The position numbers were made by a program, and so were the translations under genes. Below are positions 1-64,000 of a stretch of DNA of 64,000 nucleotides, piece by piece. The notes under the pieces were generated by a model. That model saw only the letters and a program-made list of their open reading frames with translations. It searched no databases and had not been told where the DNA came from. The stretch comes from Thuidium tamariscinum. Lineage: Eukaryota > Streptophyta > Bryopsida > Hypnales > Thuidiaceae. Positions within the stretch are counted from its first letter, which is position 1; the number at the start of each line of letters is the position of its first letter. The stretch covers positions 1,054,001 through 1,118,000 of the forward strand of contig OX344752.2 of assembly GCA_947034885.2 (NCBI GenBank), read 5' to 3'.

Positions 1-202
1 TGCCAGTTCACAAGGGGTCGTGAAAGTCAAGCAAGAACAAGAAAACAGGGATCGCCTCTCAACCCTCACCAATGCGGAGCAAGGACTGTGCAGCTTGTGA
101 ACGACGACTATGCGGCGAGTTGCAGTGAGCTTGGGTCTGCTACAGTAGTTGACTCCAATCCCTAGCCATGCCAGCCCGGCGCATACACTTCCTACAAAAA
201 CT

Positions 203-1290
203 GACAGGCTACCAGCAGCTAGCTAGACATTGCTCCAATGTTCCGGCATTTCGGTCACTCAAGTCAAGCATCGATACGGCACCTGCAATGAATTGAAGGT
301 TCCGGCCTCACTTGAATTGTTTACATTGTAATGGTTGACAAAACCGTAAGTTCGGGAGATGAGATCACCGATTGGGACTTGTATAACTTATTATTGGATT
401 TTTTTCCTCCGAATTAGACGTTGCAGGCAACTGATGTGACAGGCAACCAGCAGCTAGACATTGTTCCGGCATTTCGGTCACTCAAGTCAAGCATCGATAA
501 GTTACGCCTGCAATGAAATGAAGCTTCCTCATGAACACTTGAATTTGTTTTCGTTATAATAATTGACAAATGCATAAGTTCAGCAGATGAGACCACCGAT
601 TGGGACTTGAGTAAGTTATCTTAATCGGGTTTTTTCCCTCTGAATTTGGAATTGCACGCAGCTGACAGGCAACCTGCAGCGAGACATTGTTCCGGCATTT
701 CGGTCACTCAAGTCAAGCATCGATAAGCTTTCGCCTGCAATGAAATGAAGCTTTTCCATTATAATAATTGACGTCAACCTAAGTTCAGCAGATGAGACCA
801 CCGATTGGGACTTGAAGAACTGGCTTGTTGGGATTTTCTTTTCCTCCGAATTTGGCAGAGCAGGCAACAGACAGGCTACCAGCTAGACAATATTGTTCCG
901 GTAATCCGGCCACTCAAGTCAAGCATCGATAAGCTTACGCCTGTAATGAAATGAAGCTTCCTCAATTGAATTTGTTTCCATTATAATAATTGACGTCAAC
1001 GTAGATTCAGCTGATGTGACCACCGATTGGGACTTGAATAATTTGTTGGGTTTTCTTTTTTCCTCCGAATTTGGCAGAGCAGGCAACAGACAGGCTACCA
1101 GCTAGACAATATTGTTCCGGGAATTCGGCCACTCAAGTCAAGCATCGATACACCTGTACGTGCTGAAGGTTCCTTGAATTTCTTTTCATTATAATAGTTG
1201 ACATCGACGTAAGTTCAGCGGATGAGACCACCGAATAAGACTTGAATATCGGTGGGTTTTTTTCTTCGAATTTGGCATTGCATGCGCAGA
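203..1290. repeat. Tandem array, five copies of a ~207-235 bp unit
   Basis: Units begin near 203, 438, 663, 870 and 1089, each opening with GACAGGC(A/T)ACC. Each carries the same ordered blocks: TTCCGGCATTTCGGTCACTC, CAAGTCAAGCATCGATA, a TTATAATAATTGACG-like block, GATGAGACCACCGATTGGGA and a T-rich tail ending CCTCCGAATTTGGC. Copies four and five are the most alike, which suggests recent local duplication. No open frame spans the unit, so I read it as a minisatellite-scale array and not a gene. A regulatory role for a gene left of the window is possible but not shown. Confidence 0.85.
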
Positions 1291-2920
1291 TCTTCACGTG
1301 GAAACACTCTGGATGGAAGCGGACTGGTGGCAGTGTACCTGTAATTGACCTTCAACTTGCCGGTGTCGTCCAAGGACACACTCTCTGTCGATGTCCCTAC
1401 ACTGAATAGGTTTCTTTAAGGAACCCATACTAATTTAACCTACATTTCACACTATATAAATATCTCCCTTTGGCTACGTCAATAGTTGTTGAAAGTGTAC
1501 GGGAAGTCTGTACATTATGTTTCAAATGTCTATAGTTTTCTAGAATAAGTACCTTTAATGTTTTTGGCCCACTTGAGACTTGTACTCTATTTGTACTTAT
1601 AAAAATTGATGTAAAATCTTTTATATAGTGTACACTATGTAGATGTGCATAAGTTTGCAGCTATGGGATTTATAAGGCACCCCTACAAATTCAATACGAA
1701 AATGGGGACATTGTCTTTGCAATGAAATTACATTTTGCTTATATAAAAATAATAAATAAATAAAAATAGGAACATTCTTTAACCAATTGAATCATAGAAA
1801 GTACATTTAGAAATTTTGACGATCTAGATTTTTTCTCATAAAGTAATGTGTGGGAAAATTTGAAGAGAATCTTTTTTGAAAAGCAAACCACAACAATAAG
1901 GATGGAATCTCATATTACAATAGTTGTTTCTTTTCATTAGTATAATATATAAGGTTACTCTAAATGGACAAATAATCTTGGTTATGTTCCATAATGAGGC
2001 TATTTTGTTTCTTTCCAATTGTCAACATCTTGGGACACATTCTAGGGATTATTCAAGGTTTGCATGACTTAAGAACTACGATTGACAAAGTTAGCTCACA
2101 TATTTTTACTACCATAGTAATTCATGCAATCATGATTGTATGCCTAATTTTGTATGCTTAGATTTGTATCGCATGACTTAATAAGATTTGCAAGACACCA
2201 ACTAGACAGTAGGAACAATTCAAAAGCACTAACTTGTCATTTTTCCAAAATAGCTAGATTTGTTCATTCATTCATTACAAATGCCCTATTAAAGAACATA
2301 TTCACATCAATAAAGATATACATATCTATTAGGCATACCTAAAATGATCCCTCTCTGCAATTGCCTCTGCACTAGAGGGATTGAAATGTTACACCAATGT
2401 GAATATAGACTCAATCGAGAATACTATAAATGACAAAAAAAAGTATAAATACTCCAATGCAACATTTTTCTTTGAAACTATAGATGAATAGTAAAGCCCT
2501 AGATACCTCTCCAGCAAAGTTCAATATTCGGAGGGAGCCCGGAACCCTGCTCCATCGTGTTCATGAAACAAATGGATTTCTAAATGCGCTTCCGCACACA
2601 CATTCCCCACTTCCGCAGCTCCCATCAGAAACGAACGCATGGGAGATTCTCAAGATTTGGCAGCCAAGATTAATGAATTAGGGTGTGCATCCAATTCCAT
2701 AAAGATGTCTAAATCCACATCCAAACCTCCAATAGACTAAATCCACATTTGCAGGGACGTAATTTCAAAGGTCAAAGTTCAACGTCCAAACGTTTCAGAG
2801 TCCGTCCGTCAGCCCCGGTTAATAAGTTAGCTCCAACTGGAGATGGGTCACCACCAGCTGGCTCCTCATGTGGCCACCATCAGCTGGAAAAGCTGGAGAT
2901 TCGCTAATTGCCGCAGCAGC
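1291..2920. other. Intergenic, no gene recognised
   Basis: AT-rich sequence with only short open frames of chance length. I see no splice-bounded coding stretch, RNA gene or transposon end here. Confidence 0.5.
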
Positions 2921-3322
2921 AGGTCAGTCATCAGTCTCCGGCCACAAACCAACTGAAATTAACAAATTTTCCTTCCAATCGAACAGTTGATTTGTACCCA
3001 ATTCAAAAGTAAACTGAAATCAAAAAATTATTATCACCGAGAGGACGTATTTAGGTCAGTCACCAGTCTCCGCAACCAAAATCACCAAATTTCCTCCCAA
3101 CTGGACAATTGATTTGTACCCAATTGGAAAGTAAACTGAAATCTTAGAATTATTCATTCATCACAAAGACAAAGAGGGCGTTTGTTTCTAGGTCAGTCAT
3201 CAGTCTCCACAACCAAAGTCACCCGAAATTTCCTCCCAATTGGGCAATAGATTTGTACCCAATTGAAAAGTGAACTGAAATCTTAAAATCATTCATTTAT
3301 CACGAAGAGGCGCTTCATCACA
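2921..3322. repeat. Tandem array, three copies of a ~132-137 bp unit
   Basis: Units begin at about 2921, 3053 and 3190 with AGGTCAGTCAYCAGTCTCC. They share the blocks TTGATTTGTACCCAATT and AAGT(A/G)AACTGAAATC in the same order. A three-and-a-half-copy run of the 11-mer CCCAATTGACA follows at 3442-3479. No coding potential is seen. Confidence 0.8.
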
Positions 3323-5109
3323 AACCAACCGAATTGCTGAGAGCGTGGCGCACTTGGGTCCGTCATTTCCAGGCACCCGGCCAGTTGTGCACCTTCCTCA
3401 ACTCCCTCACCGTCCGGCAGACCGCAGCTCCCGGATTAACGCCCAATTGACACCCAATTGACACCCAATTGACACCCAAAGCATTAGCTCCAGCTGCCAT
3501 TTCTGCATGACCTAATTGCTGTTGCACACGAGTCAGGTGACTGACGGAGAAACCCCAATCAGGCGGTTTAGAACATCGGTTTAACTTAGACTAGAAATAT
3601 GCTTTCCTGGCTTTTCCAGATCAGCGTTTCCGAATTTAAGTAAAAAGTTTAACGCCTGGTAATGAGAGGGAGGGAGGGAATATTGATTTCAGGTCCGGTT
3701 CCAGTGGAGGACTTCTGACCTGATGCTAAATGTGGAGGCTACCTGGGTTGGGAGGATTACTGTAGATTACTGGAATTCAGCCTCAAACTGAGGTCATAGA
3801 ATTCCAGGTTTAAGTTAGTAATAATCTTAACTTACTGTCTGGTTTTGCAAGCAAAATTGGTCCTGAATTTCGGAGTGCAGTCCGTATGCCGTGACTGAGT
3901 GCTCTGTTTTCTTTAGTCATTGACACCTTCTTTGCCTGATGCCCATTCCGTGAATAACTATGACGTGGCAACTTAGGGTTCACTCGTTTACAGTCAAATA
4001 TTCATTTCCTGCGAAGCGTTTGCCGCCTCGCCTCTCCTCCTCCTGAGGTCAATAACAAGCGTGAAGAAGCCTTCGCAAGCGAATTTTTTGATCTTGCGCT
4101 CCTGCAATTTCACTCTTTTGCCTGCAAATTTAACCTTCCATCTTGATTTGACTACGGTAGCCGACTTCATCGTCTTTGTCATGAGAGCTTAGGTATTACT
4201 GTCATGCACTCTCGAGGTAAACCTATTCCCTCCATACCAATTCTCCCAGCTGGATTGTCACAAATGGGCTGTCCCACCTTCTCCACCTACCGTCCTTCCA
4301 ATTGGCCCCTCTTTTGTCTCCTCGACTTTTCATTTTCAAGATAATGACGCTGAGTGAAGAAGGTGTGACTACCCCTATTGCTAGCTCTAATGTAATGGAC
4401 TTCGCAATTCACTTGGTTGATGTGCTTCAACTCATCCAATGAAATTTTCTTCTCATTTTCTCATTATTATATTAAAAAAAAGGTGTTTGTGGTTGGTAAT
4501 CAAGAGGGGATTCTAGATTCTCTTGAAATGCATTTTTTGGACACCAAATGAATGAATGAACTTATGAGCCTTATATTTCTCAATTTGCTCAATGTAGGCA
4601 TATCTAAATGTGACCCAACTCTGATGAATAAGAAACGTTTGTTGTAGGCAAGAATTTGTACTAGGGTTTATAGGATTGGTTTTAAATAGAGGTCACAATT
4701 ACATGATGTCATCTTAAAAAGCATTTGCTGAAGGAAAGTGGATGAATTATACTTCTTCATTGTAATGGGACGATTGTAAAAAGTTGCCCCTTATTTTTAA
4801 GTGATTAAAACATTCTTGAACTTCTATGCTTGATATCCTTTCTTAATGAATTAGGGCTCTTTCCATTGGAGAACATATTGGGATGCAAACTTGCCTATGT
4901 ATTTGTGGATGATTGTAAGACAAATACATTCTTACTATAGAAATGTTGAAGCTCATTGTAGACAGAACTCATTGTCATTCCATTCAAGAATGTAAAGCAA
5001 TTTCATATTTCATAATCCCTCTTATTTAATTAGTTTTTTTAATATTTAAAAAATGAATTCAAAACTTTTAAATTGATCATCTTTGGTAAATAAAAGATTT
5101 CTACGCAAG
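3323..5109. other. Intergenic, no gene recognised
   Basis: Contains the short 11-bp array at 3442-3479 and otherwise AT-rich unique-looking sequence. Short open frames (for example 3994-4182 on the minus strand) show no recognisable domain. Confidence 0.45.
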
Positions 5110-5836
5110 TTGTTGCAAAAAACACCTACCGTTTTGGGCTCAAAATGGCCTATTTCCACGAGTCTTGTGACTTTGGGAACTAATTTTTTTTCAAATAAAA
5201 TAAAATATGTATAATTTGAAAAGCAATGAAAATATTGTATCTCTTAAAATTCAAAGCTAAGGAAATTTAACTCTAAAAGTTATGCACAAAAAAAAAGTAC
5301 AATAGAAAATACAATGAAAACAAATACTTTGATGTTTGATTTTTTTAAATAGTCAAAAAATTCAAAAAATTCAAATAAAAATATTTAATTTTTTTAACTC
5401 AAAGATGTTCTTCCTCAACCATATTCATTTGGGAGAAAAATTAATTGTATTCACTACACTTGTGCAAAAGTAGTGCACTTTGACCACATGTGAAAGTTGG
5501 ACAATTTATTATTTTTAGAAAATTTCTTCGTGGACTCATGTAACTTTAGTAGAAATACTTGCAAGTCGATTTTGAGTTTAAAATTTGCATTTAGGGCTCA
5601 AAAATAGGTCTACAAACCCCCGAAATGGTCAACATAGACATCCAATTGAGGATTCTTTAAAAATAGTGAAATAGTTTCTAAAAATTTCTAAAAATTACAT
5701 AACATTTAGAACTATTATATGTACAATAATTTAAAGTTTATATAAGATGGAAAAACAATGCAAAAGTTATAAGTAAAAAAACATACATCCAAGGCCAAGA
5801 GGACAAAAAATAGGACAAGTGTTTTTTGCAATCATC
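5110..5836. mobile_element. Short non-autonomous inverted-repeat transposon (family of the 13.7-kb element)
   Basis: About 727 bp, flanked by a perfect 4-bp direct repeat CAAG (5106-5109 and 5837-5840). The right end read inward is GATGATTGCAAAAAACACTT; the left end has TTGTTGCAAAAAACACC and seems to have lost its first two bases. Inside the right end is a block resembling TTTTTTTACTTATAACTTTTG, which the other short copies at 25982 and 36415 also have at this place. No coding capacity. It would need a transposase supplied in trans. Confidence 0.75.
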
Positions 5837-5840
5837 CAAG

Positions 5841-8800
5841 CTTCTTTCAAGATTTATAAATTTGGACAATCTAAGGGATGCTTGAAGCACTATTTTATAG
5901 ACATCTTTATTTGAAATAGGGCATCCCAATCCTTACACAAGGGCAAGTGCATCAAAATGGATGAAAAGTCTTCTAGATCCTAAATCTTACCTTCTCAAAC
6001 AATGACAATTTGAATTTAGTAAGCTTTATCCTACTATATATACTACTTGTGATTGATTTAGAGAGAGGAATCCCAACCATTGTAGTTGGTGCATACAATG
6101 AATTTGTTCATTTTAGATTTGACCTACAAGTGTCTTCAAGAAAACAATATTTGTAACTGATTCATGAAGTATTTGATAGATACATTTGTTGTATAGTACA
6201 AGAGTGTGGATGCTTTGACTTGGAGGGATCTCAAATTCAAGCATATACTTGAAATAAAAATGTCAAAGTGAGCGGGTAGAACAAGAAAAATATAAATAAG
6301 ACATCAAGGTTGCAAATGCTCTTTGCTTCAAAGCATCAAATATCCCTATAGTTGCCATGCTATAATTTCACATTTATTTTTGAAGAGCCTTCAAAATTCT
6401 TATCTCACATCCTTAGTCATCACCAAGGCTTTTTTTTTCTGCCAATTTGACAAAATTCTACCCTCTATTAGTTCGTCCCTCCAAAATCTGGCCTTTGTAG
6501 TGAAGCTAGCACGAGGGGCGCTAGTCCAAAAAAAGAATGATGACTCATCACATATGCCTTATAAAAAATATACATCAAATGCACCGAAACTTTAATTTGA
6601 AAGGCCATTGTTTTAATGTGTTAGGATTGAGTCCTATGAACATTTTTAGAAAAGCCTCAAACATTTATCATCCATGTTTATTAATTAAGAGTCAAAATCC
6701 ATGTTTAAATAAAGATAAATGTAGATGTTTTCATTCCAAGTTAGAGAAAATTGACCACCTTATTGCCATGTATTTTTCCCTTGTTTAAAATACTATAACT
6801 TTTTCTTTGTTGACCATGATAAAATTTTCAAACTTTGAATTCATATATGCTATCATGCACCTCAAATTAACTAGAAGAGTTGAAGGAATACGAAATTCGT
6901 ACAATACAAAATAGAGGTAATTTTCTACAATTATCCTTGGTTGATATAATAAAGGGGTCTACAATGTAGATCCTACAATTTGAAATCTATATTTTTCCTA
7001 CATGATTCAAAACACGTGTAGTTTGAAATCTATACCTAGATGGTTTAGATTGTGTAGTTTGAAAATGGTGTATAGGAAAATAGCCATTTTAATGAAATTC
7101 ACCAATCTTCTATAATGTTATTCAATAACTTCAAGCTAGGAAAAAGGAAATTTAGGAGAAATTCATTAAAACTCCAACCAAAATATTGTGCATTTATTTA
7201 GTACTCCCTTTATTTTGAAATAAATGTAGGGTTTCCTAGAAATAGATAGATTAATATTTGAACTATTCCTAATTTCGAATGATTGTAGTAAAATTGTAGT
7301 TTCTACTAAATCCCATTAGATTTGAAGAATGGAAGTCAACAATGAAGTGGTACATGGTGAAAACAAGCAACAAAATTGATAAATTTTTGCCTCTAGGGAA
7401 TTGCTCTAGTAGTATTAATTTTGATAATTCTTTGAGCGATGTTGGTGCATTGATGTTCATTGATGCCTTTTATACTCAATTCCAATAATGTCTTGTGATT
7501 TATCTCCAACAAAATCTCTATAAGAGATTTTCTAGTAACAATTGTTGTTTAGTTTTGGGTTGAATTTTTTGCTTTTAGTTGGTTAGAGGTTGAGTTTTTA
7601 TTTCCTTTGCAAGGATTACATTGCTTAATGGTTGGAATGGAACATTTGTAAATTCTTTTGCTTTCAGTTGTTTAAACCATTAGATGTTTTTTGGGGCCTT
7701 TAGAAGACTATGGGTTCCTAAACTCTACGAATACATTGGGAACAATGAGAACTTTACAATGTAAACAATCTTACATGGCCAACAAATTGCCACATCATAT
7801 TATAGTATTTAATATTTTTTTATAAATTAATTATAAATTATTTAAAAAAAATTTAAATACTTTTCTAATTAGTTTTTGGTTCTCTTATACTTTCTAGAAA
7901 TTTTGAAAAAAAATTAGTGTTTTTGGAAATTCAAACTTTCATACCAACAGTGGGTGGTTGCTTGCTTAGGGAACAATTGTTGGGAATAGCCCCCAAAACA
8001 TTATCCTAAAACCCTGAAAAAACATCTAACATAGCTTCAAATGTTGTCCATCAAGTTGTAGAGGGCCAATGTTGAATTTAATCTAAGACAAGCATATTTG
8101 AAAACCCCACATTTATTTCAAGATAGAGGAAGTAAATTGGTGATACACAACATTCTATTTAAAATTAAAAGTATTCAATGGAAATACACTCTTCTCCAGC
8201 CCTTTTATTTTATTTTTTGAAAAAGTGCCAAGATGGCAATCACTTCAAATTTGGTGAAGCATTGTATTTCTACATTCATCTATCTTTTGGACTTATAAAT
8301 ACTTTTTTGTCATATTCATACACTTTTTCATCCAAATTTGGCAACTTCATCCATATTTTAAAGAGAACAATAAATTTTTTGATGAAAAAAGATTACTTTT
8401 ATTTGGCAAAAAAAAGCCATTTATTTTGAAATGGTGCAATCTAGCCCCATGGTTCCAAATAAAAGGGCTACTCTTCTCTTTCCTTCATTCTAGGGATTGT
8501 GGGAAAATATGTTCTAATGTAATAGATTTCTATTTTCATTAGAATTATAAATTTTAGTGAAAATAGTAGAGTTTCATTGTTTTTGTATTGGACAAATAAC
8601 TTAGAGTGGGTCTTGTGGACTTTAATACAACAAGGTTCAAGTAATAGTACAAATTTTCAAAATTGTGAAGATATATTCTAAAATGCAACTTTGAATAAAA
8701 ATTTAGTGATAATTCTCAAACAATAGTTGTAAAGTATAATGATATGGTAAGTGATCATTTGTAAGCAAAATAGGAAATAATTATTGTAGGCGAAATTGTA

Positions 8801-10559
8801 TTATTAGTATACATTTTAGAACTTTAATGTATTCTACTAGTGCAACATATTGCCCACAATGAAGTCACTTAACTTAAATTGCATGCATATGGGTAGATCA
8901 ACTAGTTTACAAACCAATATTTTTCAATAAATTTTGAAGCTAGAAATTGAAAATATCTTTTGCTAGCAATTATAGGTGAATATTTATAATTTCCACAACA
9001 AAAAATTTAATAGCTAAAAATATTCAATTCTAATCATATTGGTTTTGTATCTTGAACAAAAAGTTAACATTTTGACAAGTATCAATAGTTTTTTAAAATT
9101 GTAATGAGACAAATTCAAACTAGACTTCTTGAAAAATATATGGGAAAAGAAAATACAACAATATCACTTATGAATTTAAAGATTTTAATGTTTGATCATG
9201 AGAATATTAAAACTAAGAATTTTGTTTGAAATCTTTCAATCTTTGTTTTACATGTCAAATCTAAAACACTGGCTACCAAAAACATATGAGGTTAGACAAC
9301 ATAACATGATAACCTTGGTCAATTTATAGCTCTCCAATTTCTATTGGATAATCTGAAACAAATTTCTAATAAATGTGCTTTTTTCTTCAAGATTTGAGGC
9401 TCATTTCTAAAAACTCTCAATACTAGAAAATCAAGATATGCAATGAACACCCTTGTACAAAATCTAAAATAGAAAAATCATAATCATTGGTATTTGTAAT
9501 CAAATTTTGATGCTTGAATTACACTTCAAAAAGAAATTCTCAAAAATTCAAACTACTAAAAAAATAACTTGAAAAGTTTTTATATAACTTCAAAGTTTTG
9601 TCAACACCAAAATTTAATGCCTTGAACATTTAGCAGTTAAGAATCACACAAGTACTTTCTTTTGGGTAATATAGTAAAGATAAGTGAAATTGGCAAAATT
9701 CAAAATATTAGAATTAGTAATAATAAAAAGACTCTTGAGTTACAGTCACCTCAATAGGAAACTCAACTTCTTCTCATGTTCAATGATCCAACTAAAACCT
9801 TATTTTACTTCAGCAAATTCACATATTCTTTGATTGAAGCATTAGAAGAGATTTAATTGTATAGAAGATTGTGAATTCCCACACAATAAAGAAATTTTTA
9901 GAATTGCGCCACTGCTTAAATATGATGTGGTCTAGATCTTTTCCTCCAACATGTTTGTAGTGATCTAGTACTCATTTAAATTCAATTAGTATAAAACCTT
10001 CCAATTATTTGATATTGCATCTTATATTGCATCTTCTAGAGATCCTATTTATTTTTAATTATTTAATAACTATAAAAAAAAGAGAAAGGAATGCCTAGTT
10101 TGCCTCAAAACCATTAAAATTTTTGAAATAAATTTTGATTTGGTAAAAACAATTTTGTTCTTTTAGAAAAAATGTGATACTAAACAATTAATGTTGGTCA
10201 CACTAATATAACTACATTTAATTCCAACTACTTTCTAAAATTGAACAATCTAGATTCTTTCATAAAATGTACTTTCACTATTTATGAGAGTTTGTGATTC
10301 ATTATTCTAAATTCTATTTCAATACTCTCAAAATTTGTATTTTTTTTTGTGGTATCCAAAAAATTCATTCTTAAAGAATATAGAATGCCATTCTAACTAC
10401 CAACAAGACCCTGCCAAAAAAATTTAAATATAATAATACAAACCATGTATTGCTTATTTATGAGATTTTAAGGGTAAGCTTAGTTATCTTACTTGCACTA
10501 AGTAAGTTAAACTTGACTAAATGCAGGAAATCACTTGTGGTCTTGATTGTGACGGAAAC
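5841..10559. other. AT-rich intergenic DNA
   Basis: Very AT-rich with homopolymer runs. A stretch near 6940-7110 ending CCATTTTAATGAAATTCACC resembles one arm of the inverted-repeat insertion at 60917-61206 and may be a worn copy. No gene, tRNA or rRNA was recognised. Base composition changes near 10550, where the leader of the helicase gene begins. Confidence 0.5.
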
Positions 10560-10825
10560 CCTAAATTGGAGAAGAAGGAACGTCGCCTTCAATTTTGCCC
10601 TTGAAATCGACGAGTGCAGCTGAATTTTGGTCGTGCATTGCATTCCACGGACGTCGCAATTGTGTGAGCGGAATCAGCGGATTCAATTGCAAATTCTGCA
10701 TTTGCATGTCGACTCATCCTGTGTTTTGCATCTGAATTTTGACTCATTGTCACTCGATTTCAGGTCTTGGGTTTAGGGTTTTAGAGAATGCTCGTGAGGT
10801 GAGAGAAGAGCAAGGATTGGACAAG

Positions 10826-13800
10826 ATGCCTCCGAAGAAAGCGAAGGTGAAAAGCACTGGCAAGGCAGCTGAATCCAGCAAAGGCGCGAAAGCTGCAACT
10901 GCTGGGAACCAAGGCGCTAGTCGAGGAGCCGCAAGGGTGAACTTGTCGTCCGAGAATGAGGTTCGGTTGCGCAGATTGCTGTTGAATTCGGGAGGTGGTA
11001 ATCAGCCACAACTACCCGAGGAATCGCTCACCGAAAGGCAGAAGAAACAGGCTGTGAAGGTTCTTAAGAACATTTATGATCAGCTCGTTGCTGAAGGATT
11101 CACGAGTTCGCAATGTGAAACTGCGCTTTCGAAGCTTCCCTTGGTACTCAATCCTATCAATTGCCATTTCTAATTGTTGTGTGTGGAGCATTCTTCGTGA
11201 AGGATTCGATCCTGGTCAAATTGGTGAAATTCATAGGAAGAGTTGATTCATGTTTTTTTATTATGTTTGTGCTCCTCGTTTATTTTGAAGTTGGGGTTTG
11301 GAATAGAAACAAAGGAATTTCGACTGTAAACCAAAGATACGGACAAATCAACAGTGCTTGGAAGATTTGCTTGCCACTTTCTGTGTCAATTGCGATTGTT
11401 GTGTACGAAACATTCGCTGTTGGTGACATTGGTTTGAAAATATGGCGACTGTGTGCGTTATAATAATCGTGCTGGTGATGTCTTTTTGAAGAATTAGGAT
11501 TTAGAACAGAAGCATAGAAATTTCATTAATGAAAGATCAGGTTATTGGAAACCATAGAAGTGGACGAAGTAACGATCTTCGGAAAATCTGCTTGCCACTT
11601 TCTGTTGAGATGTCAAGCATGTAGGTGATTGGTGCCCTGCATTTTCTTGCATCGGAGTTTTCATGCAGCTCTCTCTATGTCTCCAAGGTTCCAAGGAGCT
11701 TCGATCATTCGATTTACTAAAATTTTGTTTCGTGTAACATTAGGGTGGTGCAACTTTAGAGGCTGCTCTTGACTGGCTGTGCTTAAACTTGCCCCCCAAT
11801 GAGCTGCCGTCTAAATTCAGCAGCGGTATTCAAGTCGCAAACCCGGAAGGTATTTGCCTCGGTTCACTTTCATGCGATCGTTAGCTGTTTCTAGGTATTC
11901 AACAGCTCATGATCGGGAGTTTTGGTTGTGCTGAATGGCGTCCTCTGTTCGAATTCTATACTGTTGCATCTCATGCCCATCTGCAGCGATGCCTGAAGTG
12001 GTCATGCCGTTGTTTCTAGGTGGACAAGCTCAAGTGCTGGCTGTTGCGCGACCCAACTGGACCTACGTTGAGAGGAAAGTTGAAAGTTCGAAGGATGTGC
12101 CTTTAATTGTGAAAGTCCAAAAACCTAAAAAATCTGAGAGTGAGGTGAAAGCAGAGCAAGCGGACTGGATCAAGCGGTACATGGCCCAACAAGCTGAGGT
12201 ATTCTTTCTCTGTCTTTCCAGATTTACAGTCATTTGTGAATTGTATTATTGATTGTCGGACTGCTCATCGGTGGCGAATATCTTTCTTCCTCTGATTTGA
12301 GATTGGCATTGCAGGACTCTGAGGAGGAAGAGTTGGAGGAGGATTCTGAGGATGATTCGAATTGGGAGGTACTCTGGATGCATAATTTGTCTTATAAATC
12401 TTGACCCTCTATGCATGTAATTTTATCGTTACAGTAGTCTTGAACTATTGTGGTTGTAGTGTGCCCACTTGTGATCGTATTGTAGAGATAAGATATAATG
12501 ATCCACCTTGGTCATTTCCATCCAAAACTGATGGTTTCTTGATCAGGTATGGGGACTCCCTGGTGAGCAAGATCGGCACAAGCTACAACAGGCTCAAAAT
12601 GTATGGAAATCGTTGTCAGAGCTTATTATGACATCTTCAACAGATTCCGTACCGATGCACTTAAGATTCTTGGATGCGTGTATCATTCCTCCAGAGAGAG
12701 GATGTTCTCTTGGTTTGCTCCATAATGGTTCTTTGACTCTCGCATCAAGATGCAATAGATACATTGTGTAACGATTGACGAAGTTCGATAGATGATTAAA
12801 CTTTTGTAGGACAGTGGCCTGCGTTGCAGGCTGCTGACCCAGAAGCAAGGACCAAAGCTACTGTGACAAGATACCAAGCTGCAAAGCAAGCAGCTTCGGA
12901 TGCAAAAGCGAGAGGAAGCAAAGAGAGTCAGGCAGCTGCAGGCCGCCTTATTCGTGAGCTTAAATCCGAGCTCACGTCCTTAGGTCTGTTCTCACTTTTG
13001 AAGAGAGTTTAGTAGCCGAAGTCGTTCTGGATATATCTTGATTGCGATACCGGTACTGTGGAGAAAAGCGTTGTACTAAGTTGGCATCTCGTCTATCTAC
13101 TACTGGCTATGCTGTCTAACATCCATTTCACCCTCACCTGTAGACCTTATTGGTTGATGTTGTGTCCTTTGTACAGTCAATGTTTCGATTCTAATTTAGA
13201 TTGATTTGAATTCTTTAGTTTAAGCTAGGCTGATGACATTTTTGTGTTCAGTATCTTGGTCTTTGATTTGGAATTTTTTTTTGAATATCTGCGCTGCGAG
13301 TGACAGACCTTGGTGTTATCTGCAGGTTTATCAGAAAAAGAGTACGATATCCCTGCGCACTCACAGGTGCGAAGCTATGCAGATGCTGCGGTGTCTCGCA
13401 ATCAGAATGTTCCTGCATCATGGGAAGTTCCTGAAGCAAGCCCATTTGGAATGTCTCATGAAGAAAATCAGATCGAAGAGCTGTCTCTCAAAGATGGCCC
13501 CGCGAAGAACTTTGTGGACAATGGTATGCTGCAGAAATTTTTCGCGAGTTGTCACTCGGATGATACTTCAAATCACATTGATGTTTGCTTCATATATAAC
13601 TTGTTTGCTTCTGTATGTATAGATGAACTTCAAGGAAGTGGTGCTGAGAGCCAAGCGGTTGAACGAACTCCTGAAAAGGCAAGCATCGCACTATCAGATG
13701 ACAAAGAGAGTGTCTCTGAGCCGGTCGACGAAGGTGTAGGGCTTTTCGGGATGTTTGATGAAGAGGGAGCGTCGGATCAGAGTTTGCCCCAAAGTGTGGT

Positions 13801-16800
13801 GCAGATGCAGAAGCGAGAGAAAATCACTGCATGGGGAAGTTATGGTGACGCACCAACTAATAAGAAAGTCGCAGCAACTAAGAAAGGAAGCAAATCTGCT
13901 CCTCAGGTTCTAATCACAGCTTCTTTCAGTCTTCAAGGTTTATACAAGGACCTTCTTTCTCACATGTCTTCATGGATCTTGTCATTGCACATGTGACAGA
14001 AATGTTATGTCATTTGTGACAGGGAGAGCAGCAGAGGCTACCAAAGGCAGTGTTGCAGCAGCATTGCCAGAAAAATGGGTGGCCTTCTCCCAAATACGAC
14101 AAATTTCCAGGACAATATTCACAATTCTGCTACTCAGTCACCGTTGTTCAAACCACTACTGGTCGCAAAAAGAACAAAGTCGTGGGAGGACCTGTCACTA
14201 TTAGGCTACCCGAGGAAGAAGATCGTTTCAATTCTATTGCGGTATCTTTCTTACGGCTACGTGACTTAATTATGACTAATGCACTCGTTTTGCCATAGCT
14301 GGTTTACTTAGATGAGCTTCAGTTTCCAGCTTATTGTCATTTTTATTTAAGGTCCTGAGGGCATTACATAACATTGTTCTAATTACAGGAAGCACAGAAC
14401 GCAGTCGCCACGAGGGCATTATTCTGGCTCTTTCCTGAGCTGCCGCTGTATCGCAACTTGCCAGAGCCCTACCGTACCATGTGCATGCAATGGCTTGCTG
14501 AAGGTTGTTGTCGATGAAGTCCTCTTCCTGCTCTCTTTTCAGACAAAGTCGTATGTTACCTATCTCGGGTTCTTTTTATACCCTAGATTTGCCCTCAGCA
14601 AATTGAGGTTTTCAGAGTCACGATTGTACCATACTGCATTGTTTCCTTGCACGTCTTCTAATCGTCTAATTCCGTACTAACTTCTTCTTGAACTGTGGAA
14701 GGTCAAAATGCAAAAACTCAAGATGTAAAGGAGCAAGTTGGGAAGAGGATTGCATTTGTCGAGTCTTTGGTAAACACTAGCAAAGCCAATGACGTTTCTA
14801 CATCTGTGGAGAGTAAGGTGGATGACTCTCCAGTGCAAACATTGAGCCAACAGAAGGAGGAGAACTCAGAGCGCAAGGAATTAAGAAATGATGGTAATTT
14901 TCGCTTCAGCTTTATGATGGTATCAAATCGAGTCAAGTTGAAGCATTATCAATGATTTGTCCATGCTTTCATGCTTGTTTAGAAGAATACTCAATCCAAT
15001 GCTAGTTTTGGCACCTTTTTTGGTTCTTTAAACGTGCACAGGCTTTTAACTTGTCATGGTTTGAACACTATGTTGGGAAACATGTTCTATATGTAGTCTT
15101 TGAATTCCTTCGCCTTGTTTGGTTGCATAGAGCGTAAGTCGAGGAAAGACTCTGAAAGCATTCGTCTTCTACGAGAAAGAGACCAGAAGTTGAAGTCCCA
15201 GGAATATCAGGTATTTAATCTCCTTGAAAGTTATCTCCTTTGTTGAGAACCGCCTTGTCTTACAATCTTTCCATGGCTCTTCGTGCTGGGATGCTGAGGA
15301 ATGCTTTTTAATGTTTTAGAGAAACAATATAGAATCTGCTTCTTAATTACCTCCATGTTTTGCTAGGGCATTCATGATATATACTGATTGATTGTATCTG
15401 TTATTTCAACAGGATATGCTGAAATCCAGAGCGAGCTTGCCAATGGCTGATGTCAAAAGTGACTTACTCGCGAAAGTGAGAGACAACGAAGTTGTTGTGG
15501 TCGGTGGTGAAACAGGGTGTGGCAAGACAACCCAGGTATAGTAATTCTTAGTATACAAATTTAGATGTTAACGTTCTGTTCTGTGCCATGCTGATGCGAG
15601 GGTATTCTGAACAGGTGCCGCAATTCATACTGGACGAAATGATATTCGCCGGACGTGGTGGCTTCTGCAACATTGTGTGCACTCAACCACGACGAATTGC
15701 TGTAAGTTTCCTTATCTCATGCCGACTTCAGCTATTCTTACATGTGTGTAACAAAGGCTGTTGTGAGTTGACAAGACGCAATTACAGTGACCTCTGCCTC
15801 TACCACCTTTACAGCAATAATGATTCCTTTTTCGAATATTTGCAATTTTATTGGTTTTATTGTAACCATTCTAGTAAAGGAACGTATTTCGTTGCCGTAC
15901 TGTACTTCGTTGCCGCCCTTACATTAGAAATGTTGGGTGCTGGTCAGGCGATTTCAGTTGCTGAAAGGGTGGCTGTGGAACGGTGTGATCCACCTCCTGG
16001 CAATAGCAAATCTCTCGTTGGGTATCAAGTTCGCCTCGATGCAGCCTGGTAATGCTTCTTTTGATATTAAAATCTAATTGTTATTGATTTGACTCTTGTT
16101 TTATTCTAACACTAAAGCATCTGTTCCTCTTAGATCAGATTCATGTTTTCCTCGCGGCACTATGAAAGTGAAAAAATAAATGTTGGACGTCTTAGCTGTT
16201 AGCAACCAACTGTTTAGAGGGTCCATTGCGACCAAGGACAGGTTCTCTTGATCTGGAATGAGCTTTATGAATTTACTATAAGCCAACTCTGAGTGTTTGA
16301 AGAAGTCTAATTTGATGAACGCAGACAACACTGTGTAATATAATACGCAACATTTGAATCCTCTCCAGTTGCCTCATTGAAAAGCGCTACTATAGGACTC
16401 TATTATGAGAGTTCTGCGTTTAAAGAAGTGCAGGTCTATGTCTATTGCAGTAATTCATTGAAGGTGATCAAATAGCTGTGTTGTGCGACAATAAATCGTG
16501 TAGTTCAATGCTAAGAAAGTTTGATTTCTATCTTGGCTTGCTGAAGGCATCAAGGGACCAAGCTTATGTTCTGCACGACTGGTATTCTACTCCGACGACT
16601 AGCTGTGAGTTCTTTGGGCTGCTTCTATTTTGAAACCACATCTGCTGGTTATCCTAATTTGATTGCCGTTGTGCTCTTCTTATTTTACGCCAGTGCTTGT
16701 TTATGGATGCCGTGAAGGGTTAGAACTTTACAGGTCTTCTTAGCCATTCAGGCCCTTCTAAAGTTTGTCTTAAATTCAGCGTTGTCCTAGTCATTGGATT

Positions 16801-19800
16801 CTGTTTCTTTATTCGCACCTGTCATTCTCCACCTCGAAATCGGAGCAATGAATCAGTGTCTTATATCATTGCGATGTGTTACTTTCTGATGTACAACAGG
16901 GTGACAGAGATTTGAGTGAAATTTCACATATTATCGTGGACGAGGTCCACGAACGCACAGTTTTGGTACAATTTCTAAACTGTCAGAAAAGGAGGCGTGT
17001 ATAATATGAGTGTGCTGTCATCACCAATTGCTTCCCTGATTCCGGACGTATTGGTTATTAAACTTACCTGTTAAGCAGGCATCTTCATTGATTTTGCTGC
17101 TGCTTGTTTGCAGGGCGATTTTCTATTAGTCATATTGAAGGATCTGTTGGAAAGAAGACGCGAAAGTGGTTTCCCTTTGAAGCTTATACTCATGTATGTT
17201 TATGGAGTTTCTTGTTCTGTACCTTCGTATATTAGGATCCGGAATTCTAGCTTAGGTCTCATTGTAATATTAAAATCGCTCATAGTGAGAATTTCTTCCA
17301 ACCTATTTTTTTTGCTGCGACTAGCTTTCGTAGGATGTTTCTTTACTCAAAATCGTATCTCACGGGAAATGAATGATTGGTCTGGTGTGACTTTCTCTTA
17401 CGAATCAGGTCCGCAACTCTGGACTCCAACTTATTCTCAAGTTACTTCGGTAACTGTCCTGTCATATCGGCGAGAGGGCGGACCTTTCCCGTGACAACAT
17501 ACTTTTTAGAAGATGTTTACGAGCAGCTACCTAATTACAAGCTTGCAACCGATTCTCCTGCAGCAGTGGGTAACGATTATAGAGCAAATAGGAAAAAGGT
17601 AATGCAATTTTCCATTAATTATTTCTCCATGGGCACTCTGCTTTTATAAGTACAAGGTGGGGGCCTACTTTTAGTTTTGATGTACGTGTGTGTACTCTTC
17701 GTTCTCTGAGTATTCCTAGATGTTTGATTGTCGTCCCAGCAAGTCCATGCTCAGTCCATGCTTGCTGGACGTCGACACGGTCGGGAACATAAACCAATAA
17801 TCAGGTTGTTTTCCATACTATGAGGTGTCCATGTTGTCCAGTATTTGTGATTAATACAACCGTGATTTATACTGCAGGTTCTTCTTTACAATGTTATATT
17901 CTGAGTATTTATATGTGGGTACTGTGTACAGGCATCGAAAAGACTAGTAGGTAACAGCAGGGGTAGGCAGGACCTGGTAAATTCTGGTTGGGGTGACGAA
18001 TCCAAACTGGAGGATGTATTGGTGAACCCACTGTACGAAGAAGAACTTTATCGTAATTTTAGTGAACGAACTCGCAGGAACCTGGTATGCCCTCTTTGTT
18101 TCAAACCTAGAAGCATTTAGAGCTACTTGGATATCATTAAGCATTTAGATTTTTTAAATGTTGGATAAAACTGGCACTATTCGTTCTTTTGTCATAGAGA
18201 TGCTCGTAATTTCCATGAGCTTATATTTTGACAACTGAGCTTGAATATAAATATTGGGTTCACCCTTATAAATGCAAAGTCAAATATCCCCTGCTAACAT
18301 AATTGTTGAATCTAATGGTTTCAGGAAAGGCTGAACGAAGATGTGATAGACTACGAGTTACTAGAGGATTTAGTTATCTACATTGATGAAGAAGGCGAAG
18401 CAGGTGCAGTTCTTGTATTTTTGCCGGTGAGTGCTTGGAATTTTTCCTGGTGATTTTCATTTGTTTAAACTTTTGTTTTCTTTTGTGCAGCAACTTTCAT
18501 ATTAGTATTAATGAAGGTGAATCTGTTTGAATCTCATTGTGATTATAATATATATGATAATATCGACGTTTAAAGTTCAAGAATCATAATGATCTGGCTG
18601 GCAGGATTTAGGATTCTGGGTTTCTGTATTCTGGTGTAATGAATTTCAAAATGACTAGCGGGAGCCTACAGCTGTAATGATGAAAATGCGTATGAAGAAA
18701 ATTTAGTCGCATATGATAGAGTTATCCGAAAACTCATCCCTTGTTTTGGCACCTTGTGTTTTGCTTTCATTTCCTGATCATTTGTGCATTTGAAGTGTAC
18801 ATAAAGGTTGAATGATGAAAATCAATTGACACCTTGTGTCATCTTCTGTTTGATTGAAGATTTGAGTTTTTAGGAGTGCGGTTGGTCTAGTAGCATGGGA
18901 TCCCATTGATTTATCAATGATACTCACTTGAAAGAATTATGGAGTAGGACGTCAATTATTTTTCATCATTTATCTACGTCTTAGAGGTAAAAGAATAAAC
19001 ACAAGATGGAATAGGGCGTCAGTGGATTTTCATCATTTATCTTCTACATCTCTCAGTGTAACTCCAATGATTGATTTGATTGTAGAATAGAATCTGTTGG
19101 GATGCCATTACTCTTCGAGACCAAAAACATTTTGTTCAATTTTCAAATGCGCACAACTTTAGGACATGATAGTGACAACACAAGTTTGAAAAGTAAAGGA
19201 TGACTCTATTGTATAGTGTTATTTTATAATGTGGTCTCTTTTTTCTACTAACATTAAATGTTCATGAAAATGGATTATTGTGCGGTTCCCCTCATTTGTT
19301 GTCAGTTTGAACCTCATTGCATGTCATTTGAAGTAATTGTGGGTTTATATTTTTGGAGCACAGGGATTGGCAGAGATTCAGCTGCTTTGGGAACGTCTTT
19401 CTGTTTCGCGAAGGTTTAGCGGATCTGCATCAGAGTGGTTGATCCAATTGCACTCTTCAGTAGCTCCTGCGGATCAGCGACGAGCATTCCAGAGGCCTCC
19501 GAAGGGCATTCGCAAGGTGTGCATTCTACATTTGCATCAGGACTAAGGCGTGATCAGGCGTTCACTGCACAACTTCAATGGACTCTTTGTTTAACATTTG
19601 GAGATATCCTGATTCATATTGTTGTAATGGACTACAGATAGTTCTAGCCACAAATATCGCTGAAACAAGTATCACAATCGATGATGTGGTGCATGTGGTT
19701 GATTGCGGGAAGCATAAAGAGAACCGCTTTGATCCTCGCAGGGTAAAAACTCTTGTCACTTAGTTTTATTGTTTCTTAGAATTTGAGCTCAATTATTGAC

Positions 19801-22800
19801 CGCAGTGTCATTTTGATACTTCGTGCGTTATTTTTTTTGCAATGAATCTTGATTTAGATTGTTTGGGGTCCTTGTCGCCTTGAGAACAGTTGCGTTGTGT
19901 TTTTAGTGCATTGTTTATTCGATTGATTATACAATCTCTTCTATTGTGCAACCTCGTCATTGTGATCTTATTATCAAATTTTGATTTCTGGTTGCTTTTT
20001 TCACGCAGGGTATGTCAAGTATAATGGAGGCTTGGATCTCACAAGCTAATGCGAGACAGCGTAGTGGTAGAGCTGGGCGTGTACGATCAGGAAACTGCTT
20101 CTGTCTATTCACTCGCAATCGACTTGAGAAGTTGATGCGGCCTTTCCAAGTAATCTTCTTTCGTTCCTTCCGCTGTATGTGTGCTGTTTCTGCGTCAGTG
20201 ACTGTCGCGACACTCGAGTGGTTGGTTTCTGGATTCCTCTTTTTCGTAACTCAATTTTGCAGTCCTCATTTGATGTATGCTTTAGAACAATACTCTTACA
20301 AATGTATGATTCTTAAGCAATGACTGCAGCGCAAAGTCTAGGGTGCGTCAATTGCAAGGGAGGCACATCTCGCTCATTTTTCACATAAACGATTGTGCTC
20401 ACATACAAGTTTTGTTCACAGCTTCCAGAGATGTTACGAGTTCCATTGGTAGAGCTGGCCTTGCAGATAAAGCTTCTCCGGCTTGGCAATATTGCGACCT
20501 TCCTAGAGAAGGTATGGTGCAAGCCACAAAGCGCGTACTTAGCATAGTTCTCCTATAGTTGTATATTTATACGATGTTTTAAGTGATATTTCTATTCCCT
20601 ACTAGGTATTCTTTATGTTCTCGTTGAATTGCCCATCTCGGGAAATGAGTTGTCTATGACGTGTTACGTAGTTCTTGAATTTCTGGTGGAACTGTTGCAG
20701 GCTCTGGAGCCTCCGCAGTCAGATGCAGTGGCGAGTGCAGTTTCAACTCTTCGTGAGGTAGTTCTTTGGATCCTCTGATCATTTATGTCGTTGCTGTGGG
20801 CATGGGTACTATTATGGCTACATCACGAAGAATATATGTATGAGGATGCAAAGGGTGAATGTTCAGGTAGGTGCAATAAACGGAGAAGAGGAGATTACTG
20901 CGTTGGGTCATCATCTGGCTGCCTTACCTGTGGACGTCCGGATTGGGAAGGTGAGCGACTTGGGGATTTGGGGGTTTACAGCATACCATTTATTCTTTGC
21001 ATTAAATAATATGGATGTACAGTTGGTCCTGTTGATTCTTTTAAGGATATATTCCCACCTAGGGGGAATATTTTATACTTCGCGAAGGATAAAATAAACC
21101 CACTTAGATCAAGGGGTCAATAATTTCACTACACTCCCCTTCAAATCACAATCTTCCATCAGGTTGGGGGCTACTCAGGGTTAAGGTGTTCCTCCTTGGC
21201 GTGAAAGTTCCATAAGGGTGGATTCTGTTAGAATGTAGTCATGCTATTATCATAAGCCGACAGTGTCTTATGGGGCTATTTATTTTTTAATTATAACCTC
21301 GTATGGTCACTCTGTAGTATATCTTCGAATGCTCGCAGGTAAGCACTTCCTTTCCTGCTGTTATAGATTTTAGGCCATGTATTCAAGGACAGCAGTTGGA
21401 CTCACATGCTGTGACTCTGTGATGTATAGATGATGCTGTATGGAGCAGTATTGGGGTGTGCTAGTCCCGTGCTCACAGTGGCAGCTTGCTTGAGTTATAA
21501 GTCACCTTTTGTTGCACCCAAAGATCAGGTATTCAATTCTTTTTCCACCTATCGTAGTTGTTAACCCCCGCAGATAGCATTGAAGACGTAGATGTTTGGA
21601 ATGGTCTTGATGGGATGTGATGCAGTGATGTAGACATGAAGCAATAAATCATCGAACTTTCAAATAGCTACTAGTATATTTAGTAGAGAAGGTTTATCCA
21701 TCTTATTTTTTGGATCTGCTTTGTTAGCTGTGCTTGGTACTGATCTGCGCATATGCTCATAAGATGGAGAATTATTTTTGCAGAGAGAGGCTGCTGAGAG
21801 GGCAAAGCAAGCCCTTGTTGCAGAGAGGAGTGACAAGAGCCTACCCGTTAGTATTGCAAGTGGGCAGCATTCAGATCACCTTTGTATGGTTGCAGCGTAC
21901 AACATGTGGAGCCATCTTGCCGCAGTGGTATGATATCATGCAGCACTGTCTTTAATGATGGCAGTCCCATTTGAACTCTGAAATTTCGCATTATCGTGTT
22001 TTTGTAAGTCAATTTCCGTTGGTTTATATCTCCCATTTCTAGGTCACTATTTTGTTTGACACAGCTCTTGTGCCTCAACTATCAGCACCACATGAGCTGT
22101 TTTTGGTACATGATTACCTCAAATGGCATGTGTAGACGAACATGATGCTGTTGGCAAAATCTAGACTCAAGCATGTGCTGAAGTCTTTTCTTTGAGCAGT
22201 TTCTGTAACTGTACTCTCCAGCAGAAGAATAGAATTGCATTATTCTTATGGTGGGAGTTATCTTGGGTACAGAAAGGAGCAAAAGCAGCACGTGAATTTT
22301 GTCATGCCAATTTCCTTAGCATATCGACGTTGATAATGCTGAGGTGAGGAGATTTCCTGTACACTATTGTTTTTGATGCATTGATTACGTTCTCATTTGT
22401 GTGCGAGATGGTCCTGATCACCAATTTGTATTTTAACAGGGATCTAAGGACTCAATTTGCCAGCCTGCTTGCAGACATTGGCTTTCTGACTTTTCCACAG
22501 GTCTGTTGATTCTGCAAGCTTGATCTTGTACATTGCATTCGTCTGCTTAGCGAATTTTTTAATTTTCTACCTGTTTGTATTAAGTAATCCAACTCCTGAA
22601 TGTGCTACAGGATGGAAAATTTAAGCATGGAACTGGTTTAGAGAAGTGGGTTGATGATATGCGTCAACCGTTCAATTTAAATTCACTTCAACCATCAGTA
22701 GTCAAGGTGAATTCTCTATAAATCTCATCTGCAATTTTGTTTAAGGAAGTACTTTCAGAAATTCTACTTCATTGGTTTTCGCTTAGCAGACTAATTGAAA

Positions 22801-24461
22801 TTGATGCTCATATGTTTTGACCCAAATTGCAATCCAGGCATCCATTTGTGCTGGTTTGTATCCAAATGTGGCAGGCATGAGCAAAGATAGTATTCAAGCA
22901 GGGCATGCAAGTGCTCTTAGTCGTCGAGCTGGTCTTTCTCCAGACCAACGCCCTCATTGGTCGGATGGTCGCCGAGAAGTTTTTATCCATCCCACATCTG
23001 TTAATCATATGGTTTCAGAGTTTCGCCAACCCTTTCTGGTGTTTCATGAGAAGGTCAGTGCGTAACTTTTCTTGTATACAGTATATTAAGGTTTCGCTCT
23101 CAAAGTTTAAGTTCAAATCATTTGTGAAACGCCACTTGCTTGGCAACACAGTTACCACCATGAGCTATATTCTTTGATTACAAGGTCGTGTCTGTGAGCC
23201 GTAATACTGTGAATGTGAAGTTTATTATGTACTATTGCCCAATGTCAATCAAGAGATCTCTAACAATGGACTTCATTTTCTCGCAGGTAGAGACGAGCAA
23301 AGTGTATTTGCGTGATACCACTGTCATTTCTCCTTATGATTTACTTCTATTTGGCGGGGACATCAGTGTCCAACATCAGGTTTCTCCTATTTTATTCCCC
23401 TCGTCTTATGTTGTTTCCGTTTTGGTGCAGGAATCACCATTAACCTCTGAAGGAACTCACAACGTTTCTTTTTAGAAGCTACCATGTCGTCAATTTTCAT
23501 CAATTTATCATATTTTGGCTTATGCTGTTCTTAAAATTCATGTTAACTACAAAATTTCACATTTAAAATCTAAATCAACGTGTAAAATTTTTTCCTTCGT
23601 GGAAAAGATTGCAATTTGTTCAATGTCATTTTAGAGCTTGAAAACATATTATTTTGACGAACGTTTTGAGATTCTTGGTATCGACTTTCTTCCTTTTCTC
23701 ACCAGACAGTAATAAAAAGAAACTGTAACCTATCGTGTCAAGGTTCAGTTTATTTAAAATTGAATTTGTATCTTTAATAGTTATATACATAGTTTTAAAT
23801 TTCTTAGATAAATATTTAAAACAGTCTTTTTACTTTGGCCGTACTGATAATCTCATCACTTTATCTCACATTTTCTCTTTTAGAGCAAACGTAATCAAAG
23901 TTATAGGAATCACATATTATAATTCGTCTATGGTTTCTGCAACCGCAAAGTATGTTTCGAACAAACTCATAGTGTAATGTATGCATGCTTTAAACTGGCA
24001 CCCTTGATAGGAGAGCTAATTACTTCTATGAAACAGACCGGACGAGTTACTGTAGATGGATGGTTGGAGATGAATGCCCCTGCCCAAACTGCTGTTCTTT
24101 TTAAAGAGCTCCGTGGTGCTCTCAACGGTGTCTTGCAAGAGCGGATTGGGAAGCCTCAGGTATCCAAAGTATCCAAGCCTCAGTATATTTTTCTTGCAAA
24201 CATGTACACCGTTTCCTCTATTTAGTGATTGATGCACTAAATGGTGTTTAGTCTTTCTCTCTGCATTAAATTATGGATATTGCTTCACAGAATAAATAGT
24301 ATAGTATACAAAATGAATTCGTTAATTCAAAGTCTTCAATGTTTGTTCATTCTATTGATTCATTCTTTGGTGGTCTCGTATAGGGAACTATTTCAGAGGT
24401 AGCCAAGGAGCTCATTCCATCCATTACACAGCTTCTAGTGGACGAAGAGAAACCAGTCTGA
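10826..24461 (+). CDS. DExH7-like: DExH-box ATP-dependent RNA helicase, DExH7/DHX29-like, 36 exons
   Basis: ATP-dependent RNA helicase of the DEAH/RHA group; the animal relative DHX29 helps 40S subunits scan structured leaders. Exons read by eye: 10826-11143, 11744-11849, 11987-12198, 12315-12368, 12547-12600, 12830-12983, 13326-13523, 13623-13906, 14023-14241, 14389-14503, 14702-14893, 15131-15210, 15413-15535, 15615-15701, 15948-16048, 16547-16604, 16900-16965, 17114-17193, 17409-17598, 17932-18084, 18325-18426, 19364-19516, 19638-19742, 20009-20149, 20422-20511, 20701-20757, 20867-20950, 21430-21528, 21784-21927, 22273-22343, 22440-22500, 22611-22706, 22838-23053, 23287-23379, 24037-24159, 24384-24461. 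All phases agree and give 1518 aa. Seen: lysine-rich N terminus, [16 protein letters not shown] block, dsRNA-binding-like segment (~461-560), Walker [10 protein letters not shown] (694-702), DEVH (799-802), SAT (835-837), QRSGRAGR (~1085-1092), then HA2/OB-fold C terminus. The ATG precedes PPKKAK. No stop or frameshift, so it is probably functional. A chloroplast role, as named in Arabidopsis, is not evident here. Confidence 0.93.
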
Positions 24462-25600
24462 GCTGTGATTAGTGATTAATTGTGAAACTTATCACTCATT
24501 TTGCATCTGTCAAAGATTGAAATGAAACAATGAATCATGGATGGGAATCTATTAATTTAGAGATAATGCCTCGTTTTTGTTCGCTGAAATTAACTGCGAC
24601 CAAATCTTGAATTCGTTGTAACAGTATGCCTTACTGCATATGGCACTAGCCTGTTTTTATGCTCAAATTAATTATAAAGACTCGTATTAGAAGTAACTCC
24701 TCCAAATATGTATATCATTGAGCATTCTTTATATTTTTTATATACTCACAGGATACATAGCAATGGTGCGCAATGGCGTGCAATGATTTAAGAGTTCAAT
24801 AGTTACGAGAACAAATGAAAGTGAGATATGTGTTAAAAAAGATAGATGCTTGTACGGGTCCACCATTCAAGTTAAGGTTTATTCCCTAAATTTGTTAGAA
24901 TTACAACATGTAGTTACAAGAATGTAGGCAAGAAAGTCAAAAGTTAGGTGACATGTTGGGCCCATTCATTTAAGAGATTCATTTCTTATGTCTCGAGGAA
25001 TTAAGGCACATAGTTATAGAAATATTGACTTTCTAAGACCATTGCTCTCTATATTCTCTATATTTCTCTAATGAATAGAAGATTTATAAATTTAAAAAGC
25101 AAGAAACCATTTGTGCTAAAAAAGTTGTTATTGCCAAAGAAAACAAAAGTAGATGAAAATTAGATGTACTAATTAAAAAAAATTGTTGTTGCCAAAGAAA
25201 ACTAAAGATAACAAGAATGTAGAGTACTTAAGATATTAAGGAAATATTAGATGCCAAATTTTGGATAAATTCTAAAGAGGAGGCATCTAAATATACAATA
25301 CAAAAGACCGTGTCTTTCAAAGTATCTTCATTGTATTTTATATGCAAATATGGATCAATCTAATGAATCAACCAACAAAATGACTTGGAGTGAAAATAAA
25401 GGAGATGCAAGAACAACAATCATCTAGAATATGATGGTGAACTACCAAAATCTCAAGGTAGAAGTGACAATAGTCTAGTGACATATTTTAAGCATATTTT
25501 AAGCACTTGAGTCTCACTATCAACAATTTGAGGGTGCAAAGCCCTAAGAAACTTAGACTACTACTACCTAATCTATATATGTCCAAAAATTAAACAAAAA
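24462..25600. other. 3' flank of the helicase gene and AT-rich intergenic DNA
   Basis: The first few hundred bases are probably the 3' untranslated region. The rest is AT-rich with no recognised gene or element end. Confidence 0.45.
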
Positions 25601-25609
25601 TCATCCTGA

Positions 25610-25920
25610 TTATCAAACAATAACTATATAATTCAACTACCAACTCAACTACAATAGAAACAAAATTTTATATCATTGCATAGTGACTACACATTGTGTG
25701 GTGAAGGGGGGCAAGGAATTTTAACTAGATTTCATCTTCATCACCTTTAAATTGCAATCAAATTTGTAGGAAGAAATCTTTTTGACATCAAACTTTTTTA
25801 ACATGAATCTTAACATGACATTTAATCATTACACTAGATTCAAAACTTGCAAGTTTTCACATGTATATGGAGAAGGATTTGGATTTTGTTTGTGTGGTGA
25901 TTGGCAAGTTTACTCAAATT
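25610..25920 (+). repeat. Dispersed direct repeat, copy 1
   Basis: Matches 27800-28105 in the same orientation over roughly 300 bp. Shared blocks include CAAACAATAACTA, CATTGTRTRGTGAAGG, TTCATCACCTTTAA, GAAATCTTTTT and GGAGAAGGATTTG. Probably two relics of one old repeat; no ends or coding region were identified. Confidence 0.65.
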
Positions 25921-25981
25921 AGCATCAAATGAGGTAATGATAAGAAATATGATCCTATCTCAAATAAAGAGATGCCACTTA

Positions 25982-26738
25982 GGGTCATTGCAAGAAATAC
26001 TTCACGTTTTTGTCTCAAAAACGCAATTTTTTAGCATAGGACTAGCAATCCTATGCAATCCTACCAATATTGCGCATCTGCACTGCGCCTGTCAATGTCA
26101 GCCGTTGATTTCGGGTGCTTGTGAATCTAGGCCATCGATTTAGTACTATGTAGTACTATGCAGTACTACAGAGTACTACAAAATACTACTCAGGCCATTG
26201 GGAGCAAAAAATAGCAAAAAAAGGGTCTGTAGATCTTTTCATTTTTAGTAATTCAAAATAATCATAGAATTATTTTAAGAAAATCCATTTTTCTAAGCAA
26301 AATTGTGCTTACATTGCAACAAAAAATTCCTTTAAGAAATTTTTTCCCCCTTCATAGTGTTTGTGCAAAGGAAGGTCACTTTGACCCATGTGCACAATAT
26401 ACATGTTACTATTTTCATAAAAACTCATTCCAAATCCTTAAAATGTTAGTAAACCTCCAACTTGTCCAATTTGTAGCTTCAAATTTGGATTTTTGAGTCA
26501 AAAATAGGACTAAAAACCTCCAAAATGGCCAAGGTAGACATCCAATCGGGGGCAATTTTAAAATAGTTAAATAATTTTTGAAAAATTGAAAAAATTACTC
26601 AACATCTAAAACTTTTGTGTGCACCTTCTTTCCAAATTTCAAGCCAAACGAAGAAAATATGCAAGAGTTATGAGCAAAAAACTACTTATTGGAGGTCAAG
26701 GGAACAAAAAAAGGACAAGTGTTTCTTGCAATCACTCC
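25982..26738. mobile_element. Short non-autonomous inverted-repeat transposon (same family)
   Basis: About 757 bp. Left end GGGTCATTGCAAGAAATACT; right end read inward GGAGTGATTGCAAGAAACAC. Internal blocks (CTCATAACTCTTGC and AAATTTGGAAAG near the right end, CAATCGGGGGCA in the middle) match the copy at 36415-37425 closely. No target duplication is visible (CTTA against CCAA), so the flanks have changed. A GTACTA-rich run lies at 26141-26192. The site matching 36466-36747 is empty here. Confidence 0.75.
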
Positions 26739-27799
26739 CCAAGAAGAATTCATTTGTTGAAGACATTGCCTACTTCATTCAAAACAAACAAAGAAATAAG
26801 GTGTTTTATTGTTAAGGAACTTGAAGTACGTTGGTTGTTACAATTTTTGGTTATAAAAACTTAATAAAAAGAAAATGCACTCAAAATTGGGGGTGCTTCA
26901 TTTAACCGCCATTCTATACAATTCTTAAACAACTATTGATATTTTGTTTTTGTTTTGTAGCTGCAATTTTAAAAATGTAGGTGCATGTCATATAATGGAG
27001 AGGTCTAATTTACATACCCATGTATCTTCTTTCACTTCTATGATGGCACCATAAAAACATCATGTCCTCATGTGGATAAATGAATCTAGGTCTCTATTAA
27101 TTAGATGAAGAATTCTTCAAGTTTTCCTAACTTTTTGGAGGTGGTTGTAAGTTGTCTTTAAAAATAGATCAAATTAATGTTTATGGATAGCTCCCCTAAC
27201 TATTGTAGTGTAAAGTGAAAGTTTTTCCCTATGGGGAATCTAGATGAGACATTTATAGTCTTCTTTGCTTATATTTCCAATACTCGCACTTTATGAACAA
27301 TCAAATTGCTAGCAACTCATGTTAAACAATGAGCTACAATTTCCTATAACTTACAATCAATCCCTCCATTATTTGGCAAAATGGTTGTATTATAAGGCCC
27401 AACACTTCTCACAAGACTCAACACTATAAGATTGATCTTTCTCATAATGACATCTTTGCTTAGTACTTAACTCAAGGAAGGGGGGGGGGGGGGGAGGGGC
27501 TCCTACTATATACGATACTTGATGGCTTTAATATTCATAGGATCATCATGTCTATTCTTTGATGCTCTTGTTTTGATATTAGAGGTTAGTGGGTTGTCCA
27601 TTGCAAGTCAAGAATTTCCAACTTGACATGCCAATGTTGAAGAATTTCAAGAAACTTGAAACAGACTCTTACTAAAGTAGTTCTAAAGACAAGATTTTAC
27701 CAGGCCTTGCTTTTCTACTTCAAGTTCTTAAAGTGGTCACTTAAGAGTATACCCACCCTTCACTATACAAATTCCAAAACCTAGACAACCTTCATTCCA
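26739..27799. other. Intergenic, no gene recognised
   Basis: AT-rich. A G homopolymer run with one A lies at about 27479-27499. No element ends or coding frame were found. Confidence 0.45.
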
Positions 27800-28105
27800 G
27801 TTGCCAAACAATAACTACATAATTTAAGTGCCAAATCAACTACAATGGTCGTGTCACTGCACAATAATTGCACATTGTATAGTGAAGGGCATAAAGGAAT
27901 TTTTAACAAGATTTCAACTTCATCACCTTTTAAGTTGCAATAAAATTTGCTGAAAGAAATCTTTTTTCATTTTTTTTTCAAAGGTAAGTCTTAATATGAC
28001 ATTTAAACATCACACCAAAATTCAAGACATACAAGTCTCTTTGTTTATGTGGAGAAGGATTTGAATAATTCTATTTGTACAGTGATTGACAAGTTTACTA
28101 AATGT
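27800..28105 (+). repeat. Dispersed direct repeat, copy 2
   Basis: Second copy of the sequence at 25610-25920, with scattered substitutions and small indels. Confidence 0.65.
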
Positions 28106-29192
28106 GACTATGAAAAGAACATTTTTTCTAAAATCATATTCATGGATCTTTTTTAACATTATATTTTTATATTGCTAATATTTCAATTTATCTGGTGGTG
28201 TTTGTCAATCATTGAACCTTTTATCAAAATTCAAAGCACAAATCATTTTTAGTGTTAGGATGCTTTTGAAACTATGCAAACATCTAACGCTTTTCTTTCA
28301 ATAACTTATATTTATGAGTTTTTTTTTAATTAAGTAGATTGGAGTTTTGCAATGTTTGCATTCTTTTGAGATTTTACTTGAAGAATTTTTAGCCATGTAA
28401 CTTACAATGAGTTTTGCTAAGCTTCATGCCAAGCGAAAGAAACCTTCAATCCTTAAAGGACCATAAGGCCACCTCATGGCTTTTACACTCTACTTCTTTC
28501 CACTTACTATTTTTTTTCCTACATGTTGTACGATTCCAAATGATCTTAGATTTTTCAAGCATGTAGTTGATTAGCCTTAAAGAGAGTGTCCAAAGAAGCA
28601 CCACTACTCAAGGGGGAGACTAGTAGTGTAGTAGGAAATGGCATGAGATAAAAAGTAGGGTCAATTTAATTCATTAAAGGTAAAATTTTTACTTTTTGTA
28701 AATCTACCATAGAATTGGTAATATGTACTTAGGGTGATTATAAAAAATAGGATATAGTAAAAACCTTCATTGTAGACTACACTTATTGTGATCCTATTTG
28801 TATTGAAGAGCTTGCTTGCTAAATATCGGATTGCCCTACTGTGTGATTTGTTTCAATGCAAGTGGTAAATCAAATTCAACCTTTACTGCTTTTGAGCACA
28901 ACTTTAGAATTAGAACCTTCACCTACAAAATTGTTGACTTCTCGCCGCTGCTCCTATTCCCCCAAAATCACCCACATTGCTCACCAACTTCAACCTACCC
29001 AAAATTGATGCTCACTTGACTTGCTCAATTTCTACCCAAATCAAAATTCAGAATCAATTCAATGAGACCCAATTTGATTCAATCCAATTTGAATTCAACT
29101 ACCATTCAACCAAATCGAAAACAATCCAATTGGAAATCAATCCAATTCAAAAAACAAAAATATGGATTTGGGTGATCAGTGTTGTGTCTTCA
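28106..29192. other. Intergenic DNA that received the copia element
   Basis: No gene recognised. 28960-29180 is a CAATTCAA-rich low-complexity stretch that ends at the copia insertion point. Confidence 0.4.
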
Positions 29193-29396
29193 TGTTAGAC
29201 TTGAGAGAATAAGAGAAATGCACTATGAATTGTATTATCTTTTAATATATTAATAAAAATATTTATACACACTTATATATAGGAAGATTCTCTTCTATGA
29301 GTCTATTGTAGAATTACAACTCTCTGTGTGTCAAGGGACGCAGTTTTCTATTTAACGAGTATACTATTTTAATATATAATGTCAGTATATCTAACA
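29193..29396 (-). repeat. 3' LTR of the copia element (204 bp)
   Basis: On the minus strand it runs TGTTAGATATAC to CAAGTCTAACA, the usual TG...CA limits. A purine-rich tract GTGGGAG lies directly upstream of it (complement of 29397-29403), as expected for the plus-strand primer. Confidence 0.93.
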
Positions 29397-30309
29397 CTCC
29401 CACTAGTATACTAGATTAAAGTTTGTCATTTTGGATGAAGTTCACAAGACATCCATTGCAAACGGCTTTCTTTTTTCTACATTAGGGTTTCGGTTTTGTT
29501 CCCCTTTTGCTTGTCGCATGGTTGCGACGTTGTTGCTTGTACGAGCTGGCTGAGAGAGTAGTGAGTGACTACTTCGAGCGTCAAGCATGAGCTCATTGGA
29601 GCTAAGCAACTGTGCAACAACAGGTCGCAACAAAGTCAGTGCAGGAGTGGAGCAAGGATGGAGAAGGAGGGGTGGAGCATGTCCATTGGAGCTTCTGCTG
29701 GGAGCCTGCAGAACCCACGGAGCAACCAGCCAAGTCGCCTACCGAACCCAACCTTCCCTGATTGCCTTTGTAGCCTTGCCTGCACCCCAACCTAAGTCGA
29801 CTAAAGCGATGTACATGAGCAGTGGAATAGTGGAGCAACAGTCTTCGATTTCCAAGTAAGTTCTCTCCTCTTTTGATAATGCATTGTTACATCTGTTTGT
29901 TTGGCAAGTGAGTGAGAGAGTTGAGTGAGTGAGGAAATAAGAGAGTTGATTTGAAAAATAATGTGAATAGATTATTGTAATACAAGAGCAGACTTGCGGT
30001 GTTGTGATTTTCTTCTATGGGAACCAGGTCGACAAAGAAGTTGCTCTTGTGATGTTGACGAGTTGAAGTTAGATTGCTTAAGGTTTGATTTATTATTTCC
30101 CACTTTATTTGAAATCCTTTTGTAATGGATTGATGGCTTCACAATTCACATGTTTAGCTAGAGTTCGTTTATTCATGATTTCAAGTTGTGATTGGGGGAC
30201 AAAGAACCCAACTCTGCCATTACATGGAAGAACAAAATTGTCTTGTACAATGGAAACAACAACAATTTTCTTGGTTGTAATAAGAGGTAGTATCTTTTTG
30301 ATTTTTACT
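29397..30309 (-). other. Non-coding 3' region of copia with a GC-richer segment
   Basis: Lies between the end of the RNase H frame and the 3' LTR. Most is AT-rich, but about 29440-29860 is clearly richer in G and C and reads on the + strand like plant gene leader sequence (TTAGGGTTTCGG), ending in a donor-like CCAAGTAAGT at about 29854. It could be a captured host fragment. No protein is recognised in it. Confidence 0.4.
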
Positions 30310-32200
30310 CTAATTTTGTTGGTTCATCTTGTGTTGATTTATTATTGTTTGATTGCAATCTTGACATGGTTGAGTTCTATATTGTCTTGCACAAATATCT
30401 AAGTCAAGTTTGTCTTGAGAGTTCTTTGATACATTGTATTCTTTTGGAAGGTAATAGAGGTAATTTCTCCCACTTAAAGAGGTCTCAAGCTGTGGAATAC
30501 TCCCATGTAAGAAGAATAGGGTGTGAATCATAAGAGCTTGGAAGGGTTTGCTGGTTGGAAATGAAATAGAGCACATTCCAAGTTGATTCATACAATAAAG
30601 ATGTTTGTCACGTGGTAATGACTTGATAAGTATATCAGCAGTCATTTCAGCTGTAGAAATATATTTTAGGTCAATTTCTTTGGTGAGAACTCGCTTACGA
30701 GTAAAATGATATTGAGTATCTATGTGTTTGGACCGTGAATGATATTTTGGGTTATTTGTCAAAGCTATAGCACTTTGACTGTCACAATAAAGAAGTGTTG
30801 GATTTGGTTGTAGAAATCCAAGTTCTTGGAATAGGTTCCTTAGCCAAATTGCTTCAGCAGTAGCTTTGGCTAATGCCATGTATTCTGACTCTGTAGAAGA
30901 AAGGGCAACTGACTGTTGCTTCTTGCTGCTCGAGGATATAATTCCACCAGCGAGGAGAAAACAATAGCCTAAGGTGGAGCGCCTAGTATCTTTACAACCA
31001 AACCAATCTGCATCAGAATATCCATGAAGAATGTCTCCTTGTGGAGATTTTGTATAGCAGATTCCATAAGATAAAGTGCCTTTAATATACCTTAATGTAT
31101 GTTTAAGTGTTTGAACATGTAATTCAATTGGATTAGAGAGATATTGAGCTAAACTACTAATAGTGTAAGCACAATTAGGTCTAGTGTTCACAATGGCATG
31201 CATAAGGCTGCCAACAATTTGAGAATATAGATGTTTATCTTCTTGGAATAATTGGGAGTCTTCTTTACTGAGACGAAGTCCTGACTGCATAGGTGTATTA
31301 ATTGGTTTACAATTTAACATATTGTATTCTTGAAGTTTAGAGGTAAGATATTTTTGTTGATGAAGAATGGTCCAGCCTTCATCTCTATTTCTTATAATAA
31401 CATTACCAAGAGTATAATGCAAGTCACCTTCGTCTGACATGTCAAATTCTTGTTGTAGTATAGTTTTAATGGATTGAATAAGAGTTAGCTGATTACGAAC
31501 TAGTATACAATCATCAACATAAACTGTGAGTATTATGAAACCTTGGTATGCTAACTTTTGGATAGAAATACTAGCATTAGATTCTAATTTGTGGAAATTA
31601 TGGAGTAAGAGATAGTTATCCAAACGTTGATACCAAACACGTGAGGAGTGCTTAAGTCCATATAATGACTTAAATAGTTTACAAATAAGATTGGAGTTTG
31701 AAGGAATGGGGAAACCTTTAGGTATAGACATATAAATGTCTTCTTCAAGTAATCCATATAAGAAAGCAATTTTAACATTTAATTGATGAATTTCAAAATT
31801 GTATTGAGTGGCTAGTGCTAGCAATACTTTAATAGAATTAAGTTTAACTACAGGTGAAAAGGTCTCTGTATAATCTACACCTTGGATTTGTATAAAACCA
31901 CGGGCCACTAAACAGGCCTTGTATTTATCTAAACTGCAATTAGCCTTAGTTTTAATTTAAAAAATCCATTTTGAATTGATTGGTTTTCTATTTGGTGGTA
32001 AAGATGTAAGAATCCAAATTTTTCTTCTTTGCTAGGGAATCAAATTCAGCTTGAATGGCCTTTTGCTAATGATGAGAATCTGACCTGGATAAAGCTTCTA
32101 TCATTGTTTTTGGAGGATCCAAGGAAATTTGTATAAGGTTTGCTTGATATTTCTTTGGATTGGATTTCTTTATGGGTGCTTTACTGGCTATAGATTTGAG
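30310..32200 (-). pseudogene. Copia reverse transcriptase and RNase H (broken)
   Basis: The main open stretch is 30310-31908 (532 codons) with the copia RT opening GVDYTETFSPVVK, the catalytic YVDD box, and the RNase H segment with CDSQSAIALTNNP and KHIDTQYHF. The first RT aspartate motif, normally DVKTAFL, reads NVKIAFL, so that metal-binding residue is lost. 31909-32200 carries the linker from integrase with in-frame stops and a shift. The enzyme would not be functional. It once copied element RNA in cytoplasmic particles. Confidence 0.9.
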
Positions 32201-33653
32201 TTACCTTCTTGTGGGTTTAGTTTGCCTTGTAGGTCTTGCCAAGGAACTTGGAGGTGCATAAGGAGATTTAGAAGAAGAAGTAACTTTAGTTTCATAAGGT
32301 AATTCACCAACTAAATCCAAATTTAACTTTAAAAGACTGTTGGTTGGATTACTCGTTGGATTATGATGATCTGATGGATTGTGTTGATATAATGGAGTAG
32401 ATAATGATGGGCTTGGTGGAGTGATGGTACTTTGATTTCTTGAAGATCCTTGTTGAAATGGTAAGTCTGATTGATCAGATGACTGAGGCAAGATTTGAAT
32501 TTGAGGTAAATCTTGTTGTTGACCTTGTAGAGTTGGGTGTGGTCTAAATAAAGTAGGATCTATTAGAATCTTTGTTTCATTATCTTCTTGTAACATATGT
32601 CTTTTAGAAATGTAAACAAGAATTTCATCGAATATGACATCTCTAGAAATTATTATCTTTTTGGTGTTTATGTTCATCAAACTATAAGCCTTAGTCTCTT
32701 CAATATAGCCCAAGAAAATGGCTTCAAATGAATGGGAATCTAATTTTTGTCTTTGTTCTTTAGGAATAAGAACATGTGCTTTACACCCAAAAATCTTAAG
32801 ATAAGATAAGTTTGGTTGATAACCATACCATAACTCAAAAGGAGTTAAATTTGTTGAGTTTGCCTTGGTTGCACTCCTGTTTTGGAGGTAATTTGTTGTG
32901 TGTAATGCTTCTCCCCAAAATATTTTTGGCAATTTAGAATAAGAGAGCATTGAAAGAATTGCTCCCATTAATGTTCTGTTTTTACGTTCTGACACACCAG
33001 TTTGTTGTGGTGTGTAGATTGTGGTTGTTTCATGTTTGATGCCGTGTCCTTGGCAAAAATTGGTAAATTCAGTAGATAGGTATTCACCACCTTGATCAGT
33101 TCTTAATATCTTTATTTTATGATGTTTTTGGTTTTGCATAGCTTTTATATTGCTGAAATTTAGAGAATGCTTCAGATTTTTGTTTCATTAAGTAAATATG
33201 ACATAATCTTGTCAAATCATCAATGAAAGTAATAAAATAAAGATAACATGTATATGTGGCTACTTGCATAGGTCCACAAATGTCAGAATGAACTAGTTCC
33301 AATATTTGAGTTGCTCTTCTTGCACCTTGTTTTGGAAACTTAATCTTATGTTGCTTGCCTTCAATGCAAGATTGACATAGAGTGATTTGTTTTTCATCAA
33401 AAGGTTGAATTCCTTTTGAAACAGATTGTATTTGTCTAAGTCGATATTGATTTATATGGCCTAATCTTGAATGCCATAAATCAACTTTATTTAATACATT
33501 AGGAGTTGGAATTGCCAAAGCATAGTTAGTAAATGAAATAGTCTCACCTAACTCATATAAATCTGGTTTAAGCTTACATGTTGCTATTGTTTGGGCCAAC
33601 TTGTTCATTATAATTAATACTCCATCTTTAATGTGAATTGCCCCACCTACCTT
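32201..33653 (-). pseudogene. Copia integrase (frameshifted)
   Basis: Two overlapping open stretches in different frames (33653-33117 and 33139-32201) encode one integrase. The first has the GAG-pre-integrase zinc region (WHSRLGHIN, LCQSCIEGKQ) and the first catalytic aspartate in HSDICGP. The second has TDQGGEY and SERKNRT, completing D-D-E, then the GYQPNLSYLKIFGC and IFLGY blocks typical of copia. A frameshift near 33117-33139 separates them. Confidence 0.9.
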
Positions 33654-33882
33654 CACTAGAAGAAAACCATGTTGAAATCCCTGAAATCACATCATGTAGT
33701 TTGTGTTGGGTTCCTGTTTCAAAACGCAGTCAAAATGCAGTGAAAACACAAAAAAACGCAGAAAAAGCATTTTTCTGCGTTTTTTTGTGTTTTCACTGCA
33801 TTTTGACTGCGTTTTGAAACAGGAACCCAACACAAATTACATGACGTGATTTCAGGGATTTCAACATGGTTTTCTTCTAGTG
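33654..33882. mobile_element. Foldback element with CACTA-type ends (long hairpin)
   Basis: 229 bp, almost wholly one inverted repeat: arms of about 114 bp match at all but two positions around a tiny loop near 33768. Ends are CACTAGAAGAAAACC; the flanks repeat CTT (33651-33653 and 33883-33885). CACTA ends with a 3-bp duplication point to the CACTA (EnSpm) superfamily. It sits between the protease and integrase regions of copia. Confidence 0.9.
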
Positions 33883-34116
33883 CTTGTCAAGTTGTTTTGC
33901 TGAAAACAAGTTCTTTGCAAGGTCAGGAATATGTAGAACATTAGATATGTACTTTTCTTCTCCATTAGTCAATCTGACATTGACATCACCATATCCTTGG
34001 ATGGTGTAAGAGGTGAAGTCATCACCTAGATAGACAACTTGGTCTTCATGATACTTAATATAGTTCACAAATCCTTCTCTTTGATGGCACATGTCTTGGG
34101 TTGCTCCAGAATCCAC
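33883..34116 (-). pseudogene. Copia aspartic protease region
   Basis: Encodes the protease active-site motif as VDSGATQDM, then copia-like HIPDLAKNLFSAKQL near its end. It follows gag in the same frame across a single TAG (34120-34122), one C-to-T change from CAG. Its C-terminal end is cut by the hairpin at 33654-33882. Confidence 0.85.
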
Positions 34117-34119
34117 ATA

Positions 34120-35790
34120 CTAGGTGGAATCTATGTGTCCTTGAGTTATTGAGGCTACAACATAGAGTTTGTTATTAGATATAGCAAGATTTGTTTGTCT
34201 CTTGCCATTTGTTTTTTCTGTAGCAATTTTGGTTCTACAGTCTCTAATGTGATGCCGGGTTTTTTTGTAGTAATAACATTTCTTTTCAACTAGGAAACTC
34301 TTCTTTTCAAAAGGTTTAGAGCCACTACTTTCCACTTTTGAATCTAAACTTTTCTTGAAGTTCTTGTTAAAATATGGTTTCTTACCTTTGTTGAAAAATT
34401 TCTTTTCAACATATAAAGTTGATGAATTATCAGAAGAGGAATTCATATCTTTGATGAAAGTCTCTTCTTGAATTAAATCCGTTATTAAGGTCTGCAAAGT
34501 AATACCAACTTGCCTTCTTAATGAACGAATGAACGATTGATAATTTTGAGGAAGACTCCTCATTAAAATAATCACAACTTCTTCATCTGGTATTTTTGAA
34601 CTAGTTGCAAGAAGTTGTTCTGAGTGGGCTCTAAAATTGTAAATGTGTTTAACAACACTTGTGTTTTCTCTCATTTTGAGATTGTGTAATTTATCTTTTA
34701 AATGCATTTTGGTCACTATGTCTTGTGATTCAAAAATACTGATCAATTCTAACCAAGCTAAATTTGATGTTTTACAGGATTGTATATGAGAAATGATTGA
34801 GTTTTCAAGGCAATTGTTAATGATGGTTAATGCTAATGCATCATGATCCTCCCATAGACTTATGGGTGATTGCAAGAAACACTTGTCCTATTTTGTGTCA
34901 CACTACGTGTGCTGATTTGTTTTTTGGCCATAACTTTTGTGTTTTGGCTCCGATTGACTCAAGATTTGTAGGGAAGGTACTCATAACTATCATAAGCCTT
35001 CCATAATTTTTTCATAATTTTCAAAAATAATTTACTATCCAAAAATAGACCCTGATTGGATGTCACACTTGGTAGTTTAGGGGTTTTTAGTACTATGGAG
35101 TACCTTTTTTTTAATGATTTTAAGATGAAATTTAGATGAGATGGTCTTCTAATAGACTTATAGCTCTCCAAGGAAGGATTTTTAAAAATAGTTAATTTTA
35201 TGTGGTGTGGAGGTCTACAAAGTGAGCTCCCTTCTGCTTGTATTAACATGTAAAATATTATTTTGGTGGGTTTTTTTGTGAATGACCATATCCATAAAGT
35301 TTTTGCAAATGGACACTTTTTACTTTTTGAAAATATCTATTTTTACTATTTTTCCCTAATTAGAACATGAAGGTATGTATTTTCTGGAGGTTTGGCACTT
35401 TTCAAGTTCTCCTACTTAGAGAATTTTTCTATCCATTTCCTTTGGTGAAAACCTTCATCTTAGAGGTATATACACTATTCATATTTTTCAAATTTTTTTC
35501 AAATTAATTTTCTAATTTTAAAGTACTCCCGAAAAAATCAGCCAAACGCTACAAAATCGGCAGGTGTTTCTTGCAATCACCCTTATACTTCCTACTCCTG
35601 AGGAAGACAAGTTAGGAATTCCAGCAGCTATTTGTGCTGTTGTTGGTGCCACTGGTAAGAGTTGTTTACCACTTACTATAGGCCATAATTTTTTTGCCTT
35701 GAAAATGAGAGTCAATCTATGTTTCCATATGTTGAAGTAAGAGCCATCAAATTTGGTGAAATGACTTATGTCAATCTTATGTGATGCCAT
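34120..35790 (-). pseudogene. Copia gag, split by a transposon insertion
   Basis: Starts at ATG 35790 (MASHKIDISHFTKFDGSYF, typical copia gag opening) and runs to about 35587, is interrupted by the 719-bp element at 34864-35582, then resumes to 34120. The second part has the UBN2-like capsid region (MHLKDKLHNLKM, IILMRSLPQNYQSF). The zinc knuckle near 34250-34290 reads C-YYY-...-H-...-C: its second cysteine is missing, so the knuckle is defective. Confidence 0.88.
34864..35582. mobile_element. Short non-autonomous inverted-repeat transposon inside copia gag
   Basis: 719 bp, ends GGGTGATTGCAAGAAACACT (left) and GGGTGATTGCAAGAAACACC (right, read inward), with a perfect 4-bp target duplication TTAT (34860-34863 and 35583-35586). 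The first ~240 bp align well with the left end of the 13.7-kb element, sharing TTTTTTGGCCATAACTTTTG, GGTACTCATRACTATCATA and TTTTTAGTACTAT. No coding capacity. Confidence 0.93.
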
Positions 35791-35792
35791 TG

Positions 35793-36312
35793 TTAATATT
35801 CTCCTCTTAAAATTGCTTGTATTTCACATTTTTCTATGAAATCTTCAGGAAAGTTTTCTATGTTTACTTCATTGAAATTGTTTATTGCTTCAATATATGC
35901 AATAGGTGCATTTCTAATTCCATACACTAGTAGAAATCTGCGTTTGCCTCAACAAAATCTACTTGACGTGTTTGTTGAGGCAAACGCAAAAACTGTGTTG
36001 AAAAACGCAGAAAACGCAGTTTTTGTGTTTGCCTCAACAAACACGTCAAGTAGATTTTGTTGAGGCAAACGCAGATTTCTACTAGTGATATACATTTTCT
36101 GCAGATTCTAAGGGTTGTTCTACTTGTTCATGCTCTTGAATTGGAATTGCATCTAAAGGTAATTGTAGAAATGCATTATTAAAGTTTGCATTTGCAATTT
36201 GAAATGCAATTTCAATTTTGGCTCTTTCTGGCTCGAAAATGATTAGATCAAAAACATCCTTGCTTACACTTTCTACAGCAGGATTTGCAGTGGAATTCTT
36301 AGGATAACACAT
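35793..36312 (-). pseudogene. Small leader reading frame upstream of copia gag, interrupted by a hairpin element
   Basis: An ATG at 36312, 15 bp inside the 5' LTR, opens a frame (MCYPKNSTANPAVES...) that runs to the hairpin insertion at 36087. On the far side the same frame continues (IRNAPIAYIEAINNF...) to a TAA at 35795-35793, two bases before the gag ATG. Without the 163-bp insert and its 3-bp duplication this is one frame of about 115-120 codons. It matches no gag or pol domain I know. The tight stop-start spacing suggests coupling to gag translation. Confidence 0.6.
35925..36087. mobile_element. Foldback element with CACTA-type ends, arms internally palindromic
   Basis: 163 bp. Ends CACTAGTAGAAATCTGCG, 3-bp flanking duplication ATA (35922-35924 and 36088-36090), arms of ~70 bp with one mismatch. 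Each arm is itself an inverted repeat (GTTTGCCTCAACAAA ... TTTGTTGAGGCAAAC). Closely related ends to 33654-33882. Confidence 0.9.
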
Positions 36313-36316
36313 TTTT

Positions 36317-36327
36317 CTCTAGTACTA
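36317..36327 (-). other. Possible primer binding site of the copia element
   Basis: Directly inside the 5' LTR the minus strand reads TAGTACTAGAG, which matches the usual initiator-tRNA(Met) primer site TGGTATCAGAG at 8 of 11 positions. A worn site is likely given the age of the element. Confidence 0.5.
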
Positions 36328-36414
36328 TATTAGACTTGAGAGAATAAGAGAAGATGCACTATGAATTGTATTATCTTTTAATATATTAATAAAAGTGTTT
36401 ATGCACACTTTTAT

Positions 36415-37425
36415 GGGTGATTGCAAGAAACACTTGTCCTTTTTTTTGTCCCTTTGACCTTTAGGCATTAGAAAAAATCTGAGGCCTCCAAAGGGCCGTT
36501 TCGAGGCTGTTCCCCAAAATTGTTCCCTAACTTCTGGTCGCTGTCAGGGCGGCATTTACCCCAAAAAAAACAATTTTTTTTTGGGTCCTGAAATATGAAA
36601 AAAAGTCCAAAAAAAATTTCAAAAAAAAATAAAATTTATTACGTGGCACTCTCTCGACCACGTCGGATTTCAGTTCCCGTGGTAGAAACTGCGTTTCCAC
36701 AGTCCGGGAACCTACAGTCTTCTAATGCCCTCAGATTTCTTCTAATGAGGTAGTTTTTTGCTCATAACTTTTACATATTTTGTTCATTTGACTTGAAACT
36801 TGAAATGAAGTTGCCTACAAAAGTTTTACATTTTGTGTAATTTTTTCAATTTTTTCAAAATTATCTTACTATTTTTAAACTGCCCCCGATTGGGTGTCTA
36901 CTTTGGCCATTTTGGGGGGTTTTAGTCCTATTTTTGACCCAAAAATGCAAATTTTGAGTTGAAAATTGGCATGAAAGTACCTCACCTAAAGTTACGAAAG
37001 ACCTCAAAGAGATTTTTTGAAAATACTATACTGTTCAACCTCCACATATCTTCAAAGTGGCTGACTTTGCACAAGTGTGGGGAATAAAATTTATTTTTTC
37101 CAAAGATGAAATTTAATGGAAAAGAAATACCTTTACTTGGAAAAAAAATGGATTTTTCATTTTCATTTTTTGAATTTTTGAATTATTTTTACCAAATTAG
37201 TGAAAAAAGGGTTGTTTTCATTATATTTTCCATTTTCTATAACATTTAGAGAAAAAAATTCTTAGGTCTGAATTTCAAGAGACATGATATTCTCATTGCT
37301 CTTCAAATTATCCATATTTTTTTCAATTTAAAAAAAAACTATTTCAAAGGGTCATAATACTCATAGGACTCATTGATTTTGAGCCATTTTGAGACAAAAC
37401 CAGTAAGTGTTTCTTGCAATGACCC
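36415..37425. mobile_element. Short inverted-repeat transposon inside the 5' LTR
   Basis: 1011 bp, left end GGGTGATTGCAAGAAACACT, right end read inward GGGTCATTGCAAGAAACACT. It carries a 282-bp CACTA-like insert (36466-36747); without it the length is ~726 bp, like the other copies. The target duplication is imperfect (TTAT against ATAT). Its interior matches 25982-26738. Confidence 0.88.
36466..36747. mobile_element. CACTA-like short element nested inside the transposon in the LTR
   Basis: 282 bp with ends CATTAGAAAAAATCTGAGG and CATTAGAAGAAATCTGAGG (read inward), close to the CACTAGTAGAAATCTGCG ends of the hairpin at 35925, and a 3-bp duplication AGG (36463-36465 and 36748-36750). Its core (GGTCGAGAGAGTGCCACGT and GGGAACAATTTTGGGGAAC on the minus strand) is shared with 59803-60137. 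Confidence 0.8.
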
Positions 37426-37610
37426 ATATATAGGAAGACTCTCTTCTAAGAGTCTATTGTAGAGTCACAACTCTCTGTGTGTCAAGGGACGTAGCTTTCT
37501 ATTTAACCAGTTACCAATATACTATTTTACTGTATAATGTCAATATATCTAACACTTCATCCAACAATCTATTCCCGAATCCAACTGCAACCCTAATTTA
37601 GAACCCAATT

Positions 37611-37773
37611 CAATGTTGCCTCCAAGATCTCCCCCAGGATCGAAGCTAGTGTACAAGAAATTTGAAGGAATCAAAACTCCAAACAAAACTCCAATATTGC
37701 CTCTAGAATCTCTTCCAGAATCGAACATAGGGTATAAAGAAATCTGAAGGAATTGAAACTCTAAACAAAACTC
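37611..37773 (+). repeat. Two-copy ~81-bp tandem duplication
   Basis: Copies start at 37611 and 37692, each opening CAAT(G/A)TTGCCTC and ending AACAAAACTCC. No coding meaning seen. Confidence 0.7.
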
Positions 37774-39513
37774 CGAAACTTCGAAGCAGAAACTCTAAGA
37801 ATAAAAAATCCAGAGGACTCGAATTAAGGGCCTAGATCAACAGCAATGGTAGCAGTCATCTACGGCTCCTTTTTTAAATCATCTGGCTAGGAAAAGGCTA
37901 TTCTTTTTCTTAAACTCTAGATCAACGATTCATTTTTTTTGGCACAATTAGGAGGGGGGGCAAGCACTAACGGGACTGCCTACCACTTTGTGGCACATTG
38001 TGTAAGCCCCTCTTTGATAATGACCATTTTATATATTTCAAATTGGCCTTAGTTTTGTAATATTGAGAGTAGAATAGTCTTATCAATATGTACCATGGCT
38101 AATCTAATTGTTTCTTGTATACATTTCTACAACATGTATTTATCAAATACTCTATTTGGTTCATTAACAAGTACTATAGCTTGGTAGTGTGCTCGACGTA
38201 AGGCATGGAAAAATTGCACTATCAGTGCAAGATGAATTTTTTAAAGCATATGTAGAGTGGAGGATGGGTCAAACAACACTCACCCATCATTCAAGGATTT
38301 GAATGGTGGTCAAGGATGATTCAGTATAGAAAAGCTGAAATCAAGAATTAAAAATTCAAGGAGGGGCTTGATAATGATGTTGTCACCTTAAAGGAAGCTC
38401 AACGACAAACCTATCTTTCTTCGAATGCTAGAAAAAAGCATGCTGCATGGAAGGCTTCACATTGACGTGAGAATAGAAGGTGGGTTTTGCAAACAGTGGA
38501 GGAAGAATCATCAAGTGCTAAACCAAAGAATCCAATGCGTGGCAGATTAGTTGTATCAAAGAGCCCAGACAATGAGGAGATCAAGATCCAAAACAACTCA
38601 TAGTAGCTTGATTTAAAATTCAAAGTAGACAAGGTCATTTTTTATAGTATAATTCCCTAGGCTTTTATATTTGTCATATTGTCTTAAATTTTGAGGTTTA
38701 GTTTCCTATCTAGTTGATTTACTAATCTAGATTACACTTGGGCTATCCCATAGCCTAGTGTGAATTGTTCACAAATCAATTCAAACTAATGCCTATATAT
38801 AGGGGTATATTAATAAAATATTGATAAATTATTTTCATTTGTTGATTTGCATTGTAATGCTTAAACCCTAAAGTTCCATGACTATATATTCACCAAAAAC
38901 ACTCCAAAACTGCCATTTCTAGTACAACTACCAAATTTTTCAAAAAACAATTTTAGACATATAAAATCAAAGGATCTTGTAGTATGATGTTTTAACATGT
39001 GGTAAAAATTTCAAAAAACTCCACCTTGTGGATCAAAAGATATTCAAATTCACCAAAACCATTTTTTCAATCCTACAAAAAACTAGGCAGCTGCACTTCA
39101 CAAATTACAAGCTTACTTCTCAATGAAAAAATGTCAAAAATGGTGGTGCTTCTTTGAATTCAGTTTTCTAAGCAAGTTGGCTATATGCTTGAAAAATTTC
39201 ACATCATTTGGAATTAATTGTACAACATATAGGAAAAAAATAGTAAGTAGAAAGAAGTAGAGAATGATTTGAAATACTAAATTGTTAAGAATTTAATTAT
39301 GGAATTGAGAAATGCCAGTCCCAACGGTTGTAATGTTGTAATAATCAATCTACATCCTAGGGTTTTATTTTTTTTCCAAAAATATTGAAAATTGAGTTAA
39401 ACAAATGACTTCAAAGTTTTTTTTATAGTGGATAATCCGTAACTGCTCGCAAACAAAAAACCCTCATAACTTTTCCCTCTTTGTTTGAAATGGAATGATT
39501 CAAAGCCTTCCAC

Positions 39514-39544
<31 letters not shown>

Positions 39545-40013
39545 TGTATGTATAAAAAACCAATTTCAAATTTTTATACTTGAAAAAAGTGATATTTTTT
39601 TATTTGCCCAGATTGTCTAATTACGAAAAGAAGTAACATATTAGGCCATATCTTTTGACTCATATTTTCAAATATCATGAAACTTGATACACATGAAGAT
39701 GATTCCTCGTCCCCACCTTGTATTAAAATTTCAGCTTAAAATATACAAATTTTCAGTCACACGTACCTGGCTACCTGCCCAAAATTTCTATATGGCCAAA
39801 AAACACATGCTAGTCCTTTAGGGGTTAAACATGTCCAACATCAGGACTGAAAACAAAAAAATACGACCCAATCTTCCAATTAAAAACTTATGAGAATGAA
39901 AACAACACAGTCAATTGGTACAAGATGTGAATTAAATAGTATACATACATGAGTTTGTTGGGCAACAGTTCACCCATTTCAGAAAGCCAATGAAATGGGT
40001 ACACGCATCATGG
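37774..40013. other. Intergenic sequence between copia and the large transposon
   Basis: Holds a worn reading frame (38359-38603, listed separately), a (TATG)n microsatellite at about 39507-39552, and AT-rich sequence. No other gene recognised. Confidence 0.5.
38359..38603 (+). pseudogene. Decayed reading frame of unknown origin
   Basis: Reads like protein (QTYLSSNARKKHAAWKASH, then RRWVLQTVEEESSSAKPKN) across one internal TGA at 38463-38465 to a TAG at 38601. Composition is charged and low-complexity, as in transposon gag or linker regions. I do not recognise a family. It may be chance. Confidence 0.25.
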
Positions 40014-40017
40014 CTAT

Positions 40018-40051
40018 GGGTGAATTCACGAAACACTTGTACTATTTTTTG
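40018..40051 (+). repeat. Left terminal inverted repeat of the 13.7-kb transposon
   Basis: Starts GGGTGAATTCACGAAACACT; identical to the right end for 30 bases and then one mismatch in the next four. It includes the 10-bp palindrome GTGAATTCAC. Confidence 0.95.
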
Positions 40052-40886
40052 TCACACGATGTGTGCTGATCTGTTTTTTGGCCATAACTTTTGTGTTTTA
40101 AACCTAAATGGCTCAAAATTTATAGGAAAGGTACTGATGACTATCATACACTTTACATAATTTTTTCATAATTTTCAAAAATAGTTTGTTATTTAAATAG
40201 TACTATTGATTGAATGTCACAAATGCCAATTTGGAGGTTTTTAGTACTATTGAGTACCCATAGTGAAGTCATTGGAGCTAAAACTTTTCAAGCTTGTTTG
40301 CGTGAGCGATACACACCTTATTTGAAAAAAAAATCTTGGAGTGGATTGGGCATGATCCTAAAGTTCACTTCATTAACCAGTAATTTCCAGACATTCAAAA
40401 ATAAGAATTCAAATTTTTCTTCCATTTGAAGCTTCTTCAACTCGTTGACAAAAATGGCCATATTTTAAATAAATTTTTTAGATGCATTTAGTAATTTCTA
40501 AAAATGAAAAAGCAAAACTGTTTTTTTTCATGAATTATCGCAGTCTGTGGCCTAGCATAGTACTTCAAGGTAGTAGCAAGCATTGCGTAATACTTGGGGG
40601 GGGCCCACTGAAAATGAACTTTGCAAACGTGGACTATCCACGTCACGCACTTCATGAATATTGTTGTCAGTAATTCATTGCTGATTATTCGATCATCGGA
40701 TTAGTACCGCCGCCACTGACATCTTCTGATTACAATCTTAACTTAGGGCTCTCAGATTTCTTTCTTTGAACTTCTTCGTCGTTGTGAAGCATTGTTGCCT
40801 TGTTGGATTGGAATGTCATTGTTGTCAATCATGCACTACTGTGTTCAGATCACTTGCAATTTGTTGGGGAACATGACGAGTAAAGC

Positions 40887-43800
40887 ATGGATGCGGGAGG
40901 GATGCAAGGTCGTCCAGGTCCGAGGACTCGAGAACTCAACGCAGTTGCGGCGATTGAGGAGCAACGACGACAGTGGAGAGAACGACAGCGTCGGTGCCGT
41001 GCTGCACAGGAAGTTGCACGACAAGCGGTACGTGACACAATGGATGGAGGAAGCGGACAAGAAGACCTTCGATGGGGTACCACAAGACATCGCAGTAGTG
41101 TTTGGAGAAGGTCTCAAAGAATTGCAGATTCTTTGAGTCAGTTATTAGGAGGAATTACAAGTGCTGATGTCCGAGCTGTTGTTCTGGAGAAGGTCTTTAA
41201 GGATCACCACGTGCGTGCATTGCTTCCAGATTACTATCCAAGTCCTGGAGAAGCACGAGCACAACGAGATATATTGCAGAACATTCGAGCGGACTTGCGA
41301 GCATTGAAAGTTCCTCATTCTTCTGGTATGTTGGCTCGAAAACGTGCTATCTTAGAAGCAGCAGTTTCAGAATTAGACTCAGACATCTCAAACTTCCACA
41401 ATATCTTGGGTACACGGAAGGAAAATTTGGTGGCTGCAATAGAGCGGTTGCGCTCCGCTACAACGGTTACATCAAGCCGTTTTCAGGTTCCAGCTCGTAA
41501 GAAAAGGGAAGGCGGGATTTCAGAAGAAGTCAAGGCCGCTGTTCTTCTATGGTGGACTGTAGAAACAAGGGTGACTCCACGGCGACGTGATGTGCGACGA
41601 AAACGCCTGGGACGTAACCTTTATGACACCCATGCTGCACATTTACTTCTGGAAAGTCAGGTGCCTCCTTTGCTTCTAACTTCTTTTACTATTCCTTGTG
41701 CTAGTAGCTGTAGTTGTTTTTTTATGCATGTCAAATACGAGTGCATGTAGTCCATTCATCTTCCACTCCTTGTGTACTATAAGGACACGGTGCCTCAACA
41801 TGATACCTTCTACTTTCCGTACAAACTTGACATATTACATAGTATTCTCTAGTGACGCTCTGTCCCCTCCAGCTTTTTACAGTCCTTTTTCCAAGGATAG
41901 GAATTATGTTTTGGCATTTTCTTCTTCTTTCTGGTTTTAGGGTCCTCGTTTCCATATGCTTAGATACTCCTCAATAGCACATTCACTTTCCAAAATTCAG
42001 TTGAACAACAACCAGAGTTTATTTCATATATAAATGACAAACAGTTAGTCTTCCTATTGCTTCTACATCATAGTTCTTTCTTGACAATACTACGTAGTAC
42101 TAACTTTGCTAAGCTTTGGGTTTAGTTCACCTTGTATTTGTACAGCTCATCCTTGTCTATATATGTTGGTACTATGAAATCCATTTCATTGCTACAACTA
42201 ATATTAGAAGTGAGGTAGGGACTTACATACTTGTAGACTGTGCAGAGGAACAGAGGTCCTATGTAATGAGGATGTAGTAAAGGTACTTACTTGTATTTCT
42301 TTAATACTGTGCACGAGTTGGATACCCTTACATATTGTTTCCAGAATTTATGTACCTAGTTCATAGGACTAACTTCTTTTACAGCACTTTCTTTGTTCAT
42401 TGTATTAACTCAGAGTACGTAAAGAGTACTGTATGTGGAGTATGCTTTACTAAAGACTACATTGTCAATGACATGTGCTCTTTGCAAAAACTCCCTTGGT
42501 AAAGTATTATACTATTTGCATATCCATATCTGTCCTATGAGGACTTTTAAGTGCTCTTGAGTATTGCTAAGCTCTTGCAACATCTAGTGAATTAGAAATA
42601 GTCACTTGATTTTCATTGTAGTCCTAAATGAAGTACTGTATACACTACATGGTCCTGTACTTCATGAGTGCATGCACTTCTTTTCAAAAACGTTTTATAC
42701 ATTGCAGTCTTCTTCAGTATTATGCATTACTTTCATTTGTTTGCTGCAGTACTATAGTCTTTTAAATAGTATAGATAGTACTCTCTATAGTACTCTGTAG
42801 TATTACAGTGTACTAAATCAAAGAGGCTGCAATTTTATTTTTTTAAAGCTTCTAATATTGATAGGATTTACTGGTACTAAATTTTTGCAAAGGCAGCTAT
42901 ACTGTCGTTTTGTGGATGCCCATCCTCATTTTTCCATTCAGTATACAGCATTTTTCAAGCTCCGGCCTTTCTTTGTCATCAAGTGCAAGGAGCGCAATGT
43001 GTGCTGTTGTAGGTACCACATTCAAGTGCTATATCTTCTGGAGGCCCTGAATGTGTTTCGTGACCCCCATAGAGGTGCTCATGTCCTCTTTGTTTGCGAC
43101 TGCCAATGCATTGTTTGCGATGTTGACGGCACAGGAGTTTGCAGTATTGGAAATAGTCAATATGCAGGGGTGACAGCGTTGTGTGAAGCTTTGTTATATC
43201 CGAAGATTGAAGGAGAAGAATTCCACCGACGGAAATGTCTAATGGGGGATTGCAGTGCATGTGGTGTACGTTTTTTCAAAGTCTACCCTCGTGAACAGGT
43301 CACAGATGCAAGAAGGACTATTCAGTGGAAGCAATTCCAATATGAAATTGTTGGGACATCAAGTGATGGTCGGCCCAAAAAGCGCATCAAAGAGGTTCTT
43401 ATGACAACGTCCTTCTCAGAATTCCTTGATTTCTTTACACCAACTGTGGAACAATTCATTCGCCACAATTTCATAGCAAAGTGGCAAAGTGAGCAAGCCA
43501 AACTTCTACAGTCCTGTTTGCAAAGAGGGGCCATTCTTACACACATTGACTTCTCAGAGAATTATACATTTGAAGCACAAAATGAGATCCAATCGATGTA
43601 TTACCATTCCGATTAAGTATCTATTTTGGTCCAAGTCACTTATTGTGCAGATGTTAAGGACGATGCTGTCCAAGAGGTTGGGCATCTAAGAAGAGAGACC
43701 CACTTCTACATCTCTGATGACAAGACTCATGATACCTTCTTCGCCCAACATTGCCTCCTCTTGCATAATCGATGGATGCAATCACGAGGACTCTCTCCAG

Positions 43801-45352
43801 ATTTTCACTATGTTTTTAGTGATGGATGCGCTGGACAATTCAAAGGTGCTAAAGCCATGTACTTTGTTGCAAGGTATGTAGTTCCCTTCACTTGGCTAAT
43901 GCTCTGAATAAATTCTTGTTAGTAGTCTTCTGTAATTATCTATAGTCTTCAATGACATCATCATTACCATGCAGTTTTCATTTGTAGGCCTAAGTATTAT
44001 GTTTGGCTCATTTCTATTCGATAGTACTAATAGGTATTTTTCTAGAGTCCTCAGTACTATGAAGTTGTTGATAGTACTATGAAGTTGTCGACAATACTAC
44101 GCTGTCTTTGTCAGAAGACATCTTCAAGCATAACATTGTCGTCACTTTGGTACATTCTTTTTTCATTTCGAAAGAAGGTTCTATAAAGGATGCCACAGCC
44201 TTCTATGCCTACATGAGATCGAAAAAAGTCTTTGTAGTACAATGTCACTAACTCTTTCTTCTTAAATTTCTGTAGGTACCCATCACTAATTGGAGGATGT
44301 AAGATGCTATGGAACTATTACGGAACAGGGCATGGAAAAGGCGAATGGGATGGGGCTGGAGCAGTCATTAAGAGGGCTCTTCGGACTGAGCAGCTATTGA
44401 ACCCACATAGACGCCTCCAAAATGCAGCAGATTGCGTTCTTTTTTTAGATGCTACTATGGCTGGACAGGTTCCCACCCGTTCTGGTGGAATGAGGTTCTC
44501 TCTTTTCAAATTCCAGACTTGTTGCAATTGATATATTGAATACCATTTCTCTTTTTGCAAGTTCTATTGACAAGTTTGTATTTACAGGTGTTGTAATACT
44601 TAGCATTGCTTTGACCCTACAAATTCTGGGTGTGCAGATCATATCGATACTTTCATCACATAGGGATAAATGATGTAGATCATGCAATTGGTGCAACTTG
44701 TGATCCAATTCCAGGCTCATCGAAGTTCCATTCCATTTTTGGTCTTGATGAACGTGACCCACTAAAACTGCTGGTGCGTGGCTTATCTTGCTTTTGTGGC
44801 CCTTGCTTGGAGGAAGACTTCCTTCACTGTGAGAAGAAGGCATATGTGAAACACTGGACTGTCTTGAAGATCCAACCACGGAATGTGCAATTAGCCACTG
44901 CACACTTGATCGATGAAGAAGATGATGACAGTTGGGAGTATGAATATGACGGTGATTGTATGGCTGACTTAGTACAAGTGGGAGACAATTTTGCCATTGT
45001 AGCTACTCCAGACAATGATGAAGGAGTCCCCTTCTATATTTTACAATGCCAAATTCCGAAACACACTGTACAGGAACAGTTCGACTGTGTTTGGGGAAGC
45101 CATTTTGAAGCCGGTGATTCTGTCATTTGTGGTACTTACTACCAGAAATGGGGACACCAAGGTGCAAACAACTATGTCTACTTGCGGAATTCAAGGCCAG
45201 CATACGTGGATAGCAGTTCTATTCTAGCATGCAAATTCCAAATGATTCCTAGGCAATATAGGGTCAAAGGTGGAGATACTGTATATACCTTGTCTGAGGA
45301 GAGTGTGGATGTCATTAACACTGCTCTAGAAGAATTGCAAGCAGATCTATAG
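40887..45352 (+). CDS. Transposase-like protein with D-D-D/E motifs, four exons, one in-frame stop
   Basis: Exons 40887-41660, 42897-43873, 44276-44494, 44638-45352; all junctions are GT-AG with consistent phase and give 894 codons. An in-frame TAA lies just upstream of the ATG (40881). Seen: arginine-rich coiled N terminus; block VKAAVLLWWTVETRVTPRRR; cysteine clusters NVCCCRYH (~294) and KCLMGDCSACG (~370-381); HIDFSENYT (D476), VFSDGCAGQF (D567), GKGEWDGAG (E607/D609); then CFCGPCLEEDFLHC and an SH3/BAH-like tail (GDNFAIVATP). The D-91-D-40-E spacing suits an RNase H-fold transposase that cuts and joins the element's ends in the nucleus. Codon 498 is TAA (43614), one change from CAA, with coding sense on both sides. 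I cannot name the superfamily with certainty; Sola-like is my best guess. Confidence 0.8.
41661..42896 (+). other. Large first intron of the transposase gene, rich in GTACT motifs
   Basis: 1236 bp between donor GTGCCT and acceptor AGGCAG. It contains many AGTACT, AGTACTA and TACTGTA-type words, clustered at about 42740-42812. No coding frame continues through it. Confidence 0.65.
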
Positions 45353-45972
45353 TCTACCTAATGCATGATAAATGCTAACTTTGCACTTCTAAGAACTCTA
45401 CATTTGGTACATTCTACTTGTAATCACAGGAGCAACAAACTTTAACACAAATGCATGTATAGCAAAGTCAGTTTACACTTGTATGCAGCAGTTTTGATAA
45501 CAATATTTGTTTTGCATTTTTGATAACTGTGTTTAGCATTGTGTCATGCCTAAAGGAATGTGAAAGAATCAATAATATTATTGCCATAGTGTACAAAGGA
45601 ACTTTGGTGCAGCACATATGTTTTCGAATGAAAAGAAAGTAGACTTTGTTATATAAGTGTCTATGTTCTGTACATGCTCATAGGTATAGTAAACTACACC
45701 TAGCATTCACTACCATAATTTTCAATTCACTTGAACTATAGGTCTGCAATGAATATTGATTCTATACAGTATTGTTGGTCATGATTTAGTACAGGCTAAG
45801 TACTGTCAAGTATTACCTTTGTATTACGTAGGACATAAAAAGAATCCTACAATAATACAAAGGTAGTACTAGGCTTTACTTTGGTTACACTTCCAAGCGT
45901 GGTACACAGTACTACGTCTTATTAGCCAATGTATTGTGCTACTGACGCTGTGGCATTTCTCATGTTCATTCA
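45353..45972. other. Convergent intergenic spacer of the transposon genes
   Basis: About 620 bp between the transposase stop and the SET stop, so both 3' untranslated regions and terminators should lie here. GTACT-type motifs recur at 45770-45925. Confidence 0.6.
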
Positions 45973-48758
45973 CTATCCTCTACACAACAGGCTGCCACAA
46001 TTGCAAGAGAATGGCAGTGGAATTCCATTGACATTGGTGAAGATACATCCATAGTCCCATGTCAATTCTTCGCCCTCTTCAACTTCCCTACTTGCGAAAA
46101 ATGCTACCTGTAGTAGAAAAGCATTGATGAGTCGAAAATTGTCGTTTGTATAACATCAATATTACTAACTCATCAAAAGAGAACTTCCAAATCATAGAGG
46201 TGAAGACGGCAATACTTACATGGTAAAGTGTCGGGATGTTAGAGTGCTCTATCCAGACAGGGATGTCCATTAAATTAGCATCTCCACATCTGCAAATGTA
46301 GTAGGCACGGAGAGGTAGGAATGAGCACAATTCAAAGCAAATTCAATATAAAGGGCAGCATGTCAAACTGTTTTATAATGGAAAGATAAAAGGAAGAAGT
46401 ATCTATACTACTGGGTATCACACCTGTGATTCATCCACCTGGATACGTTCGTGAACTCAGAAGCATCAATAGAAAGTAGGTCTTCATCTTCTAAGGTCAT
46501 TTCACATTGCCAATGTGCATCAAGAGCTAGAGAATACTTTGAAGGCGTTCCACGTCGCAGCATCTCAGCATTACTAATGACTTCCCCTGCATATTCAAAT
46601 ACGAAGCATCCCCGTTGTAGTCTCTCCAAGGTTCGAATTCCCCAGCCTTTTGAGTTGTCAACATAGAAGACCTAGCAAACACCCTTATAAGATCTCCAAA
46701 TTTGAATTTCCAAACATCAAAAATTACTTCTGAAGACAGAATTTGATTAATTTTCTACGAATTGCTGGCATTTCAATTAGCATAGTATCCTACTATTACA
46801 AAATTAATCTATAAGGAGGGTTCATGCTTCAAATAATTGTACCTCTAATTTCTTCTGTACACCAGCTTGCACCACTCTATTGTTATAGGAGGATGCACAC
46901 CGACAATGTTTATAGCACTCGTGGATGTAGTGTCGTTGAACATGCCCGCCACATTTTCCATTAGAGAACTCAGAGCAGCAGCTGTGTCCAGCGCAGCGAA
47001 CTAACCCTCCATTGTGTAGAGTTTTGTGCTTCAGGAACTACAAAACCAATGTCAAAGTAATTAGAAACTAGCAACCCTAGTACACTAGAATCTTAGACAG
47101 CTTTATCCTTGCCAAGAATAATAGGAATACATATACACCATACTCTATATTGACAAGTAACCATAGCAAGAATTACTTAAGAGAGATAAAGTTAGAACTT
47201 CACCTCCGTTATATGCTGGGGATGTAAAGCACCATCCATTGTGTATGTTGTTTTTCTACTGTCACATAGAACAGAATTCTTTGTACTACTATCAGAGCCA
47301 TTCACTTCGGAAAAGCATAAGCAGAAAATGTCCATGGTGCGGGCATGAGCCAATGCTGTTGCTGTCACTGACTCATGCAACACCGGACTACATATATAAG
47401 TGTAGCATTCATCGAATGATGACAAAGCATTTGGCGAAGCTGGATTGGCCAATAGGATAGGAACATGCTCCAAACCCTTTGCCAAGTCCCAAGGTAATGA
47501 CTGTCGTTCACCCTGTTCATAACAATAAGTCATACAACTGGCACGAAGTGCAAAGAAAATCTGGTTAGTAGGAAATCAAAAGAAGCAATATATAATAGAA
47601 TTCATTGGATGCCAAAAACTTTACAAAAAATTTGGACCAGCATTGGATTGCCCCCCCTCTTCGCATGACATAGGGCATGAGGTCTATCAAAACGGGGCCC
47701 AAGTCTTTGGGCCCCTTCACCTCTCTGAAGCCCTACGTCTGTGACACACCTCCAAGCTAGTCAACCCCTTCCCCCTCCACGGCTGGACTACTTTCTGTTC
47801 CAGACGCATGTCTGGAAGAGAACTACTTCTTACCCACCTCCTTCTGACCCCGTGTCCCTGCATGACTACCCACTTTAGGTATGATTTCATGTACAGTCGC
47901 TGTGGCACCCGGTCATGGTCGCAATTGCCTCTTATTGCTTGGAGGGGCGTTATCATCCTTTGATGCAACAGAAGATGTATGTTTACCTACAAAAGCATAA
48001 CAAGAACCCACAACTTTCTAACCACATTAGGTTGAACTTGTGTTTTTTAGCCACATATATAGCAATGAGCAAGAACTAATGACCAACTATAAGTTCATTA
48101 CACTTCTAATGTACAATGCAATGTTTGACACCATTACAAATCATAGAAGTTGTTCTTCTATTGCGAAGGTCAATTGAGCATAAAGTACTCGTCTACTCTC
48201 TCATGCTAGAACAAGAGTTCAAAGTGGACATGTTTACATGTAATCCACATTAAAGACAAAGAAATTTTTATTGTAACTATAACAACAATTGAATGCTGGA
48301 AGCGGGTGCATGATATACCTGATGACAATCCCTTCGAAGGCCCTTCTGCAGGGTTTGATGTGCCTAACACTTGCTGAGAAGTAATTGTAGCCTTTGTTGC
48401 TAATGTCTTCTGTTTCCCTTCTACAGAGTCCTTTTCCCGCAAAACCTGGCCAATACCTTGAATTTCTAGGGGGGCAGTTATATCCCACAGATCTTCGTCA
48501 TTCTGCAATTTCTTATTTCAACAGTCCACAGTCCACATAGGTTGTAGTAGCGTTATTTTTTACATGCACAATACAAGAGAACAGACTTTGGTAATGACTT
48601 CTAGGATTTTCCTTGCACTATACAATTTACTTTCTTTGAACTCGCCAAAAATGACTGACTATAATGAAAACAGGTAGAATTATTAGACAAGAATGCTGTA
48701 AATCATACCCACTGTAGTTACATAGTAATAATTGGATGCGTGGATAAGGAAACAAACC
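45973..48758 (-). pseudogene. SET-domain histone lysine methyltransferase (SUVR/H3K9 type), transposon-borne, stops in its linker
   Basis: Exons on the minus strand: 48758 (end of the preceding RING exon), 48502-48319, 47986-47625, 47512-47204, 47037-46843, 46671-46424, 46289-46220, 46107-45973. The encoded order is pre-SET (DLAKGLEHVPILLANPAS; HECYKHCRC...NRVVQ), SET (GWGIRT; FEYAGEVISNAEM; NHRC; ELTWDYG) and post-SET (CNCGSLLCRG) ending at TAG 45973. These are the cofactor-binding and catalytic signatures of SUV39/SUVR-type enzymes, which methylate histone H3 lysine 9. Exon phases join it to the RING frame upstream, 1290 codons in all. That join has TAG at 48829 and four stops in exon 47986-47625 (47915, 47825, 47759, 47735). 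Either the copy is dead or that exon is mis-drawn and SET has its own start. The SET part itself is intact. Confidence 0.8.
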
Positions 48759-48826
48759 TGTGGTGGTCCAGAGTCTTCACGACCTTTGCAATTGGTTTCA
48801 GAGTCGGAGTTAGAAAAATGCAGTGC

Positions 48827-51470
48827 CTAGGCATGGATTACTTTCACAGATTCCTTAGTAGTATTATCGACTATTGTAGCTTGGGCATCATTCAATGGAT
48901 GCAAGTGCACTGTATCAGGTGCAGGGATTTCTAGCTCAAGTACTGAATCTACGACAGTAGATTTGGGGGTTAACAGGGGACATTCCATATCTACATGTTG
49001 ACCTAGTAATGGACTGCCGCTTGCACCAGAGTGCTCTATGCTTGCAGCAATGGTAGAACCTCGTGAACCAAAAGGATTAGAAGTCTCGTCAACAGCAACC
49101 CTAGAAGGCATAGGAGTGACAAGCTGAAGTGCCTCAACTGGCATTGTCACATGCAACTGCGGAATAAAAAGTTGTTCATTCATACTCTTTGATAAGGTGC
49201 TGTCCGAAGCAGATGCACTAGGTGCCCCTATGTCTGAGGAGGCCAGACCTATACAATTATCAAGAGAGAAAAGTCAGTGCTATATAAAGAAATAAAGCTG
49301 ATGTTGCAAGCAAATGCACTGCCCACTTACGAAAACAAAGAAAATAGTTGGCAACAGGCTGACAGTGACTTACCAATGACAGAAACTGTCTTCAGCGAAG
49401 CAACAGGCAGGCACGTTGTCATCGAAGTCTGCACAATAGTAGTGGTGTTCTCTGCATCAAGTGCACTTCCTCCATGGCTGTCTATGCCATTTGCAAAGCC
49501 CCAACTTCTAGACCACAAGGGATGCACCGGTCCACAATTATGGACAGCACAAGCAGAATTCACTCTAAACCACTGTGCTGCACACCATGGGTGGTATACA
49601 TGTTGACAACTACAAAATAGGAAATCTCCGTTAGAGAAACCTTCCAAGCATATAGAGCATTGAAGAGCATTCAAAGTGATGGTAGATTCCATTTGTGGAG
49701 CTTTTTCCTCCAAGTGATGCAGTTGTGGAAGAGGACGGAGTACTGGTCCTTCACCGCCGGAGCTCAATTCATTGAGATGTTGTTGCAGACCTTCCTGACG
49801 AGCCACACAACGTTTCACTTTTTCTGTGAGCTCTTGAAAAGTACTCCGCTGTTGGGCTTCTATGTGGGCAAATTCATTCAACTTCTTCAGGTGGCCATCA
49901 AGTACTCGTTGAAGCAATTCCGATGCACCCTCCTCTTCCATTTCAGTCATAGTTTCACGTAGTTGTTGAATTCCCAGAAGTCGACCTCTATGCTCGTCAG
50001 ATGCAGCATCAGCCTTTTTCTTCACCTCTTCAGCGTTGACTTGCAACTTCTGTAGCTCAACGTGTACAAGGTCCAAGAGAATTTGAAGAGCATCCTTCCT
50101 GTAGAAAACAATACTTAGTGAATGAATTCGGAAGCATTTAGTAAAAAAAATTCAAAGCTGGAGGTCTCGTACCTAGTATTATTCAAGTGGACAGTGACTC
50201 CTACATGTATTACATTAGAATATGATGAATAGGGCGGTTTTCCTAAGTAAATGATGGAACTCTGTAATGAAGAGACAAAAAAAATTAAAAAAGGACCTCT
50301 AATGTCTGCTTTTTCTTTGTTGCAAGTAGAACTGAATGGCAATCATATATAGAAAATTGAGGCATTGGGGAAGAGATTATACCTAGCGGCCACCGCAGTT
50401 GCACTAAGACTGGATGGACATAGAGGCAACGCGATCGACTTGCCATCAACAGCGCCGCTACTGTTGTCATTGACGTTTTGAAATAGTTGTACTACCGGCT
50501 GCTTTGTATCTTCAACATCCAAGTACTTCGTGAATCCCTCTGCTGTCGCAACCTCAGTGAATGGTTTCTGCACCAGATCAGCAAGCCGATGAAGCCACAT
50601 TCTAGCACGCCTCGCGTAAGACCTTCGCTGATCAAGGTTTGTTTCCGCTGCAAAGCCAGCCCAATTAATTTTCACACCTTTTGTTTCCAAAGTCCACCCC
50701 ATAGCTAGTTCCTTGCCAATATGAGTATTGCAGTGGGGCTTCTGATAGCATAGGCAGTACAGTGACTCCACCTCTTTACGTAGAGCTGGAGTGAGCTTCT
50801 CTGTAAGGAGGAAGCCATTGCGTCCCTTCTCTTCACCAAACAGTGCTTCTACATCAACTAAGGGAACATCCTTTTCCAAGCGCAGCCGGTGCAGGTTGAC
50901 TCCATCTCGTCCCAAGTTGCAAGCAGTGGCAAAAATATCTTCAGACATTGCAGTTGGAGGCCGCTTCAATGGCTGAGAAAGGAAATGTAGTTGCTTGCGG
51001 CATTCCTCCTCTGAGTAGGTTCGGGAAGATGCAGTACTTTTCTTCAGCTTTGATGGAGTGGTGATGCAGACCTCATCAGCACTGTCATTGTCTGTATGGT
51101 TGTTGCTCTTAGATTGTGCAACATCGGATTGAGACAGAGGTGGCTTCTGTAGCTTTTTGGCGCTTGACCCTACCTTTCTTCTTCCAGGACTACTTGACAT
51201 AAACAATGATGCTGCTGTAGTTTTACTGGCTTTTCGCTTCTTTTGCATGGCACCATCTCCAGGATTGGGTACAGAGTCCTTTCCACCTTTCTGTAGAGTA
51301 CATTGCGCTTCATGCTGCATTGCCCTTCTCTTGCCTTTCTTCTCATAGGTTCTCGTTGGCATGTCTATGTCCTTGTCATCTCCCTCACTAGGCATATCTG
51401 ACGAAGGAGTTTCCTGAACTGAAGGAGGCTTCGGTCGGCTTTCTTTTAGCGATGTCTTCATCCTTGCCAT
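48827..51470 (-). CDS. RING-like finger and coiled-coil protein, transposon-borne; probably N-terminal part of a RING-SET protein
   Basis: Starts at ATG 51470. Exons 51470-50383, 50331-50297, 50200-50173, 50098-49374 and 49248-48758, with a TAG at 48829-48827 (codon 766). Seen: a basic, serine-rich, nuclear-looking N terminus (KKGKRRAMQ, KKRKASK); a region with CLCYQKPHCNTH (~codon 240); a coiled coil at ~392-500; then a finger CSICLEGF-...-CSCQHVYHPWC at ~531-556, spaced like a C3H2C RING, followed by CAVHNC. RING fingers usually recruit ubiquitin-conjugating enzymes; the substrate is unknown. The frame continues past the TAG (ALHFSNSDSETNCKG...) to a donor at 48757, so the TAG may be a mutation of CAG and the product may once have been fused to SET. 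Confidence 0.7.
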
Positions 51471-53707
51471 TCAAAACAGTACTGGAGATTGCAATCACTG
51501 AAAAGCGAGGAAGGAGTCATTAATCATAAGATATTCTAGAAATATTGTGGGGAAATAAGTTCATCTGATGATTTTCCTACAAATGTACACATTCAAAAGC
51601 ATTTTATTGTGATAACAATAAGACAGAACTGAAACAATAATACATTCAGAAGTAAAGAAATATACCTTGCTTGAAGTGATGTAGTAGAAGTCACCGAGTA
51701 CTACAGCACCACACACTAAAATAGAACAATCTGGTACAGTGCCTGCAATTCAAAGATGATGGAACCCCACCCAAAGAAAAGAATGGTGAAATCAAAAAGA
51801 AAGTTCTCAGTATTCAACCACAGTGTAGCACTTCATTAGTCACAAGACGTACAATATAGTATTACTGTAGTACACAAAGTCACTGAGGACTTTATACAAA
51901 GGTACTTGAAATACGCCGAACCATATTCGGTAGTACTGAAGAGTCCCTTGTAGTATTAGTTCAGTAGTGAATAATACTTTGTAGGTACCTAAGAATATTG
52001 TATAAAGAAGAATACGTCTATGTACTAAAGAAGCAATACTTTTAACTTTTCTAACACTACTCTGAAATTCACAAAGAATATTACATAAGAAAGAAATAGT
52101 ATTGTGCAAAGGACACACAGTACTACAAGAATTAAATTATTAATAACAACGTAAAGAAGCAACAAAATCTGAGTACTATGGATACAGCATGAATACAATA
52201 AGAGAGACAAAGTATAGAAAGTATGGAACAATGAATACAAAGCGTATAGATAGTAGTATCATAGCAATTTTGTTTTACCTCAAGTACTTGAAGATGTTGC
52301 TTCCAACCTGAAGGCAATAGAAGGCAGTGAATATTACTTCATAATGCTATAGAGGTATTGAAGTGTGACATGAAGTATAAGCAATGTATATGGATCAAAA
52401 GTAATATGACCCAAAAACACTGTATAGTACAGAGGACGTACATGTAAACATAATTGAATTCCAACTTCAGGGTATCCAGACATGAAGTGTGATATGAGTG
52501 CACCAAGTAACAATCCAAAAAGTCAAGCACAGTTCCCAAGAACTGAACGGCAAGTACTACAAATATAGAGACTTCTCACTAGTACAGTAATGAAAGACTA
52601 TGGACTTCAATGAACTAATGTAGTGATTTCTTGATGCATTACTTGTAATTTGTAGGGTAGTACTTTTACAGAAATCAAAGATTGGGTTCATGAGACTTCT
52701 ATTTGTGGACAAGTTCTAAACTCCACACCTTCATAATGAAAATACCAATTAAGAATTGAAGATGGCTAAAATGTAAAGGCTGTATTTTAAGCACTTCTGA
52801 AGAAGGCCCTTCAATACAAGTAGGACGCCCAATAGTAGTCACAGTTTACACAAAGAGGGAATTCCATTGGTATAACTCACTTGTTCAAGGATATGAGGTT
52901 GAATCCGCTAGCATTGTTCACTCCAAATTCTCCACAGAACTCCTCTTGTTAACTGGAAATTTAGCAGCAAGCCCCATATGTGTGATTCCACAAAACCCTA
53001 AGCAGTGCAAATACGCTCTCGTAGAGCAAAATCCCAAAGCATAGACATTTTTCTTGAAAAACCTAAAGAATGTGCCAAAAACCTAGCATTACGTTGTAGG
53101 TTGATAAAGAAGAAAGTGAGTTTCTGAAATTACCCAAACCATAGGTCACATTGTTCTTGCCGCAAGCCTCGCAACAGATGAAGACCTTTGCACGCACCAC
53201 TAAATTGCCGAACTCCACAAAACCCGAAAACCCCAATTGACGCAAATGATTTTCAGATGCATCTACCACATCGCACCTCCTTCATCTCAAACTACAACCG
53301 CCTGTTTTAGCACCCCCTTCAAGCTCTCAAATCCATAAACTTTTCTATCATGTGCAATTCACACGGCACCATTTCGAAGCAACTGAATTCGGGGAAACAT
53401 GCGGAGACATCGGAAAATGTCGGCGCCATCAAAGCCTGCCGACCAAACGAGAGAGACGACGATTGGATGAATGAAGTGCATCATCCAAATATCATCTGAA
53501 TTTGAAATGCGGATGATATTCATCCATCTTCATTGGACGATTTCACTTTTTCATCCTTGTCTAAGAATCAATGCTAAGCAAACACGTGTCATGAAGGCAA
53601 TGTATCCAAGATTCAAATGAACGGTCCAGATTTCCTCTTTTCCAATGCCAATAGTACTCACAGCACTTATAGTACTCGTAGTACTGAAGGACGAAAAACC
53701 AAAAACG
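51471..53707. other. Right non-coding region of the transposon: leader or promoter of the RING/SET gene, GTACT-rich
   Basis: About 2.2 kb between the gene start and the right end. AGTACT/GTACTAC words recur throughout, for example 51695-52135 and a tight group at 53652-53688 close to the terminal repeat. A short open stretch at 53063-53269 is described separately. Confidence 0.55.
53063..53269 (-). CDS. Possible small coding exon with a cysteine motif near the right end of the transposon
   Basis: The minus strand reads VVDASENHLRQLGFSGFVEF then ICCEACGKNNVTYGLG; a donor-like GTAATT follows at about 53131. A possible second exon near 52985-52890 continues in frame (FCGITHMGLAAKFP...) to a TGA. 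No ATG precedes it in frame, so it is either an internal exon, a GTG-started frame or chance. The cysteine pattern hints at a small zinc-binding protein. Not recognised. Confidence 0.3.
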   Translation of the reverse strand: MVDASENHLRQLGFSGFVEFGNLVVRAKVFICCEACGKNNVTYGLGNFRNSLSSLSTYNVMLGFWHIL

Positions 53708-53741
53708 CAACAAATAGTACAAGTGTTTCGTGAATTCACCC
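53708..53741 (-). repeat. Right terminal inverted repeat of the 13.7-kb transposon
   Basis: Inverted match to 40018-40051; followed by the CTAT duplication at 53742-53745. Confidence 0.95.
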
Positions 53742-53867
53742 CTATCAGTTCTTACACTGAGGTGAAATACCTTAGGCTGCAAATATTTTGTAAAGCTTTG
53801 AAGTACAAATCAAAATCAAAGCTAGGATCCTTTTGGGAATGCCCACAGGGAGGTTTTTTTGGCTTTA

Positions 53868-54294
53868 GGGCATCTGCAATGCATCCCCTGTAAATAGGCC
53901 CTGTAACAGCAAATGCCGGGGCTGAAAACGAGGCCTGCATTATGCAGAGCCCATTTTCGTCAGAGAAGCCCCAATGCACGACCGCTTTGAGAAACTGTAT
54001 CTGCAATTTTTCTCAAAGTCAATTGAAAAAGGTGGCAAGGTGGCGTGGTTGCTGAAATTTCAGGGCAGAGAAGACAAAGTCGCCATCATGATGACCACAG
54101 GAATCAACTTGCCGAGACGTATCAAGGGGCAGGCAAAAAGACAGAATTTGCCGATAGCGTGCTATCCTTTACGGGGACCGTGGAACTACAGCCCCCCATA
54201 CCGGTTGCATTGGAGCATGTAATTAATTCTAAATTGCTTTCTAGACGGTAGAGTAACGTTACCGTCCCTTTTATAGGAAGGATTGCAGATGCTC
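53868..54294. mobile_element. Tourist/Harbinger-like MITE (427 bp)
   Basis: Ends GGGCATCTGCAAT and GAGCATCTGCAAT (read inward) with a 3-bp duplication TTA (53865-53867 and 54295-54297). TTA/TAA duplications and GC-starting ends are typical of PIF/Harbinger MITEs. Lies 126 bp right of the large transposon. Confidence 0.85.
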
Positions 54295-54297
54295 TTA

Positions 54298-55719
54298 GTA
54301 CCTAGCAAAACAACACATTTTACTACCCATTGTATCATCTTTTTAGTAGTAAAAGACACAATGTAAGAAAAACACTACCATCTCTATATTTTGAAAGTAG
54401 AGAATTTTGCTACATTTCAAATGTAGTAAAAAAAATTTGTTGTTTTAATCAACAAAAACCAACCAAGTTCAAACCCAAGACTTCATGTCTAATAACCCAA
54501 AGACCTTACCAATGCACCAACATTTGGTTTTCATGTCATGAATTAGAATTTTTTTTCTTACTTATAAACTCAGCAGACTTTGATGGACATTTTGGCATAG
54601 TAGAATGACTTTTTTTCAAAAACTTTGAATTAAAAAAAAATTTCAAATCAAGCTAAATTTCACCTCAAGAAACAATTTTGTGATTTTGAATTTCCATTCA
54701 AAAGTTATGGACAAAAATCAGAGAGGATGTTTGAAAATATGAATGTGGTGTTTTCCATGATTTTACTACTTTGACAATGTGGAAAAATAATTTTCCATAT
54801 TGTATGTGTGAGTTAGTAGTAAAGTGCAGTTTACCATGTTATATAGCAAATTGATTGAAATTCTACATAGCAATTTTAAATCTCCACATGCTAACACTTT
54901 CAATAGTAGTGTTTTCCATGATTTTACTACTTTGATAATGTAGTAAAGCAAAAAAATCTCCCTGTGGCCTAGAGGGGGCTCTTAGAGAGTCCATTTTTTT
55001 GCTGATGTCCACTGCATCCTGAGAGTAGAGGACATTGAATATTAAGTAACTCAACGAACAAACAACGTAATTGTGAAGCAGATGATTCGGTTGGTACTTC
55101 GTCGTGATCGAGGCTAATTCATGACTTCGGTCCGAGCCGTGACTCCAGTTTCAAACCCATTCAGAGGAACTAGCTTAGTTTTAAATTCTCATGATCTGTG
55201 ACAGTGAATCAGGGTAACCTCCAGCTAGTGCCTCCAATTTAAGATCTCACTTCTCCATAACTCACACAATTCCCGACAAGGAACAGATTAGGACAACCGG
55301 AACCGTCCAAAAACGAGTACTGGCATGGAGAAACTTGGATAGTACCCAGACGCTGCCAATTATCCGAAGTGCCCATTCAATTTATTGAACAGTGTGTCAA
55401 GAACAGTGAGCCTGGAAATGTCTTTCTAGCTCAAACATCACCGAAGCCAAAGAATAATACATTTCCATGCATCTCGTCATCCCTGATTTGAAGTCGGGGA
55501 ATGAATCGAACTGACTAACGAATGCAGGCACCGGGTGGAAGACACCCTCCTGAATTGAACTCGTCGAGTCTCCACCCATTTGTGACGATGAAGATGTGAA
55601 TGCATGGTTTCTACTTTCTAACTGATGGTCTACAATTAATAAATACATGCAGCACAGGTGGTGCATGCCATGTAGCTGGCTCCTGGGCACCAATTCAACT
55701 CATGGCCTGGTTAAATCAC
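54298..55719. other. Intergenic DNA and 3' flank of the peroxidase gene
   Basis: A ~35-bp direct repeat (GTGTTTTCCATGATTTTACT...) occurs at about 54747 and 54908. No gene recognised. The part next to 55720 is probably the peroxidase 3' untranslated region. Confidence 0.5.
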
Positions 55720-56706
55720 TTAGTTCACGGAAGTGCATACTCGCCGGATCTCGCCGGCGCTGCCCGTGAGCACCTCGATCTGGCTCATCACCACCATGGC
55801 CTCCGCAAAGTTGGAGCTGAATGTGGCCCAGTCAGTGTTCGCACGCACTGATCCTTTGGTACGCGAGTCCACCCACATGGTCTGATCGGAAATCAGCAAG
55901 CCGAGTTGGTTCACGATGTCCTTGAAGAACTGGGTGTCGAATTTCGTGGGAGTCAAATCCAGGTTGAGGTCGACGTCGATGATACGAGCCACAGGGCACT
56001 TCTTCAACAAGAATTTCGCGAGGGCGGATGGGAGTGTGGGATCGATTTTCTTACCGTGGATGCGGTCATCGAAGGCCGCGCATTTCGTGACGCCGATGGT
56101 GTGCGCACCAGTCAGGGCCACCATCTGCGCAGCGTTCAGACCCTTCTTCTGGAACATCTTCAACAGCACGGGCGCTGTGCTGTTGGGAAGCAGGATATTG
56201 GCCGCCGCCTCGGAAGCCCGCGAAACGGTGCCGTCGCGACGCCCAGCGGGCACGGTCCAGCCATGGCCTCCCGTCAACGTCACGGTGTCGCGCACGGCGA
56301 ATTGCAGCACGTCGGCGCAGGAAACGGTGCCCGGGCAGGCCTCCTCCACGGCGGCCTTGGCGGCGTCGATGGCGTCGAAGCCGTGGAGGGCGCCGTTGAA
56401 GGTGAAGGTTTTCTCGGAGGTGGGTCCGTCGAGGAGCAAGGACGCGTCGCAGCCGCGGACGAAGCAATCGTGGTAGGCGAGGCGGAGGACGCCGGGTGCG
56501 ACAGTGGGGTCCTTCTGGAACGACTTGAGCATGGACTCGTAGATGATGGTTTCCACGTTGGGGCACGAGTGCTGGTAGAAGCCCTCTCTGCAACCGCCAT
56601 CGCTGGAACTGGAGAGGCTTCGACTAGCAGACACGGGTGCGCTCACCAAGCTCAGAACGGCTAACACGGCCACCCAGCCCGCGAGTGCAGACCTCGAAAC
56701 ACCCAT
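55720..56706 (-). CDS. Class III secretory peroxidase, intronless
   Basis: 328-aa heme peroxidase that uses H2O2 to oxidise phenolic substrates in the cell wall or apoplast. The start is the ATG at 56706 (MGVSRSALAG), giving a hydrophobic signal peptide ending near residue 28 (VSAPVSAS). The mature part opens CREGFYQHSCPN. Distal site: R75 and H79 in LRLAYHDCFVRGCDASLLLD; calcium-site residues around D80-S89; proximal heme ligand H202 in MVALTGAHTIG. Paired cysteines are present (C39, C48, C81, C86, C124, C130, C209, C237, C324) and an N-glycosylation site NST at 175. Length and motifs are normal for the family, and no stop or shift is seen. Most seed-plant members have introns; this one has none. 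GC content is much higher than its surroundings. Confidence 0.95.
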   Translation of the reverse strand: MGVSRSALAGWVAVLAVLSLVSAPVSASRSLSSSSDGGCREGFYQHSCPNVETIIYESMLKSFQKDPTVAPGVLRLAYHDCFVRGCDASLLLDGPTSEKTFTFNGALHGFDAIDAAKAAVEEACPGTVSCADVLQFAVRDTVTLTGGHGWTVPAGRRDGTVSRASEAAANILLPNSTAPVLLKMFQKKGLNAAQMVALTGAHTIGVTKCAAFDDRIHGKKIDPTLPSALAKFLLKKCPVARIIDVDLNLDLTPTKFDTQFFKDIVNQLGLLISDQTMWVDSRTKGSVRANTDWATFSSNFAEAMVVMSQIEVLTGSAGEIRRVCTSVN

Positions 56707-57806
56707 CGTTCCAACTTCCAACCGATAAGGCCGAAGTTGGAGAATGCACGAAAATCAAAAGACCTAGAAACGAGTTCAGGAATTAATTCAAGCCGTGCAG
56801 TCTGACGTACCTAGCCTAGAGCTGACATGCAGCCTGAAAGCTTGAAACTGCTGAGAGACTGAGAGCTTGATTGATGAGAAAGCCGAAGTTTCTATGTACC
56901 ACCGACGGCTTTATCCGTGCACGGCTAGCTCAGTCCCGGCCACAGTCTATTCAGTTCTACTCTTTCCGCAAGTCCACCTAATAAGTCACCAGGCTCTCTG
57001 AGTGACAAAGCACAACGAAATTTCGACTATCCTCTCCTTGATCGATCTGCCAGTTCTGGACTCCAGGGGGGACCATTACTCCTCCCGTTGAATTTACAGT
57101 CTAGACCCAAATCACGACCCAGTTGGCAAGCTTCATCCGGTTGCACCAGTCGATTTCCAGCGTCGATCCACTCCCAAGTTTCCCCTGCAGCGTGAAATTT
57201 GGTTTTCGACGCACTCAGTTGGCCATTTCAACTCCCTTCACTGCCGCGGAACCAAAGTTTGTACTGGGAATCCGGTCATTTCAGTGAATACAGTAGCGTT
57301 GAAGGGGGTACACTTTCTCAAAGCGGTTTTTGAGTCCCTCTCATGAGTGGGACTCTGGATAGTACCCCGTATTTTATAAAAGTTTATGTACGATGCGTGG
57401 GTACGCGTGAAAGTGATGGTGGGGAAGAGGAATCTGAAGAGGGGTGTCTGCATGCTGGGACACGAGAGGGGCGTTTGAGAGAAGTCAATAGAGTTTTGTT
57501 TTGTTCTCGTTTCTTATCATTGCTTTGGACACGAATTGAGAGAAGAGAGAGTTTTCTAAATCGCTGCGGTAGGGGAAGGGGTTGACTGGGGATGAGCGTG
57601 GCTGGGACGATTGGATTGGATTGGATTGACGTACAGAGTGGCGGCCGGTGCATGTTTGTTTTTTGTTTTCAACAAATGAAACGGATTTCTTTGCAAGGGG
57701 GTAAACATACAAGCCCGTCAGCCACAAGTGGTCTGACGGAGATCAGGACCGTACCGTAGTATGCTTGATGTCTTTTTGGACGTAAGAGTGACGATCAGGA
57801 ATCTAA
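56707..57806. other. Upstream region of the peroxidase gene
   Basis: About 1.1 kb with higher GC than the flanking repeats, as expected for promoter and leader. No second gene is recognised, and short open frames here look like chance. Confidence 0.45.
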
Positions 57807-59214
57807 GGGGCGGTTTATATTGGGCCTGCGGCTGGATTGAAGGTCAATCTGGCCCCAATTTTTCCATCCAGCCCCAATTAATATAAACCTCTTGGACCGG
57901 ACTCTAGGCCCCAATTTCTAATTCATGTGCTCTTGGATTTTCTCAATGCTCAATAAAATTAATTAACAAATTTAAGAAAACTTTAAAATATGCATGTTTA
58001 TCTTTTCACATCCTCTAATCTTTATTGAAAAATAAATGAAAAACATTTGTTTTTGTTTTTTTTATTTTCTTCCTGTTTATTTTACTTCAAAAATAAAAAT
58101 ACTATTTTTCTACAAACTTTTTACATTGCAAATTAGTAGGAGGTGCTACAAATCTAATGAGTCCATTCAAAGATGTATAAGATGGACTACTAAGGAAAAA
58201 AACTCATTGAAATTTCTTACAATCTAGCATTAAAATGGCCATTTTAGATATTTAAAAGGGAAACGGAGGATGTAATGTGCTACTAATTTACATAATTGAT
58301 TTATGCTAAAATATATAATGACTTGGATTTAATGCCAAATTCAATTCTATTCTTTCTACAATTTGAAAATTGCTTGAAAGAATTCAACTTTCTTGAAAAG
58401 TCAATAAGATTTTAAATGGTAGCTTGAAAAGGAGACTACCATAGTTTGCTTAAACTATTTTGGAATATAGAAATATAATACAGTATTCAAATGTCGTGTT
58501 CTTTAGTCTATAAGAACTTTCTTTTACATCCAAACAATGAAATAGAGAAATATGATCTATTTTTAATGGTATCTTTTAGCAAGTAAACAATCAAATTTAT
58601 TCAAATAGTTAAACAAAATAATTTTCTTAAAGAATTAAACCATTTGACGTTAATTGAATTTCTGAATTTCTGAAAAATTATTATCATGTTATTATTATTA
58701 TTAAAATTATTTGAATAATTATTTGAATTAAAATTATTTAAATAATTATTTGAACACCGCAAATCCCACAATCCCTCAAGTAGGAAAAAAACCAATCAAA
58801 CCCTTGGTGGCGCAGCGAAGATAGACAAAGTACCTTTCAGCGACAATTGTGAAGCGGCACAGACAGAATGAAAATTCAGGCGACTGATGAAGGAGCTTAT
58901 TATAATTATAAATAAATTCTATTAATCGATGGTTGTGATTTGTGCAATCTAACAGAGGAGTCCAATTTGGTTCCAATCCGGCCTTAGATGGGAATTCCGG
59001 CCACTCCAAACCTCGTTCTAATTACTCCCTTGGGGCCGGATGGTTTGGTGCCAAAACCATGCCACCTAAGGCAACACGTAGGATGAGTTGTAATTCAGGT
59101 CGGCCCCAAGTATAAACCCCTTGGGCCGGATTTGGAGAAATTGAGTGATCCTATTGGTTCAAACTTGTAGACTTCTGACCAGCCTTCAATCCAAACCGAA
59201 GTATAAACCACCTC
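57807..59214. mobile_element. Harbinger-like non-autonomous element (~1.4 kb)
   Basis: Left end GGGGCGGTTTATATTGGGCC, right end read inward GAGGTGGTTTATACTTCGG; both continue into GGATTGAAGG. A 3-bp duplication TAA flanks it (57804-57806 and 59215-59217). The interior is AT-rich with no transposase. The middle (58680-58755) is an AT-rich self-complementary stretch. Confidence 0.75.
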
Positions 59215-59802
59215 TAAGTAGTAGGGTTGTAATTGGAAAGTTAACCCTTAAATGTCAGACTAGTCACTGTGGAGGAATGCGGGATGGGACTAGTTACGAA
59301 GGCACTGCTGACCACAATAGAAGATGTTGTTCTTACTCTGTCAACAGTATAAAGATAATACAATAGTCGGGCAGCCCAGCCATTGCAGAGTTAGAACAAT
59401 GCAGACAAATACATCTCAGCCATTGAATGTTCTTTTCACATATTTCACTGAAGCTAATTCCCCCTATCAATGATTTTCAACTAACAAATTGCAACCATGA
59501 AGTTTGAATTTTTGATAATTTCTCCTTCTAGATATAGGATTGACAGCAAGTGATCAATGTTGCTCAAGTACGACCTTTAGAGCTCAAAGATTGATACTTG
59601 AAGAAGGCGTTTTGGGTTGCACCTCTCATCAACAAATCTTATTTACTTCTTTGATTCAATTTGTAGCTGAAGATGAGTTGAAGTTATCCTGTGATGTCAA
59701 CAAATTTCTTGGAAATGAATTACTAAATGTTTTCTTATTTCGCACTTCTGGGGTTCATTTTGTTTGAATTTCTTCTGTGAATTGAATCTAATTGTGCTTT
59801 CT
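59215..59802. other. Intergenic; possible exon-like stretch at 59540-59767
   Basis: A + strand frame at 59540-59767 (AQRLILEEGVLGCTSHQQI ... DELKLSCDVNKFLGNELL) reads like protein, but I see no clear splice partners and no family. Nothing else is recognised. Confidence 0.25.
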
Positions 59803-60137
59803 CATAAGAGGATTTTCAGCTGCAGTAAGAGACTGCGAGTTCCCACATGCTGGGAACGCATTGGGAACGCGATGCTGATGTGGTCGAGCGACTGCCACGT
59901 CAGAAAAAAATATTTTTTTATTAATTTTAATTAAATATTAAATATTTTTAAAATATTTTTTAAAATCATTTTTTCTCTCTTTAATACATTCTGAAGTTTT
60001 TTGAAAAAAAAAAAATTTAATTTTTTTTTTTCAAAATTCAAAAATTCAGACCAGCAGGGTACTGGTCTGCAGCAGTGGGAACAATTTCGGGGAACACCCC
60101 TGAAACGGTCTCTTGGGGGCCCAGAAATCCTCTTATG
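59803..60137. mobile_element. CACTA-like short element, relative of 36466-36747
   Basis: Ends CATAAGAGGATTTTC and CATAAGAGGATTTCTGG (read inward). The core shares GTGGTCGAG...TGCCACGT and GGGAACAATTTCGGGGAAC with the nested element at 36466-36747. No target duplication is visible. Confidence 0.65.
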
Positions 60138-60802
60138 AAACTTGTGATTTTAGTTGTGTCTTTCATATAGTTCAATACATCACAATTTGCAATAGACATC
60201 TTATAGAAGAAATGCATTTCTCATAGAAATTGAAATTTGCGAATGTTGCAAGTGATGGCAACTATGACTTTCACCTGCTACAAACGTAGAACTTGCCCCT
60301 CACCGAGTCCCTCACAGTATTGTAGCAATGTTCCTGAAAAACTTGGTTTGACTGTCGGAAATTGAAGAAGTGAGCATTGCATGTTGCCCTCATGAAATTT
60401 GCAAAGAGGGCAGCATGGGCCTAACACCATCTTTCAACCATCCTCACCAAAAACATGGTACCCAAAAAATGAGTGCTTTGAATGCCGCTACTTATTGCCT
60501 TCTGAGACAAAGCAAGACTCCAGGCTCACATTTCCAAAAGATATGGATGAAAAACTGTTCCTTATCATTCAACAGATGGATTTTTTGTCATTCATCGAAC
60601 ATCAGACGTCCGTGGCGACATTCAAGGGTTAACGATGATTTAGTCCTCTCTTCAGGTTTTAAATATAGCTTGGAGTACTTGAATTTCGTCAGATTTGCAG
60701 TTAGAATGGCAACAGGTATATGGAGTTCAACTCTCTTCGAGGCAAACCAGTTCCTTTAAGCAATATCTGAACTATAGAAAGAATTTGTAACTTACTAATT
60801 AA
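60138..60802. other. Intergenic; possible exon-like stretch at 60399-60632
   Basis: The + strand frame at 60399-60632 (NECFECRYLLPSETKQD ... MDFLSFIEHQTSVATFKG) looks coding-like. It could belong with 59540-59767 to one broken gene, but this is weak. Confidence 0.2.
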
Positions 60803-61806
60803 GAGTGATTACAAGAAACACTTGTTGATTTTGTTGTGTTTTCATGATTTTGGGGGGTTGTTAAAAATTTGAAAAATCATTTTTTTAATTTAAAAAAATG
60901 TGATTAATGTATACATGGTGAATTTCGTTAAAATGGCAATATTCTTAATGCCATTTTGCGACTGTGTAGTGTGAACCCTAAATAGACATCTTAGACATGT
61001 ATAGATTTCCAAAATCTAAAGGAGATTTAGATTTTAGACTATGTAGTCTAAAACATTTTAGAAAGGTATAGATATTAGACATCTACAATACATATAGATT
61101 TTAAAAATCTATGGCTGATTTAGATTTCAGACCATGTAGTGTGAATTGTCAAAAGTGTCAAACTATTGGAATGCTGCCATTTTAATGAAATTTGCTATAT
61201 ACACCTTTAAGACAAAGGTAATCACTATAGGAAATGTATAGAAAAATTCTTTTAATAGAAGAACTAGAAAAGTGTCAAATCTCAAGGAAATACATACTTT
61301 GATGTTTTAATTAGGAAAAAATAGGAAATTTTCTTAAAGATAAAATTAAATTTGGCCATTTGCAACAACTTTATGGAGAAGGTCATTCACCAAAAAACTC
61401 ACCAAAATCATTTTTTACATGTTTTAAAATGCAAGTACAAAGAGGCTCACTTTGTGGACTTCTACACCACATAAAAATAATTATTTAAAAAAATTCTTTG
61501 GCCATTAGCTACAAGTCTACTAGAAGACAATTTCCTTTCAATTTCAGCGCAAATTTTTTTTTTTGGATGCTGAACTGTACTAAAAACTTCAAAATTGACA
61601 AATGTAACAAATTAACAATCAATCGGGATCTATTTTTGGAAAGTTAACTATTCTTAAAAATTAGGAAAAAATTAGGGAAGGTGTATAATAGTCATGAGTA
61701 CCTTTTTTATTAATCTTGAATCATTTATAATCAAAACATAAAAGTTATGACCAAAAAATAAATCAGCATACACAAATTAATACAAGTATTTTTTGCAATT
61801 TCACTC
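60803..61806. mobile_element. Short inverted-repeat transposon (same family) with an inner insertion
   Basis: 1004 bp. Left end GAGTGATTACAAGAAACACT, right end read inward GAGTGAAATTGCAAAAAATA, with a perfect 4-bp duplication TTAA (60799-60802 and 61807-61810). The right subterminal part matches the left end of the 13.7-kb element in inverted orientation. A ~290-bp inverted-repeat insert at 60917-61206 explains its extra length. Confidence 0.85.
60917..61206. mobile_element. Nested inverted-repeat insertion
   Basis: Arms GAATTTCGTTAAAATGGCA and TGCCATTTTAATGAAATTTG face each other, about 290 bp apart. Inside, blocks such as GTGTAGTGTGAA and ATAGATTT...AAATCTA recur. No clear target duplication. 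One arm also appears near 7090-7110. Confidence 0.5.
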
Positions 61807-61810
61807 TTAA

Positions 61811-62574
61811 CTTCAGTAGTAACTATGCGTTTTGTGTAATTGGAAATGAGAATATGTTAATTTTAATTTTGTCTTTCAATCGGCAGACACTACTAAAAAA
61901 GGTTTGCCTTTACATGATTGTAGATGTTGGAAAATACACTAGGATTATCAAATGAGGGCTGCATTGAAACATGGCTTTCAACATCTCTGTAAACATTACT
62001 CAAGTGAACCCAACATTTCAATACCTACACTTACCAATGTCATTTGCCATATCTACGTTGTAAGGGATGTCTACTAATGGGTTTCCAGATTGATAGGCTG
62101 GACCCACTACACCAAGATTAATTTGTAGGTCTTGTAGGTTGTAGGTCTAGTACTTTCTCTTTATATTGTAGACACTTTCATGGTAGTAGTAATTAGCATT
62201 CAAAATTTGATTCTACTACAGCTAATCCAATCACTACTTGCAATAATAGAATATTTCTATTTTAAATCTTTTTTGATGCGATTTGCAATTCAATTGCACC
62301 ATCTAAGGTCCAACTATGCCAGATGCTTGTGCAGTGACATTTCATCAATATTTCATGTATCACATTATGATTGGTTAGTGCTTGTTTGGATTGCACTAAA
62401 TTTAGCTTAGGAATTTAACTGACTATAATAGATAGGGGATTATGCATGTTGTATTTAGGAGGCCAATGACTTAAATTTATTAATTTGATTAAAAATTATG
62501 ATTGGATTTCATATGCCATTTAAAACTTCAACATTGCTAAATATCTGCAAGTAATTAGTAAAAGAATCATGCAA
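61811..62574. other. Intergenic, no gene recognised
   Basis: AT-rich sequence without recognised features. Confidence 0.4.
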
Positions 62575-62578
62575 TACA

Positions 62579-63439
62579 AGGTGAATGCAAGAAATACTTG
62601 TACTATTCGTTACATTTTTTGGTTTTGGTGATTTAGTACTATGAATACTATGAGTATTATGAGTACTACAAGTACTATGAGTACTATATGAAGTTTAGAA
62701 GAATAAATGTAGACCGTCTATTGAAATTTTGATCTACGGTTCTAATGATACATGGATCCAAGATCAAGGATCATAAAGTCGCCATAAAAACAATCTATAG
62801 TTGCGGATCATGGAAAAAAAGTCTACAGTGCACAAAATGTGAACCTACAATAGGGCTATACAATCCTATCGTGTACCCTTGAGCCCTATTTGAAGATAGA
62901 AGTTCATATTTATACTAGAAAATCACAATTTTACATTTCTATTTTTGGAAATTCCTTAAACCATTCGAAAAATTAATATTAAAAATGGCAATTGTTCCTA
63001 ATTTGGATCCCTTTTCAAATATTGCAACAAAAAGCAAAATTATATTTTTTATTATTAAAAAATTCATTGGAAATGTTGTTCATTTTAGATCCATGTAGAA
63101 CTTTATTGTGATAGGCAATCAAAAATCCCTCTCTTGGAAAGTTGTGTTTCTATAGTAGAAAACACTATGCAAATTTCATAATATAACTTTTCTAAAAAGC
63201 TACTCCATAGTACTAAAAACCTCCAAATTGTAATTTGTGACATTCAATTGCTAGTACTATTTTAATATTAAACTATTTTTGAAAATTATGAAAAAATTAA
63301 GGAAGGTGTATGATAGTCACAAGTACCTTTCTTATTAATCCTAAGTCATTTGGAGCTTAAACACAAAAATCATGGTCAAATAACATATCCGCACTTAAGT
63401 TGTGATGGAAAATAGTAGAAGTGTTTCTTGCATTCACCC
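62579..63439. mobile_element. Short inverted-repeat transposon (same family)
   Basis: 861 bp. Left end (A)GGTGAATGCAAGAAATACT, right end read inward GGGTGAATGCAAGAAACACT, with a perfect 4-bp duplication TACA (62575-62578 and 63440-63443). A run of GTACTATGA-like units at 62637-62692 matches the motif that is dense in the 13.7-kb element. The right ~240 bp match the left subterminal sequence of that element, inverted. Confidence 0.9.
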
Positions 63440-63443
63440 TACA

Positions 63444-64000
63444 CTCTACTTATCAGCAACAAAAAAGAAAATGAATTCAAAAATAAGCTAGATGAATGAT
63501 ACTTTCACATTCCCACATCTAAAAGTTGCATTTGAAAAAAATCTACAAAGTCAGTATTGAAAGTACATATTCTCCTACCACAATATTCAATTTGAATCAA
63601 GAAAAAATGCAGAAAAAATTCAAGATCAATAGCATTTGCCAATATTACACTACCACTCATTGGAATCAAAATGCAAGATGAATAATTTCAACACCTTTTC
63701 TACTATAACATTGAGAATTAGTGTATAATTTACAAATATGGTAGTTTCAATAAGTATTAGTAACTTGCAATTCTATTTGTAAGTATCTTACAATTGAGTC
63801 TATAGAAAGTTCAATACAAAGCAAAAACATGCACCTTCAATTCCAATACTCTTAAAGAAACAAGTCTCTACCTATAAGTTTCCCAAAAAGAACTAGAGGG
63901 ATGGAAAAGCAATATCTGCTCTGCAACTTTTGACGAAGGCACTATCCTTTTTAGCTTGCAAATTCAAATGGTAGGTAAAAATGAACAAATCATCATTAAA
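63444..64000. other. Intergenic, no gene recognised
   Basis: AT-rich to the window edge; nothing supported. Confidence 0.4.

What the first reader, a model, noticed from the sequence alone, without database searches (positions are those of the whole stretch)
45973..48758. A complete pre-SET/SET/post-SET histone methyltransferase encoded inside a DNA transposon
Seen: pre-SET cysteines, GWGIRT, NHRC, ELTWDYG and a post-SET CxCGSxxCRG end, read over six consistent splice junctions and wholly within the terminal repeats. Known: SUVR/SUV39-type enzymes methylate H3K9, the mark plants use to silence transposons; SETMAR is a primate SET-mariner fusion. Inferred: the element may mark its own chromatin, that of rival elements or host genes, to limit harm or hide from repair and defence.
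Basis: partly seen in the sequence, partly recalled or inferred. Interest (0 to 1): 0.92.

Follow-up and report, generated by a model that had tools for sequence, protein, structure and literature searches.

The report
Jumping gene carries histone-modifying enzyme gene
In a plant genome, a large and varied family of jumping genes carries, besides its own transposase, a gene that joins a ubiquitin-ligase-type RING domain to a histone-methylating SET domain derived from a host silencing gene, which suggests that these elements carry a tool for acting on the chromatin that controls them.

Summary
The SET domain is real. It is the C-terminal part of a 10-exon RING-SET gene (45973-51470, minus strand) inside a 13,724-bp TIR transposon (40018-53741, target-site duplication CTAT), tail-to-tail with the transposase. 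This copy is dead: two nonsense codons in the RING-SET frame, one in the transposase.

It is not a one-off. In the same 363-Mb genome, 103 of the 112 closest transposase loci have a convergent SET match within 16 kb (0-1 in shifted controls); 98 of 112 have a convergent RING. In ten loci compared, the SET core shows purifying selection (dN/dS 0.16-0.42, 11 of 11 non-independent pairs). It groups (99/99) with the host gene I take for the plant's SUVR and shares its three visible intron positions, so it probably derives from an SUVR gene, introns included. Among 38 more distant transposase loci, 17 have the RING and 2 have SET.

SET-carrying DNA transposons are already known (HarbingerS and MuDR, oomycetes). 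New here, within my searches: a RING-SUVR fusion, in a plant, in a 4-bp-TSD (Sola-like) lineage, at about 100 loci. Enzyme activity, and which way it acts on silencing, are unknown.

The parts
40014..40017 (.). target-site duplication, left copy (CTAT)
40018..40051 (+). left terminal inverted repeat (GGGTGAATTCACGAAACACTTGTAC...)
   Evidence: 97% over 34 nt against the right end
40884..41660 (+). N-terminal part of the transposase gene (TPn), conserved in relatives
   Evidence: tblastn matches in 8 of 10 fetched relatives
43056..43610 (+). transposase TPa, with the first catalytic Asp (IDFSENY)
43614..43616 (+). in-frame stop (TAA) that breaks the transposase in this copy
43650..43877 (+). transposase TPb, first part, with the second catalytic Asp (SDGC)
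44274..44468 (+). transposase TPb, second exon, with the third acidic residue (HGKGEWDGAGA)
44615..45352 (+). C-terminal transposase part TPc
45973..46107 (-). RING-SET gene exon 10: end of SET (ELTWDYG) and post-SET (CNCGSLLCRG)
46220..46289 (-). RING-SET gene exon 9
46424..46671 (-). RING-SET gene exon 8: SET core (GWGIRT ... NHR)
46843..47037 (-). RING-SET gene exon 7: pre-SET, second part
47204..47512 (-). RING-SET gene exon 6: pre-SET, first part
47838..47986 (-). RING-SET gene exon 5; in-frame TGA at 47913-47915 in this copy
48319..48502 (-). RING-SET gene exon 4
48758..49248 (-). RING-SET gene exon 3 (no known domain); in-frame TAG at 48827-48829 in this copy
49374..50098 (-). RING-SET gene exon 2, with the RING finger
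   Evidence: zf-RING_2 3.3e-7
50383..51470 (-). RING-SET gene exon 1: start codon and a conserved N-terminal domain without a Pfam match
53708..53741 (-). right terminal inverted repeat
53742..53745 (.). target-site duplication, right copy (CTAT)

Best explanation
SHOWN OR STRONGLY SUPPORTED BY SEQUENCE: the window holds one dead copy of a large TIR transposon whose lineage carries two convergent genes, a D-D-E/D-type transposase and a RING-SET gene. The SET half groups with a host gene that I take for the plant's SUVR and shares its visible intron positions, so it was most simply captured as genomic DNA with introns. It has been kept by purifying selection between diverged copies. INFERRED: RING and SET are one spliced protein, and SET was joined to a RING gene that some more distant relatives carry without a SET. 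INFERRED: the protein works in trans as a chromatin writer, with the RING as ubiquitin ligase and the SET methylating H3K9, coupled as in SUVR4, whose activity is modified by ubiquitin binding; the RING would stand in for the missing ubiquitin-binding WIYLD domain. MOST LIKELY ROLE (inferred, direction uncertain): it changes the H3K9 methylation state of the element's own chromatin, and so helps the transposon family manage host silencing.
For: Element with TIRs and TSD. 10-exon frame, all nine introns GT-AG and in phase. Of the 112 closest transposase loci, 103 have a convergent SET within 16 kb, against 0, 0 and 1 with SET places shifted by 300, -300 and 700 kb. 98 of 112 have a convergent RING within 22 kb, against 0, 0 and 2 shifted. 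SET+post-SET dN/dS 0.16-0.42 in 11 of 11 pairs among ten loci, upper bootstrap bounds 0.26-0.78 (pairs share loci). Catalytic NH and C, and WDY, in 18 of 18 transposon SETs printed. Tree: ten transposon SETs with the host SUVR candidate, 99/99. Intron positions shared with the host gene: two complete introns and one donor (against 89). Pre-SET exon without an upstream in-frame Met in 11 of 14 loci; behind an AG that is part of an in-frame TAG in 8 of 14. SUVR4 and ubiquitin: passages of PMC4260354.
Against: No expression, protein or chromatin data. Arabidopsis SUVR1 and SUVR2 show no methyltransferase activity in vitro despite a conserved SET, which the authors of the SUVR2 paper put down to substitutions at sites such as the one matching Phe 281 of Dim-5 (passages). 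The transposon SETs have Trp in ELTWDY where EHMT2 has Phe, a site that I believe is the same (recalled). Near-identical pairs have SET dN/dS 0.28-0.76 and once 4.66 at dS 0.004. Pre-SET is less constrained (0.35-0.69, two of 11 upper bounds above 1), and the transposase more (0.09-0.16 in the window group). A phase-1 donor after the RING was seen in only 5 of 11 loci with the RING motif; one has a phase-0 donor and five have no such donor. In the window itself, S9 and C an in-frame Met does precede the pre-SET. zf-RING_2 matches only 3 of 15 rows of A2, and no family matches its first row. Several fetched copies have stops of their own.
Confidence: 0.6

Rival explanations
1. Anti-silencing: the RING-SET protein opposes host silencing, by competing with host SUVR complexes, by ubiquitylating host silencing factors, or by moving H3K9 out of the silencing methylation state, as VANC proteins (VANDAL elements) and TET/JBP (fungal transposons) oppose silencing by other means.
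For: Other transposons keep genes thought to serve this purpose (PMC12730594 passages; VANC papers seen only as listing and abstract starts). RING half under purifying selection in the window group (dN/dS 0.15-0.30, alignments that may run into introns). A 2026 title in the listing calls H3K9me3 a permissive mark in Arabidopsis seed germination.
Against: A decoy needs no intact SET catalytic core, yet SET+post-SET has lower dN/dS than pre-SET in 10 of 11 pairs. No DNA-binding specificity was identified.
Confidence: 0.35
2. Self-restraint or placement: the protein deposits repressive H3K9 methylation on its own copies, on rivals or at target sites, limiting harm or steering insertion to heterochromatin.
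For: SET of a silencing-type family with conserved catalytic residues (18 of 18).
Against: Selection for self-restraint acting in trans is weak in most models (general knowledge). No insertion-site bias was tested.
Confidence: 0.3
3. The SET gene is cargo: a one-off or Pack-type capture of a host fragment with no function for the transposon.
For: This copy and several fetched copies are broken; some near-identical pairs show little constraint.
Against: 103 of 112 loci in a fixed convergent order, three separate groups of transposon SETs in the tree, dN/dS below 1 in 11 of 11 pairs.
Confidence: 0.04
4. RING and SET are two separate genes on the same strand rather than one fused gene.
For: About 2-3 kb of intron-rich DNA lies between RING and pre-SET; no cDNA was available; a clear phase-1 donor after the RING in only 5 of 11 loci.
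Against: One continuous in-phase 10-exon frame in the window. No Met before the pre-SET exon in 11 of 14 loci. Stops at different places in different copies.
Confidence: 0.15

Closest known systems
HarbingerS and MuDR transposons of Phytophthora that encode a SET histone methyltransferase (Kojima and Jurka 2014, cited in PMC12730594; passages seen, the originals not seen)
   Same: DNA transposon that encodes a SET-domain protein.
   Different: Other transposon superfamilies (PIF/Harbinger, MuDR) and oomycetes. Here: 4-bp TSD, a transposase without a Pfam match, a plant, and a SUVR-type SET joined to a RING. I could not compare the SET sequences.
Sola superfamily DNA transposons
   Same: 4-bp TSD, TIRs, acidic-triad transposase, some elements over 15 kb, reported in the moss Physcomitrella (passage of PMC10741241).
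   Different: No Sola sequence was available to compare, so membership is unproven. The Sola passages seen mention no SET or RING gene.
Plant SUVR1/2/4 (Arabidopsis) and this genome's candidate SUVR gene near C1:43260000-43265200
   Same: SET sequence, LDADW and NHRC-x-D-x-N-L motifs (host piece), three visible intron positions, tree position.
   Different: No WIYLD domain found; a RING and another N-terminal domain instead; inside a transposon.
SETMAR (Metnase)
   Same: SET domain and transposase associated.
   Different: SETMAR (recalled) is one domesticated host gene that fuses SET to a mariner transposase; here the SET is in a second gene on the other strand, at about 100 loci.
TET/JBP-carrying fungal transposons; VANC of Arabidopsis VANDAL elements
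   Same: Transposons that carry a gene acting on silencing.
   Different: DNA demethylation or sequence-specific anti-silencing, not histone methylation plus RING.

Membership tests
Sola superfamily | 4-bp target-site duplication | tested here: met
   Matching 4-bp flanks in 3 of the 4 elements with recognisable ends: window CTAT, S9 GCTA, S2 AGCA; S6 has the ends but no matching flanks; no ends found in the other 6 of 10 loci scanned. Window and S9 ends were found without asking for a TSD; S2 by a scan that asked for one, its ends agreeing with the edges of its alignment to S6.
Sola superfamily | acidic-triad (DDD) transposase | tested here: inconclusive
   Asp 222, Asp 305 and Glu 345 invariant in the 7-8 rows that cover them; a conserved Asp 347 lies two residues on. 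The third residue could be E or D; no fold could be computed.
Sola superfamily | transposase sequence homology to a known Sola | not testable with these tools
   No transposase family in Pfam (20 rows), no PDB match, no Repbase at hand.
Plant SUVR1/2/4 proteins | pre-SET, SET and post-SET of SU(VAR)3-9 type | tested here: met
   SET in the window and pre-SET PF05033 in relative S1; the window's own pre-SET does not match PF05033
Plant SUVR1/2/4 proteins | closest to SUVR rather than SUVH or EHMT | tested here: met
   clade with the host SUVR candidate, 99/99, apart from EHMT2 and two SRA-domain (SUVH-type) host proteins; 15 rows, one SUVR
Plant SUVR1/2/4 proteins | N-terminal WIYLD domain | tested here: not met
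   none in the window exons or the 15 rows of A2; one WIYLD match in the whole genome, about 4.4 kb upstream of the host SET exon. So: SUVR-derived SET, not an SUVR.
HarbingerS | PIF/Harbinger transposase (3-bp TSD, recalled) | tested here: not met
   4-bp TSD; no Harbinger transposase match in Pfam
SETMAR | SET fused to a mariner transposase, TA target site (recalled) | tested here: not met
   SET and transposase on opposite strands; 4-bp TSD

The most novel reading that the evidence does not exclude
A plant transposon lineage has built its own one-protein heterochromatin writer by joining a RING ubiquitin ligase to a stolen host H3K9 methyltransferase. The ubiquitylation step feeds the methylation step, replacing the host's separate ubiquitin-binding domain, and the transposon uses it to set its own epigenetic state.
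Probability: 0.3. Interest if true: 0.92.

Novelty: new variant of a known kind. Interest (0 to 1): 0.74.

Why it matters
Plants silence transposons through H3K9 methylation. A transposon lineage that has captured a host gene of that pathway's enzyme family and holds it at about 100 loci gives a direct test of whether transposons can write, and not only evade, the marks that control them. The RING-SET arrangement also offers a compact model for ubiquitin-coupled H3K9 methylation. Of 148 SET loci that I pasted from two capped searches, one of which used the transposon SET as query, 101 lie beside this transposase, so SET gene counts in such genomes need transposon filtering.

Tried and rejected
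Rejected: one-off capture or neutral pseudogene. Thought unlikely but not excluded: RING and SET as separate neighbouring genes. Rejected: 63439 as the right end of the element. The 239-nt repeat 40018-40256 / 63201-63439 is only 82% alike, and 62579-63439 is a separate short element with its own TACA flanks, whereas 53741 matches the left end at 97% and has CTAT. The TSD scan also gave low-complexity AT-rich pairs in S2 and S10, which I set aside.

Literature searches found no SET gene in Sola-like or moss transposons (open-licence PMC papers, listings and abstract starts). A text search of PMC7466625 on Physcomitrium transposons has no hit for Sola or SET domain. The paper that I recall as naming Sola is not held.

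Choices that affect counts: the cut at rank 112 was made by eye at the drop in identity, before counting. SET places were pasted by hand from capped lists (169, 132). Loci were picked by hand. The 11 pairs come from ten loci and are not independent; window/S9 was left out there because dS was saturated, and S1/S2 is near saturation (dS 1.7). Alignments can run into introns; for SET I rely on the exon-wise.

Full report
What is there. On the minus strand at 45973-47512 lie five exons that encode an uninterrupted pre-SET/SET/post-SET region. It matches Pfam SET at 8.9e-17 and EHMT2 at 1.5e-28. Pfam's Pre-SET model does not match the window's exons but does match the relative S1 (3.5e-13). Upstream on the same strand are five more exons. 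Together they make a 10-exon frame of 1197 codons with nine GT-AG introns, all in phase, from a start codon at 51470 to the stop at 45973. The upstream half has a conserved N-terminal domain without a Pfam match, and a RING finger (zf-RING_2, 3.3e-7). The frame carries two nonsense codons in this copy (48827-48829 and 47913-47915). The plus strand has a transposase gene in four pieces (40884-45352) with one nonsense codon (43614-43616). The three relatives aligned over the broken exons (A, B, C) are open at both RING-SET stops, and A and B have stops of their own elsewhere. So the window shows one dead copy.

The element. A 34-nt terminal inverted repeat (97%) at 40018 and 53741 is flanked by CTAT on both sides, giving 13,724 bp. 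Two relatives have ends with matching 4-bp flanks: S9 (C2, 16.8 kb, GCTA) and S2 (C11, 16.5 kb, AGCA). S6 has the ends but no matching flanks, and no ends were found in the other six of ten scanned. The window and S9 ends were found without asking for a duplication; S2's were found by a scan that asked for one, and agree with the edges of its alignment to S6. The transposase has Asp 222, Asp 305 and Glu 345 (numbering of the open 636-codon frame in L019) invariant in the 7-8 rows that cover them, with a conserved Asp 347 beside the third, as in DDE/D transposases. It matches no transposase family in Pfam and nothing in the PDB. A 4-bp duplication, large size and the reported presence in a moss fit the Sola superfamily (PMC10741241, passage), but no Sola sequence could be compared, so I call it Sola-like.

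Not a one-off. Ten SET loci picked by hand from the Pfam hit list were read over 20 kb each. All ten have transposase pieces TPb and TPc on the opposite strand, and 8 of 10 have the RING. Genome-wide, a 91-residue transposase query gave 150 matches from 150 scored of 316 candidates. Of the 112 best, 103 have a SET match within 16 kb and all 103 are convergent, with the SET 3' of the transposase; with SET places shifted by 300, -300 and 700 kb the convergent counts are 0, 0 and 1 (which adds three matches to those used). For the RING, 98 of the 112 have a convergent match within 22 kb, against 0, 0 and 2 when shifted. Nine of the 112 have no SET match nearby; they were not read.

RING without SET. 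The 38 more distant transposase matches (ranks 113-150, 51-70% identity) include 2 with a SET nearby, ranks 120 and 121, which at 70% and 66% are the closest of the 38 by identity. Of the 38, 17 have a convergent RING, one of them with a SET match; the other 21 have no convergent RING and, apart from rank 120, no SET in these lists. One RING-only locus, C3:45381706, was read: an open 654-codon transposase and no SET in the 9 kb between it and the RING. All searches scored only part of their candidates, so some SETs and RINGs could be missed. The transposase tree has a long branch to this row and cannot say whether SET was added in one lineage or lost in the other. I prefer addition, because the SET has its own host source.

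Origin of the SET. One WIYLD match, the N-terminal mark of SUVR1/2/4 proteins, was found in the genome (C1:43265066, minus), and a SET exon lies about 4.4 kb downstream on the same strand (C1:43260405). I take them for one host SUVR gene; the piece between was read only in part (L038, L039). In a tree of 15 rows this host SET and ten transposon SETs form a clade (99/99) apart from EHMT2, two host proteins with SRA domains (SUVH type) and one with PHD and FYR domains (ATX type); the order inside the clade is unresolved. Two complete introns and one donor visible in the host piece lie at the same codons and phases as in the window gene (after KLE/RLQ, phase 0; inside NHR, phase 2; after YH, phase 0). 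One window intron (between exons 6 and 7) is absent from the host. Shared introns mean capture of genomic DNA rather than of a processed transcript. The intron inside NHR is seen in the window, S1, S2, S3, S7, S9, B and the L004 group; others have been lost in some of these. No WIYLD was found in the transposon proteins.

One gene. In 11 of 14 loci there is no in-frame Met between the last stop and the pre-SET core; the exceptions are S9, C and the window. In 8 of 14 the pre-SET exon begins directly behind an AG that is part of an in-frame TAG, so it needs an upstream exon. Of the 11 loci in which the RING motif was found, 5 (S1, S8, S2, S7, window) have a phase-1 donor GGTAAG behind it, B has a phase-0 one and 5 have none of this form. 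The stops in the middle exons differ from copy to copy. No transcript was available. In the RING half, zf-RING_2 matches 3 of 15 aligned rows and zf-RING_16 4 of 15, the first row none; a profile of the 15 rows finds RING finger protein 24 in the PDB at 0.0065.

Selection. On exon-wise alignments, SET plus post-SET has dN/dS 0.16-0.42 in 11 of 11 pairs from ten loci, with upper bootstrap bounds 0.26-0.78. Pre-SET is 0.35-0.69, two upper bounds above 1 (1.12 and 1.01). In the window group, RING is 0.15-0.30 and transposase 0.09-0.16. Near-identical pairs are mostly nearer to neutral (0.28 to 0.76 for SET, one at 4.66 with dS 0.004), as expected of copies decaying after insertion. So the SET half was under selection along these lineages, though less tightly than the transposase. 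In 18 of 18 transposon SETs printed the catalytic NH and C and the WDY motif are present.

How it may work. SUVR4 is an active H3K9 methyltransferase whose WIYLD domain binds ubiquitin and helps it convert H3K9me1 to H3K9me3, while SUVR1 and SUVR2 show no activity in vitro (passages of PMC4260354). In the transposon protein no WIYLD was found and a RING is present. The simplest coupled model is a protein that attaches ubiquitin and methylates H3K9 on the chromatin of its own element. Whether this opposes or reinforces silencing is not decided by any result here; I give 0.35 to anti-silencing and 0.30 to self-marking or placement, and the rest to other roles or an inactive SET used as a binding module.

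Known or new. [quoted passage not shown] originals not seen). I found no report of SET in Sola-like or moss transposons (open-licence library only). What appears new is the RING-SUVR fusion, the SUVR origin with shared introns, the plant host, the transposase type, and the breadth across one genome. Hence: new variant of a known kind.

Limits. No other plant genome could be searched. Counts come from capped searches and are lower bounds.

Noticed in passing
34864-35582, 62579-63439, 60803-61802, 36415-37425: Short elements with the same kind of TIR (GGGTGANTNCANGAAACACTTGT, 11 matches in the window with up to 3 mismatches against 0.01 expected). By eye the first two have identical 4-bp flanks (TTAT, TACA), so they look MITE-like; the last does not; the flanks of 60803-61802 were not checked.
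   Followed up: partly
33654-33882 and 35925-36087: Two near-perfect palindromes (113-nt arms at 98%, 75-nt arms at 97%), the first within the region of a copia-type retrotransposon.
   Followed up: no
30310-35823: Ty1/copia-type retrotransposon region on the minus strand (RVT_2 1.4e-55 in the ORF 30313-31956).
   Followed up: no
55720-56754: Open peroxidase ORF about 2 kb right of the element (Pfam peroxidase 2.8e-71).
   Followed up: no
G000 C1:15993718-15994902, C2:35038945-35040141, C11:6179210-6180397, C5:20128668-20129864: A second RING gene (N-terminal domain plus RING, frames up to 517 codons open) about 9-12 kb upstream of the RING of the RING-SET gene: perhaps elements with two RING genes, or nested ones.
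   Followed up: no
G000 C6:26861890 (L041), C4:27934630 (L042), C4:20596070, C11:1614777: SET exons at dispersed places without a listed transposase nearby but with a RING match about 4 kb upstream. Two were read and are nearly identical: probably a further lineage of the same elements.
   Followed up: partly
G000 contig C11 (17.5 Mb, about 5% of the genome): Holds 19 of the 150 transposase matches: possibly a transposon-rich or sex chromosome.
   Followed up: no
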